A stretch of DNA of 64,000 nt from an uncultured Erythrobacter sp. (GTDB taxonomy: Bacteria > Pseudomonadota > Alphaproteobacteria > Sphingomonadales > Sphingomonadaceae). Shown in pieces: positions 1-64,000 of this stretch. A program made the translations under genes and the position numbers. Where the stretch lies: the NCBI GenBank assembly GCA_947488325.1, contig CANKYZ010000005.1:1-64000 (forward strand). The letters are read 5' to 3'. Numbering within the stretch: the stretch's first letter is position 1; each line of letters starts with the position of its first letter. Under the pieces are notes generated by a model. It had not been told where the DNA came from and did no database searches. It saw only the letters and a program-made list of their open reading frames with translations.

Positions 1-935
1 GTGTTGTTCACAACCAGACCGGTTCCATCGATGTTCAGCGCGCGGCTGCCCGATGAGATGGTTCCAGCATTGTTGACGACGCCGCCAGTGTGGTCGGCAT
101 CATTACCGAAATAGAGGCCATTTTGCGCGCCAGAGATGACACCGCCAGCTTCGTTGGTAAGCGTTCCTTGAAAACCGATGCGATTGGCAAAACGGATGCC
201 AGCAACGGTTCCCTGAGTTGATTCAGAATCGATCAAACCAGAGTTGGTTATGTCGCCTTCATAGACATACTGCGGGACAAGACCAGGTCCGAAGAAACGG
301 ATGCCATCGCCTGCTGTGCCGCCGGTTGGTGCGGCTTGGCCACGTCCTTGGATCGTGCCAGCATTAGTAATCGAACCGCCGCGTGGCGCTCCGCCGCCGC
401 CAACTTCAATCGCGATACCTGCGCCTTCAATGCCAGCATCGATGCCGCCAGTGGCGGAATTGTTGATGGTGATGTTGTTCGATGTGCGGTTGCCATAGAC
501 GGCGCCGTTGCGCTGGCTACCAGTCCCAAGAATGACACCATCATTGTTCAGTGTCGCATCGGTTCCGTCGAAATTGACAACTCGAGAATCTGCTTCCAGC
601 CGGCCGGTCGCTGTATTGTTGATCGTCGCGCCAGTCGTGCCTTGATTGACTTGAACGGTTTGTGTCACGTTGGTGGTTGCCAAGGTTCCAGCGTTGTCCA
701 ACGTTACGTCATTGTTTGCGACAACAACGACTGGAGCGCCGTCAACGGTGCTGGTCACGCCCGCAGCAGCAGAGATTGTCTCACCATCTGCGGCGGATGT
801 TACAGTGGCATTGTCGCCATCATTGATAATTTGCTGAGCCTGAGCGTTACCTGCGATAAGGATCGCAAGCGAAGAAGAGGTTAGTAGAAGACGGCCAGTG
901 GTCAGGACTGTCTTTCTCTTGGGGGAATTTTTCAT
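1..935 (-). CDS. Autotransporter-like passenger protein, 5' part only
   Basis: An open frame runs on the minus strand from an ATG at 935 to the window edge (311 codons visible, no stop), preceded by an AAGGCAG ribosome site. Residues about 1-34 form a long signal peptide (basic n-region with KNSPKRK, hydrophobic core, Ala-Gln-Ala cleavage). The rest is rich in Asn, Gly, Thr and Ala and repeats phrases such as 'NNAGTI', 'NSATGGI' and 'TNSGLI' every 20-40 residues, the pattern of a right-handed beta-helix passenger. Family knowledge suggests a type V secreted surface protein with a C-terminal beta-barrel, but the barrel lies outside the window. Target or ligand cannot be told. A two-partner or other beta-helix exoprotein is the alternative. 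Confidence 0.7.
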   Translation of the reverse strand, partial: MKNSPKRKTVLTTGRLLLTSSSLAILIAGNAQAQQIINDGDNATVTSAADGETISAAAGVTSTVDGAPVVVVANNDVTLDNAGTLATTNVTQTVQVNQGTTGATINNTATGRLEADSRVVNFDGTDATLNNDGVILGTGSQRNGAVYGNRTSNNITINNSATGGIDAGIEGAGIAIEVGGGGAPRGGSITNAGTIQGRGQAAPTGGTAGDGIRFFGPGLVPQYVYEGDITNSGLIDSESTQGTVAGIRFANRIGFQGTLTNEAGGVISGAQNGLYFGNDADHTGGVVNNAGTISSGSRALNIDGTGLVVNN

Positions 936-1050
936 TTTCTGCCTTTCGCTTCCAAAATCGGATGAAGGCACATTGGGGGAATGATGCCTTCGAGGCAGTC
1001 ATCTATGAGCAAGAATGGTGCCTGCATAATACAAGTTTGTGATGGCACTG

Positions 1051-1065
1051 ATAAGCAATGCTTAT
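1051..1065. promoter_or_regulatory. Candidate LysR-type operator (T-N11-A dyad)
   Basis: ATAAGC-AAT-GCTTAT is a perfect dyad with 6-base arms and contains a T-N11-A core. It sits between the end of the oxyR-like gene and the start of the autotransporter-like gene, about 115 bases upstream of the latter, in an AT-rich stretch. T-N11-A inside a dyad is the general LysR-family box. Binding by the neighbouring OxyR is only a possibility; the spacing does not reproduce the full four-element OxyR site of enterobacteria. Confidence 0.3.
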
Positions 1066-1179
1066 GACTCAAGTAATTGATTTAATTAATTTATATGTGA
1101 GTTAAACACGTTTCACCGACTTGAGAATTCAAGCCGGTTAACGTCATTTTCTATCGCGCTGTAACGGTCTATTCGTGCG

Positions 1180-2094
1180 TCAGCTCAAGGAGGTTACACC
1201 GTCAGGTGGCGATGCACGGATGTGATCGCAAAGAGCCATCAAGAAATGTTCGCGCGGACATCCCTTTCGCGACAAGAAGCCGATGTCGCGGCCATAATTT
1301 TGGTCTTGAATCTCAATGAAACGAATGTCCGGGTTGGCGTTTTCCAAGCTGGATCGAGCGAGCGCTGGCATAAGCGAGCAACCTACAGACTCCGCAAGAT
1401 AGTGGGAGAGGGTGAGTAAGTTTGAGGCGAGCGTTCGATGCGGAATATCAATTCCGATGTTCTTATCCTGGCAAAGAGCTACCGTATCCGCGCGCAAGCA
1501 ATGCTCTTCGGTCGGTAACAGCAATTGCTTAATTGGGATATCGTCAGCTGGGATACTCTTGTTGTTGGCAAGGGCATGGGTTGCAGAGACGACCAAGAGT
1601 AAAGGTTCCTGAAACACCGGGGTGAATTTATATCCCGGAATTTCAATAGGTCCGCTTAAAAGTGCGACATCTATGGTTCTTTGTTCAAGTTCAACCAACA
1701 ATTTATCGGTTGGCTGCTCGCGGTAAATCTTAGTCAAATCTTCTGACAGAGTTTTGATCGCATTCGACATATAGGGGACGATGAATGGTGCGATCGTAGG
1801 GATCATTCCGATGCGTAATGGCGCAGCTAACAGGTCACGATATTCCGCCGCCGTATCAGTAATGCGTTGAGCCGAATACAGCACATCTTTGGCGGTTGCG
1901 ACTATACGAACGCCGGCATCTGTGGTCAGGACACCGCTATTTGTTCTGGCGAACAGTTCAACGCCAAGTCGCTTTTCAAGTTTTTTGACCTGGGCCGAAA
2001 GGGCTGGTTGGCTAACATGGCATGCTTCCGCCGCCCTGCAGAAACTGCGGTAACGATCAATTGCTGTAACATATTCCAGATCACGTAGATTCAT
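1180..2094 (-). CDS. oxyR: Hydrogen-peroxide-sensing LysR-family regulator OxyR
   Basis: 304 residues, the usual OxyR length. Residues 1-60 form the LysR winged helix-turn-helix (SQPALSAQVKKLEKRLG), followed by the substrate/redox domain. The decisive feature is C199-L-R-x6-C208 (EEHCLRADTVALC): both cysteines fall at the same residue numbers and spacing as the peroxide-oxidised pair of E. coli OxyR. By family knowledge, peroxide drives a C199-C208 disulfide that switches the tetramer to activate catalase, peroxiredoxin and iron-control genes. No catalase or ahpC lies next to it; the neighbours are an autotransporter-like gene downstream and a diguanylate cyclase upstream. The start is the ATG at 2094, giving the canonical N-terminus MNLRDLEY. 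Confidence 0.9.
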   Translation of the reverse strand: MNLRDLEYVTAIDRYRSFCRAAEACHVSQPALSAQVKKLEKRLGVELFARTNSGVLTTDAGVRIVATAKDVLYSAQRITDTAAEYRDLLAAPLRIGMIPTIAPFIVPYMSNAIKTLSEDLTKIYREQPTDKLLVELEQRTIDVALLSGPIEIPGYKFTPVFQEPLLLVVSATHALANNKSIPADDIPIKQLLLPTEEHCLRADTVALCQDKNIGIDIPHRTLASNLLTLSHYLAESVGCSLMPALARSSLENANPDIRFIEIQDQNYGRDIGFLSRKGCPREHFLMALCDHIRASPPDGVTSLS

Positions 2095-2251
2095 GGTGTC
2101 TCCGCTGTTGTAAGGGAGTTCGTCCCAAGCGGAATTCGGTTACAATCGAACTGAAACTTTGTGTGATGTAAGAAGACTTAGTCCTGCGAAGGTTTTCAAT
2201 ACGATCACCCGGTTGTTAACTGACAGCATACACCGTTTGAGGTGTAGCCCG

Positions 2252-3475
2252 CTATGCAGACCTCCGGTCGACGTTCAGTGAATTATCGATCAACATTGGA
2301 TTTGGTTTGGGAGGCGTTTCTTCGAGACGCCGCGTTTCGGCATTTTCTACACGGTCTCGTCCACTCGACTTTGCGCGATAGAGCGCCTGATCGGCCCTTG
2401 CGAAAAGCTGCATATATGTTTCGCCGTCGCGTGCTGTCGCTACGCCAAAACTCGCTGTCAGGCGGATATCGTCGTTTAGACCACAATGCTCGAGACGCGC
2501 GAAGGCTTGCCTGATCCGCTCGGCCAGCCGTTCAGCCGGTTCGTTTTCGCAATTCCATACCGCGATGCAGAATTCCTCCCCGCCGATCCGGCCAGCGACG
2601 TCGCACCCTCGTATCATGCGCTCGATGAGTTCACCAAAGCCCGCGAGTACTTTGTCGCCTGCCTGGTGCCCCCAAATGTCGTTCACTTGCTTGAAGAGAT
2701 CGATATCGGCGATAACCAGAGTGAGAGGGCGTGCTTCGGTCTGCGCACGCGGGAGAAGGCTTCGCATTGCTTGCTCAAACGCACCCCGGTTGCGCAGTCC
2801 AGTTAGAGGATCACGTTCACTGCTTTCACGTAAAGTTCTGATCCATTCGGCAATTGACGCGCCGATCAGAACCATCGCGTTGGTCACGCCTTTCACCCCG
2901 AGCACCAATCCAATCAACGAGTAGTAGATCGAGTCTCGATAAACCGCCGCCGGGATTGTTTGCTCAAACAAAAGGGTCAAGGTTGGTCTGACGAAGAAAT
3001 CTGCGGCTTGGAACACCATGACCGCGATAATCGCGATATCGATTATGTCGCGGCGGCGAGCGGTGAGGAGCGTTGTCACGCCCATCGCGAACATCACGCC
3101 ATAACCCATATTGACGATAATCAATCGCGGAGCGACATCGTCGGTAAGGCTTACCGCAATCGCCAGCACCAACGCGGTGACCACGTAAACGAACACAAAG
3201 CTCCACAAATGAAGCCGTTGTCCGGCGCGTTCACAGACCGATGCCAACATCACAGTTGAGGCAAGGCTGTAGAAAATCTGTGTTGTGTGAAAAAGGTAGA
3301 ACGCGTCCGCCGGCAGGAAATGGGTGATCAGAAACCCAATCGCGGAAAGGACATAGGCAATGCCAAAGCCGAGAACGTGACGCTTTAACCGCCCCATCCG
3401 CCAAAGCACCGCAAATGTCGCTGCGAAAAACAGCGCCATGAGCGGAGTAACCAATCCAAGAATTTGTGTTTGCAT
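2252..3475 (-). CDS. Membrane-bound GGDEF diguanylate cyclase
   Basis: 407 residues. The first 205 or so hold about seven hydrophobic helices, resembling a multi-pass sensory module of the MASE/7TM kind. The GGDEF domain follows (RDPLTGLRNRGAFE at 221-234). The active-site motif is GGEEF at 298-302, a functional variant, and an inhibitory I-site RxxD (R289-D292) lies exactly five residues before it. It should therefore make cyclic di-GMP from GTP with product feedback. There is no EAL domain. The ligand of the membrane module is unknown. It is transcribed alone, with about 150 bases of spacer on each side. Confidence 0.88.
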   Translation of the reverse strand: MQTQILGLVTPLMALFFAATFAVLWRMGRLKRHVLGFGIAYVLSAIGFLITHFLPADAFYLFHTTQIFYSLASTVMLASVCERAGQRLHLWSFVFVYVVTALVLAIAVSLTDDVAPRLIIVNMGYGVMFAMGVTTLLTARRRDIIDIAIIAVMVFQAADFFVRPTLTLLFEQTIPAAVYRDSIYYSLIGLVLGVKGVTNAMVLIGASIAEWIRTLRESSERDPLTGLRNRGAFEQAMRSLLPRAQTEARPLTLVIADIDLFKQVNDIWGHQAGDKVLAGFGELIERMIRGCDVAGRIGGEEFCIAVWNCENEPAERLAERIRQAFARLEHCGLNDDIRLTASFGVATARDGETYMQLFARADQALYRAKSSGRDRVENAETRRLEETPPKPNPMLIDNSLNVDRRSA

Positions 3476-3629
3476 TTACCCTCTGCGTTCCAGTCCATGT
3501 GAGTTAAGCCAACAAGGTTAAGAGCGCCTTTAGGGATCGCACTTTGTTGGTGGATTTTTTGCTTGTCTCACGCGGCCGATTTCCTTTGTGAAATTACCTT
3601 GCTTGGAGTTTCCCTCTCGGCACAACTTT

Positions 3630-6600
3630 TCACGCTGCTTTTTTATTTGATCTAGATTCGGCCTGTTGCTCAAGCCTTTCCAATTCTTCCAGAATCAAAG
3701 GTGTCACGTCGCGGTTTGCATTGCGGCCAATAAACAGATCCATGTGCCCATAATTGGGAATGATCCGCTGATTGTATAAAGACGCGCCATTGTGCTCCGA
3801 CAGCCATACGCGCGTGCGCTGTCCGCTTTCAGGGTAGAATATCTGGTTGGTAGCTCCGGACAAGAAGCTGATGGGCAGCGCCAAGCGGCGAGCTGCGTCA
3901 TCATTGGTATAGACCGACTTTCCGTCCGCATCGACCGCCAAGCCGGTACGCATGATAGTCTGTAGTTGTTTAAAGGGTGAGAGCGAAACACGGCTGAACA
4001 TGCTGCCGAGCGCTAGGTGAGTGTCGTGACCCAATTGGCGGTGATCCCAACTGGGGCCGAAGACGCCGAATACACGCCGACATGTCAGGTTCTTGCATCC
4101 TTGGCCATCGGGAACGGGTATTTGATACGCTATGGCATCGATCTCATTGTCGGCTTCAGTGCCTTGACTCATGAAATCGAAATGTCCGTCGAGCAGCGAT
4201 ATGTCTCCAAGCATACCCGCTACTCCAAGGTCCGCTTTCATGAAGTTGAGCCAATCAGTGACTGGATGAAGTGTAAGCTGCGAACTGATCAGAGATCGGA
4301 CATGCGTTGTCCAACCCACGCCTATTCCCATCAGCAGGCTCATTGAGCCAACACAATGCGCGATTGCCTGTACGCTCTCGGCCCCAGTCACTGCGCGGAT
4401 TTTCGCAACTGCTGCAGGCCAATCGTGGCGAGCGATATCGTCGATGTTGAATTCGGGTGGATGTACAGTGTCGTTGCCCGAATCCGCACTTGCGCGGTAG
4501 TCGAACAACCAAACGTCATAGCCTTGCGCAACAAGGCTCTCCGTCAGATTCTCATCGACCGTCGGGGTTGCAAAACTTGATGCGCGCACAGAAAAACCCG
4601 GAGCCAAAATAAGCGGACCGCGCGCTCCGCCGCAATAGCGGGTGAGGCCAATTTTTATACCATCGCCGGTCTTAACGATATGACGCTCTGCTGGTGGAAG
4701 GCGCATTGCGCGCGGCGAAAGCAACTCGGCATCCTTGCCCGCAAAATCATTGAGCGTCGCCAGCATTCCGCCATAGGCGCGGAACACAGTCATCCCGAAA
4801 AAGCCAGCATATTTGGCTATGAAATAGGTCTCAATGGCTTTCCGGGCTTTGGGGATAAGATTGATGACATGGCCGACCAATGTGTTCGAATCATGGATGG
4901 TGATGGTAGTCAATTGACGCATGAATTCGTCAATTCCGAGCTTCAAAATGCCGCGTCCGATCAACGCGTCATCGGCGTCTTCTCCCCCCTTATCGCCGTG
5001 GCGCAAGGTTACGAACAATGTTGTCAGATCAGTCCATGGGTCAGACTTGCCGCGCTGCTCCAATGTTTTAAAACCATGAAAGTGGATTGGGCCATCGGGC
5101 CCCTCCAACACCATATCATACAGCATTGCCCAACTTTCTGCCTTGTCCGGATTGGCAACGAGCAGGCGGAAAGTGCCTTCACGCACGGGCATTGGATCCG
5201 TGGAAATCGCACTTACCAGCACTTCGCCCGTTATCCGTGAGCGGTGCTGGGGATCGTCGATCATGCGGTGGAGGTTATCGGTCGCTACCGTAAGCCGGAA
5301 ACTGCATGCGCTGTCTTCCGCCAGTCCCCAGGCAGCGCCATTGACGTAGTCGTCGCGAATGCGCTCTACATGGCCGCAGGGGCGATGATGACACCCGGTG
5401 GAGCTTATGTGGCCTTCCATGGTTTCAGTGAAATCCAATCCCGGGCTCATAGCTTCAGGATGCTCTTTGACTAGTTTGCGGATTGCGGCCTTGCCCTCTT
5501 CGATAGCGCCGCTTTCGAAAAGTTTGGCAGTGTTGGCCACGGCTTCAGCAATCGGGCCGATGGCATGGCCACCCACCCATTTTGCAATATTCAGCTTTAG
5601 ATGATTGCTGTGTGGAATTTCTTGCGGCTCAGCAGGCACTTCTTCTTTCGCCGAAATTTCTTTGGGAAGCGGGGCTTCCTCGCCGAGTGTAAAGTCAATG
5701 GTCCAGCCTTCGCGCTGCGCGAGCTTCTCGACAGCACGCTCCGCCACAGCCGTGATCGTCAACAGCGGATTGACACCCACCGCGCCTGGAAGCGCGGCGC
5801 CATCACACACATAAAGACCTGGATGCACTTCACTTCCATTGGTGCCAGCGAAGACGCGGCAGCTGTCATCGACGACACCCGAAGAGGCGTCGTCTCCCAT
5901 GCCGCATCCACCAACCGGATGGACCGTTATCAGCTTGCGGCCCATCGGTTCGGACCAAAGCGGGTCGGAGAAATATTGCGCCTCTATCGCTTCGGCTGCC
6001 TCGCGCATTTTGTCGTCATCGCGGCGGAAGGTTCGTTGCTCACCCGCCTTGGACCAATGGATTGAAATCCTGTCATTTTCCAATGCGAGGCGACCACTGG
6101 AATCATCGACGCTCATAACCAGATAGGTCAGAGTACGCGCCATAGGGCCTTTATATGCCCATTCAGCGATGCTGCCGGGATCGGTTTGTACCGCTTCGCC
6201 CATTGCCTTCGCGTCGAGTAGGCGCGGCTTAACCTGATCAAAACCAAAGCGCGTAAAACCGTCTGCCAAGGCCTCTCCAAAGAAGAATACGGGACCCAAA
6301 GCACCGGCAAGAATGCCGGGAGCGACACCTTCCTCAATCACCAGACCCTTTGCCGGATCATCGGTGTCACGCATATCGATCACGCCTGTGATGCAAGGGC
6401 CGGGATAGGCTTCCTGCCCGACATCCGAAGCGCCGATACCCATTGCGTATATCGGGCCAGCAGTAACGGTCTCGCCGTCCTTTTCAGAATTGAGATAACT
6501 GTCATAGGCAAAGCCGAGCGCATCGCCATTGCCAGAGAACTTTGTTCCTAATTGATCCGAAAGAGAAAGCCCCTTTGCCCGCGATCGCAACAAAATTTCG

Positions 6601-7451
6601 GTCGAACCCAACGCACCTGCGCCAAGAACAACATGGTCAGCGGTGATCGTAACCGGCGTGTCAGGCGCATCCTTGCTATTGTGCTGAACATGAACCCGCC
6701 AGATACCGTTTTGGGCATCCCCATCACGCTCAATCCAAAGGACCTTGGCCCGTGTGAAGATCTCTGCACCGTGATTGGCAGCATCAGGCAAGTAGTTCAT
6801 TAGCGTGGTGTTCTTTGCACCTACATTGCAGCCAGAAACACAATCACCACAATTTGTGCAGGCAGGTTGCGGCACGCCAAATTTGTTGATTTTGTCTTCA
6901 AATGTGACGTTGATCGGTGTCCTGTAAAAGCGCTTGTCCATTGTACTGGCAGAGTGTTCCAGCGCCTTTAGCTTCCCGAGTGTTGGGTGAGTGTCAGGAT
7001 AGACATTGGGCGAGAGCATTTCCCGCGCACGCGTATAATATGACTCAATTTCCTCAGGATTATCCCGGAAGGTCGAGGGCCAATGCTCAAGCGAGAGCAG
7101 TCGTTTATCCAGCTCCAATGCCACATTGGCATTGATCAGCGAAGTCCCGCCAAGGCCGCATCCGACGAGCGCGTATTGATCATCGTTCACGTGCACTTCA
7201 AACATTGCGTCTGGAGACCCGATGCGTCCGCCCTTAACGTTGAACTGCATGGCTCCCTGCGCGTCAGCAATCTTGTTGGGATATTCGCCCGGAAGCATTT
7301 CCTTGCCGCGTTCTAGAATACAGACATCTTGCCCTGCGCGCGCCAATCGCGAGGCAGCGACGCCTGCGCCATAACCTGATCCAACAACAAGAACGGTATA
7401 ATGCGGTTTCGCAGAATCGAGGTTGCGTGCGATACGTTTCTGGTTGGTCAT
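3630..7451 (-). CDS. GMC oxidoreductase fused to alpha/beta hydrolase (cholesterol-oxidase-like)
   Basis: 1273 residues in two enzymes. Residues 1-590 are a GMC flavoprotein: FAD-binding GSGYGAG at 24-30, the C-terminal HPVGGCGMG and NPLLTI motifs. Inside it, C198-x2-C201-x2-C204-x3-C208 is a ferredoxin-type cysteine set. A linker domain (about 620-900) precedes an alpha/beta hydrolase domain whose nucleophile elbow reads AHCVGS, with Cys1033 where serine is usual, and a late His near 1236 (NYGHMD). GMC members of this branch oxidise sterols or other alcohols, so a steroid or lipid alcohol substrate is plausible but not shown. It is the last gene of a three-gene operon; its ATG overlaps the stop of the metallophosphoesterase gene by four bases (ATGA). 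Confidence 0.82.
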   Translation of the reverse strand: MTNQKRIARNLDSAKPHYTVLVVGSGYGAGVAASRLARAGQDVCILERGKEMLPGEYPNKIADAQGAMQFNVKGGRIGSPDAMFEVHVNDDQYALVGCGLGGTSLINANVALELDKRLLSLEHWPSTFRDNPEEIESYYTRAREMLSPNVYPDTHPTLGKLKALEHSASTMDKRFYRTPINVTFEDKINKFGVPQPACTNCGDCVSGCNVGAKNTTLMNYLPDAANHGAEIFTRAKVLWIERDGDAQNGIWRVHVQHNSKDAPDTPVTITADHVVLGAGALGSTEILLRSRAKGLSLSDQLGTKFSGNGDALGFAYDSYLNSEKDGETVTAGPIYAMGIGASDVGQEAYPGPCITGVIDMRDTDDPAKGLVIEEGVAPGILAGALGPVFFFGEALADGFTRFGFDQVKPRLLDAKAMGEAVQTDPGSIAEWAYKGPMARTLTYLVMSVDDSSGRLALENDRISIHWSKAGEQRTFRRDDDKMREAAEAIEAQYFSDPLWSEPMGRKLITVHPVGGCGMGDDASSGVVDDSCRVFAGTNGSEVHPGLYVCDGAALPGAVGVNPLLTITAVAERAVEKLAQREGWTIDFTLGEEAPLPKEISAKEEVPAEPQEIPHSNHLKLNIAKWVGGHAIGPIAEAVANTAKLFESGAIEEGKAAIRKLVKEHPEAMSPGLDFTETMEGHISSTGCHHRPCGHVERIRDDYVNGAAWGLAEDSACSFRLTVATDNLHRMIDDPQHRSRITGEVLVSAISTDPMPVREGTFRLLVANPDKAESWAMLYDMVLEGPDGPIHFHGFKTLEQRGKSDPWTDLTTLFVTLRHGDKGGEDADDALIGRGILKLGIDEFMRQLTTITIHDSNTLVGHVINLIPKARKAIETYFIAKYAGFFGMTVFRAYGGMLATLNDFAGKDAELLSPRAMRLPPAERHIVKTGDGIKIGLTRYCGGARGPLILAPGFSVRASSFATPTVDENLTESLVAQGYDVWLFDYRASADSGNDTVHPPEFNIDDIARHDWPAAVAKIRAVTGAESVQAIAHCVGSMSLLMGIGVGWTTHVRSLISSQLTLHPVTDWLNFMKADLGVAGMLGDISLLDGHFDFMSQGTEADNEIDAIAYQIPVPDGQGCKNLTCRRVFGVFGPSWDHRQLGHDTHLALGSMFSRVSLSPFKQLQTIMRTGLAVDADGKSVYTNDDAARRLALPISFLSGATNQIFYPESGQRTRVWLSEHNGASLYNQRIIPNYGHMDLFIGRNANRDVTPLILEELERLEQQAESRSNKKAA

Positions 7452-8884
7452 TCTGCTGCCTCCCGCAGTTCTGAATTTGATCGATCAAGCAATTTGCGGA
7501 CCCGTTTTTCGGCCTCTTCGACAATGCGAGCATGGACGATGGATGAGAAGTCGGCCCAGTGAGCAGAAGCGCGGTCGACCGCGGCAGCGGTATCATCGGC
7601 AAAATGGTTCAAACGGCCGCTGCCTTCGACGCGCACTGGGGCCATTTCACCGTTGGTTGGATCATTGAACAGCCGCAGTGAAGCAACTTCTAACTCGTCA
7701 GAAACAAGCATCGCAGCGCATCCTTGCACCGGCATCAATGTCGGTTCATCGAGCACCCAACCGCCTGTGTTGAAGATGCCGACGGGGACGTCGAAACCAT
7801 CAATGAGGAGCTCGTCCTGAAACGGTTTGTGTGTGTGCCCAAAGATGAAGGATAGTTCGCGCGGCATGTTTGGCAGCTCCTGCTGCATTTGGTGCGCCAT
7901 CGGCTTGCTTAGATACCAGCCGATATCTTCGATTTCGTCTTTGCCCAGCACATGACCATATCCGTCGCGTTGCCGTTCAGCCGCACGGCCGGCCGACATA
8001 TCAATGGCTGCGCTGATCAAGTTGTCGAGTGTTATTCCGTATTTGAGTGGCATTTTTGGATTCACGCCGAGCTTGGCACGTAGCCCGCCGGTAATTCGTC
8101 TCGTAATGCTCTCAGCAAAGTCATGGCTGGCACCAGCGCTCAACATCACTCCATAAAGTGAACCAACTCCGTTGCCGACATCACCTGCGCTGCCAAGGTC
8201 AGACCACAGAAAATCGATCCACGGTCCGTTTTCCTGCTCAAGTTGATGCATAGTGTCCGGAAGCGGCTCACCATCGCCTAGGAATGCACGGGCGTTTGAA
8301 AGCGCACGGTACATCCCGTCGAGATAGTGGCCGTGATGCATAACCACAGCGCGATTGTTTGCACTGTCTGAAATCCCCCAATTCGGGTAGGCGATTTTGA
8401 CCGATGCATCACGCAAATGTGGGCGTTGGAGGAACAGTGATTCCATCAACCGGCAATGATGCAACGGTCTGCCGAAGATGCGTGTGACCGATTCCAGATC
8501 GTCAGGAATCTCTCCGCTCTCTAACGCCGAAAGAAACCCATTGTCCTGTGCAATACGCCACAAATGGTGGTCATGATTGCCTGCAACATAGATGATTTCG
8601 CGGTCAAACAGGTCAGGGCCATCCGCCGGATAGAAAGCATCCAGTAGTTGCAGAAAACCCTTTGAAACATCTCCGAAGGGCGAAAGGCCAAGGTCTAATG
8701 CATCGCCAAGCAGAACGAGCTTCGGCCTTTTCTGATCATCCAGAGTTTCGTGAAGGCCGTTAGCAAAGGCTGCCAGAACTTCCGAAGGACCATCAGCAAT
8801 TTCGCCGTTATCATGGACATGGGTGAGCAGACTATCGGGCGCGCCAAGGTGAAGATCGGACAGGACGACGTGACGGATGCTCAT
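7448..8884 (-). CDS. Metallophosphoesterase (calcineurin-like)
   Basis: 478 residues from the ATG at 8884. An upstream start at 8947 exists, but 8884 has a GGAG site at good spacing and overlaps the preceding stop as ATGA, so it is preferred. Metal-binding motifs appear in order: SDLHLG near the N-terminus, LLGDALD, AGNHDHH, MHHGH and FGHTHKPF. These give a dinuclear metal phosphoesterase. The substrate is unknown. It is translationally coupled at both ends to a serine hydrolase and to the GMC/hydrolase fusion, suggesting that all three act on the same lipid-like or ester substrate. No signal peptide is visible, so it is likely cytoplasmic. Confidence 0.82.
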   Translation of the reverse strand: MSIRHVVLSDLHLGAPDSLLTHVHDNGEIADGPSEVLAAFANGLHETLDDQKRPKLVLLGDALDLGLSPFGDVSKGFLQLLDAFYPADGPDLFDREIIYVAGNHDHHLWRIAQDNGFLSALESGEIPDDLESVTRIFGRPLHHCRLMESLFLQRPHLRDASVKIAYPNWGISDSANNRAVVMHHGHYLDGMYRALSNARAFLGDGEPLPDTMHQLEQENGPWIDFLWSDLGSAGDVGNGVGSLYGVMLSAGASHDFAESITRRITGGLRAKLGVNPKMPLKYGITLDNLISAAIDMSAGRAAERQRDGYGHVLGKDEIEDIGWYLSKPMAHQMQQELPNMPRELSFIFGHTHKPFQDELLIDGFDVPVGIFNTGGWVLDEPTLMPVQGCAAMLVSDELEVASLRLFNDPTNGEMAPVRVEGSGRLNHFADDTAAAVDRASAHWADFSSIVHARIVEEAEKRVRKLLDRSNSELREAAE

Positions 8885-10131
8885 GGGCAGTTCTCCAGGC
8901 AGGCATAAAATGTATCGCGGACCAATTTCTCGCGTGGGTCGTCCCACTTTCCCGTGCCGAGTTTGTTGGTGATCCAGGCGTAAGCGACCCCGTCATCAGG
9001 GTCACAAAAGGCAAGCGAGCCGCCGACCGCAAAGCTGCCGAAAGCGCTGTGAGTGCGGGCATATTCCCATTCGCTGAATGGCTTTTCAAAGCCGTGGGAG
9101 TAGTACATGTCCGCTGTCAGGACCTGATCCTTTAACCCCTTGCACGGATAAGGGTGGCCTTTGGAAAGGGCTGCCATCACTTCGGGAGTGACGCCCAGCT
9201 TTTCGCCGCCTTCAGCAAAAGCGTGATACAGCGCTGCCAATCCCCGCGCCGACGCCATACCGCCAGCAGCACCCTGGCCAACGCGCCAAAATGCTTCGCA
9301 ATCAATGGCCTCTGGACCCGTGAGAACCAGCGGATTGTTGAGCGTTCGAAAGGCAAGTGTTTCCGGCAGGCACATTTCGAATGTGAGCGGCCAAGGCATG
9401 GTGGAATGATGGATGAAGAGATCCTGCATACCGAACCCTTCAATCCGCGCGATGCGATTGCGGTTGAAAGTGTCGGGCAATCCAAGGAAAACGTCTTGGC
9501 CAAGCGGGCCCGCAATTTCTTCAGCAAAAAATTGCGGTAAGCGCCGTCCATTGGGATCGCGTCGGTGGATCAGTTCGCTGGCGATCCAACCCAGAGTGTA
9601 AGCGTGGTTTCCGGAATAATCGCCCGGCGTCCAATTCGGTTTCTGGTCAGCGATTGCCGCGCAGATGGTCGCTTCGTCGCCGATATTGTCTATGCTGAGT
9701 TTGAAGTTGATCGCCGCAAGACCGGCTTGCTCGGAAAGCGTTTCGCCTACCGTGACGGTTTCCTTGCCATGCAAAGCAAATTCGGGCCAGATGTCGGCAA
9801 CCGGTTCATCGTACGAGAACAGCCCGCGCGATACGGCCACAGCCGCAGCCATTCCCGTAAGACCTTTGGTCAGCGAATAGACCAGCGTTATGTCATCTGC
9901 GTCCCATGGACGTTCAAGCGAAGGATCTTTCCATCCGCCATGTAAATCGACCAGCGTTTCGCCATGCCGTATGATGGTGCAGGCCGCGCCGAGCGCCTGA
10001 CCTGACAGGATTGAAGCCTGAAACGCGTGAGCCACAGGCTCAAAGCCTTCAGCAACATAACCGCTGTTCCCAGCGTTGTAATCGGCGTTTTGTGGTCCCG
10101 TGTGCGGAGAAGAACGTCCCCATAATTGCAT
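8881..10131 (-). CDS. Beta-lactamase-fold serine hydrolase (esterase EstB-like)
   Basis: 416 residues. The class C beta-lactamase/DD-peptidase fold is marked by S86-L-T-K89, with Ser86 as nucleophile and Lys89 as base, and by a later Tyr-rich segment (DYSGNHAYTLGW) near the position of the second catalytic tyrosine. Members without a signal peptide, as here, are mostly cytoplasmic esterases or lactone hydrolases rather than beta-lactamases. It is the first gene of the operon that continues into the metallophosphoesterase and GMC fusion genes, and its stop overlaps the next ATG. Upstream of the ATG is a GAGGG site. The exact ester substrate is unknown. Confidence 0.8.
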   Translation of the reverse strand: MQLWGRSSPHTGPQNADYNAGNSGYVAEGFEPVAHAFQASILSGQALGAACTIIRHGETLVDLHGGWKDPSLERPWDADDITLVYSLTKGLTGMAAAVAVSRGLFSYDEPVADIWPEFALHGKETVTVGETLSEQAGLAAINFKLSIDNIGDEATICAAIADQKPNWTPGDYSGNHAYTLGWIASELIHRRDPNGRRLPQFFAEEIAGPLGQDVFLGLPDTFNRNRIARIEGFGMQDLFIHHSTMPWPLTFEMCLPETLAFRTLNNPLVLTGPEAIDCEAFWRVGQGAAGGMASARGLAALYHAFAEGGEKLGVTPEVMAALSKGHPYPCKGLKDQVLTADMYYSHGFEKPFSEWEYARTHSAFGSFAVGGSLAFCDPDDGVAYAWITNKLGTGKWDDPREKLVRDTFYACLENCP

Positions 10132-10374
10132 TGCGATGCCCTCATACGCGCTTTGGCATGAGGCCTCGCGCTTCGTTGGCGGGCGCTAAGGGAAAATGGT
10201 TAACTGCGAGTTAGTCATAACAACACGCCCCCTGTAAAACGGGCAGAGCCGATATACCTGTTAGGCAGTAGAGTTGAAGGGAGCCAGGGGCACGTTGCCT
10301 TCAACCGCACTGATAGAATTGCAAATACTCATGCCGGATCAGCTGCCGCGATAACGTGCCGAAACGCACCGTGA

Positions 10375-11211
10375 TCACGCCAGATTGAGTGACCAATCAT
10401 AGCCATAGTCATCAATGGTTTCAGCGCCTTCAAGCAGGGCAATAGTTGGGCCTTCTGCATATTGGCGAGCGTGCTCAAGCACGTCGAGTTCTGAACCCCA
10501 ATCGCCTTGGTACCAATCAAAAATGCTTGAAGCGATAATCTGTCCTGGTTCTCCGCCAAAGCCTCGCGGATGATTGACATAGGCTCTTGTCGCAGCTTCT
10601 AACATCGCTTCGAGTTTTGCCCCAGTATAGGCCTTGTTTGCTAGGTTGGGACAACCGATGGATGCACAATTGACGGCATAGTGGATGCGGACGTCTTGCC
10701 ATTCTGGCCGCAGGATATCGTGCTCAATATTGTCCAAACTAAGTGTGCGCCCGGCAACCGTCACGGCATCATCTTTCCACGGTCCGCTGCCGAGCAATCC
10801 GATATCACGGATTGAATCGAGCGGCAGGTTTTTCAGGATCACGTCGACAGTCGCTGCATTATAGAGGTTGACCCAAAATGCGAACTGCTCGTCCGTCCCA
10901 ACGTCTTCGATCGACACTTGCTGCATTGCCTGAAGATATGCAGTCAGAACGTCGTTCGCTTCGTTCTTGAAGCGATCATATTCGACCAGATTGACCCCGT
11001 CATCGCCTTCAACGACATATTCTTGCAGCAGAGCATTCCAAGCCGAATGATCAATTACGGCGCCGGAACCTTCGCTTGCAGAAAAGCTATCTTCACCCAA
11101 TCCGCCTGGTCCTGATGGCCCGCAGGATGTAATAATTGCGGTCGCGGGGATTGCCGCCAAGATTGTACGGCGAGACATTCGGGCACTCTCAAGAATGGTG
11201 GGTTGAAACAT
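10375..11211 (-). CDS. DUF547 lipoprotein
   Basis: 278 residues from the ATG at 11211, chosen because AAGGAG stands nine bases upstream; a longer frame reaches into the preceding glycosyltransferase gene without a ribosome site. The N-terminus carries SRRTIL, a weak twin-arginine motif, a hydrophobic stretch, and a lipobox (ITSC, Cys30), so it is probably exported and lipidated. The body matches DUF547, with the conserved FWVNLYNAATVD and HYAVNCASIGCPNL segments. The molecular function of DUF547 is not established; its Cys/His content recalls a papain-like or transglutaminase-like fold. It lies 67 bases downstream of the glycosyltransferase gene and may be cotranscribed. Confidence 0.8.
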   Translation of the reverse strand: MFQPTILESARMSRRTILAAIPATAIITSCGPSGPGGLGEDSFSASEGSGAVIDHSAWNALLQEYVVEGDDGVNLVEYDRFKNEANDVLTAYLQAMQQVSIEDVGTDEQFAFWVNLYNAATVDVILKNLPLDSIRDIGLLGSGPWKDDAVTVAGRTLSLDNIEHDILRPEWQDVRIHYAVNCASIGCPNLANKAYTGAKLEAMLEAATRAYVNHPRGFGGEPGQIIASSIFDWYQGDWGSELDVLEHARQYAEGPTIALLEGAETIDDYGYDWSLNLA

Positions 11212-11278
11212 GACGAAGTTCTCCTTGGAGTGGCGTATTGGAAGATTATTCGCGCGGTTGCTCGATTTGTTACATTGT

Positions 11279-13351
11279 TTAGAGATCATTATTAGCAGCA
11301 AGGCGGTGTGCGGTGTCCCCCTTTCGGGTACGCGTTCTCGTGCCTTCTGCGCGATCAAAATCGCCAAAAGCTTCACGAGCAATTACGAACAGAATTTTCC
11401 AGCCCGCTGCGAACACTCCGCGCAAAGTGCCAGAAATCTTCGATACGCCAACGCGTTTCCGATAGCTAACCGGCCGCTCTGCAGTGCGCAGCCCAAGCTT
11501 GGCCGCTCGAACCTGCATCTCAATCGTCCAACCAAAATCGCGATCGGACATGGAAAGTTGTTCGAGCGCATCACGCCGGATTGCGCGAAATGGACCCAAA
11601 TCGGTGTAGCGCTTTCCCCAAATCAACCTCACAAGGAACGGTGCCAGCCAATTGCCAAAACGTTGCGGTGCACTCATCGCGCCTCGTTCCACGTTGCCTA
11701 AGCTGCGCGACCCTATCACGAGATCGGCCTCTCCGGCTATAATTGGCGCAAGCAATGCCGCGGCATCACTTGGAATGTCTGAACGGTCCGCATCCATAAA
11801 CAGGATGATGTTGCTGCGCGGATCAACCGCTAGAAGCGCAGCAAGGCAAGCGGCACCATAACCGCGTTCAGGCTGACGAACGACTTTTGCGCCGGCTTCC
11901 GATGCTTCATCCGCAGTACCATCAGTTGAACCATTGTCGGCGACGATAACTTCGACAAGCCCCCGCGGCGCGGCGTGCAATACATCTCGCACTGTGGGAC
12001 CAACCGCTCCTTCTTCATTGAGTGCGGGAATAACAACAGACACGGCAGGATCAATCGTAGGAGCGTTGTGAATCACTTTGGCGCGAGAAGCCCGGCGGTT
12101 TCGAACCAGATCGAAAAGTACTGCACCACCAATCAAAAACCACTCAGCGCGAATGGCAATCGGGTGCACCTCGAATTCTTCAAGCTCGTAAATCTCGAGA
12201 TTTAGGCCAGTGAGATATGAAAGCGGAAGCGCAGCGCTGGCAACATATGGCCATATGTCACGCCGATCGAGCGCAAAAGGTAACAGCCAGACGAGATACC
12301 AGGCATTCACAGCCGGTGCGAAAAGCAAAATCGCACCAAAGATGGCGGCCAAAGGAACCCGGTCGAAATGCCTTGCCGAACTATGCAGCCAAAGCACGAC
12401 CATGCCGGCAATAGCCAACGCAACAAGGCGGCCCCAAGTCGGACCGAACAATACAAGCAGCGGTTCGAATGCCAGCGGATTAAAGTACCATTGCGTGGCA
12501 AATGTCTCAGTTGAATCCAAACCGACGCCTAAACCTTGGATGGCGAAGTACCCATAGAATAGAATGAGTGTGAGAAGTGCCGAAAACAATGCGCTTGGCG
12601 CCAGTCTTAGTAGTAATGGCCAAGCAGCCAGAGCGACGACCTTCACACCCACTGCCATGCCAATGAAAATGCCTGCAATGACCGGATGCCGCCTGCCTGC
12701 GAGAATTCCCGAGAACAGCACCAACGCCAAAATTATGTCAGGGTGCAGGTGTAATGTGCTCTCTGCTATAACTACTGGGTTCCAAGCGAACAGTGCGGCA
12801 TGGCCGGGTGGATGTCTGTGTAACAACAGGGCACTTAGGAGCAGTACGGCACCAGCAAATAGAATTTTGAGCCCGAATTCATCGCTGCCCGAAAACAAGA
12901 ATGTGATGGCAAAAAGGACCTGCAAAACAGGTCCATAAATTGTTGGAAAATATGGATAGTTTATCCACTCAAGGATGTTCTGCATTGTCTGCGGAACTGC
13001 GGGATCGTCCACGTAGTCTTCAGGGGGAACACCATAAGGTGTCCCATCTTCTAGAACCCGCCATCCATCCCAAATGAAGCGGTAATAGTCGTCTTCATAA
13101 ACGGCGTTTCCCCAAAGAGCGATGCCGTGGCCAATCACAGCGACCAGCATTACGGAACGTCCGCTAATCTCTATTCCGCGCCAGAGCAGAATAGAGACAA
13201 GCGCGCTCCCCAATGCGAGCACCGCAACATATTGAGTCACTTCAGGGGCGATTTGGCCACTCAGAATGACCAAAGCGGATATCGTCGCCAGAAAAATCGT
13301 CGCGGCGGCGGAAGCGCGCCAATCAGGTAATGACACGCTAAATCTAGCCAC
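11279..13351 (-). CDS. Polytopic GT-C glycosyltransferase fused to GT2 glycosyltransferase
   Basis: 690 residues. Residues 1-405 contain about ten hydrophobic helices; an acidic EDDYYRFIWDG segment after the first few helices is the usual GT-C catalytic loop that takes polyprenyl-phosphate sugars (GT87/mannosyltransferase-like). From about 430 a cytoplasmic GT2 domain begins (VSVVIPALNEEG, DNGSTDGTA, FMDADRSD), similar to dolichyl-phosphate-mannose synthase and ArnC. The simplest reading is one protein that makes a polyprenyl-phosphate sugar with its C-terminal half and transfers it across the membrane with its N-terminal half. The start is a GTG at 13351 with a poor ribosome site; a second GTG five codons later is possible. 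Sugar and acceptor are unknown. Confidence 0.8.
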   Translation of the reverse strand: MARFSVSLPDWRASAAATIFLATISALVILSGQIAPEVTQYVAVLALGSALVSILLWRGIEISGRSVMLVAVIGHGIALWGNAVYEDDYYRFIWDGWRVLEDGTPYGVPPEDYVDDPAVPQTMQNILEWINYPYFPTIYGPVLQVLFAITFLFSGSDEFGLKILFAGAVLLLSALLLHRHPPGHAALFAWNPVVIAESTLHLHPDIILALVLFSGILAGRRHPVIAGIFIGMAVGVKVVALAAWPLLLRLAPSALFSALLTLILFYGYFAIQGLGVGLDSTETFATQWYFNPLAFEPLLVLFGPTWGRLVALAIAGMVVLWLHSSARHFDRVPLAAIFGAILLFAPAVNAWYLVWLLPFALDRRDIWPYVASAALPLSYLTGLNLEIYELEEFEVHPIAIRAEWFLIGGAVLFDLVRNRRASRAKVIHNAPTIDPAVSVVIPALNEEGAVGPTVRDVLHAAPRGLVEVIVADNGSTDGTADEASEAGAKVVRQPERGYGAACLAALLAVDPRSNIILFMDADRSDIPSDAAALLAPIIAGEADLVIGSRSLGNVERGAMSAPQRFGNWLAPFLVRLIWGKRYTDLGPFRAIRRDALEQLSMSDRDFGWTIEMQVRAAKLGLRTAERPVSYRKRVGVSKISGTLRGVFAAGWKILFVIAREAFGDFDRAEGTRTRTRKGDTAHRLAANNDL

Positions 13352-13376
13352 CTTCGAAGAATTGCAGCTCTATCGC

Positions 13377-13709
13377 TTATACTCCGTAACGGTCACGCAG
13401 GTAAGCCAATACAGCTGTACGGTCTTGATCTCTAATTTCAAATCGACCGTTACGGACAGCTTGGGCAACTTCGGCTGCCGTCTGGCTGTTGAGCCGATCA
13501 CGATATTCGCATTCTTTGCATGTGATACGCCGGCGAACTTGCGAACGGCCACGACGGATTAGGCGATCTGCATCCGATATGCGTGATGCACTTGCACCGC
13601 TTCCACCAAAGCCGCCGCCACCGCCGCGTGAACCAGAGCCTGATGCCGCTGCTGGTACCGATACAACTGTTAGTGCAAGAAGCGCAGCCGAGATAATCCC
13701 AATTTTCAT
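13377..13709 (-). CDS. Small secreted Gly/Ser-rich protein of unknown function
   Basis: 110 residues. The first 22 form a clear signal peptide ending VPAAA-S, followed by a Gly/Ser-rich linker (residues 23-42) and a compact charged domain with a CKEC pair near 64-67 and many arginines. I do not recognise a named family. The CxxC could bind a metal or make a disulfide; there is no His after it, so it is not a heme c site. It is followed closely by the glycosyltransferase fusion gene (25 bases), so they may share a transcript. Confidence 0.6.
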   Translation of the reverse strand: MKIGIISAALLALTVVSVPAAASGSGSRGGGGGFGGSGASASRISDADRLIRRGRSQVRRRITCKECEYRDRLNSQTAAEVAQAVRNGRFEIRDQDRTAVLAYLRDRYGV

Positions 13710-13841
13710 CTCATTTTACCTCATTTTTGTGAATTCAATTTGCTCTATTTGCACTCGAATTCGACCCATTCCTGCGAAAGGTTACAGCGCATCGAAAAAT
13801 CGAACATTCTCGACAAGAAATGTGCGTATCATTCGTTCCCG

Positions 13842-14801
13842 CTATCCGTCGCGGGTGAATGGGCGAACCAGATAATCGCGCCAACCCGAGATTGGGCGAT
13901 AACCATCAATACCCGTTGGATGAAAATCCTCATCGTTCGGCATGTGTTGCGTTCCAAAAATTCGATCATAGAATGAAAAGAACGAGCAGTAGTTTCTCCC
14001 CCAATGTTCGATCGCTCGCGAATGGTGATAATGGTGATAAATGTTGTCAGCGAGGATATGGCGCATGATGGGTGGGAACGACATATTCGGGTTATCTGTG
14101 TGCATGTAATAATTTGAAATCAGATAGAACGTCGTCAGGAGCGCGATCGTTTGCTGCGGGCTTTCGATCAGAAAAACGAGCGGTATCGTGATGACCGCCA
14201 AATACAAAGTGTCCTGCGCCCAATGAGAATAACTGCGCGCCGCATTCATATTTTCGATCTGATGATGGATTGCATGCAGGCGCCAAAGCAGAGGCACATC
14301 ATGCAAAGCGCGGTGAAGCCAATATTCAAAGAAGCCAACAACAACCATGTAGATGATTGGAAAAGCAATCAGCATCACCCCTAAATCATCTGACTTAAAT
14401 AGGGGCTCTATCTCAAACCGGTAAAGCCAAGCGAACGCCAATGTCTGCAACAATGTCGCAATGACTAATGCCGTGGTTCCGTATAGTAGCCCTTCGGCAT
14501 AGCGGTCTCGAAAATTGGCAAACCTCATTTGTCGCCACTCAAAAAAGGCGAACAATGTGACAAGGGCAAGCAAGGAGAACAACCCGTTGGTCAACGCGGC
14601 GACTAAACCTGCCAGCTCAAATGATACGCCTAAATCAAAGACGGCCCAGCCAATTTCTGTTTGAACTTTGCCGATTAGGCGCAGAATGCCCTCCGCAGCA
14701 ATCAACAACACGCCGAATGTAAGGGCGAAACGCACGAACGAGCGCGGCCGAGTATTCTCAGCGGGCTCGGTTTCTGAGCTAAGAAGATTTTTCGCTGTCA
14801 T
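13842..14801 (-). CDS. Sterol desaturase / fatty acid hydroxylase family membrane protein
   Basis: 319 residues with about five to six hydrophobic helices before and around the metal site. The di-iron histidine motifs of the family are seen in order: HRALH, HAIHH and, near the C-terminus, HHYHH. These proteins use two irons and O2 to hydroxylate or desaturate lipid carbon chains, sterols, carotenoids or ceramides at the membrane. The substrate cannot be read from the sequence. A second member of the same family lies at 20248-21051. It is oriented like the downstream secreted-protein and glycosyltransferase genes but separated by 132 bases. Confidence 0.85.
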   Translation of the reverse strand: MTAKNLLSSETEPAENTRPRSFVRFALTFGVLLIAAEGILRLIGKVQTEIGWAVFDLGVSFELAGLVAALTNGLFSLLALVTLFAFFEWRQMRFANFRDRYAEGLLYGTTALVIATLLQTLAFAWLYRFEIEPLFKSDDLGVMLIAFPIIYMVVVGFFEYWLHRALHDVPLLWRLHAIHHQIENMNAARSYSHWAQDTLYLAVITIPLVFLIESPQQTIALLTTFYLISNYYMHTDNPNMSFPPIMRHILADNIYHHYHHSRAIEHWGRNYCSFFSFYDRIFGTQHMPNDEDFHPTGIDGYRPISGWRDYLVRPFTRDG

Positions 14802-14973
14802 CTTTTTCTGATTTCCCGTCGCCTATCAGATACATATTATCGGATACGTGCAATTCGTGTGCCTTGTTACAGTCAGAAATGGGACCGATTCGCGAAATCG
14901 GCTAATTTGGCAGATTTTCCCACTCGATCCAGAATTCAAGGGTTACACTTCGCGGTCACGATCTATCTGGTAA

Positions 14974-15141
14974 TTAGCGGTCTGCTAAATCTAAGTAAGG
15001 GACCAATTTGCTTTGGCACTGTGTCAGATTGTTTCGGGCGGCGATCCGGCTTTTGAGGCATACTGCATACGCACTGGGATAGCTGCCACCGCCTGATACT
15101 GCGCTGTCAAATCCACCAATTGGATAAATGTGTGAACAGGC
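14974..15141 (-). pseudogene. Remnant of FAD-dependent (KstD/fumarate-reductase-like) dehydrogenase C-terminus
   Basis: Read on the minus strand, about 55 codons contain IYPIGGFDSAVSGG, GGSYPSA and RIAARNN in order. This resembles the last 40 residues of 3-ketosteroid delta-1-dehydrogenase and related flavoproteins (typically '(L/I)YAxGND..S..GG.YP..G......IAAR'). The rest of the gene is absent; the frame extends upstream into unrelated sequence antisense to another remnant. The assignment is by eye and could be chance. Confidence 0.35.
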
Positions 15142-15170
15142 CTGAATGGCAGCACCTGCAATGAACGTAA

Positions 15171-15392
15171 CATGACATGGCTTATCAAATGACAATTGCC
15201 CGGCAGATCGAAACTGGCACTGTCTGGATCGACCAAAACTTGATTCCATGCCCAAACGCACCTTCTGGCGGTTACAAACACAGGCGTCTTGGCGTTGAAA
15301 ATGGGTTGGAGGTATTGCTTGAATATGTGCAGCCGCAAACCGCCTATCTCGCCCGCACCAGAACCCAACTCGATGGCAAATCCTATGTTTGA
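15171..15392 (+). pseudogene. Remnant of aldehyde dehydrogenase C-terminus
   Basis: About 60 codons read IARQIETGTVWIDQN, then SGGYKHRRLGVENGLE and LLEYVQPQT. This is the characteristic C-terminus of aldehyde dehydrogenases ('R..xAGTVWVN', 'GGxKxSGxGxExG', 'xYTQxK'). Nothing upstream is in frame: a TAA stands at 15168. The catalytic and NAD-binding domains are missing, so this is the tail of a deleted gene. It runs directly into the decayed amidohydrolase, consistent with a former operon. Confidence 0.7.
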
Positions 15393-17141
15393 TGGAATTC
15401 TTCGCGGCGGCACAATTTATGACGGCAAAGGCGGTGAACCTCTTGCCGGAGATGTTGCATTTAAGGACGGTGTGATTGCCGAAATTGGTGTCACAGTTTC
15501 TGGTCGATCCGCTCACGAAGTTGATGCGACGGGGCATATCGTTACGCCCGGCTGGATCGATGTTCACACCCATTATGATGGACAGGTGAGCTGGGATGCC
15601 GAACTTGCGCTATCATCGCATAACGGCACCACGACCGTCGTTATGGGCAATTGCGGGGTTCGCTCTGCGCCAGTCAAGAATGGGGAGGAACAGGCTTTGA
15701 TCGAATTGATGGAGGGCGTGGAGGATATTTCAGGAGCCGCCCTTTACGAAGGGATCTAATGGGGCAAGCGGAAGAGCTTTCCCGAATATATGGGATTACA
15801 TCGCTAGCCGCGAATATGCGATCGATGTCGTCGCCCAAATCGCATACGGGGCTGTGCGATATTACGCTATGGGAGAACGTGGCCGCACCAATGAAGATGC
15901 TACCGCGGAAGAGAATGCCAGGATCGCTGACCTTGTTGAAGAAGCGGTTGAAGCTAGCGCTGTCGGGTTTTCACCCTCCCGCACAATTGGCCACTGCGCA
16001 TTGTGGGGTGAACTCGTGCTTGGCACATTTGCTGCTCATGAAGAACTTCTCGAAATCGCTCTTCGTTTTGGAAAATTGGGCAAGGGTGTGATTGAAGCCA
16101 TACCAGCGGGCGCTGTGGGCGAACTTGCTGCTCTTGGCGGAGAGAGAAACACGCCAGAGGCTGAGTTTGAACTGATGCGCAAATGTCGGTCGAAAGTGGT
16201 CGCCCTCTAAATTTCACCTTGGTCGAGACGCGCGACAATTATCCGGAATTGTGGCGTGATATCTTGAAAAAGACGACCAAGGAAAATTCTGAGGGCGCGC
16301 AGTTGTTTCCGTAGGTTCCATCGCGAATTATCGGATATTTGCACGGGCTTAGTGCGTATCATGCCTTTATGCGCAATCCAATTTGTATCAAAAAACTGGC
16401 CCCAATGCCGTTGGCAGAGTGCGCGGAGGCGATGCGTGATCTGGAAATGAAGCGTATCTTGTTAGCAGAAAAACCGGTTCCACACGAAGCGCCGGGTTCC
16501 AGGAAAACTTGGCAGGTTTGTTCCGAAAGAACCTTGAGATACTCTATCCGATGGCAAATCCTATTAATCTCGAAGCCGAGACTGAGGCATCGATTGGCTC
16601 CCTTGTGAAACGTGCAGCGTAAGAACCGCTCGACTATCTTTATGATTTTACGGTGAAGGGCGATGGTAGCCACTTCGTATCATTCAGCCGATCGAATTTG
16701 CCAGAAAGTCTAGTCGTCGTCGGTGAGTTATTGCAGCATCCCGAAACTGCTACCGGGCTCAGCGATGCGGGCGCGCATGTCACGTTGATTTGCGATGCCA
16801 CCATGCCGACCACACAGCTCAGCTATTGGACCCGCGACCGTAAAGCTGGCAACAAACTCCCAATTGAATTCCTCGTGCACAAGCAGACAGAGCGGAATGC
16901 CGATATGTATGGTTTCACAGATAGGAGCGTTCTTGAAATTGGGAAGCATGCGGATATCAATGTGACTGACTATGCCAATCTCAATGCCGCTCCGCCGATC
17001 GCCCACCATGATCTTCCTGCGGGGGGCACGCGAACTATGCAGCCCGTAACGGGTTACAAGGCGACATATTGCAACGGCGTACTGATCCGCGAAAATGATA
17101 AAGACACCGGTGCCCGGCCTGGCAGACTTGTGCGAAGCTAG
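15373..17141 (+). pseudogene. Decayed N-acyl-D-amino-acid deacylase / amidohydrolase
   Basis: Fragments in all three plus frames join into one D-aminoacylase-like amidohydrolase. Fragment 1 (15373-15759) has the start, VTPGWIDVHTHYDGQ (metal-binding HxH) and MGNCG, then a TAA within 'YEGI'. The frame changes near 15790 to give ASREYAID, AVRYYAMGERGR and TIGHCALWGE, ending at 16210. A third change near 16195 yields FTLVETRDNYPELW, a fourth near 16315 gives GYLHGLSAYHAFMRNP, another stop occurs near 16620, and the last fragment (to 17141) holds ATGLSDAGAHV and GKHADINVTDY. At least two stops and four frameshifts make it nonfunctional. The intact enzyme would be near 570-590 residues. Confidence 0.88.
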
Positions 17142-17165
17142 GGCGAATTGGGACGTTCCGGCAGC

Positions 17166-18593
17166 CTAGATTTTGATATTCACACTCTTTGTTTGGCAGT
17201 AATGGTGCAGAGCCTCGATGCCTTTTTCTCTGCCATAACCGCTCTGTTTGAACCCGCCAAAAGGCAGGAAGATAGATGGCGAGTAGTGATTAACCGAGAT
17301 ATATCCGGCTTCCAACGCATCGGCCACCCGGTGGGCACGACCCAGATCATTGGTCCATAGCCCAGCGGCCAGTCCATAGTCCGTGCCATTGGCAATGGTG
17401 ATCGCTTCAGCCTCATCATCAAATGCTATGATGGAAAGGACTGGGCCGAAGACCTCTTCTTGTGCGATCCGCATTTCGGGAGTTACGCCGGAATAGATCG
17501 TTACCGGTGTATATCGCCCGCCTGTATCCCCAGTATCACTCTGTTTCTGCCCGCCCAACTCCAGCTTAGCACCATCTTCCAAAGCGATGTCGAAATATTT
17601 GTGTATCCGTTCAAGTTGTTCGGGCGTTGTGATGGCTCCAACATTGGCCTCGGGTCCCGCTCCAACTTTCAATTCACGCGCGGCGGCAACCATCCGTTCG
17701 ACCACTTCGTCGTGAATGCTCCGCTGAACCAACAGACGTGTCCCTGCGGTGCAAACTTGCCCGGCATTGGCTGTAAAGGCAGCCAACGATGCCGGAACCA
17801 TCTGATCTAGGTTAGCATCATTGAAAATGATGTTGGCCGATTTTCCGCCCAATTCCAATGTTATAGGTATAATTCGATCCGCCGCTATTCGCCCGATCTC
17901 GCGGCCTGCTCGCACGCTGCCTGTGAAGCAGATTTTGCGCACATCGGGGTGTGACACCAGTGCGTTGCCGCACTCCGTTCCGGTGCCCAGGACAATATTG
18001 AGAACTCCAGCTGGCACGCCGCTTTCGATCGCAATCCTGGCCATCTCTACCGCGGTGCCCGACGTAAACTCGGATGGCTTGCAAGTGACAACATTTCCCA
18101 TGGCCAAGGCCGGGGCAATGGCCCGGGCACATTGGTTCAATGGGAGATTCCAAGGTGTGATCACGGCAACCACACCAAACGGCACTCGTTTGCTAAATGA
18201 ATGAAATTCTGGCCCTGTTTCAACGACATCACCTGCTGGGACTGTCGCCAGACCGCCGTAATATTCGAAATATTGCGCAGCCGATTCCAACTCGGCTGGA
18301 ATTTGACTGGGAACTTTGCCGGTTTGCTCTATTTCGAGTTTAGTCAAATGTTCAATCGAGCCGCGCAAATTACGGCCGAGATCGCACAGAATACGTCCTC
18401 TCGAAAGCGGATTGAGCGCGCGCCACGCCGTCACCGCGCGAAGGTTCGATTCTATAGCTTTGTTGACAGTCTTTGCCTGGCCCAACGCAATCCGCGCAAC
18501 AGGCTCACCCGTATGTGGAGCTTTCGTTTCAAGCGATCCTTCAATGGGGTTGGAAAATTCGCTTCCGTCTATGAAATGGTTGAAATTTTGCAT
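17166..18593 (-). CDS. NAD(P)-dependent aldehyde dehydrogenase
   Basis: 475 residues, normal for the family, from the ATG at 18593; the frame stays open upstream to 18779 but that part looks noncoding. The Rossmann region (PWNLPLNQCARAIAPALAMGN), the general base segment LELGGKSANI and the catalytic Cys281 in NAGQVCTAGTR are all present, as is the C-terminal FGGFKQSGYGREKG. It should oxidise an aldehyde to the acid or a semialdehyde. It is the only intact gene within a stretch of decayed catabolic genes and lies opposite to the amidohydrolase pseudogene. Its relation to the aldehyde dehydrogenase tail at 15171 is unclear; that tail belongs to a different subgroup (NGLExLLEY). Confidence 0.88.
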   Translation of the reverse strand: MQNFNHFIDGSEFSNPIEGSLETKAPHTGEPVARIALGQAKTVNKAIESNLRAVTAWRALNPLSRGRILCDLGRNLRGSIEHLTKLEIEQTGKVPSQIPAELESAAQYFEYYGGLATVPAGDVVETGPEFHSFSKRVPFGVVAVITPWNLPLNQCARAIAPALAMGNVVTCKPSEFTSGTAVEMARIAIESGVPAGVLNIVLGTGTECGNALVSHPDVRKICFTGSVRAGREIGRIAADRIIPITLELGGKSANIIFNDANLDQMVPASLAAFTANAGQVCTAGTRLLVQRSIHDEVVERMVAAARELKVGAGPEANVGAITTPEQLERIHKYFDIALEDGAKLELGGQKQSDTGDTGGRYTPVTIYSGVTPEMRIAQEEVFGPVLSIIAFDDEAEAITIANGTDYGLAAGLWTNDLGRAHRVADALEAGYISVNHYSPSIFLPFGGFKQSGYGREKGIEALHHYCQTKSVNIKI

Positions 18594-18741
18594 TCTTATA
18601 ACATTCCCGCGCTGGCCGTTCGCGATGATTGGGTGCGAACAAGATTGCGGGCTATCACTATCGACGTTTGCCGCCCATCCCTGACATTTGCTAGTTATCC
18701 AATAGGATAAATGCGATGACGGAAGGACGCATATTTTAGCC

Positions 18742-18873
18742 ACGATTGATGCCGCCATCGCCCATGGGGGACGGCCCAAATTCTCAATTGAGGAGATCGA
18801 GATTTCAGATGCAAACCGGCTGAAGTCCTCATTATATTGCCAGGTCGGGCATCGAGGCGGTCCTGCTCCATGA
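18742..18873 (+). pseudogene. Remnant of zinc-dependent alcohol dehydrogenase N-terminus
   Basis: About 44 codons read DAAIAHGGRPKFSIEEIEIS, similar to the start of class III-like zinc alcohol dehydrogenases ('AAVxxGxxxPFxIExxxI'), then lose similarity at the point where the 'VLVRVxGxGxCHTD' zinc segment should come; a fragment of that appears in another frame (VLIILPGR). A stop follows at 18871-18873. The rest of the gene is absent. It overlaps the open but probably noncoding upstream frame of the opposite aldehyde dehydrogenase. Confidence 0.4.
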
Positions 18874-18953
18874 TTAAGCCCGGAGCTTAAATCCCATTTC
18901 CAGCGTGCATTTGCTACAATGATGCAAGAACAATCAGAAGCGGAGAATTTGGT

Positions 18954-20123
18954 TTGCCGATCGAAGAAGCCGGAGCAATGCTAACCGGAGTCAGAATTGT
19001 TGATCTGACGAGCGTCGTCTTTGGTCCCTATGCAACCCAAATCCTCGCCGATTATGGAGCGGAGGTCATCAAGGTCGAACCGAAAGGCGGAGACGCATTG
19101 CGGCATTCTGCCAAGCCTGCGCGGACTCGTGGTATGAGCCCATCCCATATGACGCTGAATCGCGGGAAGAAATCGGTCATCCTTGATCTCAAAGACGCAA
19201 GCGACGCTGACGTCATGCGAAAGCTGATCGCAGAAGCCGACATCTTTGTTCACAATATTCGCGGGCAAGCAATTGCCCGGTTGGGCTTTGACTATGAAGC
19301 GGTGAAGGCGATCAATTCTTCGATCATATATGTTCATTGCGTCGGTTTTGCATCGGGTGGACCCTATTCGAACCTTCAAGCTTATGATGATGTCATCCAG
19401 ACTGCGACAGGCGCAACCAGTCTTGCTTCTCGCGTGGATGGAGATCCTAGGCCCCGCTATTTGCCTACTTTGATCGCGGACAAGGTCGCTGGACTCAATG
19501 CTGCCTATGCAACCATGGCAGCTGTCATTCACAAACTGAGGACCGGTCGAGGCCAATTTGTCGAAGTTCCTATGTTTGAAGCTTTCGCGCACTTTATTTT
19601 GAAGGAACACTTGGCCGGCAAGACTTTTGATCCTCCCGTCGGCCCAAAGACCTATGCTCGCCAAGTCGACCCCGAGCGCCAACCGTTTCCCACTTCGGAT
19701 GGCTACATTGCGATCGTGCCCTACACTGACGACAATTGGATCGCTCTATTCGATGCCTTAGGAGCCATGGATGTGCTTGAAGATGAGCGTTGCAACACGC
19801 CGGGCAAGAGATATTTGAACATTCAGATGTTGTATCGCGTCGTGACCGACAGAACGCCGGCAAAATCCACCTCAGAATGGATGAAGCTACTAAAGAAGGC
19901 AGGCATTCCGTGCATGCCAGCGCGTGATATTGATGACATTATGAATGACCCGCATCTTGCCGAAACGGGATTTTTTCAGAAACGGGAGCACCCGACCGAG
20001 GGACCGATGTTCGAAATGAGTGACGCCAGCCGGTTTTCCGATTGGAGGCGGCCAGCACAAGACGGCGCTCCTACAATCGGTCAGCATACCGAAGAAGTGA
20101 AACGGCGACTTGCGGACAACTGA
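18954..20123 (+). CDS. Family III CoA transferase (CaiB/BaiF type)
   Basis: 389 residues. The N-terminal segment LTGVRIVDLTSVVFGPYATQILADYGAEVIKVE is diagnostic, as is the catalytic aspartate region AYDDVIQTATG near residue 145. These enzymes move CoA between a thioester and a carboxylate by covalent Asp-CoA intermediates in the breakdown of carnitine, oxalate, bile acids, aromatic or methyl-branched acids. Donor and acceptor are not evident here. The start is a TTG at 18954 with GGAG at good spacing; an ATG eight codons later (18978) has a poorly spaced site. Its neighbours are an aldehyde dehydrogenase and a lipid hydroxylase, which suits a lipid or terpenoid degradation locus. Confidence 0.87.
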   Translation: MPIEEAGAMLTGVRIVDLTSVVFGPYATQILADYGAEVIKVEPKGGDALRHSAKPARTRGMSPSHMTLNRGKKSVILDLKDASDADVMRKLIAEADIFVHNIRGQAIARLGFDYEAVKAINSSIIYVHCVGFASGGPYSNLQAYDDVIQTATGATSLASRVDGDPRPRYLPTLIADKVAGLNAAYATMAAVIHKLRTGRGQFVEVPMFEAFAHFILKEHLAGKTFDPPVGPKTYARQVDPERQPFPTSDGYIAIVPYTDDNWIALFDALGAMDVLEDERCNTPGKRYLNIQMLYRVVTDRTPAKSTSEWMKLLKKAGIPCMPARDIDDIMNDPHLAETGFFQKREHPTEGPMFEMSDASRFSDWRRPAQDGAPTIGQHTEEVKRRLADN

Positions 20124-20247
20124 AAATCGGCACACTGATCGGTTTCGCTCACGCCTTTGAATCGAAATGGTCCCGCCAGTGGCGAAAGCCCTATGCGGAA
20201 CGAGGGAAAGGCGATTTTATGATATCCTCTGCAACGACGGGTACTGA

Positions 20248-21051
20248 ATGATGGACTTTTTCGGACTAAGTGAAGGCACGATTAGGCTCACCGTTTTTGC
20301 ATCGGTATTTATTGTGATGGTTGCTGCGGAGGCAGCATTTCCTCGCAAGAAAAGAACTCAGGCACGCGGGCGTCGCTGGTTTACTAACTTGGCGCTCGTC
20401 GTTCTGGATACAGCCGCACTTCGGATAGTGTTTCCGATCTTGGCCATAGGAATGGCCGCATATGCAAACGAACAAGGCTGGGGCCTGCTCGCCATTATCA
20501 ATCTCCCCGTCTGGTTGGAGATAACAATTGCGATCCTGCTTTTGGATTTTGCCATATATGGTCAACATGTCGCCTCCCACAAAATCCCGATCTTTTGGAG
20601 AATTCACAAGGTCCACCACGCGGACCGGGATATTGATGTAACGACCGGAGCCCGGTTTCACCCAATCGAGATCGTTCTCTCGATGGCTTATAAACTTCTA
20701 TGCGTTGTCGTGATCGGACCGGCGGCCACCGCAGTGTTTATGTTTGAAGTGATTCTCAACGCATCGGCGATGTTCAACCATTCGAATGTAAAACTCCCAC
20801 TTGCGCTTGATCGCTGGGTTCGGGTGATCATTGTGACGCCCGACATGCACCGTGTGCACCACTCAGTAATCAGGCATGAAACCGACAGCAATTATGGGTT
20901 CTTCCTCTCAGCCTGGGACCGTTTCTTCAAAACCTATACCTCTCAGCCAGAACGAGGACATGATGAAGTAACTATTGGCTTGAGCGAGCATCAGACCGAA
21001 CAACCTTCGTCGCTTCTCTGGTCGCTATTCTTGCCATTCAGGCGGAGTTAG
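20248..21051 (+). CDS. Sterol desaturase / fatty acid hydroxylase family membrane protein
   Basis: 267 residues with four hydrophobic helices. The di-iron ligands are visible as HVASH, HKVHH and HRVHH, with the extra HPIE segment common to this family. It probably hydroxylates or desaturates a membrane-soluble lipid or sterol using O2. It is shorter than, and only distantly similar to, the family member at 13842-14801, so the two are not a recent duplication. It lies 124 bases after the CoA transferase gene in the same direction and may be cotranscribed. Confidence 0.86.
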   Translation: MMDFFGLSEGTIRLTVFASVFIVMVAAEAAFPRKKRTQARGRRWFTNLALVVLDTAALRIVFPILAIGMAAYANEQGWGLLAIINLPVWLEITIAILLLDFAIYGQHVASHKIPIFWRIHKVHHADRDIDVTTGARFHPIEIVLSMAYKLLCVVVIGPAATAVFMFEVILNASAMFNHSNVKLPLALDRWVRVIIVTPDMHRVHHSVIRHETDSNYGFFLSAWDRFFKTYTSQPERGHDEVTIGLSEHQTEQPSSLLWSLFLPFRRS

Positions 21052-21352
21052 AAAGAAACACCGTCTGGCCCATATCCAATGGAAACACCAATGCCAGTAC
21101 CAATGGCGATCAAATGGAGAGAGGATAGCCATTTCTGGCGTAGGCGCGCGTTTTGGTCGGATACAGTGTGGTCTCGCAAGGTGCGAGTGATCCTCAGCAA
21201 ATAGACAAACAAATAAGACCTATCGCCAGCCGCACCGCATTGCCTTGCAATTTTGGTCAATCCCTTGTTCAAGCCGCAGCCAATATGGACGTAATTTGTC
21301 GTGAGCGTTCGCTCCTGCGTATGCGCCCGAAAACAAATCGAGAGAGAATGCC
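21052..21352. other. Intergenic stretch without a recognised gene
   Basis: About 300 bases between the hydroxylase-family gene and the M3 peptidase gene. On the minus strand an open frame gives LRQKWLSSLHLIAIGTGIG and similar hydrophobic text, but it starts antisense to the peptidase signal sequence and matches no family I know, so it may be a gene scrap or chance. The promoter of the peptidase gene should lie in its last 100 bases. Confidence 0.4.
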
Positions 21353-23569
21353 ATGCCGACCCTGAGATTAGTCCAAGTCTTTTCGACCGTTTCTGCCGTC
21401 GCGTTGATCGCTGGTTGTGCAACCTATTCGCAAGGAGCAGATATGGAGCCGATTGCTGAAACTGCGACGGCAGATTCTGGTGTCATAATTCCCGAAGGAA
21501 CCGGATATTTTGCGACTGACAGCACACTGCCGTTCTTGGCACCCGATTTCACGAAAATCACCGAAGACGATTATGTTCCAGCTTTTGAGCAAGGAATGGC
21601 AATCCAGACAGCTGAAGTGCAGGCAATCATCAATAATCCTGCCGCGCCCAATTTTGACAATACGATTGTTGAACTGGAAAAATCTGGCCGGATGTTGGGC
21701 CGTGTAGCGCGTGTTTTCTTCGCGCTGACAGGTTCGAATACCACGGATCGACTTGATGAAATCAACACCGAAATGAGTCCAAGACTTTCGGCACATTCAG
21801 ATTCAATAACTCTCAATCCAGCGCTGTTTGCACGGGTCAATACAGTTTATGATAATCGCGCCGCGATGACGATGACCCGTGAAGACGCCAAGCTTTTGGA
21901 CGAGACTTACAACCAAATGGTTCATGCCGGTGCACTTTTGACCGATGCCCAACGGGACCGGGTGAAAGAAATCAACACAGAACTTTCGACATTGACTACT
22001 GAATTTAGTCAGGCCGTGCGGTCGGCGACCAACGATCAACCACTTATCGTTGACACCGCAGAAGAATTGGCAGGCCTTTCTGAAGCCGACATCGCCGCTG
22101 CTGCGGAGTTTGCGACCGAAAAGGGGCATCCCGGCAAATATGCAATTGCCCTGCAGAACACGACCCAGCAGCCCTTGCTGCCAACGCTTGAAAACCGCGC
22201 AACGCGTGAAACATTGTTCAAGCTTAGTCATAGCCGTTCAGATGGCACCAATTCGGAACATGACACCCGTTTGCTGCTTGCCAATATTGCCGGGCTTCGC
22301 GCAGAAAAAGCAACTCTGTTCGGTGAGGAAGATTGGGCCAGCTACACCATGTATGATCGCATGGCCAAGACCCCAAAAACCGCACTCGATTTCATGGAAC
22401 AGATGGTTCCGGCGCTTGCCATAACACAGCGGCGCGAGGCGGCATTACTGAACGAAACCATCGCTAGCGAAGGCGGAAATTTCGAAGTCCAACCATGGGA
22501 CTGGTATCGTTATGCCAACAAGGTGAAGACGGAACGTTTCGATCTCGATGAAGATGCAGTGATGGAATATTTCCAACTTGACAAAGTCTTGGAAGACGGC
22601 GTCTTTTATATGGCGAACGAACTGTACGGCCTCTCATTTGAGCGCCGGACCGACATCCCCACCTATCACTTCGATGTATGGGTCTACACCGTGTTCGAAG
22701 CCGACGGTTCCGAGCTTGGTCTGTTCTATTTCGATCCGTTTCAACGTCCGTCAAAACGCGGCGGCGCGTGGATGTCGAACTTCGTCGATCAGAGCTATCT
22801 GTGGGGAACACAGCCCGTAATCTACAATGTGCTCAACATCCCGAAGGCATCGGCAGGCGAGGTCCAGCTGGTTAGTTTCGACAACGTCAACACGATATTC
22901 CATGAATTTGGCCACGCGCTGCACGGTTTCTTCGCGGATCAGAAGTATGAGAGCCTTTCCGGCACCGCGACAGCGCGCGATTTTGTCGAATATCCAAGCC
23001 AAGTTCACGAAATGTGGGCTTCATATCCCGAAGTGCTCCAAAACTATGCCAAACATTATGAAACGGGCGAAACGATCCCTCTAGATCTGATTGAGCGGAT
23101 CGAAGCGGCATCCAAGTTCAATCAAGGTTATGATTTTGGCGAAGTCGTCGAAGCAGCCTTGCTTGATATGCGGTGGAGCGCTCTGTCGCCAGCGGAGGCA
23201 GCAGCCATCGATACACCCGAGAAAGTCGATGCGTTTGAGCGGTCTGCGCTGGAAGATCTGGGGCTAGAAGTCGACCTTGTGCCGCCGCGTTATCGTTCAA
23301 CTTATTTCAACCACATATTTAGCTCACCAGCTGGATATTCGGCTGGTTATTACAGTTATTTGTGGACCGAGATGCTGGACCGTGACAGTCGCAAATGGTT
23401 CATCGACAATGGTGCACTCACGCGGGAGAATGGCGAGCATTACCGCAAGACCGTGCTGAGCCGTGGAGGGACGATGGACTATTTTGAAATGTTCGAAAAC
23501 TTCGCTGGCCGCCAGCCGGATGTCGGGCCGATGCTTGAAGCACGCGGGCTGACAAGCACAGCAGAATAA
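21353..23569 (+). CDS. M3 family zinc metallopeptidase lipoprotein (Dcp/oligopeptidase A-like)
   Basis: 738 residues. Residues 1-22 are a lipoprotein signal with lipobox LIAGC (Cys22), so the enzyme is probably anchored in the periplasm. The zinc site is H517-E-F-G-H521 (IFHEFGHALHGF), followed about 25 residues later by the E-rich segment FVEYPSQVHE that supplies the third ligand. The length and the mature sequence fit peptidyl-dipeptidase Dcp, which removes C-terminal dipeptides from oligopeptides. The next genes (penicillin-acylase family, amidohydrolase) and the S46 peptidase also have export signals, so the region supports periplasmic digestion of peptides and amides. Confidence 0.92.
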   Translation: MPTLRLVQVFSTVSAVALIAGCATYSQGADMEPIAETATADSGVIIPEGTGYFATDSTLPFLAPDFTKITEDDYVPAFEQGMAIQTAEVQAIINNPAAPNFDNTIVELEKSGRMLGRVARVFFALTGSNTTDRLDEINTEMSPRLSAHSDSITLNPALFARVNTVYDNRAAMTMTREDAKLLDETYNQMVHAGALLTDAQRDRVKEINTELSTLTTEFSQAVRSATNDQPLIVDTAEELAGLSEADIAAAAEFATEKGHPGKYAIALQNTTQQPLLPTLENRATRETLFKLSHSRSDGTNSEHDTRLLLANIAGLRAEKATLFGEEDWASYTMYDRMAKTPKTALDFMEQMVPALAITQRREAALLNETIASEGGNFEVQPWDWYRYANKVKTERFDLDEDAVMEYFQLDKVLEDGVFYMANELYGLSFERRTDIPTYHFDVWVYTVFEADGSELGLFYFDPFQRPSKRGGAWMSNFVDQSYLWGTQPVIYNVLNIPKASAGEVQLVSFDNVNTIFHEFGHALHGFFADQKYESLSGTATARDFVEYPSQVHEMWASYPEVLQNYAKHYETGETIPLDLIERIEAASKFNQGYDFGEVVEAALLDMRWSALSPAEAAAIDTPEKVDAFERSALEDLGLEVDLVPPRYRSTYFNHIFSSPAGYSAGYYSYLWTEMLDRDSRKWFIDNGALTRENGEHYRKTVLSRGGTMDYFEMFENFAGRQPDVGPMLEARGLTSTAE

Positions 23570-23710
23570 AGGCTAGAAATGCTCCAGTTGGCCTTCGCGA
23601 AGGCTGGTTGAAGCTGCCGCCTCTAGCTACGCTTCCGTCTGCGGTTGTCGGTTACCTATGCATCTCGTAGTGTTGCCGTTGATACCAGTTTGGCATTCGG
23701 GAGAGACGTG

Positions 23711-25972
23711 ATGCGCTTGGCTTTTGCAATGGTGATGATGGCTGGCTTTGCTAGCAGCGCGGTCAGCGCGCAGGCGGCTTACGAAGCGACCATCACTCGC
23801 ACCGATTTCAACATTCCTCACATCACTGCCGATAGCTGGCAAGGCATCGGGTACGGTGTGGCCTATGCCTATGCGCAGGACAATTTCTGCATGTTGGCCG
23901 AAGAATTCACGACCGTAGCGGGGGAGCGATCGTTGCATTTTGGCCCGGAAAACAGTGCAATTCTTGGTTTTCAAAGTGTCGGTAACTTAAGTTCTGACAT
24001 CTTCCATCGCGCCCAAATTGACTTACCAGGACTTCGCGCATCTTCGGCCGCGCCAGAAGCCGATGTGACGTTGCTGATCGAAGGATATGTTGCCGGATAT
24101 AATCGTTTTCTGCGCGATACCGGCGTTGACGGTCTTCCCGAAGAATGTCGTGGTGGCACTTGGGTGCGGCCCATCACCGTCGACGACATGCTTAGGCTCA
24201 ACGAAAAGATGATGTTGCTTGCCAGTTCGTTGGCGCTCGCACCAGGCATTGCCAATGCTGCCCCCCCTGGCGGAGGCGATCAGGCCACTGCCTCTGAGCT
24301 CGTGCTGCCTCCCCGCCACGAGCTGGGCTTTGGAAGCAATGGATGGGCGTTTGGCGGTGAGGCGACGGCGGATGGCCGTGGATTGTTGATAGGCAACCCG
24401 CATTTCCCATGGAGAGGACCGGCGCGCTTTTGGCAGATGCACATTACTTTGCCGGGCGAAGTTGATGTGATGGGCGTCGGATTGGCCGGAAACCCGATGC
24501 CCACCCTTGGTTTTAACCGCGACATTGCGTGGACTCACACCGTTACCGCTGCGCGCCATTTTACTCTCTATGCGCTGACTTTGGCAGAAGGCGACCCGAC
24601 CAGCTATATGGTCGATGGCGAGCCAGAAAAGATGATCGCGCGTGAGATTAGCGTGCCGATGCCCGATGGCGCAGCGCCGGTGGTACGCACGCTTTATTCT
24701 ACGCGCTGGGGCCCCGTCGTCATTATCCCGCGCAGCGGTGTGATGTGGAGCAGCGGTCTTGCAGTCGCTTTGCGTGATGCCAATGCGGGCAACCAGCGCG
24801 GGATTGAAACTTGGCAGCGCATTGGACAAGCAGGCTCAGTTGGTGAAGTGCGCGATATAGTTAGCGATACGCTTGGCATTCCGTGGGTGAACACGATTGT
24901 CGCGGATCGCAACGGCGATGCGCTGCACGCCGATGTTACGGCGGTTCCAAATGTGTCCGCCGCTAAAATCGCGGAATGTTCGACACCCGCATCGCCTCTG
25001 TTCGCCTCGCTTGCGACCCTGCTTGATGGATCGCGGTCTGACTGTGCTTGGGATGTTTCCCCCGATGCGGCGGTTGCGGGTCTATTGCCAGCTGGCGATC
25101 AGGCGGTGCGCATTCGCAGGGATTATGTGACCAACAGCAATGACAGCTATTGGTTCAGCAATCCGCGCGATCCTTATGCTCAGCTTTCACCGATCCTAGG
25201 CGAGCACGAACAGGAATTGACCCTGCGCACACGTTCCAATTTTATGGAGACAGAGGCGGCGCTGGCCGACGCGCCTTTCGATCATCGCCGGGCCTTGGAA
25301 TTGGTGTTTGCGAATAAAAGCTTGGCAGCCGAAATGGTGGTAGAACCGGTTACTGCCCTGTGCGCTGATAGGGATGATCTCGCGCTAGCCTGTGATGCTC
25401 TGTCCAGCTGGGACCAACGTTACAATGCGGACAGTCGCGGTGCCTATTTGTTTCAAGTCTATTGGAATAAAATCCGCAGCAATTCTGGTTTGTGGCAAGT
25501 GACCTTTGACGCCGCCGATCCGATCAATACGCCGCGCGATCTTGCGGTAACGGGCGCTGCGGGTGAAGCGCTCCTTGCCGCGCTTGGTGAAGCGGCAGCA
25601 GAATTGGATGAAGCGGGGATTGTCCTCGATGCTCCTTGGGGTGACGTGCTGACTGTGCGGCTAGAAGACGAACGGATCGCAATTCACGGAGGTCCCGGCA
25701 TAGCCGGTGTGCTCAATATGCAAAACGGCCGTGTGGTTGAAGGGGGATTGGTCCCGCAACATGGGTCTAGCTACATCCAAATCGTCGGTTTTGATGAGGA
25801 TGGACCTGTCGCAGATGCGATACTCAGTTATTCGCAGTCAACCAACCCGGAATCGCCGCATTTCGCAGACCAAACGCGTGTCTATGCGGAAAAGCGCCTG
25901 CATCGACTGCCATTCTCTCCAGCAGAGATTGAGGCTGCGCGCCAAGGGGAGGTGCTGATCATATCGGAATAA
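23711..25972 (+). CDS. Penicillin-acylase-family Ntn hydrolase (acylhomoserine lactone acylase-like)
   Basis: 753 residues from the ATG at 23711, which has GGGAG seven bases upstream and opens a normal signal peptide ending VSAQA; an earlier in-frame GTG at 23645 would add residues before the signal. The self-cleavage site is FGSNGWAFGG: Ser209 would become the N-terminal nucleophile of the beta chain after autoprocessing, with the usual GNPHFPW downstream and a conserved VTNSNDSYW region. Family members hydrolyse amide bonds of penicillin G, aculeacin or acylhomoserine lactones in the periplasm. The true substrate is not evident; quorum-signal or N-acyl amide degradation is plausible. Confidence 0.9.
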   Translation: MRLAFAMVMMAGFASSAVSAQAAYEATITRTDFNIPHITADSWQGIGYGVAYAYAQDNFCMLAEEFTTVAGERSLHFGPENSAILGFQSVGNLSSDIFHRAQIDLPGLRASSAAPEADVTLLIEGYVAGYNRFLRDTGVDGLPEECRGGTWVRPITVDDMLRLNEKMMLLASSLALAPGIANAAPPGGGDQATASELVLPPRHELGFGSNGWAFGGEATADGRGLLIGNPHFPWRGPARFWQMHITLPGEVDVMGVGLAGNPMPTLGFNRDIAWTHTVTAARHFTLYALTLAEGDPTSYMVDGEPEKMIAREISVPMPDGAAPVVRTLYSTRWGPVVIIPRSGVMWSSGLAVALRDANAGNQRGIETWQRIGQAGSVGEVRDIVSDTLGIPWVNTIVADRNGDALHADVTAVPNVSAAKIAECSTPASPLFASLATLLDGSRSDCAWDVSPDAAVAGLLPAGDQAVRIRRDYVTNSNDSYWFSNPRDPYAQLSPILGEHEQELTLRTRSNFMETEAALADAPFDHRRALELVFANKSLAAEMVVEPVTALCADRDDLALACDALSSWDQRYNADSRGAYLFQVYWNKIRSNSGLWQVTFDAADPINTPRDLAVTGAAGEALLAALGEAAAELDEAGIVLDAPWGDVLTVRLEDERIAIHGGPGIAGVLNMQNGRVVEGGLVPQHGSSYIQIVGFDEDGPVADAILSYSQSTNPESPHFADQTRVYAEKRLHRLPFSPAEIEAARQGEVLIISE

Positions 25973-26017
25973 GACACTAGGCTAAAGGCGCAAAGCCTGA
26001 GTCAACAGGGGGAAGCC

Positions 26018-27769
26018 ATGAGCAAGTACATAATGTCGGTCTTTTTTGGACTTTCGCTGATGATCGTTGGCGCTGCCAGTGCCAATACGAATGCCAATTC
26101 AGGTGACCGTCAGATCACCTATTCCGATGTGACCGTCTATGAGGCGGAGACGATCATCACGATGGAGCCGGGCCTCCCCGAGGCGAAATATGTTGCGACT
26201 TCCGAAGGGATAATACTTGGCGTTGCACAAAGCTTGGCAGAGCTGAGAGCATGGACCGAAGGGCGCAATGTTACAATTGATCGGCGCTTTGCTTCAAACG
26301 TCCTGATGCCCGGATTTGTTGAGCCGCATATTCACCCGATGCAGACGGTGATGATGCTGGCGATCCCATTTATCAGCCCAGAAGCATGGCAGTTGCCGGG
26401 CAAAAGCTATCCTTCGATCATTGGCGAAAGCGAATATGAAGTGCGTCTGCGCGAAGTCTTGGCGGCAAGCGACGAAGAACTGTTCATCACATGGGGCCAC
26501 CACCGGTTGTTCCATGGCGATATGGACCGAATAAAGCTGGACGCAATTGCGCCTGACCGAGCGGTTGTGATCTGGCAGCGCAGTTTTCACGAAATTATTG
26601 CGAATACGGCTGCGCTTGAGCTGTTGGGAATTGGGACGGCTGAAGCATTTGTGGCTGAATTCGATAAGCCGGAAATTAACCCAACCCATGCCGATTTCGC
26701 ATCCGGCATCATCCATGAAACGGCTCTGTTCAACGGGATCGAGAAACTGCGGCCCTATCTCTTTCAGCCTGCCAAAGTGCAGCAAGGCCTGATCGAAATG
26801 CGTCAGATGATGCTAGAAACCGGGGTGACAACCAGCGCCGATCTCGCATTTGGCGGCTTTGGCGGGATTGCGGTCGAAGCGCCGCTGTTTAAGAGCCTTT
26901 ACGATCAGACCAGTACTCCGTCGCGTATTCTTGCGATCCCAGTGGCGGACCTTGTAACCGGCGATCCGAATGCATGGTTGGCTGAGGTACAGGCCGATTA
27001 TGAGAGTGATAAATTCTTCTTTTCCCAGCGGGTAAAGCTGTTCGCCGACGGCGCTTTCTTTGCGCAATATATGCAGATGAATCCGCCCGGATATAGCGAT
27101 GGCCACGAAGGCAAATGGATCACAGAACCAGATGTGTTGGACGGGCAGGCAATGCGGTTTTGGGATGCGGGATGGAGCCTACACACCCATGTGAACGGCG
27201 ATAAGGGGGTTGATGTGGTCCTTGGCATATTGGAACGCCTTCCCGCGCGCGGTGGACAAGACAGAGTACTTGAGCATCTTGGCTATTCAACCGAAGCGCA
27301 AAACCGCAGCATTGGTGAGATGGGCCTTATGGTGTCAGCGCAGCCGAATTACATCCGAATTCTGGGTGATGCTTATGCGGAAAGCGGGCTTGGCCCCGAC
27401 CGCGCAGCGCAAATGAATCGGTTGGGCTCGCTAGAACGTAAAGACGTCCCATTGGGGTTGCACAGCGATTTCAATATGGCTCCAATTGACCCGCTCTATC
27501 TCGCCTGGGTGGCCAGCAATAGGGTGACGCTATCTGGCAATGTGAAAGCGCCAGCGGAGCGATTGAGCTTGGACAAGGCACTGCGAGCGATCACGATTGA
27601 AGCCGCTCAAGTGATTGGCCTCTCCGATCAGGTTGGTAGCATTGCGTCGGGTAAGAGGGCCGACTTTGCCGTGCTCGACCGCGATCCCCGGATTGGCGGA
27701 GCGGAAAACCTACAACAGGTTGAAGTTTTGGGCGTGGTGTTTGAAGGCCGGTGGTTTCCAGCAGAATAA
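26018..27769 (+). CDS. Exported amidohydrolase family 3 protein (YtcJ-like)
   Basis: 583 residues with a signal peptide of about 23 residues (ending GAASA). Metal-binding motifs are VEPHIHP (HxH), a later HTHVNGDKG and the LHSDFNMAPIDP loop with the catalytic aspartate, plus the C-terminal GSIASGKRADFAVLDRDP composite beta-sandwich typical of the family. Relatives hydrolyse N-substituted formamides and other amides, but most are uncharacterised. It lies 45 bases after the acylase gene in the same orientation, so the two probably form an operon that releases and processes N-acyl compounds in the periplasm. Confidence 0.87.
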   Translation: MSKYIMSVFFGLSLMIVGAASANTNANSGDRQITYSDVTVYEAETIITMEPGLPEAKYVATSEGIILGVAQSLAELRAWTEGRNVTIDRRFASNVLMPGFVEPHIHPMQTVMMLAIPFISPEAWQLPGKSYPSIIGESEYEVRLREVLAASDEELFITWGHHRLFHGDMDRIKLDAIAPDRAVVIWQRSFHEIIANTAALELLGIGTAEAFVAEFDKPEINPTHADFASGIIHETALFNGIEKLRPYLFQPAKVQQGLIEMRQMMLETGVTTSADLAFGGFGGIAVEAPLFKSLYDQTSTPSRILAIPVADLVTGDPNAWLAEVQADYESDKFFFSQRVKLFADGAFFAQYMQMNPPGYSDGHEGKWITEPDVLDGQAMRFWDAGWSLHTHVNGDKGVDVVLGILERLPARGGQDRVLEHLGYSTEAQNRSIGEMGLMVSAQPNYIRILGDAYAESGLGPDRAAQMNRLGSLERKDVPLGLHSDFNMAPIDPLYLAWVASNRVTLSGNVKAPAERLSLDKALRAITIEAAQVIGLSDQVGSIASGKRADFAVLDRDPRIGGAENLQQVEVLGVVFEGRWFPAE

Positions 27770-27787
27770 GAAATTCACTAACCAGAG

Positions 27788-28993
27788 TTAAGCTTCCCGT
27801 TGGCTATCGCGCCAATCGCGTTTGATCTTCTTCGCAAGGCTCCATTTGTGCACTTCGGTGGGGCCATCATAGATGCGGAAAGCCCGAATTTCGCGGAACA
27901 ACTGCTCAACGATTGTGTCGCCCGTCACTCCGGTTCCGCCCATGGTTTGCACGCAGCGATCCGCGATCTGAAAGAGCGTTTCTGAAACGAAGGTTTTGGC
28001 CATAGAGCTTTCGACCGTACCCAACTCACCTGTATCCAAGATCGTTGCGCACCAATCGATCATCAACCCGCAAGCTTTGAGGTCGATCCTATTCTGAGCG
28101 AGCATGAAGCCGACACCTTCGTGGTCGATCAATTGCTTGCCAAAGGCCGTGCGTTTGCAAGCGTAATCTATTGCAATTTCTTGGGCACGGTCAGCGAGAC
28201 CGAGCCACCGCATGCAATGGGTCAGCCGCGCGGGGGCGAGTCGGATTTGGGCATATTTGAACCCTTCACCCGCGTCGCCGAGCATTTGATCTGCTGGGAC
28301 TCGCAAATTGTCGATTGTAATGACCGCATGGCCGCCGGGCATGGAGCTGTCGATTGTCTCTAACAGACGTTCTAGGACAATGGCCGGGTCGGGCAGGTCG
28401 ACCAAGAACATGCAGGCTCCGCCTTCGCTATCGGGTTCAACCGACTTCGCCATGATGATCCCAACCTGCGCGCCTTCGGCTCCTGTAATAAAGGCCTTGC
28501 GCCCGTTGATGACCCAATGATTGCCATCGCGTTTGCAGGTGGTCTGCATAAGGGAAGGATCAGACCCTGCGCCGCCGTCATCGGCGGGTTCAGTCATGAA
28601 GAATGCAGAGCGTCCTTTGCCTGCGATGAGCGGGGTGAGAAAGCGTTCCTTGATCGCCGCATTACCAACCTTGCCCAATAGGTACATATTGCCCTCATCC
28701 GGGGCCATGACATGACAAGCAATTGGGCCAAGCGGGGACAGTCCGCTCTTGCGCAGAATTAGCGCTGTTTCAAGGTGAGAAGAATGCGATCCGTCGCTGC
28801 GAATATGCGGCGTCAAAAGACCGCTATTACGCGCAAGTTCCCTTAGCTCACTCGCCAATTCGTCAGATGGGCCATGACTGGTGCAGCGTGGATCATGTTC
28901 AAACGGAGCAATTGTTTCGCGTACGAAAATTTCGACGCGCGCAGCTAGGTCGATTGCGTCAGAGGATAAACCAGCGGGTGAAACATCGGGCAT
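27788..28993 (-). CDS. Acyl-CoA dehydrogenase
   Basis: 401 residues with the three-domain acyl-CoA dehydrogenase layout: FAD-contacting FFMTEPADDGGAGSD, GRKAFITGAEGA, then RTAFGKQLIDHEGV and the C-terminal QTMGGTGVTGDTIVEQLFRE and YDGPTEVHKW. It introduces a trans-2 double bond in an acyl-CoA, passing electrons to ETF. The C-terminal part resembles the branch acting on medium or branched acyl-CoAs; the exact substrate is open. It is convergent with the amidohydrolase gene (18 bases between stops) and divergent from the tautomerase-SDR pair. Confidence 0.9.
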   Translation of the reverse strand: MPDVSPAGLSSDAIDLAARVEIFVRETIAPFEHDPRCTSHGPSDELASELRELARNSGLLTPHIRSDGSHSSHLETALILRKSGLSPLGPIACHVMAPDEGNMYLLGKVGNAAIKERFLTPLIAGKGRSAFFMTEPADDGGAGSDPSLMQTTCKRDGNHWVINGRKAFITGAEGAQVGIIMAKSVEPDSEGGACMFLVDLPDPAIVLERLLETIDSSMPGGHAVITIDNLRVPADQMLGDAGEGFKYAQIRLAPARLTHCMRWLGLADRAQEIAIDYACKRTAFGKQLIDHEGVGFMLAQNRIDLKACGLMIDWCATILDTGELGTVESSMAKTFVSETLFQIADRCVQTMGGTGVTGDTIVEQLFREIRAFRIYDGPTEVHKWSLAKKIKRDWRDSQREA

Positions 28994-29185
28994 TTAGGGA
29001 ACTCGCTTTTATGAATGCTGTGCGGCGTGGTCGATGCGTAAGGCAATGCGCGGCGCCGGGCTACTTCCACAATTCATAGCGACTTTTGGCGCTTCGCAAT
29101 GCTTGACGCAGCCCTCATATGCGAGGAACCCTTGCCGTATTGGTCGCGAGCCTGGATGACAGGCACATCCCAAATGGAGCAGAAT

Positions 29186-29383
29186 ATGCCGGTTATCACG
29201 ATCCAAATGCGCGAAGGTCGATCAAGCGAAGCAAAGAAGAAACTCTTACGAAAAGTGACCGATGCGGTTGCAGAATCAATCGAAGTCGATCCAGCACGCG
29301 TTCGTGTGTTGATTAGTGAAGTGCCCGACCTCAACTTTGCAGTGGGCGGTATATCATACGCGGAGCAAGAAAGTGGATCTTGA
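29186..29383 (+). CDS. 4-oxalocrotonate tautomerase-family protein
   Basis: 65 residues from the ATG at 29186, preceded by TGGAG; this start is required because the catalytic residue is Pro1 after Met removal. Counting from Pro1, Arg11, Arg39 and Phe50 all coincide with catalytic or binding residues of 4-oxalocrotonate tautomerase, so the active site looks complete. The reaction is keto-enol or 1,3-allylic tautomerisation of an unsaturated oxo-acid, usually in aromatic meta-cleavage pathways. No ring-cleavage dioxygenase is in the window. The SDR gene start lies inside the end of this gene, so the two are translationally coupled. Confidence 0.9.
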   Translation: MPVITIQMREGRSSEAKKKLLRKVTDAVAESIEVDPARVRVLISEVPDLNFAVGGISYAEQESGS

Positions 29384-30122
29384 ACTGAAAGGGAAACGGG
29401 CCGTAGTTCTTGGAGCAAGCCGCGGTCTAGGCGCTGCGATTGCCCAAGAGCTTACCGATGAAGGCGTTAGCGTCCTTGGCGTATCGCGCAGCCCCAACGA
29501 AGCATCAGAATGGCCGATGCTGGCTATTGACCTCGCGGCGCCGGACGCCGCTGAGACCATTGCAAGTCATGCTCAGCGCGAGCTAGGCGGCGTGGATATT
29601 TTGGTCAACAATTGTGGCGGTCCTACACCGTCCACTGCACACGAAACCGATGCGGTGCAATTGCTAGGAGCATTTCAGCCAATGTTGCTAACCATCACGG
29701 AGATCACACGCCTGGTATTGCCCGATATGCGAGCATCGGGCTTTGGGCGCATCATGACCATAACATCAGCTGGTGTGCGGGAACCGATCCCTGGCCTGGC
29801 TCTGTCCAACACAATGCGCGCTGCGGTTCACGGTTGGATGAAGACTTTGGCGAGAGAAGTTGCGATGGATGGGGTGACAGTCAACATGCTGATGCCCGGA
29901 CAGGTTGAGACGGAACGGCTGCACTCGCTCCATCAGAATATCGCTGATCAAGCGGGGGTCGATCTACAGGTGATTGCGGCCAAAGCTGCCGAGAGCATTC
30001 CGGCGGGGCGTTTTGGCGAGCCACGCGAATTTGCCGCAGTCGCGGCTTTCTTAGCCAGTTCAAGAGCGTCCTATGTGACAGGCTTGGAAATCCCAATAGA
30101 TGGCGGGTTTCTAAGGTCTTAG
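29373..30122 (+). CDS. Short-chain dehydrogenase/reductase-like protein lacking the YxxxK pair
   Basis: 249 residues from a GTG at 29373, chosen because GGAG lies seven bases before it and the SDR fold begins at once (DLELKGKRAVVLGASRGLG). The nucleotide site GASRGLG and the NNCGG strand motif are normal, and TITSAGVREP carries the catalytic serine. Where YxxxK is expected the sequence reads GLALSNTMRAAVHG, so the catalytic Tyr and Lys are replaced. A 3-oxoacyl-ACP-reductase-like SDR subgroup with this change is known. It may act differently or bind NAD(P) without standard catalysis. It overlaps the tautomerase gene by 11 bases. Confidence 0.85.
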   Translation: MDLELKGKRAVVLGASRGLGAAIAQELTDEGVSVLGVSRSPNEASEWPMLAIDLAAPDAAETIASHAQRELGGVDILVNNCGGPTPSTAHETDAVQLLGAFQPMLLTITEITRLVLPDMRASGFGRIMTITSAGVREPIPGLALSNTMRAAVHGWMKTLAREVAMDGVTVNMLMPGQVETERLHSLHQNIADQAGVDLQVIAAKAAESIPAGRFGEPREFAAVAAFLASSRASYVTGLEIPIDGGFLRS

Positions 30123-30186
30123 AATCCAGCTTTGGCGAAGAATGGACGCGGCAACTGCGACAGAAACCGCGCCCAGTTGGACCGCA

Positions 30187-32358
30187 TTATCGCACAATAT
30201 CCATTTCAGCGATCAAGGCGTCTGCCCCATCGACCTTTTCCATCACCCAAAGCATATAACGCGTGTCGATATGGATAGTGCGAGTTGTACGCGGGTCGAA
30301 ATCCCAGTCTGAATTGACGCTTTCAAACGTGCCATCAAACAGCAACCCGACCAGCTCGGCACGCGAATTCAGCGTAGCAGAACCGCTATTGCCGCCGGTG
30401 CTATCGAGGTCAGTCAGGAAGTTGACCGGCACAGAGCCGATTCTGTCGAGCGCATAGGAGCCGTAATCGCGCGCTTCGATCCGATCAAGCAAGGCTTGGG
30501 GGGAATTGAATGGGTCTTCGCCAGTGTCCTTATCGGTGATCCCTTCGAGAGTGGTGAAGGGTAGGTAGGTCATACCATCGCGCGGCGAACCGCCCAAAAC
30601 GCTACCGAAAGTGACACGCAATGTGCTGTTCGCATCGGGATATGTCAGGCGACCGACCTCGTGCTGCCACCCAGTGATTGCCTCCATATAGGCCGGCCGA
30701 AGTGCCAGCGCGCGGCCAGAGCGCTCTTCGCTCTGTTCCTCCAAGGAAAGACCATAATCATACATCGCCACAGCGAGCTGCATGAATGGGTCTTCGCTTG
30801 CTTCAAGCTCAACCGGTGAAACCTCCATCAGCGCGAGCCGGGTTTCAACATCGCCCAAGGCGGTATCGGCATAGAAGCGGTCTAGCAGTGCAGGCAGATC
30901 AGCAGCTGTTGTCTCAGCTGTCAGGCCAAGCGCTGCGTCAAATGCCGCGACACGCTCTTCGTCAGGCTGCGCAATATATCCGGTTAGAAACAGGGTCCAC
31001 ACCGCCTTGTCGACCGCCGGGTCATATCGCCGGTCAAGCGCCTGCATACCTTGACGAAAGAAGGTCATGTCGCGCTCTTGATAACCTGTTTCACGCTCTG
31101 CATTGGGCAGTTCGTTCTCTTTCGACAGGCGATAAAGACGACGTGCGGCTGAAAACAGGCTTGGGCGGGAAACATTACTGTACCAAAAATTGGTACGCGC
31201 TGCTTGAGCGCTTTCTTCTGAGAGCTCGGCGAGCGCAGCGATCGCTTCGCCATAGCCCGCGCGCGATGCATCAGCGGCAATCCATTCCGCCAGCTTTGCT
31301 TCGCGTTCGCGGCGCCGTTCAACCAATCCAACACGCTGTGCGCCTTCGATCTGGCCGCGCAAGTTCTTTTCGAAATTGTTGAGCCCTGCAAGGAGCGATT
31401 CGTATTTTACACGCGCATCTGATCCTTCCGGTGCAGCCGCCTCAACCGTGTTGATCCAATCGCTCAACAGGTCTTCAAAGGTTGGGTACGTCCAGTTGAA
31501 GGTGTTCTCAACCTCGGCCATCAACGTGTAACGGCTGGTGGTCCCGGGATAGCCCGCTGCCATGACGAAATCTCCGTCCTCTAAACCGGCAGCGCTCACT
31601 TTTAGATGATGTTCCGGCTGATAAGCGACATTGTCTTCGCTGTAGTCGGCGGCTGATCCATCAGGTGCGACATAGGCGCGATAGAACGCGAAATCGCCGG
31701 TGTGGCGTGGCCACTGCCAGTTATCGATGTCGCCGCCATATTTGCCAATTGAATCGGCTGGAGCATAAACCAGTCGGACATCACGGACCTCCAGACTCTT
31801 GACCAGTTTGTATTGCGCACCGCCATAAAAGCTGGCGACCCGGCACCGAAATCCTGCGTCCAATTCGCATTCAGCTGTTAAGTTCTTGGAACGCTGATCA
31901 ATCATTGCGTAGCGATCAATCGGAGCAAGTTCTTCTGTGCCCGCACGAATTCGGTCAGTCACGTCGGTGACTTCAGTGGTCACATAAATGCGCGAACCAG
32001 GCGCTGCGGGGAGTTCACCTGATTGACCTTCCGCAAGAAAACCATTTGCCAGATAGTTGTTTTCTGCGGTTGAGTTGTACTGAACGGATCCGCGCGCGCA
32101 GTGGTGGTTTGTGACAACCAATCCCTCAGATGAAACGAAGCTCGCAGAACATCCGCCTAACGAAACGACTGCGCCCATTGGAAAACCTGTGAGGTCCGCG
32201 AGCGCTTCGGGGGCGATCTCAAGTCCGGCTTCTTCAAGCTCTTCGCTGATTTCCTGCAATTGATCGGGCGTAAACATGCCCTCTTTTGCTGCGGTAGGGG
32301 CCGCTAGCGTCGATGTTCCAAGCAGGAGGCTAAGCGAAAGGAGGTGGAGTTTTCTCAT
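30187..32358 (-). CDS. S46 family dipeptidyl peptidase (DPP7-like)
   Basis: 723 residues from the ATG at 32358 (AGGG upstream); the longer frame to 32385 adds nine residues before the signal peptide. The signal ends near APTAA. The serine protease triad is seen as VVTNHHC (His85/86), GGDIDNWQWPRHTGDF (Asp) and GGNSGSAT (Ser658). After the serine comes LLFDGTFE: Gly at this site marks DPP7, which removes dipeptides with hydrophobic P1, whereas DPP11 has Arg. It is a periplasmic enzyme for peptide use. Its stop faces the SDR gene stop across about 65 bases. Confidence 0.92.
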   Translation of the reverse strand: MRKLHLLSLSLLLGTSTLAAPTAAKEGMFTPDQLQEISEELEEAGLEIAPEALADLTGFPMGAVVSLGGCSASFVSSEGLVVTNHHCARGSVQYNSTAENNYLANGFLAEGQSGELPAAPGSRIYVTTEVTDVTDRIRAGTEELAPIDRYAMIDQRSKNLTAECELDAGFRCRVASFYGGAQYKLVKSLEVRDVRLVYAPADSIGKYGGDIDNWQWPRHTGDFAFYRAYVAPDGSAADYSEDNVAYQPEHHLKVSAAGLEDGDFVMAAGYPGTTSRYTLMAEVENTFNWTYPTFEDLLSDWINTVEAAAPEGSDARVKYESLLAGLNNFEKNLRGQIEGAQRVGLVERRREREAKLAEWIAADASRAGYGEAIAALAELSEESAQAARTNFWYSNVSRPSLFSAARRLYRLSKENELPNAERETGYQERDMTFFRQGMQALDRRYDPAVDKAVWTLFLTGYIAQPDEERVAAFDAALGLTAETTAADLPALLDRFYADTALGDVETRLALMEVSPVELEASEDPFMQLAVAMYDYGLSLEEQSEERSGRALALRPAYMEAITGWQHEVGRLTYPDANSTLRVTFGSVLGGSPRDGMTYLPFTTLEGITDKDTGEDPFNSPQALLDRIEARDYGSYALDRIGSVPVNFLTDLDSTGGNSGSATLNSRAELVGLLFDGTFESVNSDWDFDPRTTRTIHIDTRYMLWVMEKVDGADALIAEMDIVR

Positions 32359-32506
32359 GGATGGACCCTGATTTGAGCGCCGCAAACTTACGAAAATGCA
32401 GCGGATTGATTGCGATTAGAATTCCCGTTGCCGAGTACGTAGAGTGTCCGCCTTGCCACTGCAATTGGGGCTAAGGGATGTTCTCGATTAGCGCTTTTAT
32501 TCTGCG

Positions 32507-32531
32507 CGTTTACTCAGCACGTTTACTCAGC
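32507..32531. repeat. Tandem 12-base duplication at the end of the PhoX-like gene
   Basis: The 12-mer CGTTTACTCAGC occurs twice with one base between the copies (32507-32518 and 32520-32531). The second copy contains the stop codon of the PhoX-like gene. The first lies just beyond it and looks like a slip-replication duplicate of the gene end. Confidence 0.7.
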
Positions 32532-33857
32532 CCAGGGCCCTGTAATCGCCAATGTGCGAGTGGGCGCATAGGCATTGACGAAGAACCATTTTCGATCTGG
32601 AGAGAAGCATCCGCCCGCAAGTTCGGTCTGCATCCGCAACCGGGCAAATGCGTAGGGCTGACCGCTGGGAGTGATGCCGCGAATATAGTTGTCGACCACT
32701 TCCGTATACTGGTCTTCACAAATGAGCAGATGGCCGTTTGGAGCCGCGCACAGATTGTCACCATAATTGAATTGATCAGGGCTTTCGCTTTCAAAGAACA
32801 GTTCGACTTGGTCAGGCCCTGCGCCTCGGCCTGGCACAAAGCGGAATATCTGTCCCAGCTTCATCGCACCACCGCTGGTTGAGCAAAAGAACAGATCGTC
32901 AGAGCCCATATGGATGCCTTCGCCGCGCGCGATCAGAGTGGCGCCTTGCGCGGCGGCGCGGGTGCGCAGGTCATCTTCCGGAGCTTCAACATTGTCGAGG
33001 TCGATCCATCTGACAGAAAAGGCTTGGCCGACGGCCATATCAGCGCCTTCCCAATTACGGGTATCGGGGAGTGTGTCGATCACCATAGCTTGAAGGCGAC
33101 CACCTTCGCTCAATTGCCCTGGAACGTCCGGAATGAACCTATAGAGAACGCCATCATTGCGATCCTCGGTTTGGTAGACATATCCGGTTTCTGGATCGAC
33201 ACAGACGGCTTCGTGGTTGAAGCGGCCCATTGCACGCAGGGGCGTCGGGTCAACCAACCCGATCGCGTTACCAGGCACTTCGAATGCCCAGCCATGATTG
33301 ACCGCCAATCCGTCTCCATAGAGTTGGCCGGGGCCGGTCGGAGCCTCTTCGCAAGAAATCCAACTGCCCCACGGCGTCACACCGCCCGAGCAATTGCGGA
33401 TGGTCCCGCCCAAAGTGCGCATCTGACGTTTCACTTCCAACGTGTTCGCATCCAGCACGATATTGGTGGTACCGCCAGGAACGATTTGTCCATTGTGGGT
33501 GCCAAAACCCTTTGCAATAGGCCCGCCGGCGTCATCGCTCGGCACCAATTCGTGGTTGCGAACCAATGCGATTTCCCCATTGCCAATGTCGAGGCAACCC
33601 ATCCCATCGGCTTTATCAGGGACATTGCCGCCATCGCTCATCATATCGCCAAGACTTGAAAGGACGCGGTATGAAAAACCTTCCGGCAAATCGAGCATTC
33701 CTGCTGGATCTGGGAGAAGTGGTCCATAGTCGGAAAAGCTGGAATTACCGCCCGAAAGAGCAGCGCCACGCGTCATGCATCCGCTGGCCATCAATGCTGC
33801 GAAAGCAGTGCCCGTCGCGGATAGAAACTGACGGCGATTTGAGTTTGGCGAATACAT
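32523..33857 (-). CDS. PhoX-like (DUF839) Tat-exported protein, putative phosphatase
   Basis: 444 residues. The N-terminus has the twin-arginine motif RRQFL (8-12), a hydrophobic segment and a possible lipobox (ASGC, Cys27), so it should be folded in the cytoplasm and exported by Tat. Conserved PhoX-family segments follow: VRNHELVP, WISCEEAPTGPG, NHEAVCVDPETGYVYQTED and LLICEDQYTE. PhoX enzymes are calcium/iron alkaline phosphatases that free phosphate from organic esters, common in marine bacteria. This one is shorter than classical PhoX (about 600 residues), so phosphatase activity is likely but not certain. It is divergent from the efflux operon. Confidence 0.82.
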   Translation of the reverse strand: MYSPNSNRRQFLSATGTAFAALMASGCMTRGAALSGGNSSFSDYGPLLPDPAGMLDLPEGFSYRVLSSLGDMMSDGGNVPDKADGMGCLDIGNGEIALVRNHELVPSDDAGGPIAKGFGTHNGQIVPGGTTNIVLDANTLEVKRQMRTLGGTIRNCSGGVTPWGSWISCEEAPTGPGQLYGDGLAVNHGWAFEVPGNAIGLVDPTPLRAMGRFNHEAVCVDPETGYVYQTEDRNDGVLYRFIPDVPGQLSEGGRLQAMVIDTLPDTRNWEGADMAVGQAFSVRWIDLDNVEAPEDDLRTRAAAQGATLIARGEGIHMGSDDLFFCSTSGGAMKLGQIFRFVPGRGAGPDQVELFFESESPDQFNYGDNLCAAPNGHLLICEDQYTEVVDNYIRGITPSGQPYAFARLRMQTELAGGCFSPDRKWFFVNAYAPTRTLAITGPWAE

Positions 33858-34080
33858 AATTGTTCAATCCTATTCAGCTGCACCTGCACCTATTGCCGCT
33901 TTGCTACATAAGCGTGACGCAGCGCGCCAGCCTTAGCTGAAATGCAACTGTGTGCATTGATTTGACGGCTTCGATCTATGAATGTCGCTCACCACCCGAC
34001 GACAACCAATATTTGAGCTTGCGCAAGGGCTAATGCCTGTCATTCTATTCTTGGGCGATTATCAGGGAATTTTTAAAATC

Positions 34081-35526
34081 ATGCAAAGGGGCTTTGATGG
34101 AAGGTTGGCTGCAAAGGCCGCCACTATACCCATTCTGATGCTCTTTTTTGTGCTGCAAGGCTGCGCGTTGCCAAAGGCTGATGCGCCTTCTTTAGAACAG
34201 GCGATTCCTTTACCAGAACGGTGGTCAATTGCAGACGTTGACGGCGCTCAGATTGAGCTTGGTTCTTACTGGATGCTGCTAGATGATCCTTTGATCGAAG
34301 AATTTGTAACACGTGCGCGGTCAGACAACTTCGATCTTGCTCAGGCATTTGCGCGGCTGCGCGCAGCCCAAGCTGGCGCGCGCGAAGCAAGGAGCGTGCG
34401 CCTTCCTTCGGCTTCGATTGGCGGCGGGGTGAGAGAAGAATTTGGTGACTTCTCAAACGACGAAGTCCAATTTTTATTGAACGGAGATGTTTCTTGGGAA
34501 ACAGATTTGTTTGGGCGGATAAGCGGATCGATCGCAGCGTCGCGTGCCGATTTGCGAGCGGCGGGGTATAGTGCTGCGGATCTTGAACGTGTGATTGTGG
34601 CGTCGGTGGCCACCCAGACTATAAACGCCCGGTCACTTGCAGCTCAGCTGGAAATTGCGAAAGCGTCACTTGCATATCAGGATGATAATTTGCTGATCGC
34701 GCAGTGGCGCAGTCAAGCGGGGCTGGTTTCCAGCCTTGATGTCGAACAGGCTCGCACCCAAAGAGCACAAACGGCGGCGTCGATCCCCCTGTTCCAAAGC
34801 GACCTTGCTGCGACTGCCAATGCGATTTCCACTTTGGTTGGTGAACCGCCCGGTGCAGTGTACCGGAAGCTGACATCTGATCCTCGGGCCATTCCGTCTC
34901 CCCCAGTAAGCATCATCCGAAACGTGCCTGCTGACACATTGCGGATGCGACCTGATGTCAGCGCTGCCGAAGCTCAGTTGGCGGCCGATCTGGAACGGGT
35001 CGGAGTTGCCCGCACACAGCTATATCCGGTTGCGCGGCTAACGGGCACGATCGGAAGCAACGCATTTGATGTCCAAGATTTATTCGACATTGTCACAGGC
35101 AATTTCTTTGCCGGGGTGACGCAACTCCTATTCGATGGTGGCCGGACCAGAGCTCAGATCGACGCATCTCAGGCGATTGCGGATGGTTCACTTGCCGCTT
35201 GGCAGCAGTCCATTTTGGAGGCGTTGGAGGATGTGGAAAGCGCAAATGTTGACCTACGTACCAGCAATGACCGGGCTACCGCGCTCTTAGAGGCAAGCGA
35301 CGGCGCGCGGAACGCCGCTATCCTTGCACGCAGCCAATATCAGGCAGGACTGATAGATTTTCAGGTTTTGCTTACAGCAGAAAGCCAATTGCTCAGCGCC
35401 CGAACAGCGGAGGTTTCTGCCAAAGGCGCGCGTGCTGCCGCATTCGTAAGACTAGCACGAGCGTTGGGTGGGGGATGGCAAGCATCACAGAACGCCGGGA
35501 TCGAAACAGGGAATGACGGGCAATGA
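34081..35526 (+). CDS. NodT-type outer-membrane efflux lipoprotein (TolC family)
   Basis: 481 residues from the ATG at 34081; a longer frame to 33982 has no better site. The signal peptide ends in lipobox LQGC (Cys28). Two repeats of the OEP fold are apparent (PLIEEFVTRARSDNFDL..., then TQLLFDGGRTRAQIDAS), with long alpha-helical stretches rich in Ala and Gln. This is the exit duct of a tripartite exporter. Its stop overlaps the ATG of the membrane-fusion gene (ATGA), and the four genes from 34081 to 38780 form one operon. Confidence 0.9.
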   Translation: MQRGFDGRLAAKAATIPILMLFFVLQGCALPKADAPSLEQAIPLPERWSIADVDGAQIELGSYWMLLDDPLIEEFVTRARSDNFDLAQAFARLRAAQAGAREARSVRLPSASIGGGVREEFGDFSNDEVQFLLNGDVSWETDLFGRISGSIAASRADLRAAGYSAADLERVIVASVATQTINARSLAAQLEIAKASLAYQDDNLLIAQWRSQAGLVSSLDVEQARTQRAQTAASIPLFQSDLAATANAISTLVGEPPGAVYRKLTSDPRAIPSPPVSIIRNVPADTLRMRPDVSAAEAQLAADLERVGVARTQLYPVARLTGTIGSNAFDVQDLFDIVTGNFFAGVTQLLFDGGRTRAQIDASQAIADGSLAAWQQSILEALEDVESANVDLRTSNDRATALLEASDGARNAAILARSQYQAGLIDFQVLLTAESQLLSARTAEVSAKGARAAAFVRLARALGGGWQASQNAGIETGNDGQ

Positions 35527-36836
35527 ACGATACATCAGACAGTTCAGTTGAGTCTGAAGGGGTCGAAGAATTCCTCGGAGAAAAGCCGCGTCCTCGTTGG
35601 CGCCGCTGGATGAAGTTTTGGCTCCCTGCGTTAATTCTTGTGCTGCTTGTTCTTGCCATATCGACGTGTTCTGGCGACGATCAGGAAGTGACTTACATCA
35701 CCGAAGATACGACCGAAGGTTCACTTGATCTGACGGTTACAGCGACCGGCAATTTGCGACCAACAAACCAGGTGACGGTGGGCGCGGAGGTGAACGGACC
35801 GGTCGAACAGGTTCTTGTCGACGTGAATGACCAGGTGACGCGCGGGCAAGTGATTGCCGTCATCAACACCGAAATTATCGATCAGCAAATCGCCCAAGCC
35901 AGAGCCAATCTCAATGCGGCGCGGGCAGGTTTGTTACAGGCGCAGGCGACGCTTGATGTTGATACCGCGCAGCTTAACCGACTGATCGAAGTAAGAGAGC
36001 TGTCCGGCGGCCGCGTTCCCTCGCAGATTGAACTTGAACAAGCCGAGGCCGCAGTGGCCCGAGATCGCGCTGCGGTTGCTTCTGCCAGAGCCAATATTCA
36101 AGCAGCGCAGGCGACTTTGGGCGGGAACTTAACAACTCGCAGCCGCGCAGTGATCCGTGCGCCCGTTACAGGCGTGGTGCTTGCCCGGCAAATTGAACCG
36201 GGCCAGACAGTGGTTGCCAGCTTTAACACCGTCACGTTGTTTGTGATTGCAGAAGATCTGGCGGCAATGCAGTTGCGTGTTTCCATCGACGAAGCGGATG
36301 TGGGCCAGGTCGAGTCCGGACAGGAAGCAACATTCACAGTCGACGCCTATCCGGGACGTCGATTTCCGGCTGAGGTCCAGAGGGTTGATCTTGCATCAGG
36401 CAATACCGTGGATAGCCAAAACGGCGCTGCGGCTGCTGCGGCTGGCGGCAGTGTGGTAAGCTATGAGGCCCGGTTGATCGTGCAAAATTCGGAAGGGCTT
36501 TTGCGGCCCGGAATGACAGCAACTGCGACTATTGCCACGGAATCTACTGGCCAAATACTGCTTGTTCCCAATGCAGCTTTGCGGTTTCGTCCGGACAACG
36601 AAGAGGAGAGCGAGGGGGGTATGCTCTCGGTCAGTGTGGGATTGGAAGACCAAGAACAGGAAGCCCGCATTGGCGCAGGGTCCCGTCAGCAAGTTCAGGT
36701 TTTGCAAGAGGATGGAACCTTACGGGCCATCAATGTTGTGACTGGTCAGAGTAATGGGCGGCTTACGGCGGTTCAATCCGAAGATTTGGAAGCAGGCATG
36801 AAAGTCGTAACCGGCGTGCAGGCGCAGGCGCAATGA
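35523..36836 (+). CDS. HlyD/MacA-like periplasmic membrane-fusion protein
   Basis: 437 residues. A cytoplasmic N-tail of about 32 residues precedes one transmembrane helix (about 33-50). The lipoyl-like halves (NGPVEQVLVDVNDQVTRGQVIAVI and the matching AVIRAPVTGVVLARQIEPGQTV) flank a coiled-coil hairpin, followed by beta-barrel and membrane-proximal domains. It joins the inner-membrane MacB-type ATPase/permease to the NodT duct. It lies between them in the operon, starting inside the NodT stop and ending 10 bases before the ATPase gene. Confidence 0.92.
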   Translation: MNDTSDSSVESEGVEEFLGEKPRPRWRRWMKFWLPALILVLLVLAISTCSGDDQEVTYITEDTTEGSLDLTVTATGNLRPTNQVTVGAEVNGPVEQVLVDVNDQVTRGQVIAVINTEIIDQQIAQARANLNAARAGLLQAQATLDVDTAQLNRLIEVRELSGGRVPSQIELEQAEAAVARDRAAVASARANIQAAQATLGGNLTTRSRAVIRAPVTGVVLARQIEPGQTVVASFNTVTLFVIAEDLAAMQLRVSIDEADVGQVESGQEATFTVDAYPGRRFPAEVQRVDLASGNTVDSQNGAAAAAAGGSVVSYEARLIVQNSEGLLRPGMTATATIATESTGQILLVPNAALRFRPDNEEESEGGMLSVSVGLEDQEQEARIGAGSRQQVQVLQEDGTLRAINVVTGQSNGRLTAVQSEDLEAGMKVVTGVQAQAQ

Positions 36837-36846
36837 CGGCTAATCG

Positions 36847-37584
36847 ATGACCAAGCAGCCTCTGATCGAATTGGAAGGTATTACCAAAGTCTTCGGCACC
36901 GGCCCGGCAGCGTTTAAGGCGTTGAAGGGCGTGGATCTGACGATTGATCGCGGTCAGTTTGTAGCGATTATGGGCCCGTCCGGTTCAGGTAAATCGACCA
37001 CAATGAACATCCTTGGCTGCCTGGATGTGCCAACCGATGGAATTTTCCGATTTCGCGGTGTTGAGGTGCAGCGTTTGAACCGTGACCAGCGCAGTCTATT
37101 GCGACGGCGTTATCTCGGATTTGTATTTCAAGGCTTTAATCTGCTGTCGCGCACAACCGCGCTGGAAAATGTCGAATTACCGCTGCTTTATCGTGGCGAA
37201 AAGAAGTCGGTTCGCCGCGATGCAGCGATGCATGCATTGGATCAAGTCGGACTGGCGCCCTGGGCATCTCATACGCCCACCGAACTTTCTGGTGGGCAGC
37301 AGCAACGCGTCGCGATTGCGCGCGCACTTGTGTCAGACCCGAATGTGCTGCTCGCCGATGAACCGACCGGCAATCTCGATAGTGAGCGCTCGGTCGAAAT
37401 CATGGAATTGTTGGGCAGGCTCAACGCAGACGGTATCACCGTGATAATGGTAACGCATGAGCAAGAAATGGCTGCTTTCGCCAAAACGGTGATCCATTTC
37501 CGCGACGGTCTGGTTGCTAGTGTTGAACGCGGTGCGCGCAATCTAGAGCCAGTACCTGACAGCACTATTGAGGGCGCAGCTTGA
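36847..37584 (+). CDS. MacB/LolD-type ABC transporter ATPase
   Basis: 245 residues. Walker A is GPSGSGKST, the signature LSGGQQQR and Walker B VLLADEP followed by the H-loop MVTHEQE, so nucleotide binding and hydrolysis look intact. Length and sequence place it in the LolD/MacB group, which drives mechanotransmission rather than ordinary transport. In E. coli MacB the ATPase and permease are fused, but here they are separate genes, with the permease ATG overlapping this stop by four bases. Confidence 0.94.
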   Translation: MTKQPLIELEGITKVFGTGPAAFKALKGVDLTIDRGQFVAIMGPSGSGKSTTMNILGCLDVPTDGIFRFRGVEVQRLNRDQRSLLRRRYLGFVFQGFNLLSRTTALENVELPLLYRGEKKSVRRDAAMHALDQVGLAPWASHTPTELSGGQQQRVAIARALVSDPNVLLADEPTGNLDSERSVEIMELLGRLNADGITVIMVTHEQEMAAFAKTVIHFRDGLVASVERGARNLEPVPDSTIEGAA

Positions 37585-38780
37585 TGTTTGGCGCAACGCT
37601 GCTCCTTTCTTTGCGAGAAATCAGAAGGCACCTTCTGCGTTCCATCCTCACGACGTTGGGCATTATTATTGGCGTTGCCGCGGTGGTCACAATGGTGACG
37701 TTGGGCAATGGGGTGACAGCGTCGGTCCAGGAAGAAATTTCGTCTTTGGGCGCAAGCAATTTCATCGTTTTTCCTGTTCGAACCGATCGCGGCACTGTTC
37801 GCCAATTCGATCAAGGTGATGTCGACGCGGTGGCGCAGCAGATTGCTGGAGTTGAAGTCGCAGCAGGCAATGTCAGGTCCAACGCAACCGCATTCTACAA
37901 CGGTCAGGATTGGGATACGCAAGTAACCGGAGCAGACAGCGCATTCTTGCAAGCGCAATCCATTGACGTCGTCGAAGGACGGGCATTCACTTCGGAAGAG
38001 GAGACATCTGGCAAAAATGTCTGCTTGCTTGGCCCAAAAGTTCGTGAGGCAATTTTTCTGCCTGATGCCAGCCCGGTTGGCGAAACCATGCGGTTGGGCA
38101 GTGTCTCTTGTAATGTGATCGGCGTGCTCGAAGAGCGCGGCCAGGGCGGCGGCGGCGCGGATGATGATGACACCGTAATGATGCCAATGAAGACCGTTCA
38201 AAGGCGGTTCCGTGGCAGCGACAAAATTGACTATTTCGTCCTTAAATATGACAGCGCCTATTCCGCATCAGTAATCCAGGACGCGCTTGTCGATCTGCTG
38301 CGCGAACGACGTTTGCTTCAGGCTGCAGAGGCAAATGACTTCAATGTAATCGACACAGCTCAAGTCAATGATGCGCTGGGCGCAGTCACTGGCGCATTAA
38401 CGGCGATGGTGGCAGTGATCGCATCGATTAGCCTGCTGGTCGGGGGAATTGGTATCATGAATATCATGCTGGTTTCTGTGACCGAAAGAACGCGCGAAAT
38501 CGGGATCAGATTGGCGATTGGTGCGCTTGCACGAGAGGTCCGTTTGCAGTTTTTAACCGAAGCTGTCGTGCTGTGCGCCCTTGGCGGATTGGCGGGGCTC
38601 TTGCTGGCCTTTTTCGCCTCGGTATCACTGGCGGGTGTGATTGACGTGCCGTTTGTCTTTGATCCGATGATTAATATTTTGAGTTTTGTATTCGCGTCCG
38701 CAATGGGCATAGTTTTCGGCTATTATCCAGCGCGCCGTGCTTCGCAGCTCGACCCGATCGACGCATTACGTCACGAATAG
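37581..38780 (+). CDS. MacB-type ABC transporter permease
   Basis: 399 residues with one N-terminal transmembrane helix, a large periplasmic domain (about 50-270) and three C-terminal helices, the FtsX/MacB topology. The first helix region REIRRHLLRSILTTLGIIIGVAAVV and the C-terminal RTREIGIRLAIGA segment are characteristic. With the upstream ATPase, fusion protein and NodT duct it would form a full exporter for an antibiotic, siderophore, lipopeptide or polypeptide; the cargo cannot be deduced. A short acidic Gly/Asp run (GGGGADDDD near 190-200) is unusual. Confidence 0.92.
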   Translation: MMFGATLLLSLREIRRHLLRSILTTLGIIIGVAAVVTMVTLGNGVTASVQEEISSLGASNFIVFPVRTDRGTVRQFDQGDVDAVAQQIAGVEVAAGNVRSNATAFYNGQDWDTQVTGADSAFLQAQSIDVVEGRAFTSEEETSGKNVCLLGPKVREAIFLPDASPVGETMRLGSVSCNVIGVLEERGQGGGGADDDDTVMMPMKTVQRRFRGSDKIDYFVLKYDSAYSASVIQDALVDLLRERRLLQAAEANDFNVIDTAQVNDALGAVTGALTAMVAVIASISLLVGGIGIMNIMLVSVTERTREIGIRLAIGALAREVRLQFLTEAVVLCALGGLAGLLLAFFASVSLAGVIDVPFVFDPMINILSFVFASAMGIVFGYYPARRASQLDPIDALRHE

Positions 38781-38817
38781 AGCGCACAAATAATGGCGCA
38801 GAGGAATGCGGCGCTGG

Positions 38818-41800
38818 TCAGTCTTCAACCTGTATTGTTGCAACCACGCGGTCATTCTCATTCTGGTTTGAACGATCAAATCCGACTTCGGCATCGATGA
38901 GTTGTTCGGATTGGTCGCCGCGCGCGAAATTGCGGATCAACCGCACCATCGCCCGACCCGGGCCATTGGGGTTGATACGATCTCCGCTAAAGCCCTGAAC
39001 CCTGACCTGATAATCACCCTGATAGGCGTTTTTCAGGACATATTCTTCAGGCCCATAGCCATCGGTCATATCGTTCGACAGTTTCCCGCCCAATGCGGTC
39101 CGCTGATTGCCATAGTGAGCTTGCTCGCCAGACGGCTCTGCTACCCACAGATCCAGATCGGCATCTGCACTCGTCCATTCGACCACTACACGCAGATCGG
39201 TATCAAAGATTGCGACCAGCCTTTCGTCTAACGTCCATGTGCCGCCTGCTTGGTCGATAAGGGGAATCAACGAGTTGATTTCCATCAGGGCTACGGTTTC
39301 CAGTCCCGCATAGCGTGTATCAGTTGGTTCAAACACAACCTCGCTCAACAATTCAAAGGCGCGTTCCAGATCATTCCGGCGCGCGGCACCCGCTGATGAG
39401 CGAGCGCGAGCCGCCAATGCGAGAGCCAAAATACGCTTTGGCTGCGTGCGATAATCGATCCTCGCCGCCAGCGTTTCCAGCAGTTCAATAGCGGTGTCAT
39501 AGTCGCCGTCGCGTTCTAACCTGAAGGCGACGATCAGTAAGGTTTCATCATCGCTGGTGGGCAGATCCAATGCAGACAGCAGCAATTGCCGGCCCAAAGC
39601 GGCATCGCCATTTAACCTGAACCATTCAGCCACATCGAAGTAGAAGCCGGGGACTGTGCCGTAGAGAACCTCTTGTTCGGCCAACACCCGCAAACGCGCA
39701 TCGGACTGAGCTTGCTCAAGTGCCTCCAAGTAAGAGCGCTCGCTAAGCACATTAGCGAGCGAGACTTGCACCGTCGCTCGTGGTTCGTTCGGTGTGCCTG
39801 AGAAGCCTTCGGCATCGACAAAAGCGACGGGAACAGCAGAAGCGGGACTCAGAGAGCCGACTTCGCGCCGAGTTGCGGTTACGGTGATAGTATCGTCAGC
39901 TTCTAACGAGTAACTGCCATCGGCGGCGTCTGCCGTGGATTCGCCTGTCGTCGCCAGTCGCTCTTGCGACTGAGGCCTTTCTAAAACTGTAGGTGGAGGC
40001 GGTGTACTTTGCGCATCACCAGCGGCCTGCGCAGCCTCTTGACCATTGCGCGGCTCGTTGCTCTGTCCGTTTTGCTGCATTACGCGTTCTTGGTCGTATT
40101 GAGCGGACCACCAGCGCCTTGTTTCATCCCATTCCGACAAGACGTATTGCAGACGTCGTTCGCGTTCAGTTTCGCGATTCTCATCGTGAGCGTTCTTTGC
40201 GATCCGATATTTTTCGAGCCATTGCTGGCCGAAACCATGAGGAGGTTCGATTTTAGCGGCAACATATTGATCGGGCCGTTCTAAAACGAGAAAGGCCATA
40301 GTCGGGCTTGCGACCTGAAAACTGCGTGCAAGCGCCTGCATCGCATCGCTGTCAGCTGGGTTGTCCGATAGCCGCGCGACTTCTTGCGCCGCCCAAAGCG
40401 CGCCTGCAGCATCATTGCGGCCTGCGCGTGCGGTGTCGATCAAATAGGTCCTGCGCCGTTCCTCGCGGCTTGTGCCCGAAAGTTGGACTGTGAACTCGTC
40501 CCAGTCGCTCAATTCGCCAACCACGCTCCATTGCCCGTTTCCTGCAGGCAGCGTCCGGAAATTCAGGCGATTGCCGCCTGCGTCGCGGATAGAAACCAAT
40601 CCGACAGGCAAGCGCTTCATCTGCTCTAAGATTTCAGTCGTGTTTTGCGCATCAAGAAACAGCGCCATTCCGCCATTATCGTCTGCCAAACGGCCAACTT
40701 TTTGCGCATCGATATTTGGACCACTGGCGATTATGATCAATGGGCAGTCAGCTTCAAATTGTGCAGATTGATCAAGTGATCTTCCGCCATCGCTGAACAT
40801 CAGGCATAGATCGGCGTCACTATCGGTAACTTCATCAATACCGGCAAAACTGGTTGCGCCGCGATAGCTTGTGGAGCTGAGCATGGCATCTACTGTCGCT
40901 GGGGCGTCCCCATCAAAGCGCGTTAGCAGAGGCTGCGCGCTGGCAAACCTCACGACTTCTATCTTGTCGGGAGCCAAGTCGCGGAGGAAGCGGGCTAGCA
41001 AATTCCGTTCTTCATCTAGCAATGCATCCGCGCGAGACCGCGAAACATCCCAATAGACGCGAATGTGCGGCGCCGGCTCTTCGGTCAAATTGATCCCAGC
41101 CAATTGATCGGTGATCGTGAAAAACCTGCGTCCATTCGAATGGAGCGAGGCCATTGCATCGCTGATCGGGCTAACCCCTGATAGATGCAAGGCGCCTGAT
41201 AATCTTGTTTCGCTTAATGTATAGCCTGCTGCCTCCCAACCGCTCTCGCTTTGGACGAATTCCACCGGCGAACCATTGGTAAGCGCCAGTACGGGCGCAT
41301 TCGAAACTCCAGAGACAGAAGCGTTGAGCCGAAAGACGCCGACAGGACCGACCGATTCAAGTGGAAGCGACAATCCATCCGCAATATCAACCGGGGTCAC
41401 GAATGTGAGGGAGATGCGCCTGCTGCCTTCGGGCGAGACTGGATAGATTCGTGTCGAAAATTCGTTTCGTGTCGATATCTCTGCAAGGCCGGGGTCAATA
41501 TTGCCACGCACTTCATCTTCATAAATTTGTTGCGCTTTGGGTTGGTCGATCAGGCTGCCGGGAATCATAACTCCGTCAATATCAAGCTGGTATCCCGTCA
41601 GTACCGCATCGCGTGGCAATTGCATGGTAAAGCGCGCTTCGACTTCATTGTCAGAAGGGTTGGTGAGCAGCGCGTCTATTTGTATTTCGGCCATATTGCC
41701 GTGCTGGTCGATAGAGACTGTCAGTTCCGAAAGGACAATGTCAGGCTGCTCCGCCCCATCGTTAATGCCATTGATGAGCGCGCTTAAGGATGGGTTGGCA

Positions 41801-41871
41801 GGGGTTGCCATCGCGTATGTGGGTAACAAAGTTGCTGCCAACACCATGAACCAACGAATGATATTTTGCAC
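38818..41871 (-). CDS. Large exported VIT-domain protein with DUF2135-like C-terminus
   Basis: 1017 residues. A signal peptide (about 1-22) is followed by a VIT (vault/inter-alpha-trypsin) domain (about 45-175, with YEDEVRGNIDPGLAE), then a VWA-like part with VYWDVSRSRAD and LCLMFSDGGRS in place of a clear DxSxS metal site. A Pro-rich linker leads to DDTITVTATRRE near 660, which looks like a TonB box. TPR-like helices follow (about 720-880), and the C-terminus (VVEWTSADADLDLWVAEPSGE) matches DUF2135, a beta-sandwich found after VIT/VWA modules. It is likely periplasmic or outer-membrane linked; the function is unknown. It is divergent from the acyl-CoA dehydrogenase pair. Confidence 0.75.
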   Translation of the reverse strand: MQNIIRWFMVLAATLLPTYAMATPANPSLSALINGINDGAEQPDIVLSELTVSIDQHGNMAEIQIDALLTNPSDNEVEARFTMQLPRDAVLTGYQLDIDGVMIPGSLIDQPKAQQIYEDEVRGNIDPGLAEISTRNEFSTRIYPVSPEGSRRISLTFVTPVDIADGLSLPLESVGPVGVFRLNASVSGVSNAPVLALTNGSPVEFVQSESGWEAAGYTLSETRLSGALHLSGVSPISDAMASLHSNGRRFFTITDQLAGINLTEEPAPHIRVYWDVSRSRADALLDEERNLLARFLRDLAPDKIEVVRFASAQPLLTRFDGDAPATVDAMLSSTSYRGATSFAGIDEVTDSDADLCLMFSDGGRSLDQSAQFEADCPLIIIASGPNIDAQKVGRLADDNGGMALFLDAQNTTEILEQMKRLPVGLVSIRDAGGNRLNFRTLPAGNGQWSVVGELSDWDEFTVQLSGTSREERRRTYLIDTARAGRNDAAGALWAAQEVARLSDNPADSDAMQALARSFQVASPTMAFLVLERPDQYVAAKIEPPHGFGQQWLEKYRIAKNAHDENRETERERRLQYVLSEWDETRRWWSAQYDQERVMQQNGQSNEPRNGQEAAQAAGDAQSTPPPPTVLERPQSQERLATTGESTADAADGSYSLEADDTITVTATRREVGSLSPASAVPVAFVDAEGFSGTPNEPRATVQVSLANVLSERSYLEALEQAQSDARLRVLAEQEVLYGTVPGFYFDVAEWFRLNGDAALGRQLLLSALDLPTSDDETLLIVAFRLERDGDYDTAIELLETLAARIDYRTQPKRILALALAARARSSAGAARRNDLERAFELLSEVVFEPTDTRYAGLETVALMEINSLIPLIDQAGGTWTLDERLVAIFDTDLRVVVEWTSADADLDLWVAEPSGEQAHYGNQRTALGGKLSNDMTDGYGPEEYVLKNAYQGDYQVRVQGFSGDRINPNGPGRAMVRLIRNFARGDQSEQLIDAEVGFDRSNQNENDRVVATIQVED

Positions 41872-42084
41872 TAAATCTTCCCCCCAGATGGACCGAGCAA
41901 TTCCTGTCGTAATCCGTCAACTCTGAACCAGAGATGGGTGAACAAACTGTCCCAATGCCTTAATTGCTCGGTTACAGGGACGTTTCTTGCGCCGCGATGG
42001 CCTTGACAGCGTAATTGACCTTTCGGCGCGGGCAAGGTCGTGCCAGAGAGGCTCTGAAGATAAGAAAGTTTGGAGAACAGTCCG

Positions 42085-43281
42085 ATGAATCTTGAGTTCA
42101 CGCCCGAAGAATTGGCGTTTCGTGAGGAAGTGCGAGCATTTATTGGTGCGAGCTATCCCAAACACCTCGGCGATTTCGGCATGCGTGAGGATATGTCGCC
42201 CGAAGACATGATCGCGTGGCATAAAGTGCTGGGCGAAAAGGGTTGGTCTGTCCCAGCTTGGCCTGAACAATATGGCGGTACCGGCTGGACGCCAACGCAG
42301 CGCTATATCTGGTCGGAAGAAAACGCACGGATCAATGCGTTTATGCCGCTGCCCTTTGGCGTTTCGATGGTCGGGCCGGTGATCTACACATTCGGCAATG
42401 AAGAGCAGAAAGCCCAACATCTCCCCGGTATTCGAAGCGGTGATGTTTGGTGGTGTCAGGGTTATAGCGAGCCGGGCGCTGGATCTGACTTGGCTTCTGT
42501 CAAAACGACAGCCGTGCGCGATGGTGACCATTATGTCATCAATGGCCAAAAGACCTGGACCACGCTGGCGCAGTTTGCGGATTGGGGGTTCTTCCTTTGC
42601 CGCACCGATCCTGATGCGCCCAAACCGCAGCAAGGGATCAGCTTCATCCTGATCGACATGAAATCACCCGGTGTCGAGGTGCGCCCGATCAAATTGATTG
42701 ATGGCGGTTATGAGGTCAACGAAACTTGGCTCACCGATGTTCGGGTACCGGTTGAAAACTTGGTGGGCGAAGAAAACAAGGGCTGGACCTATGCCAAATT
42801 CCTGCTTGCGCATGAACGCAGTGGGATTGCAGGGGTTGCTCGGTCAAAACGCGGTGTTGAAAAACTGCGTGAGATTGCCGGATCAGAACTAATCGATGGC
42901 GTGCCATTGATGAGTGATTTCGATTTTGCACGTAAAGTTAGCCAGCTCGAAATCGATCTCGCTGCACTTGAAATCACAGAGCTGCGAACTCTGGCTGGTG
43001 AGCAAGCGGGCAAGGGGCCGGGGCCTGAAAGCTCAATCCTGAAAATCAAGGGAACCGAAATTCAACAGCGTCTGACTGAACTGACACTAGAGGCAGTCGG
43101 CAGCTATGGCACGCCGCTTTACGGCAGTATAGCGGACGCTGGATCGAACGAATATCCTGTTGGTCCAGAATATGCTCAACATGCGGCTTCGACCTATTTC
43201 AACATGCGCAAAACGTCGATCTATGGCGGATCGAATGAAATTCAGCGCAACATTATCACGAAGATGATCCTCGGCCTTTAA
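42085..43281 (+). CDS. Acyl-CoA dehydrogenase, subunit of a paired (alpha2beta2-type) enzyme
   Basis: 398 residues from the ATG at 42085, with GGAG at good spacing; a start five codons earlier is less likely. Motifs include WCQGYSEPGAGSDLAS, GQKTWTTLAQFADW and the C-terminal IYGGSNEIQRN. It is followed 28 bases later by a second, dissimilar acyl-CoA dehydrogenase gene. Adjacent unequal pairs are the hallmark of heterotetrameric acyl-CoA dehydrogenases that handle bulky CoA thioesters such as steroid side chains. Substrate assignment here is inference, though GMC-oxidase and sterol-desaturase-family genes in the window fit it. Confidence 0.9.
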   Translation: MNLEFTPEELAFREEVRAFIGASYPKHLGDFGMREDMSPEDMIAWHKVLGEKGWSVPAWPEQYGGTGWTPTQRYIWSEENARINAFMPLPFGVSMVGPVIYTFGNEEQKAQHLPGIRSGDVWWCQGYSEPGAGSDLASVKTTAVRDGDHYVINGQKTWTTLAQFADWGFFLCRTDPDAPKPQQGISFILIDMKSPGVEVRPIKLIDGGYEVNETWLTDVRVPVENLVGEENKGWTYAKFLLAHERSGIAGVARSKRGVEKLREIAGSELIDGVPLMSDFDFARKVSQLEIDLAALEITELRTLAGEQAGKGPGPESSILKIKGTEIQQRLTELTLEAVGSYGTPLYGSIADAGSNEYPVGPEYAQHAASTYFNMRKTSIYGGSNEIQRNIITKMILGL

Positions 43282-43308
43282 GGCGGGGGTCGATTCCGGA
43301 GACGATTA

Positions 43309-44439
43309 GTGGATTTCAACTTCACCGAAGAACAAGAAATGGTGCGCGATGGCCTTTCACGGCTCGTGCGAGAGAATTATGATTGGGAGACGCGGCGCGG
43401 CGCTGTGGAAAGCGGAACAGGCTGGCGGCCAGAAATTTGGGCGCAGCTGGCAGAGCTTGGTATTCTGGGAATGCCTTTCAGCGAAGAAGATGGTGGTTTT
43501 GGCGGCGGCGCAGTCGATGCGATGGTCGTGATGGAAGAATTTGGCAAAGGATTGGTGGTCGAACCATTCGTACCCACAGTCGTTTGTGCCGGCGGTTTCC
43601 TGAAACATGCTGGCACCGATGCGCAGAAAGACGAGCACATTGGCGGTATTGTGGATGGCAGCCGCGTCTTCGCCTTTGCTTACGCAGAACCGCGCGGGCG
43701 GTACGATTATGCCGACCTAGAAACCACCGCGAAGAAAGATGGCAGCGGCTACATCCTCAACGGACATAAGGCGGTTGTGGTTGGCGCTCCTTGGGCGACG
43801 CACCTGATTGTGACCGCGCGCAGTTCGGGCGACCGGCGTGACCGCAAAGGCGTGTCTGTGTTCGTTGTCGACAAAGCCGCCGCAGGAATTGTCACCCGCG
43901 ACTATCCAACTGTCGATGGCCGGCACGCATCGGAGGTGTACCTCGAGAATGTCTCGGTCCCGGCTGAGGCATTGATTAGCGAAGAAGGCGCAGCCCTTCC
44001 CTTGATTGAACGCGTGACTGACGAAGCAATCGCCGCGCAGTGTGCAGAGGCATGCGGCGTAATGAAGGTCGCTCATACAATGACGGTCGAATATTCACGT
44101 CAGCGTAAGCAATTTGGCGTTCCGATTGGTTCGTTCCAAGTGCTCCAGCACCGTATGGTCGACATGTATACTGAGTATGAGCAGGCCGTTTCACTTACTT
44201 ATCTTGCGACGCTGAAACTCGATGCTCCTGAAAGGGAGCGTAAGCTTGCGGTGTCGGCTGCCAAGGTTCGGCTAGGCCAAGCGGCGCACCATATTGGACG
44301 GGATGCGATCCAGATCCATGGCGGCATGGGCATGACCGACGAAATGGCAATCGGTAGCTACTTTAAACGGTTGACGATCTTCGATTCCGAATTCGGCAAT
44401 GTCGATCACCATATGAAACGGCATATTACGCTGTCTTAA
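43309..44439 (+). CDS. Acyl-CoA dehydrogenase, partner subunit
   Basis: 376 residues starting with GTG at 43309 (GGAGAC upstream). The fold is typical (MDFNFTEEQEMVRDGLSRLV, AYAEPRGRYD, NGHKAVVVGAPWA, SRQRKQFGVPIGSFQVLQHRM, IQIHGGMGMTDE). Compared with its neighbour it lacks the usual TEP(G)AGSD loop, having AYAEPRGR instead, so the FAD- or substrate-binding roles are probably split between the two subunits. A hairpin followed by a T-run after the stop suggests the transcript ends here. Confidence 0.9.
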   Translation: MDFNFTEEQEMVRDGLSRLVRENYDWETRRGAVESGTGWRPEIWAQLAELGILGMPFSEEDGGFGGGAVDAMVVMEEFGKGLVVEPFVPTVVCAGGFLKHAGTDAQKDEHIGGIVDGSRVFAFAYAEPRGRYDYADLETTAKKDGSGYILNGHKAVVVGAPWATHLIVTARSSGDRRDRKGVSVFVVDKAAAGIVTRDYPTVDGRHASEVYLENVSVPAEALISEEGAALPLIERVTDEAIAAQCAEACGVMKVAHTMTVEYSRQRKQFGVPIGSFQVLQHRMVDMYTEYEQAVSLTYLATLKLDAPERERKLAVSAAKVRLGQAAHHIGRDAIQIHGGMGMTDEMAIGSYFKRLTIFDSEFGNVDHHMKRHITLS

Positions 44440-44451
44440 GCAGATTAATGG

Positions 44452-44490
44452 GGCGCGGTAATTGCTTGTTGTGCAACTTGCCGCGCCTTT
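44452..44490 (+). terminator. Rho-independent terminator after the acyl-CoA dehydrogenase pair
   Basis: GGCGCGG at 44452-44458 pairs with CCGCGCC at 44481-44487, and a short T-rich run follows on the plus strand. The loop is about 22 bases and may pair partly. It sits between the convergent acyl-CoA dehydrogenase and aldonolactone-oxidase-like genes. Confidence 0.55.
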
Positions 44491-44504
44491 TCTAATCTGA
44501 CTGA

Positions 44505-46220
44505 TCACTCTGCTCCAGTCAGCCGATTACGCCAATAGCAGGTGAAGAACAGTCCATCAGGATCGCGCGCTTCACGCAGAGCCATAAAGTCGTCAAAACG
44601 TGGCAAGCTTGCTTTGTAATAGGCGGCCCAATTGACAAAATCATAACTCGGCACGAATTTGCCCCAATGCAGCCGGAATGGCACGTCGTTGTCGCGTAAC
44701 ACCTCCCAATATTGATCGAGGAAAGCCTCATCGCAATTAGGAACGCCCATATTATCGCGGAACCAATAGACATCAATCCGCACTGCACCGTCCTTATATT
44801 CGTCTGAACCATCGGTGTATCCCGGATCCAGCCATCCTGAACTTGGCGGACCGGCATAAATTTCTGTCGAGAAATACCCGGTGGCTGCGTAGCCGTCTTT
44901 TTCGAACATATCCTGGTAGAGGTTCATCACTTTTTGGGTGTGTTGAATGGGGACCCAAATTTCAGTGAATTCGGTTGCAATCAAACTGTCACTAACCGTG
45001 TTGTCCATGCACAATGATCGCCAATAGTAATCGTTAAACTCTGTTGCCTCTTGGCGGTTTTTAGCGGTTGGGTTGAAAAACGGTAGAAGCGTGGGGAAGG
45101 CGGCCCTTGCGAGGCCGCTAAAGAACGCGAGAACCAACCCAAACAGCCCGGCTAGGATGCCGACACCGATCCCCGAAAGGTAAGTGCAGAACCGTGAAAC
45201 TCCGCCGGAACTGCTCTGCGAAAGCACAAAGGCGAGATTGTCCAGATAAGCCCCGATTTTCTGCCAAAACAGCCGAATGATCCGAAAAGGATTGGTGTTT
45301 CCGAATAACACAAACACCAATGAGCCAGCGAACATTTCAGTTTGTCCGCCGAAATCGGGCGTAAATTGCTGATAGGGAACAAGGCCTTCGTTAGAGAAAG
45401 GTACCCTTGCGGCTTTCCAGGTCTGGATCCGCTCGACCTTGTTTTGCGGCCACCACACGACCCGCGTATAAGGGCTGTCTTTGAGGTATCGTTCGAGGCT
45501 GGGTTGAGGTGGTTGCCCATTGCTGCCCGGCGAACCTTCGCCGAGAAAGTCCATTGGCGCGGTTGGGCCACTTAACGGCGTGGTGATTTCGGTTCCTTTG
45601 ATATTGTACATAGGCACCAACTGCATGCGGATTTTGGTAACGATTCCCATCAACCCCATAGACGTACCTATCGCATCGAAATGGGGATGGTTCTTGTCGA
45701 TCCATTCCGCCTTTCCGGTGCCATCGACAATCCGGTACGCAATTGCATTATCCCATGCATACCGCGTTGATCCACCTGCAGAACCAGTTGCTGTAAAGCC
45801 TGCCAGCGTTTGGTGGGTAATCCCCCCCAGCGTATTCACTGCCCAACCTTTGTCGAATATCTGCTGCAACAGGCTGTTTTCTTTGGTCGATACGCCAAAT
45901 GGATCTTGCGGGTCCCAGCCAAGGTTGATGCCAGGCTCCGCTTCGATCAAGCCGGCGGTTTCATCGATCCATTCAATCTTGCGCATTTTGTCAAAGGCGA
46001 GATTGACCTCACCCGGTGGCGGTGATTGCTGGAGCGACCTGTTAGGCAAGCTGCCGTCCACCGGGTCAGTATAGATACTCCAAGCTACCGAATGCGAAGC
46101 GCCACGTGCCCGCACCTGCAAGGAATTTGAACGCGCAAAGGTGATTAACTCAATCACATCGGCCTCGCTTGTCGGATGATAGAAACCATCATCTCCGATC
46201 TGAACCGGTCCTGTTGTCAT
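44505..46220 (-). CDS. FAD-linked oxidoreductase, aldonolactone-oxidase-like
   Basis: 571 residues. The N-terminal FAD_binding_4 (PCMH-type) domain reads PTSEADVIELITFARSNSLQ and RARGASHSVAW; the His in the latter may be the covalent flavin site of the family. The C-terminal part ends with VPFRLHWGKFVPSYDF, the HWGK motif of sugar-1,4-lactone oxidases. A hydrophobic segment around residues 350-390 (GVGILAGLFGLVLAFFSG) is unusual and suggests membrane attachment inserted in the substrate domain. It probably oxidises an aldonolactone or similar alcohol, but the acceptor (O2 or cytochrome) is unknown. It lies next to the cytochrome operon but in the opposite direction. Confidence 0.8.
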   Translation of the reverse strand: MTTGPVQIGDDGFYHPTSEADVIELITFARSNSLQVRARGASHSVAWSIYTDPVDGSLPNRSLQQSPPPGEVNLAFDKMRKIEWIDETAGLIEAEPGINLGWDPQDPFGVSTKENSLLQQIFDKGWAVNTLGGITHQTLAGFTATGSAGGSTRYAWDNAIAYRIVDGTGKAEWIDKNHPHFDAIGTSMGLMGIVTKIRMQLVPMYNIKGTEITTPLSGPTAPMDFLGEGSPGSNGQPPQPSLERYLKDSPYTRVVWWPQNKVERIQTWKAARVPFSNEGLVPYQQFTPDFGGQTEMFAGSLVFVLFGNTNPFRIIRLFWQKIGAYLDNLAFVLSQSSSGGVSRFCTYLSGIGVGILAGLFGLVLAFFSGLARAAFPTLLPFFNPTAKNRQEATEFNDYYWRSLCMDNTVSDSLIATEFTEIWVPIQHTQKVMNLYQDMFEKDGYAATGYFSTEIYAGPPSSGWLDPGYTDGSDEYKDGAVRIDVYWFRDNMGVPNCDEAFLDQYWEVLRDNDVPFRLHWGKFVPSYDFVNWAAYYKASLPRFDDFMALREARDPDGLFFTCYWRNRLTGAE

Positions 46221-46585
46221 GTTCTGAATTGCCCCCTTTGAAAGTGCATATCATGACAACATCAAGCGATCGGCGAAAGCATGGATGCCTTGTCCTATCC
46301 TTTTTCAGCCCGCATTCTGGTTTTTTGCAGTTATTTTGCTGTGTTTCAGCGTATTCAAGGTTGCATCCCCGGCTCAAGCTTGTGACAAAGGCGGTCAGGG
46401 GTTGCAAAAATGCTAGAGTCGGAAGCGAAAAGCTCTGACTTGGCGGGACTGTACAAGCTTTGCGCTGATACGGTCGCTAATTGATGGGCAGATCGCTGCT
46501 TGCGATCTTGGTTTGCGCAAAACAGGCAAGACTTGCGCTGAGCTGAGAAAAAAGCAAAGTTTAGCCATCTCGTGGGGGGGATGAG
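46221..46585. other. Divergent upstream region of the cytochrome operon, no firm gene
   Basis: 365 bases between the lactone-oxidase-like gene and the first cytochrome gene. It should hold both promoters, but I could not pick convincing -35/-10 boxes. One small plus-strand frame (46285-46416, 43 residues) has a signal-peptide-like hydrophobic run ending SPAQA followed by an 11-residue tail with two cysteines. Its ribosome site is weak, so it is not called as a gene. Confidence 0.45.
46574..46585 (+). promoter_or_regulatory. G7 homopolymer as ribosome-binding site of the cytochrome operon
   Basis: Seven G residues at 46574-46580 followed by ATGAG stand directly before the ATG at 46586 and form the Shine-Dalgarno region. 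A first ATG at 46581 ends after two codons at TGA (46587-46589, overlapping the real start), so initiation at 46586 is required. Homopolymeric G runs can change length by slippage. Confidence 0.6.
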
Positions 46586-47980
46586 ATGACAATATCATGG
46601 CCGAGTTGGGAGTCTTTCGCTTCCATGCGTAGTAAAGGCGCTGGATTGCTCCGGTTTCTCGCTGTGCTTGGAATTATCGCGATTTATCCCGCGGCGATTG
46701 CATCTGGAAATGGAACATTTGAAGGCGTCGCAAGCTGCGCGGGTTCGACCTGTCATGGTCGCGCCGAAGGCAATGGCGCAGTTGTTCGTCAGGATGAGAT
46801 CGCAACCTGGCAAGAACCGTCATCCGCCAGCGGTGCGCATAGCCGCGCTTACGCAGTTCTCGCCGGGCGACGCGGACAGCAAATTGCGAACAGCCTTGGT
46901 CTTGGTCCAGCAACACAGGCACCGGAATGCCTCGGGTGCCATTCGACTTTTGTGCCTTCATCGGATCGCGGTGCGCGTTTTCAGACGACAGATGGTGTCG
47001 GTTGTGAAAGTTGTCATGGCGCCGCAGAGGGGTGGCTTGCCAGCCACTATGCTCGTCCAGCAACCCACGCGTCTAATGTCGCCGACGGATTGACCCCGCT
47101 TGAAAATCCTCAAGTGCGCGCGAATATCTGTCTCGATTGCCACTATGGGTCGACTAGGACTGGCCAATTCGTCACACATTCAATGATGGCAGCAGGGCAT
47201 CCGCGCGTGTCATTTGAACTCGACCTGTTCAGCGCATTGCAGCAGCATCATGACGTTGATGACGATTATGCCTCTCGCAAACGCAAACCGAACGGGGTGC
47301 GCTTCTGGGCTGTTGGTCAGGCCGAAGCAGTGCGGCGCGCAACAAGTCTGTTTGCGCAGCCTAAATTTGGGATGGAGGGGGCGTTCCCGCAGCTCTATTT
47401 CTACGATTGCCACAGCTGCCACCGCGAAATCCAAGACTCTGACCAGCGGCGTCTGACATTCCAAACCAATCCGGACCGCCCGATCCCGTTCGGCAATCCG
47501 CCATTCAATGATGAAAATATTATCATGCTGTCAGCAGTTGCAGGCGCTTTGGTACCCGGTCAGGCAGAAAGCTTCCGCGATGCAAGCCGTTCATTCCATC
47601 GTGCAATGGGTGAAGGCAATCCAACAGTCGCACGTGAAGCGGCAGGTGCACTTTCACAGCGGGCGCGGGCGCTTTCCAATGCGCTTAGCCAGCGTGCATA
47701 TATCGATGCAGATGCGTTCCGCGTGATTGAGATCATCGGTGGCAATGCCGCACGTCCGCGTTTCACTGATTATTCCGGTTCGGTCCAGGCGGTGATGGCG
47801 ATCGACACTTTGCTCAATGGATTGGTTAGCAATGGCCGGGTGACTGCTGGAGCAGCGGCGGGCATTCGCGCCAATATCAACCGTGCTTATGCCGCTGTTG
47901 AAGAGCCAAACAGCTATAGCCCAACCGATTTCCGCACAGCGCTGAATTCGGCGACAACTGCCATTCGAAGGTTGCAATAA
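46586..47980 (+). CDS. Pentaheme c-type cytochrome (cytochrome c554-like)
   Basis: 464 residues with an N-terminal signal helix (about 20-40). Five heme c sites are seen: an unusual C51-x4-C56-H (CAGSTCH), then CLGCH (115), CESCH (140), CLDCH (182) and CHSCH (275). H85 and the conserved AAGHPRVSFELD segment near 203-212 match multiheme proteins of the cytochrome c554/hydroxylamine-linked type. The C-terminal 180 residues are helical without hemes. It should be a periplasmic electron carrier and is the first gene of a four-gene operon with an outer-membrane barrel and a decaheme protein. Catalytic function, if any, is unknown. Confidence 0.88.
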   Translation: MTISWPSWESFASMRSKGAGLLRFLAVLGIIAIYPAAIASGNGTFEGVASCAGSTCHGRAEGNGAVVRQDEIATWQEPSSASGAHSRAYAVLAGRRGQQIANSLGLGPATQAPECLGCHSTFVPSSDRGARFQTTDGVGCESCHGAAEGWLASHYARPATHASNVADGLTPLENPQVRANICLDCHYGSTRTGQFVTHSMMAAGHPRVSFELDLFSALQQHHDVDDDYASRKRKPNGVRFWAVGQAEAVRRATSLFAQPKFGMEGAFPQLYFYDCHSCHREIQDSDQRRLTFQTNPDRPIPFGNPPFNDENIIMLSAVAGALVPGQAESFRDASRSFHRAMGEGNPTVAREAAGALSQRARALSNALSQRAYIDADAFRVIEIIGGNAARPRFTDYSGSVQAVMAIDTLLNGLVSNGRVTAGAAAGIRANINRAYAAVEEPNSYSPTDFRTALNSATTAIRRLQ

Positions 47981-47982
47981 AT

Positions 47983-49941
47983 ATGGGTGGGGGTTGGAAA
48001 TTCCTTTTTGGCGCACCGTTGCTGGTGCTTTCTGCTTGTGGTGGCGGAGATTCAGCACCGGCTGGTGGCGGAACAGGCAGTGGGCCTCCTGACCCGCCTT
48101 CACCGACCTCTCCGCCATCGGGACAGTTGTTTTCATTCCCAGCCACTGAGAGTTTATCGGCTGCTGACGTGCAGACCGTGATCGCACAAGCTGCTGCTCA
48201 GGCAAACGCTCAAGGCGACGGAGCTGTCATCTCAGTGGTCGACCGGGTTGGCAATGTATTGGCAGTTTTCCAAACGCCGAATGCGCCTATGACAGCCGCC
48301 ATTCCGGGTGCGCCGAACGGTGATAATGCTGACATTCAAGGGGCCGATGTCCCTGCCACAACAGCCGCCATCGCAAAAGCAGTGACAGGCGCCTATCTAT
48401 CGAGCGGGGGCAATGCCTTTTCAACGCGCGTTGCTTCGCAAATTGTTCAAGAACACTTTCCGCCCTCACCGACGACAATTGGACTGGAAAGTGGCCCGTT
48501 GTTTGGTGTGCAATTCAGCCAATTGCCGTGTTCGGATCTGTCTGCACGGTTTGTTGATGGGATGATCGGACCGCAGCGTTCGCCGCTTGGGCTCTCTGCC
48601 GATGCTGGCGGCTTCCCGCTCTACAAGAACGGCGTCATGGTAGGCGGTATTGGCGTGATGGCTGATGGGATTTACGGGCTAGATGACAATGTGCTCGACG
48701 TGGATGTCGATGCGGACGAGTCAATTGCACTTGCTGGCACGGTTGGATTTGAAGCGCCGGTTAGCATTCGGGCTAATCGAATTTTGGTGGATGGCTCTTC
48801 GCTGCGTTACACCGATGCGACCTATGAGGGGTTGAGCGATGTATCCGGCGCGAGCTTTACGGGAACCGCCGGCGCTTTGGTGGCGGTGAACGGGTACACC
48901 AATGCCGTTATTCGTGCCGGGACAGCGTACGGCACGGAAGTGTCGGGCATGCGCCCGTCAACGGCTGCTGAGTTTTCAAACCCTGACGCTTACGTTCTGA
49001 CAGACGGCGCCGGGAACAATCGTTTTCCCTTGCGCGGAGGGACGGATGGGGCCGATATCGGATCGCCCATCACGCAGGACGAAGCAGCTGCGATCCTCGA
49101 GGAGGCCTTTGCTGTGATGAGCCGGGCTCGTGCCCAAATCAGGCGTCCGTTGGATAGTCGGGCACAAGTCTCAATCAGCCTTGTCGATACGCGCGGGCGC
49201 ATCCTTGGCATTGTGCGTTCACCCGATGCGCCGATTTTTGGGACCGATGTGAGCTTGCAAAAGGCGCGCACTGCGAATTTCTTTTCCGGTGCGTTCGCGG
49301 CGAATGAAATGCTGGCCGCGCAAGGTGAAGTGCCTGTATATGTGCAGCGCGTTCGTACATTCCTGAATGACCCCAATGCGCTAACCGGCGCTTTTGCTTT
49401 TGCAGATCGCTCTGGCGGCAATCTGTCGCGTCCATTCTTCCCTGATGGCGAAGTGGGCACGCCGCCGGGACCGCTTTCGCGGCCAATCGAGCAGTTCAAC
49501 CCGTTTTCGACCGGGTTACAATCCGCGCTTGTGCTTACAAACATTGTTGAACATCTCACCTTTGTGGGCGGGACCTCGATGAACGACGCAGATGATACAA
49601 ATCGCGGTTGTTCGACACTCCCAAACATTGCGGGGCAGGGCACACGGCTCGACAATGGTATTCAAATTTTCCCAGGCTCCGTGCCGGTCTATCGCGGCAA
49701 TGAACTGGTTGGCGGGATCGGCGTGTCTGGCGACGGTATCGATCAAGATGACATGATCAGTTTTCTGGGTCTGCACAATGCCGGGTTGCGGACTGGGACG
49801 CTTGGAAATGCACCAATGGATATACGCGCAGATCGCATTGTTGTGACGTCAAATGGTCGCCAAACTCGGTTGCGGTATATCAACTGCCCGTTTGCGCCGT
49901 TCCTCGATGATCCAGCGCAGAATGTGTGTGAGGGGCTGTAA
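47983..49941 (+). CDS. Lipoprotein with two GlcG/HbpS-like (possibly heme-binding) domains
   Basis: 652 residues. The signal peptide ends in lipobox LSAC (Cys19), followed by a Gly/Pro/Ser linker (about 20-48). Two divergent copies of a GlcG/HbpS-like domain follow: one at about 50-270 (SAADVQTVIAQAAAQA...SVVDRVGNVLAVF) and one at about 360-640 (TQDEAAAILEEAFAVM...SLVDTRGRILGIV). HbpS-type proteins bind heme or small cofactors on the cell surface. It starts two bases after the pentaheme cytochrome stop and ends two bases before the outer-membrane protein, so it belongs to this complex. A surface or periplasmic heme- or ligand-binding role is inferred. Confidence 0.72.
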   Translation: MGGGWKFLFGAPLLVLSACGGGDSAPAGGGTGSGPPDPPSPTSPPSGQLFSFPATESLSAADVQTVIAQAAAQANAQGDGAVISVVDRVGNVLAVFQTPNAPMTAAIPGAPNGDNADIQGADVPATTAAIAKAVTGAYLSSGGNAFSTRVASQIVQEHFPPSPTTIGLESGPLFGVQFSQLPCSDLSARFVDGMIGPQRSPLGLSADAGGFPLYKNGVMVGGIGVMADGIYGLDDNVLDVDVDADESIALAGTVGFEAPVSIRANRILVDGSSLRYTDATYEGLSDVSGASFTGTAGALVAVNGYTNAVIRAGTAYGTEVSGMRPSTAAEFSNPDAYVLTDGAGNNRFPLRGGTDGADIGSPITQDEAAAILEEAFAVMSRARAQIRRPLDSRAQVSISLVDTRGRILGIVRSPDAPIFGTDVSLQKARTANFFSGAFAANEMLAAQGEVPVYVQRVRTFLNDPNALTGAFAFADRSGGNLSRPFFPDGEVGTPPGPLSRPIEQFNPFSTGLQSALVLTNIVEHLTFVGGTSMNDADDTNRGCSTLPNIAGQGTRLDNGIQIFPGSVPVYRGNELVGGIGVSGDGIDQDDMISFLGLHNAGLRTGTLGNAPMDIRADRIVVTSNGRQTRLRYINCPFAPFLDDPAQNVCEGL

Positions 49942-49943
49942 TA

Positions 49944-51842
49944 ATGGCGCTTTCGCTCATCCCATTTGTGGTTCTGGCGCAGCCTGTTGCAGTTGAGGCG
50001 ACCGCGCCTGCATCGGCACCACCACCAGCCGAACAGGCTCAGGATGTGGGTACACAGGCGGAAGAAACATCGGAAGGTCTAAATCAGACTGCCAATCCTG
50101 ATCCGGAACCGTTGGATCGGGACATAATTGAAGGGCGTGAGCGCCCGGGATTTAGCTCGGCACTGCCAGAATCGATAGAGCAGGAGAATGAAGGCGCAAT
50201 CCGTGCTCCGCCGCCACAAGCATTCTCTCCTGATCAGGTTCCGATTCCTGATCGCTGGCGTTTGATTGAGGCGTTGGGGGTCGTCGAGGAAGACCTGCTC
50301 GACCCATATAATCAGAACACTTATAAGGGTGACCGTCCGATAAACCCGGACAAGGTTCCGTGGTTGCCAATCACAGGCGATGATTGGTTCTTCGTCGCCA
50401 ATCTGATTAGCGATACAGTCTATGAGCCGCGGACATTTCCAATCCCTGTTGGCATTCAAACCACTGAAGACCCGGACCGGCTCGACGTGTTCGGCGATGA
50501 TTTTTCGACCGTCTTATCGCAGACCTTCATTGCCGGTTTTGCGCTGCTCAAAGGCAGCACCGCGTATAAGCCGCCTAGCGTCGAATACCGCCTGACCCTC
50601 GCGTATAACGTCAATTATGTCGATGTGCCCGAACGCCGCGTGCTGTTTGTTGAGCCATCGAAGGGCAGCGATCGTCTCGATCACTTCCTTGGCGTGCAAG
50701 AAGCTTTTGTAGATTACCATTTCAGCCAGTTTGACAATGACCGCTACGATTTCATTTCGATTCGCGCCGGCATTCAACCGTTTCAGGCCGATTTTCGCGG
50801 GTTTCTGTTTAATGACCAACAAATGGGTGTGCGGCTGTTTGGCAACCGCGATAATAACCGCGTGCAGTTCAACCTTGCGGCGTTTTGGCGGCTTGAAAAA
50901 GATACCAATAGCGGTTTGAATTCGGTGGTGCAGAGCCCGCGCGACGATTTGGTATTTATTGCCAATGTCTACCGCCAGGACTTCCTGATTCCGGCTCTCA
51001 CCAGTCAATTGACACTTGCCTATAACCGCAACCGCGAAGCCGACGAAATTGAGATCGACGATAACGGTTTCCCCGTCCGTCCAGCATTGCTCGGCGATAT
51101 TCGTGGACGCGAATATGACGTGTTTTACCTTGGCTATAACGCTGATGGCAGGATTGGCCGGATCAACATCACTGCCAGCGCCTATTGGGCATTGGGTGAA
51201 GACCGCAACAACTTCTTCACCGGCATTCCGGCTGATATCGATGCGCAATTCGCCGCAGCAGAATTGAGCTATGATCGCGATTGGATACGTTTCCGTCTTT
51301 CGGGCTTGTATCAAAGCGGCGATGGCGATCCGTTCGATAACAAAGAAACCGGCTTTGACGCGATCTTTGAAAACCCGGTTTTTGCAGGCGCAGACACGTC
51401 CTATTGGATCCGCCAGACTATCCCGTTTGCAGGCGGTGGGCGCGCAATCGCGGTGAATGGCCGCAATGGTATTTTGAACAATCTGCGTTCGTCGAAAGAG
51501 CAAGGGCAGTCAAACTTCAACAATCCGGGCCTATGGCTGGTCGGCATTGGCGCTGACTTTGATCTCACGCCGGAAATTCGTTTCACCGCCAATGCCAATC
51601 ATCTTTGGTTTGAGAACACGGCGACGCTCGAAAATTTAAGGATTGAAGGGTCGATCCCCAGCGAGATCGGTTACGACCTTTCAGCCTCAGCAATCTGGCG
51701 GCCCAAAGCCAACCAAAATATAGTATTCCGCCTGTCGGGCGCCACCCTAATTGCGGGTGACGGGTTTCAAGACTTGTTCGACAACCTCGGCAACCAGGAT
51801 GCATTCTACTCCATCCTCGCAAACGTGACGTTGACCTACTGA
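49944..51842 (+). CDS. Outer-membrane beta-barrel protein of a cytochrome operon
   Basis: 632 residues. A short signal peptide ends VVLA-Q, followed by a Pro/Glu/Ala-rich periplasmic segment (about 20-120). From about 175 the sequence alternates as amphipathic strands with turns rich in Asp/Asn (for example RLTLAYNVNYVDV, QFNLAAFWRLE, RFRLSGLYQSGDG) and ends SILANVTLTY, with a terminal aromatic as BAM substrates have. It contains no cysteine. By analogy with MtrB/PioB it could hold a multiheme cytochrome across the outer membrane, but I see no MtrB-specific motif. Its stop overlaps the decaheme gene start (TGATG). Confidence 0.8.
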   Translation: MALSLIPFVVLAQPVAVEATAPASAPPPAEQAQDVGTQAEETSEGLNQTANPDPEPLDRDIIEGRERPGFSSALPESIEQENEGAIRAPPPQAFSPDQVPIPDRWRLIEALGVVEEDLLDPYNQNTYKGDRPINPDKVPWLPITGDDWFFVANLISDTVYEPRTFPIPVGIQTTEDPDRLDVFGDDFSTVLSQTFIAGFALLKGSTAYKPPSVEYRLTLAYNVNYVDVPERRVLFVEPSKGSDRLDHFLGVQEAFVDYHFSQFDNDRYDFISIRAGIQPFQADFRGFLFNDQQMGVRLFGNRDNNRVQFNLAAFWRLEKDTNSGLNSVVQSPRDDLVFIANVYRQDFLIPALTSQLTLAYNRNREADEIEIDDNGFPVRPALLGDIRGREYDVFYLGYNADGRIGRINITASAYWALGEDRNNFFTGIPADIDAQFAAAELSYDRDWIRFRLSGLYQSGDGDPFDNKETGFDAIFENPVFAGADTSYWIRQTIPFAGGGRAIAVNGRNGILNNLRSSKEQGQSNFNNPGLWLVGIGADFDLTPEIRFTANANHLWFENTATLENLRIEGSIPSEIGYDLSASAIWRPKANQNIVFRLSGATLIAGDGFQDLFDNLGNQDAFYSILANVTLTY

Positions 51843-54800
51843 TGCTTGCATTTAGCCGTTTCTCACCTCGTTATGTCCTCCTTGGGATGGCAGTGCTCCT
51901 GTTGGGGCTGTCTGTGCTTTTGCCTGAAACTCAGGCGGCAGATAAGGAAACGCCGACATATCGGGATTACAGTTTGGTCACCGCTGCGCCAGCGCCAGCG
52001 CGCCAATCTCAGGCAGAAATGGATGCCAAATCAGAGGGGTGCTATACGTGCCATCTGCAAACTGATGCACCAACGATGCACACGACGCCTGCTGTGCGGC
52101 TGGGCTGTACCGATTGCCACGGCGGTAATGCGAGTGTGCGCGGAAATTCTGATCTGCCGCAAGATCATCCGGAATATGTTGCGGCGCGCGATTCTGCTCA
52201 CGTTCTGCCGAAATATCCCGACAGCTGGCATTTCCCATCGTCGGCTAACCCGCAACGTTCCTACGCTTTGCTCAATCAGGAATCGCCCGAATTTGTGAAG
52301 TTCGTGAACCCGTCGGACTACCGCGTAGCGCGCGAAGCTTGCGGATCTTGCCACATCCAGTCGATTGAGGCTGCGGAACGCTCAATCATGGCGACAGGCG
52401 CGATGCTGTGGGGCGGGGCGACCTATAATAACGGCATTCTTCCCTTCAAAAACTACATTCTGGGTGAGGCTTACACCCGCAGCGGTGATCCAGCGACGAT
52501 CAGCGGCATTGCCAATGTCCTTTCCTCCCCGGGCGAAGGTGAAGATGGCGCATTGACAGACCAACAGCGTGCGCGCGGTGTGCTGTCGGAACTTTATCCT
52601 CTGCCAACATGGCACGTGATCCCGCCTGCCGATGTATTCCGGGTGTTTGAACGCGGCGGTCGTACGATCCTGTCGCAATTCCCAGAGATTGGCATTCCCA
52701 ATCCGACCGGCCTGATCCAGCGGCTCGAAGAACCCGGACGCCCTGATCTAAAACAATCAAATCGTGGTCCGGGAACAGGCCTGCGCGTGGCAATACCGGC
52801 GCTTAACATTCACAAAACGCGCCTCAACGATCCGTTCACATGGTTCATGGGCACCAACGATCAACCGGGCGATTATCGCCATTCGGGCTGTGCGAGCTGC
52901 CATGTGGTCTATGCCAATGACCGCGAACCGCGCCATTCGCTGGTCTATGCGCAATATGGCCGCGACGGTCAGACCATCACAGTCGACCCGACGATCAACA
53001 CGCAGATGCAAGAAGAGCATGGCTATGACAGTCATGGCGGCGATGGTCAGGGGGCAGGCGGTCACGGCGGTTTACGCCAGCCGGGAGAGAGCTACGATGA
53101 TCATAGTGGTGATGGGCATGGTGAAGCGCCAGTGCGTGAGTCCGGTCACCCGCTTCAACACGTCTTTACCCGCTCGATCCCAACATCACAGTGCATGTCA
53201 TGCCACATGCACCAGCCAAATATCTTTCTTAATTCGTTCCTTGGTTACACGATGTGGGATTATGAAAGCGACGCACCATCAATGTGGCCGGGGCCAGAGA
53301 ACACGACCCCGCGCCCAGAGGGTATGAGCGACGCGGAATACGAAGAATTCTACCAGACTCAGCGTTTCCCCACCGCCGAAGAGGTGCGCGCAATCCTTGA
53401 CCGCAATCCAGAGGCCGCTGCTGCAAAAGGGCTGTGGGGCGATCTCGACTTCCTGCGCAATGTCTATGAACTGAACCCGACGCTCGAGCACACACAATTC
53501 GCCGATTATCACGGCCACGGTTGGAATTTCCGCGCGATCTTCAAACGTGACCGCGACGGAAACATGCTTGATGCCGACGGTGAGATATTGCGTCCATCAG
53601 AAGAAGGCGACACGCCTGAAGAGGCTGCCCGTCACGATGATCGCTGGCGCCAGCGCTGGCGGCGTGATGGAGAGGGGCAGTTCGTTGAACCTGGCACAAA
53701 TCCAGGCGAATCCGTCCATATGATGAGCATCCATGCCGAGGTCGGCATGCAATGCGTGGATTGCCACTTTGAACAAGACGCACATGGTAATGGTCTGATT
53801 TACGGCGAAGTCGCCAATGCGATTGAGATCGGATGTATTGACTGTCACGGCACCGCCGATGAGTATCCGACATTGCGAACCAGCGGCCCTGCAGCTCCGC
53901 CAGAAGGACACAATCTTGCACTGCTCCGCAACCCAGACGGTCAGCGCCGGTTTGAGTGGATTGAAAACGAAGAGGGCCGCCGTGTCCTGATTCAGCGCTC
54001 GCTCGTCGATCCAGAACTTCAATGGGAAATGAGCCTTGTGCGCGACTCGGTTGATCCGGCGACACCGGTCTTTAATGCGCGGGCCGCTCGATCAAAATTG
54101 ATGAGTCGTTATGGTGCGGAAACGGGCCGGTTTGAATTCGGAAGCGGCGTCGAAGAAGAAGATCGTGCACACCAGAATGAAGAGATGGCGTGTTTCACCT
54201 GCCATCTTTCATGGACGACGTCATGTGGCGGTTGTCACCTGCCTATCGAAGCGAATTGGAAGACCAAATCGCACCGCTATGAAGGCGGATCGACACGCAA
54301 TTTTGCAAGCTACAATCCGCAGGTTGCACGCGATCAGATGTTCCAGCTTGGCGTACACCAGACGACCAAGGGCAATCAAACCGCTCCAGTTCGTTCGTCT
54401 TCGGCGTTGGTTTTATCATCGACCAATATCAACCGCGAACGCATCTATGTGCAGCAGCCGCCAATTTCAGCGATCGGCTTCTCATCGCAAGCCTTTGCGC
54501 CGCACTTCCCGCATACTGTGCGTCTGAATGAAACAAAGACCTGTACTGATTGTCACCTTGCTGAAGAGGAAGACAACAATGCGATTATGTCACAGCTCCT
54601 GCTGCTTGGCACGAACTATGTGAACTTCGTCGGGATGCATGCGTGGACCGGATTAGAAGGCGGTCTGACCGCCGTGCGGGTCACTGAATATGATGAGCCG
54701 CAAGCGGTCATCGGTTCCTACCTTCACCGCTATTCAACGCCAGATTACTGGCAGATGCATGTAGAGGATAATGACCGAGAACTGAAAAACTGGGTGCGCG

Positions 54801-56116
54801 GTGAGGCGTTTGACGAAGACCTGTCCGGCGAAACCAAGCCGTTCGAAGAATTCGTCAACGTGCATGAGGGAACGGCGGGCCGGGTCGGCTGTCTGCAATT
54901 GCGCGGAGAATATCTCTTCGTTGCAGAAGGCAGAGGCGGTTTTCGCGCCTATGATGTTGCCTCGATTGCTAACAAGGGTGTGTCTGAGCGGATCATCACC
55001 GCGCCATTCTCTCCGCTTGGCCATGACACGCATGTCGATACTGAAGACGCGACCTGTATGGCGCTGCCTACGAACCAGCCTATCGCGCCAGAGCGCAACA
55101 CTCCGCAAATGCGCGAAGTGAACCAAGAACAACCATTCTTGCCGATCTACAATTATGCTGCGGTCACTGACTCGATCGAAGGCCTGATCATGGTGGATGT
55201 GAACACGCTGGCCGACGGCGAGTTCCGCGATAACTTCTTTGAGCGTCTGGAATATTCAGATGGCACAGATGCGTGGAACCCAGATGGTGTGCTGAATGGC
55301 GCGAGCCATATTCACCTTGCCGGTGAGGTTGCCTATATCACCGCAGATCGTGGATTGGTCGTAGTGGATCTTTCCAACCCGCAGTCGCCGCAGCTTTCCG
55401 CAGTGCGTGAGTTGACCGATGCGCGGGCAAGTGCGATCCAGTTCCGCTATCTATGGGTGAGTGATGCCGAGGGTGTGAGGTTGTTCGATGTCACCGACCT
55501 ACGCAATCCAATTGCTGTGCCAGAGGCGACGTTCCCGCTTGCCGATGCACGCCGCATTTATGTCGCGCGTACGTATGCCTATGTCGCGGCGAAGGGTGAT
55601 GGGCTTGTCATCCTCGATGTTGAGAACCCACGTGCTCCTACGCTGCATCAAAAGGTGACTTTGGACGGGACGCTCAACGACGCGGAGGATGTGATCGTTG
55701 CATCCACCAATGCTTCACTGTTCGCCTATGTGGCCGATGGCCGCAATGGAATGAAGGTGCTACAGCTCACCAGTCCCGATAGCCAGCGCAATTTCTACGG
55801 CTTTAGCCCTGCTCCTGTGCCAGAGCTTATCGCCTATGCTGAGACATCTTCACCTGCGATTGCATTGTCCAAAGGGATCGACCGTGACCGTGCGGTGGAT
55901 GAGACCGGCGGACAGATGGCGGTATTTGGCCGCCTTGGTTCGCGACCCTTCACCCGCGAAGAGATGGAACGACTGTTCATGACCCGGTCGGGTATACCGT
56001 GGCGCGTTACCGATGAAGTCGACATGGATCGCTGGGTTGGCCGTGGCGTTGGTCCGTTGCGCCGCAATGCCAATATAGACGCAGGGCCAGACGGCGTGGC
56101 GCTGGGCGGGGACTGA
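51842..56116 (+). CDS. Giant decaheme c-type cytochrome with LVIVD beta-propeller domain
   Basis: 1424 residues. After a signal helix (about 10-32) ten CxxCH heme sites occur at Cys 67, 89, 167, 350, 451, 638, 665, 784, 795 and 901. A His/Gly/Asp-rich insert (about 395-440, EEHGYDSHGG...) lies between hemes 4 and 5 and may bind metal. From about 1000 the sequence becomes LVIVD-type repeats (VVVDLSNPQSP, LFDVTDLRNP, VILDVENPRAP), which fold as a beta-propeller and are found in surface and choice-of-anchor proteins. It is the last gene of the operon after the outer-membrane barrel. Localisation is periplasmic or cell surface. Ten hemes recall MtrA/MtrC, but it is much larger and not clearly homologous. 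Confidence 0.88.
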   Translation: MLAFSRFSPRYVLLGMAVLLLGLSVLLPETQAADKETPTYRDYSLVTAAPAPARQSQAEMDAKSEGCYTCHLQTDAPTMHTTPAVRLGCTDCHGGNASVRGNSDLPQDHPEYVAARDSAHVLPKYPDSWHFPSSANPQRSYALLNQESPEFVKFVNPSDYRVAREACGSCHIQSIEAAERSIMATGAMLWGGATYNNGILPFKNYILGEAYTRSGDPATISGIANVLSSPGEGEDGALTDQQRARGVLSELYPLPTWHVIPPADVFRVFERGGRTILSQFPEIGIPNPTGLIQRLEEPGRPDLKQSNRGPGTGLRVAIPALNIHKTRLNDPFTWFMGTNDQPGDYRHSGCASCHVVYANDREPRHSLVYAQYGRDGQTITVDPTINTQMQEEHGYDSHGGDGQGAGGHGGLRQPGESYDDHSGDGHGEAPVRESGHPLQHVFTRSIPTSQCMSCHMHQPNIFLNSFLGYTMWDYESDAPSMWPGPENTTPRPEGMSDAEYEEFYQTQRFPTAEEVRAILDRNPEAAAAKGLWGDLDFLRNVYELNPTLEHTQFADYHGHGWNFRAIFKRDRDGNMLDADGEILRPSEEGDTPEEAARHDDRWRQRWRRDGEGQFVEPGTNPGESVHMMSIHAEVGMQCVDCHFEQDAHGNGLIYGEVANAIEIGCIDCHGTADEYPTLRTSGPAAPPEGHNLALLRNPDGQRRFEWIENEEGRRVLIQRSLVDPELQWEMSLVRDSVDPATPVFNARAARSKLMSRYGAETGRFEFGSGVEEEDRAHQNEEMACFTCHLSWTTSCGGCHLPIEANWKTKSHRYEGGSTRNFASYNPQVARDQMFQLGVHQTTKGNQTAPVRSSSALVLSSTNINRERIYVQQPPISAIGFSSQAFAPHFPHTVRLNETKTCTDCHLAEEEDNNAIMSQLLLLGTNYVNFVGMHAWTGLEGGLTAVRVTEYDEPQAVIGSYLHRYSTPDYWQMHVEDNDRELKNWVRGEAFDEDLSGETKPFEEFVNVHEGTAGRVGCLQLRGEYLFVAEGRGGFRAYDVASIANKGVSERIITAPFSPLGHDTHVDTEDATCMALPTNQPIAPERNTPQMREVNQEQPFLPIYNYAAVTDSIEGLIMVDVNTLADGEFRDNFFERLEYSDGTDAWNPDGVLNGASHIHLAGEVAYITADRGLVVVDLSNPQSPQLSAVRELTDARASAIQFRYLWVSDAEGVRLFDVTDLRNPIAVPEATFPLADARRIYVARTYAYVAAKGDGLVILDVENPRAPTLHQKVTLDGTLNDAEDVIVASTNASLFAYVADGRNGMKVLQLTSPDSQRNFYGFSPAPVPELIAYAETSSPAIALSKGIDRDRAVDETGGQMAVFGRLGSRPFTREEMERLFMTRSGIPWRVTDEVDMDRWVGRGVGPLRRNANIDAGPDGVALGGD

Positions 56117-56220
56117 CCGAATGCGTGTCCGTGCAAGTAACGCACATTCTGCGAGCACGGAAGGAAACTCTTTGAACTTTAAAGGGAAAGAGCTCTTGCT
56201 CAGTCCATCCAGCACGCTCG

Positions 56221-57090
56221 TTACGTGCGCTCGGCGAATAAACCCTTCATCATTGGCTTAAGATGATCTTCAAACCGGGCGAGTGTTTGCCAATGGCCGA
56301 CAGGCTGGAAGTGCGAGACCAATGTTCCGTCCCGCCAAAGGTGCAGGCTGTAAAATGGAGGTTCTGCGGCGACGATCGGCCGCCTGTCCGCATCATCGAT
56401 ATCAAGTGGACGCAGATCTAGCGCAACCGCAGGTGCGACCGCTGGCGTCACGCTTAACGGAATGCCTTCAACCATGGAGTGCAATGGTCGGTGCAAATGT
56501 CCGGCCTGGATCGAGACGATCTGTTTGTGCCCTGCCACTGTGTCATGAAACCGCTTGAACCATGGTTCATTCGGTTTGGGATCCATCCAATCAATTCCAG
56601 CAACAACCGGCGGGTGGTGCAGGAACAGGATTGTCGGCGTGTCAGGATGCTCGTCCAGCTCACGCGCCAACCATGCTGCACGTATTTCGCAAAAGGCGCC
56701 GCCATGCCGGCCCGGCTCGAATGAATCGAGGCACAGAACGCGCAGACCCCGGCACTCGATTGCGAACTGCGCAAAGCCATCGGCAGTCGGACAATCGGGA
56801 AATGCCCTGAGCATTTCTTCACGGCTGTCGTGATTTCCAGGAATGACGTGGACTGGGAATGGGCAATCTTGGACCAGATTCCGGATACGGCCGTAGCATT
56901 CCGCTTGACCGCCATCGGTCAGATCACCTGATAATATCAGCATGTCGGGGCGAACCGGTTGGTTCAGCAAATGTCCTAAGACATTGCGAAACCGCACGAA
57001 ATTGAATTCGTTCTCACCCGCTTCTGGCTCAAAGCCAACATGCGTGTCGGTAATCTGTGCAATCAGCACACCGCTTTTGTCGCTCTTCAT
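56221..57090 (-). CDS. CpdA-like class III cyclic nucleotide phosphodiesterase
   Basis: 289 residues, close to CpdA (about 275). The metal motifs are all present in order: QITDTHVG (D-x-H), LSGDLTDGG, IPGNHDSR, LFLHHPP and AGHLHRPLH. This set defines class III phosphodiesterases that hydrolyse 3',5'-cAMP, though the family also takes other phosphodiesters. It is the last gene of the minus-strand electron-transfer operon, three bases after the FHA-decaheme gene. The operon's first gene has two cyclic-nucleotide-binding domains, so local control of a cyclic nucleotide signal is a reasonable inference. Confidence 0.82.
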   Translation of the reverse strand: MKSDKSGVLIAQITDTHVGFEPEAGENEFNFVRFRNVLGHLLNQPVRPDMLILSGDLTDGGQAECYGRIRNLVQDCPFPVHVIPGNHDSREEMLRAFPDCPTADGFAQFAIECRGLRVLCLDSFEPGRHGGAFCEIRAAWLARELDEHPDTPTILFLHHPPVVAGIDWMDPKPNEPWFKRFHDTVAGHKQIVSIQAGHLHRPLHSMVEGIPLSVTPAVAPAVALDLRPLDIDDADRRPIVAAEPPFYSLHLWRDGTLVSHFQPVGHWQTLARFEDHLKPMMKGLFAERT

Positions 57091-57092
57091 AC

Positions 57093-58880
57093 CTAACGTC
57101 TTAGACTGCCCAGGATCGCAGCGACAGAGTCATTACCGCCATTTCCGGGGAGATTTGGGTGATCGTCAGGACGCCACGGCATAGTTGGCGTGTGATAGCC
57201 ATGGCACATCGCACAACTTGAAGGCGTGATTTCCTCTGTCTTCGTGGCGGTTTCGCCCTGATGACAGTCGCGGCAGCTATCAAGATCCGGGATCAGCAGG
57301 TCGGTCGCCTCACCTGATGTGTCTGCCGTGTGGCAATCGGTGCATTCTGCCACATCGTCGCCATGCGCTTCGTGCGTAAAGTGCCCACGCATCAGGAAAC
57401 GGTCCGGCAGATTGACCGGAGTAAGGTTGCGGCGACCATTGGTGCTGGTGGGAATATGACATTCACCGCAGACGCCGGTTGGTTCAAGCGCACGGTTGAT
57501 CGCGATATAGGCGCTCATCGGACGGCCAAAGTTCGAATAATACCGTCCTCCTCGAGCAAATTGACCTGGCCGACCTCTGCCAGAGACAACAGCAGATCGA
57601 GGGCCGCGATCCATTGAGGCAAGGTCTGCCATCAGATCGTCAACATCGCCGTGGCGTAGCGACCGGAAATTCGGCCCATTTCGGTCGAATACGAGGCTGT
57701 GGCAGCTTTCGCAGGCTGACTCCATTTCAACAGGGGCAAAGCCGTAACCGTCTTCCTCTTCCTCATGACAATTGCTGCATTCTAGAGGTGCACCATATTT
57801 GCCCAGGCTGATTGCCATGCGAGCGACGCCACTATTCGCGTCCATGTGAATGTCATGCGGGAAGATCAGGCCGCTTTGTTCGACAGGGCTATCATCGAAA
57901 GAGACTCGGGTTAGCTCTGTGTCGAAATGCGCGGCGTAGAATTGCGGACGAAATTCAGGATGTTTCTTACCGAAATCGGCGGCATTGCCGAATGATACGT
58001 TGGTCAATCGCGTGTCGAGTCCGTTGTGACAGTCTGAACAGAATTGTTCGCTTGCCGCTTTGAGCTCTACCGCACCTTCATGCTCAGAATGGCAAGACAC
58101 GCAGCCAAGTGGACCCTCTTTTCCCAGTGTTTCAGCGATTTGCCACTGGATTGCGTCGCCCGTGCCGAACGGCGCCATACCTTCAGCAAGGCGGGGCATT
58201 TCCGCATGATCGCCCAGCTCCTCGTGGCAAGTCAGGCAAGTTTCGTCTTGGACAGATACGAAGGGCGTTGCGTGGCAGGCTTCGCAATTATCCTCCAGAT
58301 CGTGGTGGGCCATGCTCAAATCGCCGGTGCTCCAGGTCGAGTCGAACCGGACCTGACCAGCGGCAAGATTTTCTGGATCATTCTCAACAGGAGTGCGGGT
58401 CAAATGAGTAATGATCGGGACTGATAGCAACAGGATGATGATCGCGGCGGCAAGGCCCCAAGCCATCAGCCGCTTGCTAGGCAGAGTGCTGGCCAAAGCA
58501 AAACCCTGTATGGCATCGCCGGCGCCTTCGTCCTTTTCCACCTGCTTGATGACGATCTGAACCGGCCCGTCACCATCGCGCGAAATCGCAAGTCGGGATG
58601 AACCAAGCGACAATTCCGTACCGACATTCGGATCGATTTCAGCACGCATTTCGGTTCGACCATTGATGCCAAAACCAAGGCCGCCAACCGATTCAATTGC
58701 CAATTTACCGGTGCCAGCATCACTAATTCGAACGTGACGCTGCTCTACTGCAAGATCGGGCAGCGCAATGTCATTCTCGGACGCCCGGCCTATACTGATC
58801 TCACTTTGATCAACAGTTCGGTCGCGGATAATTTCCCGCCCTGCGGCGGTGAAATCGATGGTGCGGATCAGGAATGCCAT
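57093..58880 (-). CDS. FHA domain - transmembrane - decaheme cytochrome c fusion
   Basis: 595 residues with three parts. Residues 25-105 form an FHA phosphothreonine-binding domain (IGRASENDIAL, EQRHVRI, INGRTEMRA). Residues 138-159 are a single transmembrane helix. Ten CxxCH sites follow at Cys 199, 215, 260, 281, 368, 390, 471, 513, 536 and 556, so the cytochrome part should be periplasmic and the FHA cytoplasmic. No cleavable signal is present; the internal helix must direct export of the C-terminus. It starts 11 bases after the di-heme b gene and likely takes electrons from it. FHA domains normally report Ser/Thr kinase activity; no such kinase is in the window. Confidence 0.9.
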   Translation of the reverse strand: MAFLIRTIDFTAAGREIIRDRTVDQSEISIGRASENDIALPDLAVEQRHVRISDAGTGKLAIESVGGLGFGINGRTEMRAEIDPNVGTELSLGSSRLAISRDGDGPVQIVIKQVEKDEGAGDAIQGFALASTLPSKRLMAWGLAAAIIILLLSVPIITHLTRTPVENDPENLAAGQVRFDSTWSTGDLSMAHHDLEDNCEACHATPFVSVQDETCLTCHEELGDHAEMPRLAEGMAPFGTGDAIQWQIAETLGKEGPLGCVSCHSEHEGAVELKAASEQFCSDCHNGLDTRLTNVSFGNAADFGKKHPEFRPQFYAAHFDTELTRVSFDDSPVEQSGLIFPHDIHMDANSGVARMAISLGKYGAPLECSNCHEEEEDGYGFAPVEMESACESCHSLVFDRNGPNFRSLRHGDVDDLMADLASMDRGPRSAVVSGRGRPGQFARGGRYYSNFGRPMSAYIAINRALEPTGVCGECHIPTSTNGRRNLTPVNLPDRFLMRGHFTHEAHGDDVAECTDCHTADTSGEATDLLIPDLDSCRDCHQGETATKTEEITPSSCAMCHGYHTPTMPWRPDDHPNLPGNGGNDSVAAILGSLRR

Positions 58881-58890
58881 GACGCCGGCC

Positions 58891-59763
58891 TCACCAATAG
58901 AAGAACACGCTCACGACATGCGCGAGCAGCGCGGCGAGCAAAGCTATGGTCGCCGGGATGTGAACGAAAAGCCAAATTTCGAGCATGGCCCGAATGCGTA
59001 AATGGCGGCGAATTTGGCCGAGCTGATCAGAGCGTTTGGTCAGTAGTGCGCGCACGCGCTCTTCTGGATCATCTGTTTGGCCACTTGTTTCCGGAAGGCT
59101 CTTTAGCGCGCGATTGGTGGCGCAACGTGGATAGGCTCCGGCTAGGCGGGCAAACAGACCGCCATAAAAGACGTCTTGGCCTAGAGCGGAGATCACCAGA
59201 TCGGACTGCTGACGATCAAGCGGCTGTGCTGCGCTTTCCAACTGACGGTCTAGCGCAGTTAACGCTTCCAACATTTGTGCGCGGGTCAACTCGTTGCGGT
59301 TCGATGATAGGGTGCTGGGCAGCGCCGCGTAGACAATAACGCCATAAATGCCGCTGATGATAACGGTGAGCATCAAGAAATAGGCGAGCGTGTGGACGTT
59401 CCAACCGACCTGAAAACCGGTGTGGAGCGTCCCAACAACAATCAATGCGAGGCCGAGATAGACATGCGCGCTTGTCCACGCTTTGAGGCTCCATTGCCCA
59501 GCCGTCATTTTGCGTTTTCTAATCCCCAATAAGGAAAGCCAGACAATCAGCATCAGTCCAATCGTACCGAGCGTATAACCATACCAGCTGCCGCCATTTG
59601 GGCGTGGTTCCTGATCAATCAGCGCATAGCCAGCAATGCTGGCCATGCAGAGCAACACGGCGATCCAAAGCCAGCGGAACTTCTTATGCTTTAGAAAACT
59701 GACGTGATCGGCATTACGCCGTCGCTCATCCTGATTGAACCGGTTATTAGGAGCCGTCGCCAT
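58891..59763 (-). CDS. Di-heme b-type cytochrome membrane protein
   Basis: 290 residues with about five transmembrane helices (about 31-50, 62-82, 98-116, 124-147 and 262-288) and a cytoplasm-like insert between the fourth and fifth. Histidines at 100 and 114 lie in one helix and at 268 and 282 in another, giving two H-x13-H pairs, the spacing for two stacked b hemes across a membrane as in cytochrome b and ferric reductases. The ATG overlaps the stop of the flavoprotein gene by one base (TAATG). It probably carries electrons from the cytoplasmic iron-sulfur flavoprotein to the periplasmic decaheme domain. Confidence 0.8.
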   Translation of the reverse strand: MATAPNNRFNQDERRRNADHVSFLKHKKFRWLWIAVLLCMASIAGYALIDQEPRPNGGSWYGYTLGTIGLMLIVWLSLLGIRKRKMTAGQWSLKAWTSAHVYLGLALIVVGTLHTGFQVGWNVHTLAYFLMLTVIISGIYGVIVYAALPSTLSSNRNELTRAQMLEALTALDRQLESAAQPLDRQQSDLVISALGQDVFYGGLFARLAGAYPRCATNRALKSLPETSGQTDDPEERVRALLTKRSDQLGQIRRHLRIRAMLEIWLFVHIPATIALLAALLAHVVSVFFYW

Positions 59764-62207
59764 TATTCGGCCTCCTCCGTCAGTTTGGTGAAGGTCAGGA
59801 ATTTATCTGGAGATACGCGGATTGCCGCGCCCGTTGGGCAAGCCCGGACACAGGCAGGGCCGCCGTCAATGCCAGAACACATGTCGCATTTAATTGCCTG
59901 TTTGGGTTGTTCGGGATCGCCGTGCTCTTTGCGCCAAGCATAGGACGCCTCACCCGGTCCCGGACCACTGCCAAAGAACAGCCATTTAAGAAGTGACGGT
60001 TTTTTCGGAGGCTTCGGGTCCATCCGGATCACACCGTAAGGGCAATTGCGCTGACAATTGCCGCAACCGATACAGGTATCGTCGATCACGACTTCGCCAT
60101 CCGGACCACGTTTGATTGCATTGGGCGGACAATCCGCCATGCAATGCGGATGTTCGCAGTGGCGGCATGATGTCGGAACGTGAAGGTGTGCGTAAGTCCG
60201 GCCCGCTTCCCGGTCGAGCCGTGACAAGCCTTCATGCGCATCGGCGCAGGCTTTTTCACAATTATCGCAGCCGACGCACAGTTTTTCATCGATCAGCAGG
60301 ACGTCAGTCGCTTCGCCCAATCCTTCATCGACCAGGAATTGCGCAGTCTCTGAATAGAGATCGACAACGCCGGAAAATTGATCCTTACGGCTTTCAATAA
60401 AAGCGTTGGTTTTGCGCCGACCGTCCATCTCTTTGAGAGCTTTTTCACGCAGTGCTGGATTGTTGTCGAGCAGAGCGGCGAATTTTTCACCGGGCAAGCG
60501 GATTGCTTCAGATTTAATCGCGGCTTTCACGGTTGCTGTGCGCGACGACCCATCAATTGCCGCCATTTCCCCGACATAACTGCCCGCGGGAAGGTAAGAG
60601 AGGAAGACCTGTCGATCGCCGATGGTTTTTTCGACAACCATCGATCCACGGCGGATGATATAGACGTCCTGATCGTCATCGCCTTCGGTGATTAGGGCCT
60701 TACCAGCCCTGACATCAATCACCTCAGACGCTTCGACCAATGGTGCGATGTCTTTTGGCGTGAGGCCCGATCCAAACATTTGCAAAAGTTGACGCTCAAC
60801 CGCGATGCGGTTCACGGCTTCAGCCGCTTCGGGTGAGGTTGCGATCAATTTCAGCGCGGCATTTCGGGCAAGCTCTATGGCAACCACTGTCTCTGCCGCC
60901 CGAATGGTCGAGCCACGGCGACGGCCGGAAATAAGACCAACTTCGCCAAAGATTGAACCTTGCTCAATCGGCACTGTGAATGAAGGGTCATTGGGATTGA
61001 TTTCAACCGCAACGGAGCCCTCTGCTATAGCGAACAAGGATGACCCCGGATCGCTGCGCCGAAATATTGCATCGCCCGGATCGTAGGCATGGACCGTGGA
61101 ATCGAGCATCAATTCGCGCAATTGCAGTGTTGAAAGACCTTTCAACACCGAAACATTGCCGCCAAACACATCAAGCCAATGTTCGACCGAATGATCGCCG
61201 GGCAGGCTTGCGAATTTCTCCAACAGGATCGGTTCATCCGCTGGCTTCAGATCAGAATTCCCGTTTAGGAATTCGATCACATCATAGCCTTGATTCATGC
61301 AATGCTTGATCAGCGGATATCCAGCCAGCGCGCCAATGACATGGATGCCAGGTGCCGTCGTTTCAAATGCTGGTGTCAGCTTTGGAAACGCGCTGCGTTC
61401 TTCGCTGGAAAATTCGATTCCCATCGATTCGACAAATCCGCGTGGTGGTTGTGAGCCCGTGCGTGCGATAATGCGGTTGCAGGAAATAGTGTCTTCGCCG
61501 TCGCGTGTTTCGAGGACAAGTTCACCATCTTTTACGCCAGCTGGGCTGGTTTCCCTGCGAACGCTAATCCGGCCATCTTTCTCTGCTTCTTCGAGCAGCG
61601 AAACATTGGCAGCCTTTGCCCGCGCAAAACTGTCGCGGCGATTGAGGATGGTGACGACATTGCGCTGCGCATCATCGGCGGCGAGGCCAAGTGCGTTCTC
61701 AATACCGGCATCGCCCGATCCGATGACCGTGATATGTTCATCATAATACTCACCCGGATCATCCAGTTGGTATTGGATCATGGGATGATCTGAACCCGGG
61801 CACCGCAGCATATTCGGGTTGCCCTGCGTTCCAATCGCCAAGACAATGGTTTCGGCGCGGATCGTTTTACCGTTTTTCAGGGAGATGGTGAAATCGCCCT
61901 TTTGGCCTTCGACCTTGTTTACCTCAGCATCGAATTCAACATTGATTTTCTGCTCAGCAGATTGTTCGTCCCAAACACCCAAGATCGTTTCACGCTTGCC
62001 TGCATCGAAATCAAGATCACTGCGCAACACCAGATTCGAAGGCGTCGCCATGACATGCTTGCCTTTTTGGTACTTGTAGATCGTGTCAGACAGATGATCT
62101 GTCTTTTCGATCAATACATGAGACATACCAATAGCGGCCGCATGACCAGCAGCGCTTAATCCGGCAGGACCGGAGCCAACGATGGCGACTTTATACAAGT
62201 CCGACAA
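59763..62207 (-). CDS. Flavoprotein with two cyclic-nucleotide-binding domains and four [4Fe-4S]-type clusters
   Basis: 814 residues. Residues 1-320 are a two-Rossmann flavoprotein (GSGPAG at 10-15, VIGSGDAGIE near 162) like thioredoxin reductase, but without its redox CxxC. Two CNB domains follow (about 345-460 and 480-600) with phosphate-cassette segments FGEVGLISGRRRGST and VGEMAAIDGSSRTATV. The C-terminus has four ferredoxin motifs (CVGCDNCEKAC, CRHCEHPHCMADC, CIGCGNCQRNC, CDMCSG...CVRAC), as in DmsB/NrfC subunits. No signal peptide, so cytoplasmic. It likely moves electrons between NAD(P)H, FAD and the membrane cytochrome, modulated by a cyclic nucleotide. The start is TTG with AGGGGGGGG upstream. 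Confidence 0.9.
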   Translation of the reverse strand: MSDLYKVAIVGSGPAGLSAAGHAAAIGMSHVLIEKTDHLSDTIYKYQKGKHVMATPSNLVLRSDLDFDAGKRETILGVWDEQSAEQKINVEFDAEVNKVEGQKGDFTISLKNGKTIRAETIVLAIGTQGNPNMLRCPGSDHPMIQYQLDDPGEYYDEHITVIGSGDAGIENALGLAADDAQRNVVTILNRRDSFARAKAANVSLLEEAEKDGRISVRRETSPAGVKDGELVLETRDGEDTISCNRIIARTGSQPPRGFVESMGIEFSSEERSAFPKLTPAFETTAPGIHVIGALAGYPLIKHCMNQGYDVIEFLNGNSDLKPADEPILLEKFASLPGDHSVEHWLDVFGGNVSVLKGLSTLQLRELMLDSTVHAYDPGDAIFRRSDPGSSLFAIAEGSVAVEINPNDPSFTVPIEQGSIFGEVGLISGRRRGSTIRAAETVVAIELARNAALKLIATSPEAAEAVNRIAVERQLLQMFGSGLTPKDIAPLVEASEVIDVRAGKALITEGDDDQDVYIIRRGSMVVEKTIGDRQVFLSYLPAGSYVGEMAAIDGSSRTATVKAAIKSEAIRLPGEKFAALLDNNPALREKALKEMDGRRKTNAFIESRKDQFSGVVDLYSETAQFLVDEGLGEATDVLLIDEKLCVGCDNCEKACADAHEGLSRLDREAGRTYAHLHVPTSCRHCEHPHCMADCPPNAIKRGPDGEVVIDDTCIGCGNCQRNCPYGVIRMDPKPPKKPSLLKWLFFGSGPGPGEASYAWRKEHGDPEQPKQAIKCDMCSGIDGGPACVRACPTGAAIRVSPDKFLTFTKLTEEAE

Positions 62208-62219
62208 TCTACCCCCCCC
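62208..62219 (-). promoter_or_regulatory. G8 homopolymer as ribosome-binding site before a TTG start
   Basis: On the minus strand eight G residues (62212-62219) stand a few bases before the TTG start of the flavoprotein gene and serve as the Shine-Dalgarno region. The start is TTG because no ATG fits before the FAD-binding beta strand. The other electron-transfer operon also has a G7 run at the same place. Confidence 0.55.
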
Positions 62220-62315
62220 TTTGGATAGATTTCACACAATTCCCACCATAAGGAAAGTGTGCCCCAATGCCAGAGACAATTGCCGTTTTCTGCTCCACTT
62301 GCTAGTGAAATCATC

Positions 62316-63299
62316 ATGGCATCAGAAACTAATGAAACACCTCGAGGTACATCAGGCGGTAATTCTGGGGGCAAAGCGGGCTGGATATTACTTGGTGCTG
62401 CGGCTGTTCTTGCCGCTGGTTCAATAGGCTACAATGTTTATGACGGCGGTGGTGCGCCGGTCGGAACAGAGGCGGCTACCGACGAGATGCTATCTTTAGA
62501 CGAGCTTCGCGCGGCTGCGGAAGCGTCTAGCGATGACGCCAGTCCGTGGAGCGAGTTGGCATTCGCGTTGTTTGAACGCGGTGCATATAGTGATGCGGCA
62601 GACGCTTATGAGCGCGCGGTCGCTTTAGATGACAGCGAAGCCATGCTTTGGTCCGCCCTTGGAGAAGCGCGTGCCTATGCGAGTGAGAGCGGGGCATTGC
62701 CTGCTGATCCTCTACCTGCCGCTGCATTGGAAGCGTTCGAAAGGGCACTAGAACTTGATCCAGGCGATCCGCGCGCACGTTATTTCATGGCTGTGAAACA
62801 GGACCTGGACGGAAATGCCGAAGGCGCGATCACATCTTGGCTCGCTCTGCTTTCAGAAACGCCGCCGGGTGCGCCGTGGGAAGGTGACCTTGTACGAACC
62901 ATCCAACAAGTCGGCGCCATCAACGATATCGATATTGAAGGGCGTCTGGCGACAGTGATGGAAGCGCGCGCACCATCTGCGTTGGTGCCCGGATCGGGAG
63001 ACGCTGCGGGCGAGGCTGCGTCAGAAAACCTGCGCGGGCCGACTGCGCAGCAGCTAGCAGAGGCCAGCCGCATTCCTCCCGGAGAACAACGCAACATGGC
63101 CGAAGGAATGGTCGCGCAGCTTGAGGTCCGGTTGGAAAACGAGCCTGCAAACCTTGATGGCTGGGTTATGCTGATGCGCAGCCGCATGACTTTAGGTGAA
63201 CCGGATAAAGCTTCTGCGGCTTTGGCTTCGGCCATCGCGGCCAATCCGGGCGAAGAAGAAGAGTTGCGGGCACAGGCTACTCAGCTCGGCATTCGATAA
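62316..63299 (+). CDS. TPR protein resembling the C-terminal part of CcmI/CycH (cytochrome c maturation)
   Basis: 327 residues from the ATG at 62316 (the open frame begins at 62259, but the MASETN start fits the membrane helix better). One hydrophobic helix at about 25-45 is followed by TPR-like repeats (ELAFALFERGAYSDAADAYERA, AFERALELDPGDPRARYF). The closing part, GPTAQQLAEASRIPPGEQRNMAEGMV and LENEPANLDGWVMLMRS, is characteristic of the periplasmic domain of CcmI/CycH, which holds apocytochromes c for heme attachment. Classical CcmI has two N-terminal helices; this has one. It is divergent from the flavoprotein operon, only 108 bases away, and may serve these multiheme proteins. Confidence 0.72.
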   Translation: MASETNETPRGTSGGNSGGKAGWILLGAAAVLAAGSIGYNVYDGGGAPVGTEAATDEMLSLDELRAAAEASSDDASPWSELAFALFERGAYSDAADAYERAVALDDSEAMLWSALGEARAYASESGALPADPLPAAALEAFERALELDPGDPRARYFMAVKQDLDGNAEGAITSWLALLSETPPGAPWEGDLVRTIQQVGAINDIDIEGRLATVMEARAPSALVPGSGDAAGEAASENLRGPTAQQLAEASRIPPGEQRNMAEGMVAQLEVRLENEPANLDGWVMLMRSRMTLGEPDKASAALASAIAANPGEEEELRAQATQLGIR

Positions 63300-63333
63300 A
63301 ACTCACTACGCAAAAAGCCCTATGTAAAAAGGC

Positions 63334-63371
63334 AACAAAAAAGGGCGCCCGCCAGGACGCCCTTTTTTGTT
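63334..63371. terminator. Bidirectional rho-independent terminator
   Basis: A perfect 14-base stem (AACAAAAAAGGGCG with CGCCCTTTTTTGTT) encloses a 10-base loop. A-run and T-run on the two arms make it work in both directions, ending the CcmI-like gene (plus) and the glutamate dehydrogenase gene (minus). Confidence 0.92.
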
Positions 63372-63400
63372 CGTTAATGCGGCGGTTCAGACCGCCAAAT

Positions 63401-64000
63401 TCAAACGACGCCGAACGCCAGCATAGCGTCTGCGACCTTTTTGAAGCCCGCAATATTTGCACCCTTCACATAGTCGACATAGCCGCCTTCTTGCTCGCCA
63501 TATTCGGTGCACTTGCCATGGATGCCTTCCATCAGATCGGTCAACATTTCGCCGAGTCGCTCTGAATTCCAGCTGATACGCTCTGAGTTCTGGCTCATTT
63601 CGAGGCCAGAAACCGCTACGCCGCCAGCATTCGCCGCTTTTCCCGGGCCATACATAATCTTAGCATCGTGGAATATCTTCACACCTTGCAACGTTGTAGG
63701 CATATTTGCGCCTTCGGAAACGCCTTTGACGCCGTTTGCGACGAGTTCCCTAGCTTCGTCTTCATTAAGCTCATTCTGTGTTGCGCAGGGAAGCGCCAAA
63801 TCGCATGGGACATCCCAAGGACGCTTGCCTTCGTGGAACGAGGCATTGGTGAAATGATCGGAATACTCGCTGATCCGGCCGCGCTTTACGGTCTTGAGGT
63901 GCTTGATCCAGTCAATCTTTTCCTGATCGATGCCGTCAGGATCGTGGATGAAACCGCCTGAATCTGACATCGTCAGAACCTTGCCGCCAAGCTGCGTAAT
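63401..64000 (-). CDS. gdhA: NADP-type glutamate dehydrogenase, C-terminal part
   Basis: About 199 codons at the 3' end of the gene; the frame continues past the window edge. Text such as LPCATQNELNEDEARELVANGVKGVSEGANMPTT, APGKAANAGGV-like GPGKAANAGGVAVSGLEMSQN and KGANIAGFKKVADAML matches the C-terminal half of hexameric GdhA closely. The enzyme makes glutamate from 2-oxoglutarate and ammonium with NADPH. The start codon, catalytic Lys and the first half of the coenzyme domain are outside the window. A terminator lies 30 bases after its stop. Confidence 0.93.
   Translation of the reverse strand: MTQLGGKVLTMSDSGGFIHDPDGIDQEKIDWIKHLKTVKRGRISEYSDHFTNASFHEGKRPWDVPCDLALPCATQNELNEDEARELVANGVKGVSEGANMPTTLQGVKIFHDAKIMYGPGKAANAGGVAVSGLEMSQNSERISWNSERLGEMLTDLMEGIHGKCTEYGEQEGGYVDYVKGANIAGFKKVADAMLAFGVV

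What the first reader, a model, noticed from the sequence alone, without database searches (positions are those of the whole stretch)
46586..62207. Two convergent operons encoding a complete cytoplasm-to-outer-membrane electron conduit
Seen: flavoprotein/FeS (62207-59763), di-heme b (59763-58891), FHA-decaheme (58880-57093) and CpdA-like enzyme (57090-56221) on one strand; pentaheme, GlcG-like lipoprotein, beta-barrel and decaheme-LVIVD protein (46586-56116) on the other. Overlapping or near-zero spacing inside each. Known: porin-cytochrome conduits (Mtr, Pio) pair periplasmic multiheme proteins with an outer-membrane barrel. Inferred: a single system linking NAD(P)H or ferredoxin to an outer-surface redox partner. 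The set of parts, with 25 c hemes in an apparently aerobic alphaproteobacterium, does not match any conduit I can name.
Basis: partly seen in the sequence, partly recalled or inferred. Interest (0 to 1): 0.93.

Follow-up and report, generated by a model that had tools for sequence, protein, structure and literature searches.

The report
NADPH-driven cytochrome chain across both membranes
An Erythrobacter genome carries a conserved two-part gene set, shared by many other bacterial species, that would likely pass electrons from the cell's NADPH through both membranes to a ten-heme protein predicted to sit at the outer membrane; what that protein reduces or oxidises is not known.

Summary
In detail: eight ORFs at the stated coordinates, 24 CXXCH plus one CX4CH heme motif, a five-helix cytochrome b, a flavin/cNMP/4x[4Fe-4S] protein, a lipoprotein and a barrel. 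(1) The barrel models as an 18-strand AlgE fold, not an MtrB-type sheath, and X is kept far more strictly across families than the wires F and pentaheme; this fits a substrate-specific terminal enzyme beside a channel better than a wire through a barrel. (2) There is precedent: N, b, F and the pentaheme match the published description of putative 'PCC4', and a 2026 metagenome paper shows an unnamed cluster group that probably is this system. So: a PCC4-type inner module with a different outer module, common in sphingomonads, with signs of cyclic-nucleotide control. Direction, substrate and X's side of the membrane are untested.

The parts
46586..47980 (+). p5h: pentaheme cytochrome c with N-terminal signal-like helix (4 CXXCH + 1 CX4CH), c554-like heme region
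   Evidence: heme residues at least 99% kept in 102 rows; in the genome of 7 of 7 carriers where it was not seen beside the cluster
47983..49941 (+). H: predicted lipoprotein with HbpS/GlcG-like domains (PF03928)
   Evidence: lipobox Cys19 90% and four other Cys at least 99% kept in 108 rows; lipobox reading recalled
49944..51842 (+). B: predicted 18-strand AlgE-fold outer-membrane barrel
51842..56116 (+). X: decaheme cytochrome with signal-like N-terminus and C-terminal LVIVD beta-propeller
   Evidence: highest median identity to other families, 56%; propeller modelled well, heme part poorly
56221..57090 (-). metallophosphatase resembling cyclic-nucleotide phosphodiesterases SpdA/CpdA; accessory
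   Evidence: PF00149 above cut-off; SpdA and CpdA models matched but far below their cut-offs; 69 of 84 Sphingomonadaceae loci, 0 of 9 loci of other families; a 38% match about 5 kb from F in G600
57093..58880 (-). F: FHA-like domain, one TM helix (133-165), decaheme wire predicted periplasmic
   Evidence: ten CXXCH and ten further His at least 98% kept in 108 rows
58891..59763 (-). b: five-TM cytochrome b, predicted di-heme, WX3HX13H on TM3 and TM5 and SGXXG on TM4 (PCC3/PCC4 inner-membrane-protein signature)
   Evidence: two WX3HX13H in 107 of 108 rows, SGXXG in 87 of 108
59763..62207 (-). N: FNR/TrxR-like FAD domain + tandem cNMP-binding domains + 16-Cys four-[4Fe-4S] domain
   Evidence: all 16 Fe-S Cys kept in 94 of 94 rows
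62259..63299 (+). divergent TPR protein (CcmH/CycH-like TPR), possible accessory of cytochrome c maturation
   Evidence: PF23914 42.1 bits at cut-off 42; 69 of 84 Sphingomonadaceae loci

Best explanation
The two operons belong to one conserved gene set whose products likely form a chain across the envelope: they would take electrons from NADPH in the cytoplasm (protein N), move them over the inner membrane through a predicted di-heme cytochrome b and along two periplasmic multiheme cytochromes (F and the pentaheme), and are predicted to deliver them to the decaheme-propeller protein X at the outer membrane. X would be the terminal, substrate-specific oxidoreductase. The AlgE-fold barrel B would act as a selective channel or docking site for its substrate or partner, not as a sheath around a heme wire, with lipoprotein H as its companion. 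Electron entry is expected to be gated by a cyclic nucleotide through N's two cNMP domains, with the phosphodiesterase beside it and a CHASE2-cyclase as likely controllers. Shown: domains, motifs, co-occurrence, shared operon in other families, relative conservation. Inferred: NADPH as donor, outward direction, X at the outer membrane, enzyme role of X, gating.
Against: No localisation or activity data. Outward direction is not shown; PMC5566968 proposes inward flow for PCC4. Inside Sphingomonadaceae X (69%) is no more conserved than B (71%) or N (70%), and all loci were fetched through X, so the enzyme argument rests on the contrast with F and the pentaheme across families. The barrel model is of middling confidence (mean pLDDT 65.8) and the heme part of X did not model well, so X could still insert in or dock on B. 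Surplus His in X may be structural. The second Arg of the NADPH-type stretch is under 90% kept. The CHASE2-cyclase is about 115-120 kb away in this genome. FHA is just below its cut-off in the window.
Confidence: 0.48

Rival explanations
1. Porin-cytochrome conduit in the strict sense: X or the pentaheme threads the barrel and electrons leave the cell to a mineral, electrode or shuttle at the surface.
For: Barrel and decaheme genes overlap by 1 nt and go together in every locus with enough flank: 86 of 86 and 15 of 15. PMC5566968 and PMC13264449 call similar clusters porin-cytochrome complexes.
Against: 18-strand AlgE-like barrel model; solved MtrB has 26 strands (recalled; a passage of PMC5877670 gives 28 predicted). 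No MtrA/MtrB family match. Strict conservation of X across families is unlike a generic wire.
Confidence: 0.24
2. The same chain run inward: X oxidises an extracellular or periplasmic donor (Fe(II), Mn(II) or an organic compound) and electrons reach the quinone pool or NADP+.
For: PMC5566968 proposes inward flow for PCC4 with the b protein at the quinone pool. FNR-type flavoproteins are reversible (general knowledge).
Against: Named carriers include Erythrobacter, Sphingobium, Novosphingobium, Sphingomonas and Sphingopyxis, mostly heterotrophs (general knowledge). PMC13264449 argues for export because most of its carriers lack carbon fixation. Nothing here measures direction.
Confidence: 0.15
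3. Wholly periplasmic reductase system: B imports a substrate, X reduces it in the periplasm, and no electron crosses the outer membrane.
For: AlgE/OprD-like fold of B suggests transport of a solute or polymer. N-b-F with the pentaheme occurs with no H-B-X in G112 and G317.
Against: H is a predicted lipoprotein and X carries a large propeller, parts often found at surfaces (general knowledge); neither is decisive. It differs from the best explanation only in X's location.
Confidence: 0.1
4. NADPH-oxidase-like generator of extracellular superoxide or peroxide, with the multihemes passing single electrons to oxygen.
For: NADPH-type flavoprotein plus a b protein with the HX13H pairs that PMC5566968 compares with ferric reductase/NOX.
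Against: No oxygen-reacting site shown; propeller, barrel and lipoprotein would be unneeded for O2 reduction.
Confidence: 0.03

Closest known systems
Putative 'PCC4' (He et al. 2017, PMC5566968; sections 15, 16 and 17 read in full, other passages by search)
   Same: Inner-membrane protein with five TM, two WX3HX13H and SGXXG; PF13247 Fe-S gene next to it; a 10-heme and a '4-heme' cytochrome (F; the pentaheme has 4 CXXCH + 1 CX4CH); a porin; occasional Fe-S/IMP one-gene form, as in G389 and G498
   Different: No 5-heme cytochrome in the window; the barrel is not detectably related to the porin-like protein of the PCC4-like loci L189/L190; lipoprotein H and decaheme-propeller X take their place. 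The main text has 0 occurrences of 'FHA', 'cyclic nucleotide' and 'alginate'.
Unnamed 'first group' of porin-cytochrome clusters in karst MAGs (PMC13264449; section 18 read in full, other passages by search)
   Same: Large decaheme gene of 4-5 kb next to a porin of around 20 strands, with a ferredoxin-NADP+ reductase gene near 7 of 11: probably the same X, B and N (X gene here 4.3 kb)
   Different: No name given; 'FHA', 'LVIVD' and 'NADPH' have 0 occurrences in its main text; sequences were not compared here, so the identity is an inference
MtrCAB / PioAB porin-cytochrome conduits
   Same: Decaheme cytochromes with an outer-membrane barrel
   Different: No family match; fold of B is AlgE-like; the inner part is an NADPH-type flavoprotein with a b protein instead of a quinol-oxidising CymA-type protein (recalled)
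Geobacter ExtHIJKLMNOPQS cluster (selenite/tellurite; PMC5877670, passages seen)
   Same: X has a 51-residue stretch matching ExtM (54 bits; cut-off 800); that cluster too has porin, multihemes and a b-type cytochrome
   Different: Different gene set (Rieske protein, rhodanese, selenoprotein); one short shared stretch only

Membership tests
PCC4 (He et al. 2017) | IMP with five TM helices, WX3HX13H on TM3 and TM5, SGXXG on TM4 | tested here: met
   (window: W96, S137, W264; both His motifs in 107 of 108 rows, SGXXG in 87 of 108)
PCC4 (He et al. 2017) | PF13247 Fe-S gene upstream of the IMP gene (subgroup II) | tested here: met
   PF13247 in N, 42.9 bits against cut-off 26.2; N ends where b begins
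PCC4 (He et al. [quoted passage not shown]
   10 (F) and 4 CXXCH + 1 CX4CH (pentaheme) present; no 5-CXXCH cytochrome among the cluster's ORFs; instead a second 10-heme protein X. L189 and L190 do have proteins with 4, 5 and 10 CXXCH
PCC4 (He et al. 2017) | PCC4-type porin | tested here: inconclusive
   hhalign of B with the porin-like protein of the two PCC4-like loci: probability 0.3%, but only two sequences; the paper's own sequences were not at hand
MtrAB/PioAB | MtrA/DmsE-family decaheme (TIGR03508) | tested here: not met
   best 21.4 bits against cut-off 192.2
MtrAB/PioAB | MtrB/PioB-family barrel | tested here: not met
   no Pfam or NCBIfam family for B at E 0.05; in 31 rows at E 1 only alginate export (2 rows) and three single stray hits
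PCC3 (He et al. 2017) | Repeat-rich cytochromes with very many hemes (medians 34 and 21) and porins of up to 42 TM strands | tested here: not met
   heme counts 10, 10, 5; 18 strands in the model. The paper lists an Erythrobacter sp. as PCC3 carrier; its supplement was not open, so whether that is this cluster is unknown
AlgE / alginate export family | AlgE fold / PF13372 | tested here: inconclusive
[quoted passage not shown]
   needs fractionation, electrochemistry or a complex structure

The most novel reading that the evidence does not exclude
A widespread, cyclic-nucleotide-gated, NADPH-driven outer-membrane reductase of aerobic alphaproteobacteria: it bypasses the quinone pool, carries electrons through both membranes, and ends in a propeller-decaheme enzyme with one specific, still unknown substrate that is handled through an AlgE-type channel.
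Probability: 0.32. Interest if true: 0.88.

Novelty: new variant of a known kind. Interest (0 to 1): 0.66.

Why it matters
Yet among the 120 best, source names are of the kind 'hypothetical protein', 'LVIVD repeat' or 'multiheme c-type cytochrome'. If the chain works as proposed, common aerobic soil and marine bacteria have a regulated way to spend NADPH at the cell surface, outside respiration. It ties a testable gene set (delete N or X in a sphingomonad) to open questions: why aerobes keep trans-envelope cytochromes, and what putative PCC4 clusters do.

Tried and rejected
Two unrelated neighbouring operons: rejected (49 of 49 X-carriers have N; shared operon in other families).

CpdA-like enzyme as core: rejected (0 of 9 loci of other families with enough flank; one weak match in G600).

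Two-partner secretion exoprotein as general partner: rejected as general; a TpsA-like match near the cluster in 17 and a TpsB match in 5 of 119 sequences searched, the query's own locus counted in both.

Known structure by sequence: X none at E 0.01; B only two hits at E 0.3-0.9, taken as chance; F one at E 0.0027 to an alternative complex III subunit over 46 residues, not used. Structure of X (on an ortholog, L058): heme region of low confidence (444 of 1199 residues under pLDDT 50), and the 50 rows shown for it are mostly beta-propellers; nothing is claimed for the heme fold. MtrB did not appear among the 50 rows shown for B; that absence is no proof.

Homology of B to the porin-like protein of L189/L190: none detected.

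Rows dropped before counting: class sample, 5 of 25 X matches with best E between 1e-7 and 2e-6 over short stretches; phylum sample, 1 of 12 (G586, 28% over 199 residues). Cut-offs for N were E 1e-100 in relatives and class and 1e-60 in the phylum. Of the 10 N-only genomes, G085 and G499 are contig ends inside the same operon; the others are G120 and G165 (PCC4-like), G112 and G317 (N-b-F and pentaheme), G364 (N-b-F and a second N), G389 and G498 (N-b fused, F), G180 (N alone within 20 kb); G364, G389 and G498 have no pentaheme match and G180 only a weak one. Locus L126 lacks H and pentaheme upstream of B; not followed up. Five of the 102 Sphingomonadaceae loci have the same X DNA as another and were left in. 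For A3, 73 of 109 usable X fragments were aligned, from ORFs required to hold at least 9 motifs. In one search medians rest on 7 loci for N, 8 for the pentaheme and 15-16 for the rest, because loci were cut or the match was short.

In print: searches of the held open-access library; two papers describe related clusters (see Closest known systems); PMC13322032 (passages) concerns an MtrAB-type cluster; none of the papers seen names this set. Papers behind subscription and all supplements were not seen.

Full report
What is there. The window lies in an Erythrobacter-type genome (best named relatives of X are uncultured Erythrobacter, 94% and lower). The eight ORFs of the finding are real and tightly packed. 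On the + strand: a pentaheme cytochrome, a predicted lipoprotein with HbpS-like domains (H), a barrel (B) and a decaheme protein with an LVIVD propeller (X). On the - strand: a flavin/cNMP/Fe-S protein (N), a five-TM cytochrome b (b), an FHA-TM-decaheme protein (F) and a phosphodiesterase-like protein. The heme count is 24 CXXCH plus one CX4CH, far beyond shuffled sequence.

One system. In 13 of 16 loci from other families of the class, N, b, F, H, B and X stand in that order on one strand; of the other three, one is cut before N and two carry N after X. All 11 of those loci with at least 8 kb upstream hold N, b, F, H and B. Among 102 Sphingomonadaceae loci, B is present in 86 of 86 and H and pentaheme in 85 of 86 with at least 6 kb upstream; N, b and F are within reach in 70 of 84 with at least 7.3 kb downstream. 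Fifteen loci without N beside X (those 14, and L128 with 5.9 kb) were followed up: all 15 genomes have N, and in the four whose N region was fetched N sits with b, F and the phosphodiesterase (L195, L197-L199). Whole-genome samples: 61 relatives, both in 23, neither in 38; 289 class genomes, X in 20, N in 26, all 20 with N; 398 phylum genomes, X in 11, N in 15, all 11 with N. With genomes shared between samples counted once this is 49 X-carriers, all with N, and 10 N-carriers without an X match, two of them contig ends. Seven genomes of other families where the fetched stretch held no pentaheme do have it (7 of 7; in G305 just beyond the stretch).

Parts and what they say. N joins a thioredoxin-reductase/FNR-like FAD domain, two cNMP-binding domains with PDB relatives among PKA regulatory subunits aligned over both domains, and a four-cluster ferredoxin domain like HycB; its 16 cluster cysteines are kept in 94 of 94 rows. 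That it prefers NADPH rests on a motif recalled from thioredoxin reductase. b has five TM helices with WX3HX13H on TM3 and TM5. F has ten hemes and ten further conserved His, so all ten hemes can be bis-His and none needs to be catalytic. X has ten hemes and 13 further His invariant in 73 sequences outside the propeller. Median identity of the window's proteins to those of other families is X 56%, B 53%, N 50%, H 49%, b 43%, pentaheme 37%, F 30%; inside Sphingomonadaceae it is B 71%, N 70%, X 69%, H 66%, b and pentaheme 63%, F 49% (all loci were fetched through X). X is thus held about as strictly as the enzyme N and the barrel, and far more than the wires. This is why I read X as an enzyme and not only as a wire; it is an inference.

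Relation to what is known. He et al. 2017 (PMC5566968; sections 15, 16 and 17 read) proposed PCC4: a porin, cytochromes with 4, 5 and 10 hemes, a five-TM protein with two WX3HX13H and SGXXG, and in subgroup II a PF13247 gene upstream of it, once annotated as one gene with it. The window has the five-TM signature, PF13247, the 10-heme F and a cytochrome with 4 CXXCH, but not the 5-heme cytochrome. Loci L189 and L190 carry N, b, F, the pentaheme, a cytochrome with 5 CXXCH and a protein of about 535 aa that ends in Phe and has no Pfam match, which I take for a porin: they fit the PCC4 description, on gene content only. Two genomes have N and b fused (L225, L226). So the window system is best seen as the PCC4-type inner module joined to another outer module, H-B-X. 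PMC13264449 (2026; section 18 read) draws a 'first group' of 11 clusters with a 4-5 kb decaheme gene beside a porin of about 20 strands and a ferredoxin-NADP+ reductase near 7 of 11; this is probably the same system, unnamed there. By the membership rule it is not filed as PCC4 (the 4/5/10 set was tested and not met), nor as Mtr/Pio.

Regulation. The phosphodiesterase-like gene is in 69 of 84 sphingomonad loci and in none of nine loci of other families with enough flank; one further locus (L229) has a 38% match about 5 kb from F. Proteins of one family whose scanned member is a CHASE2-cyclase lie near the cluster in 24 of 81 Sphingomonadaceae loci, mostly upstream on the same strand; the window's genome has one about 115-120 kb away. 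Together with the two cNMP domains of N this suggests cyclic-nucleotide control; untested.

What stays open. Direction of flow, the substrate, the side of the outer membrane on which X works, and whether heme enters the barrel. He et al. favour inward flow for PCC4 and the karst paper favours export; no call here decides it. I favour outward flow because the named carriers are mostly heterotrophs by general knowledge and the chain begins at an NADPH-type flavoprotein.

Noticed in passing
L166 518-25046 (Sphingobium herbicidovorans plasmid pMSHV): The whole cluster sits on a 959-kb plasmid typed as conjugative, with a ShlB/FhaC-type transporter and a 2092-aa protein directly upstream; X is on 13 plasmid records (12 Sphingobium, 1 Sphingopyxis) covering at least 80%.
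   Followed up: partly
L107 1466-3541; G000:C5:177236-179308: CHASE2-adenylate/guanylate cyclase family near the cluster in 24 of 81 Sphingomonadaceae loci; a 58% copy in the window's own genome, about 115-120 kb away.
   Followed up: partly
L057 3914-4393: A conserved protein of about 159 aa without Pfam match lies between F and H in L057; members of its family are in 7 of 23 loci of other families.
   Followed up: no
L225 3052-6423 and L226 9850-13206: N and b fused into one ORF of 1123 and 1118 aa, next to an F with 9 CXXCH and with no H-B-X found.
   Followed up: partly
L192 8731-15088: A 2.2-Mb genome (this stretch 32% GC) keeps N-b-F and the pentaheme with no X match.
   Followed up: no
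window 62259-63299: Divergent TPR gene at the Pfam cut-off for the CcmH/CycH TPR domain, kept in 69 of 84 sphingomonad loci: possibly a dedicated cytochrome-maturation helper.
   Followed up: no
window 38818-41871: 1017-aa protein with a vault/inter-alpha-trypsin (VIT) domain.
   Followed up: no
L126: A Sphingomonadaceae contig where B-X stand without detectable H or pentaheme upstream despite 10 kb of flank.
   Followed up: no
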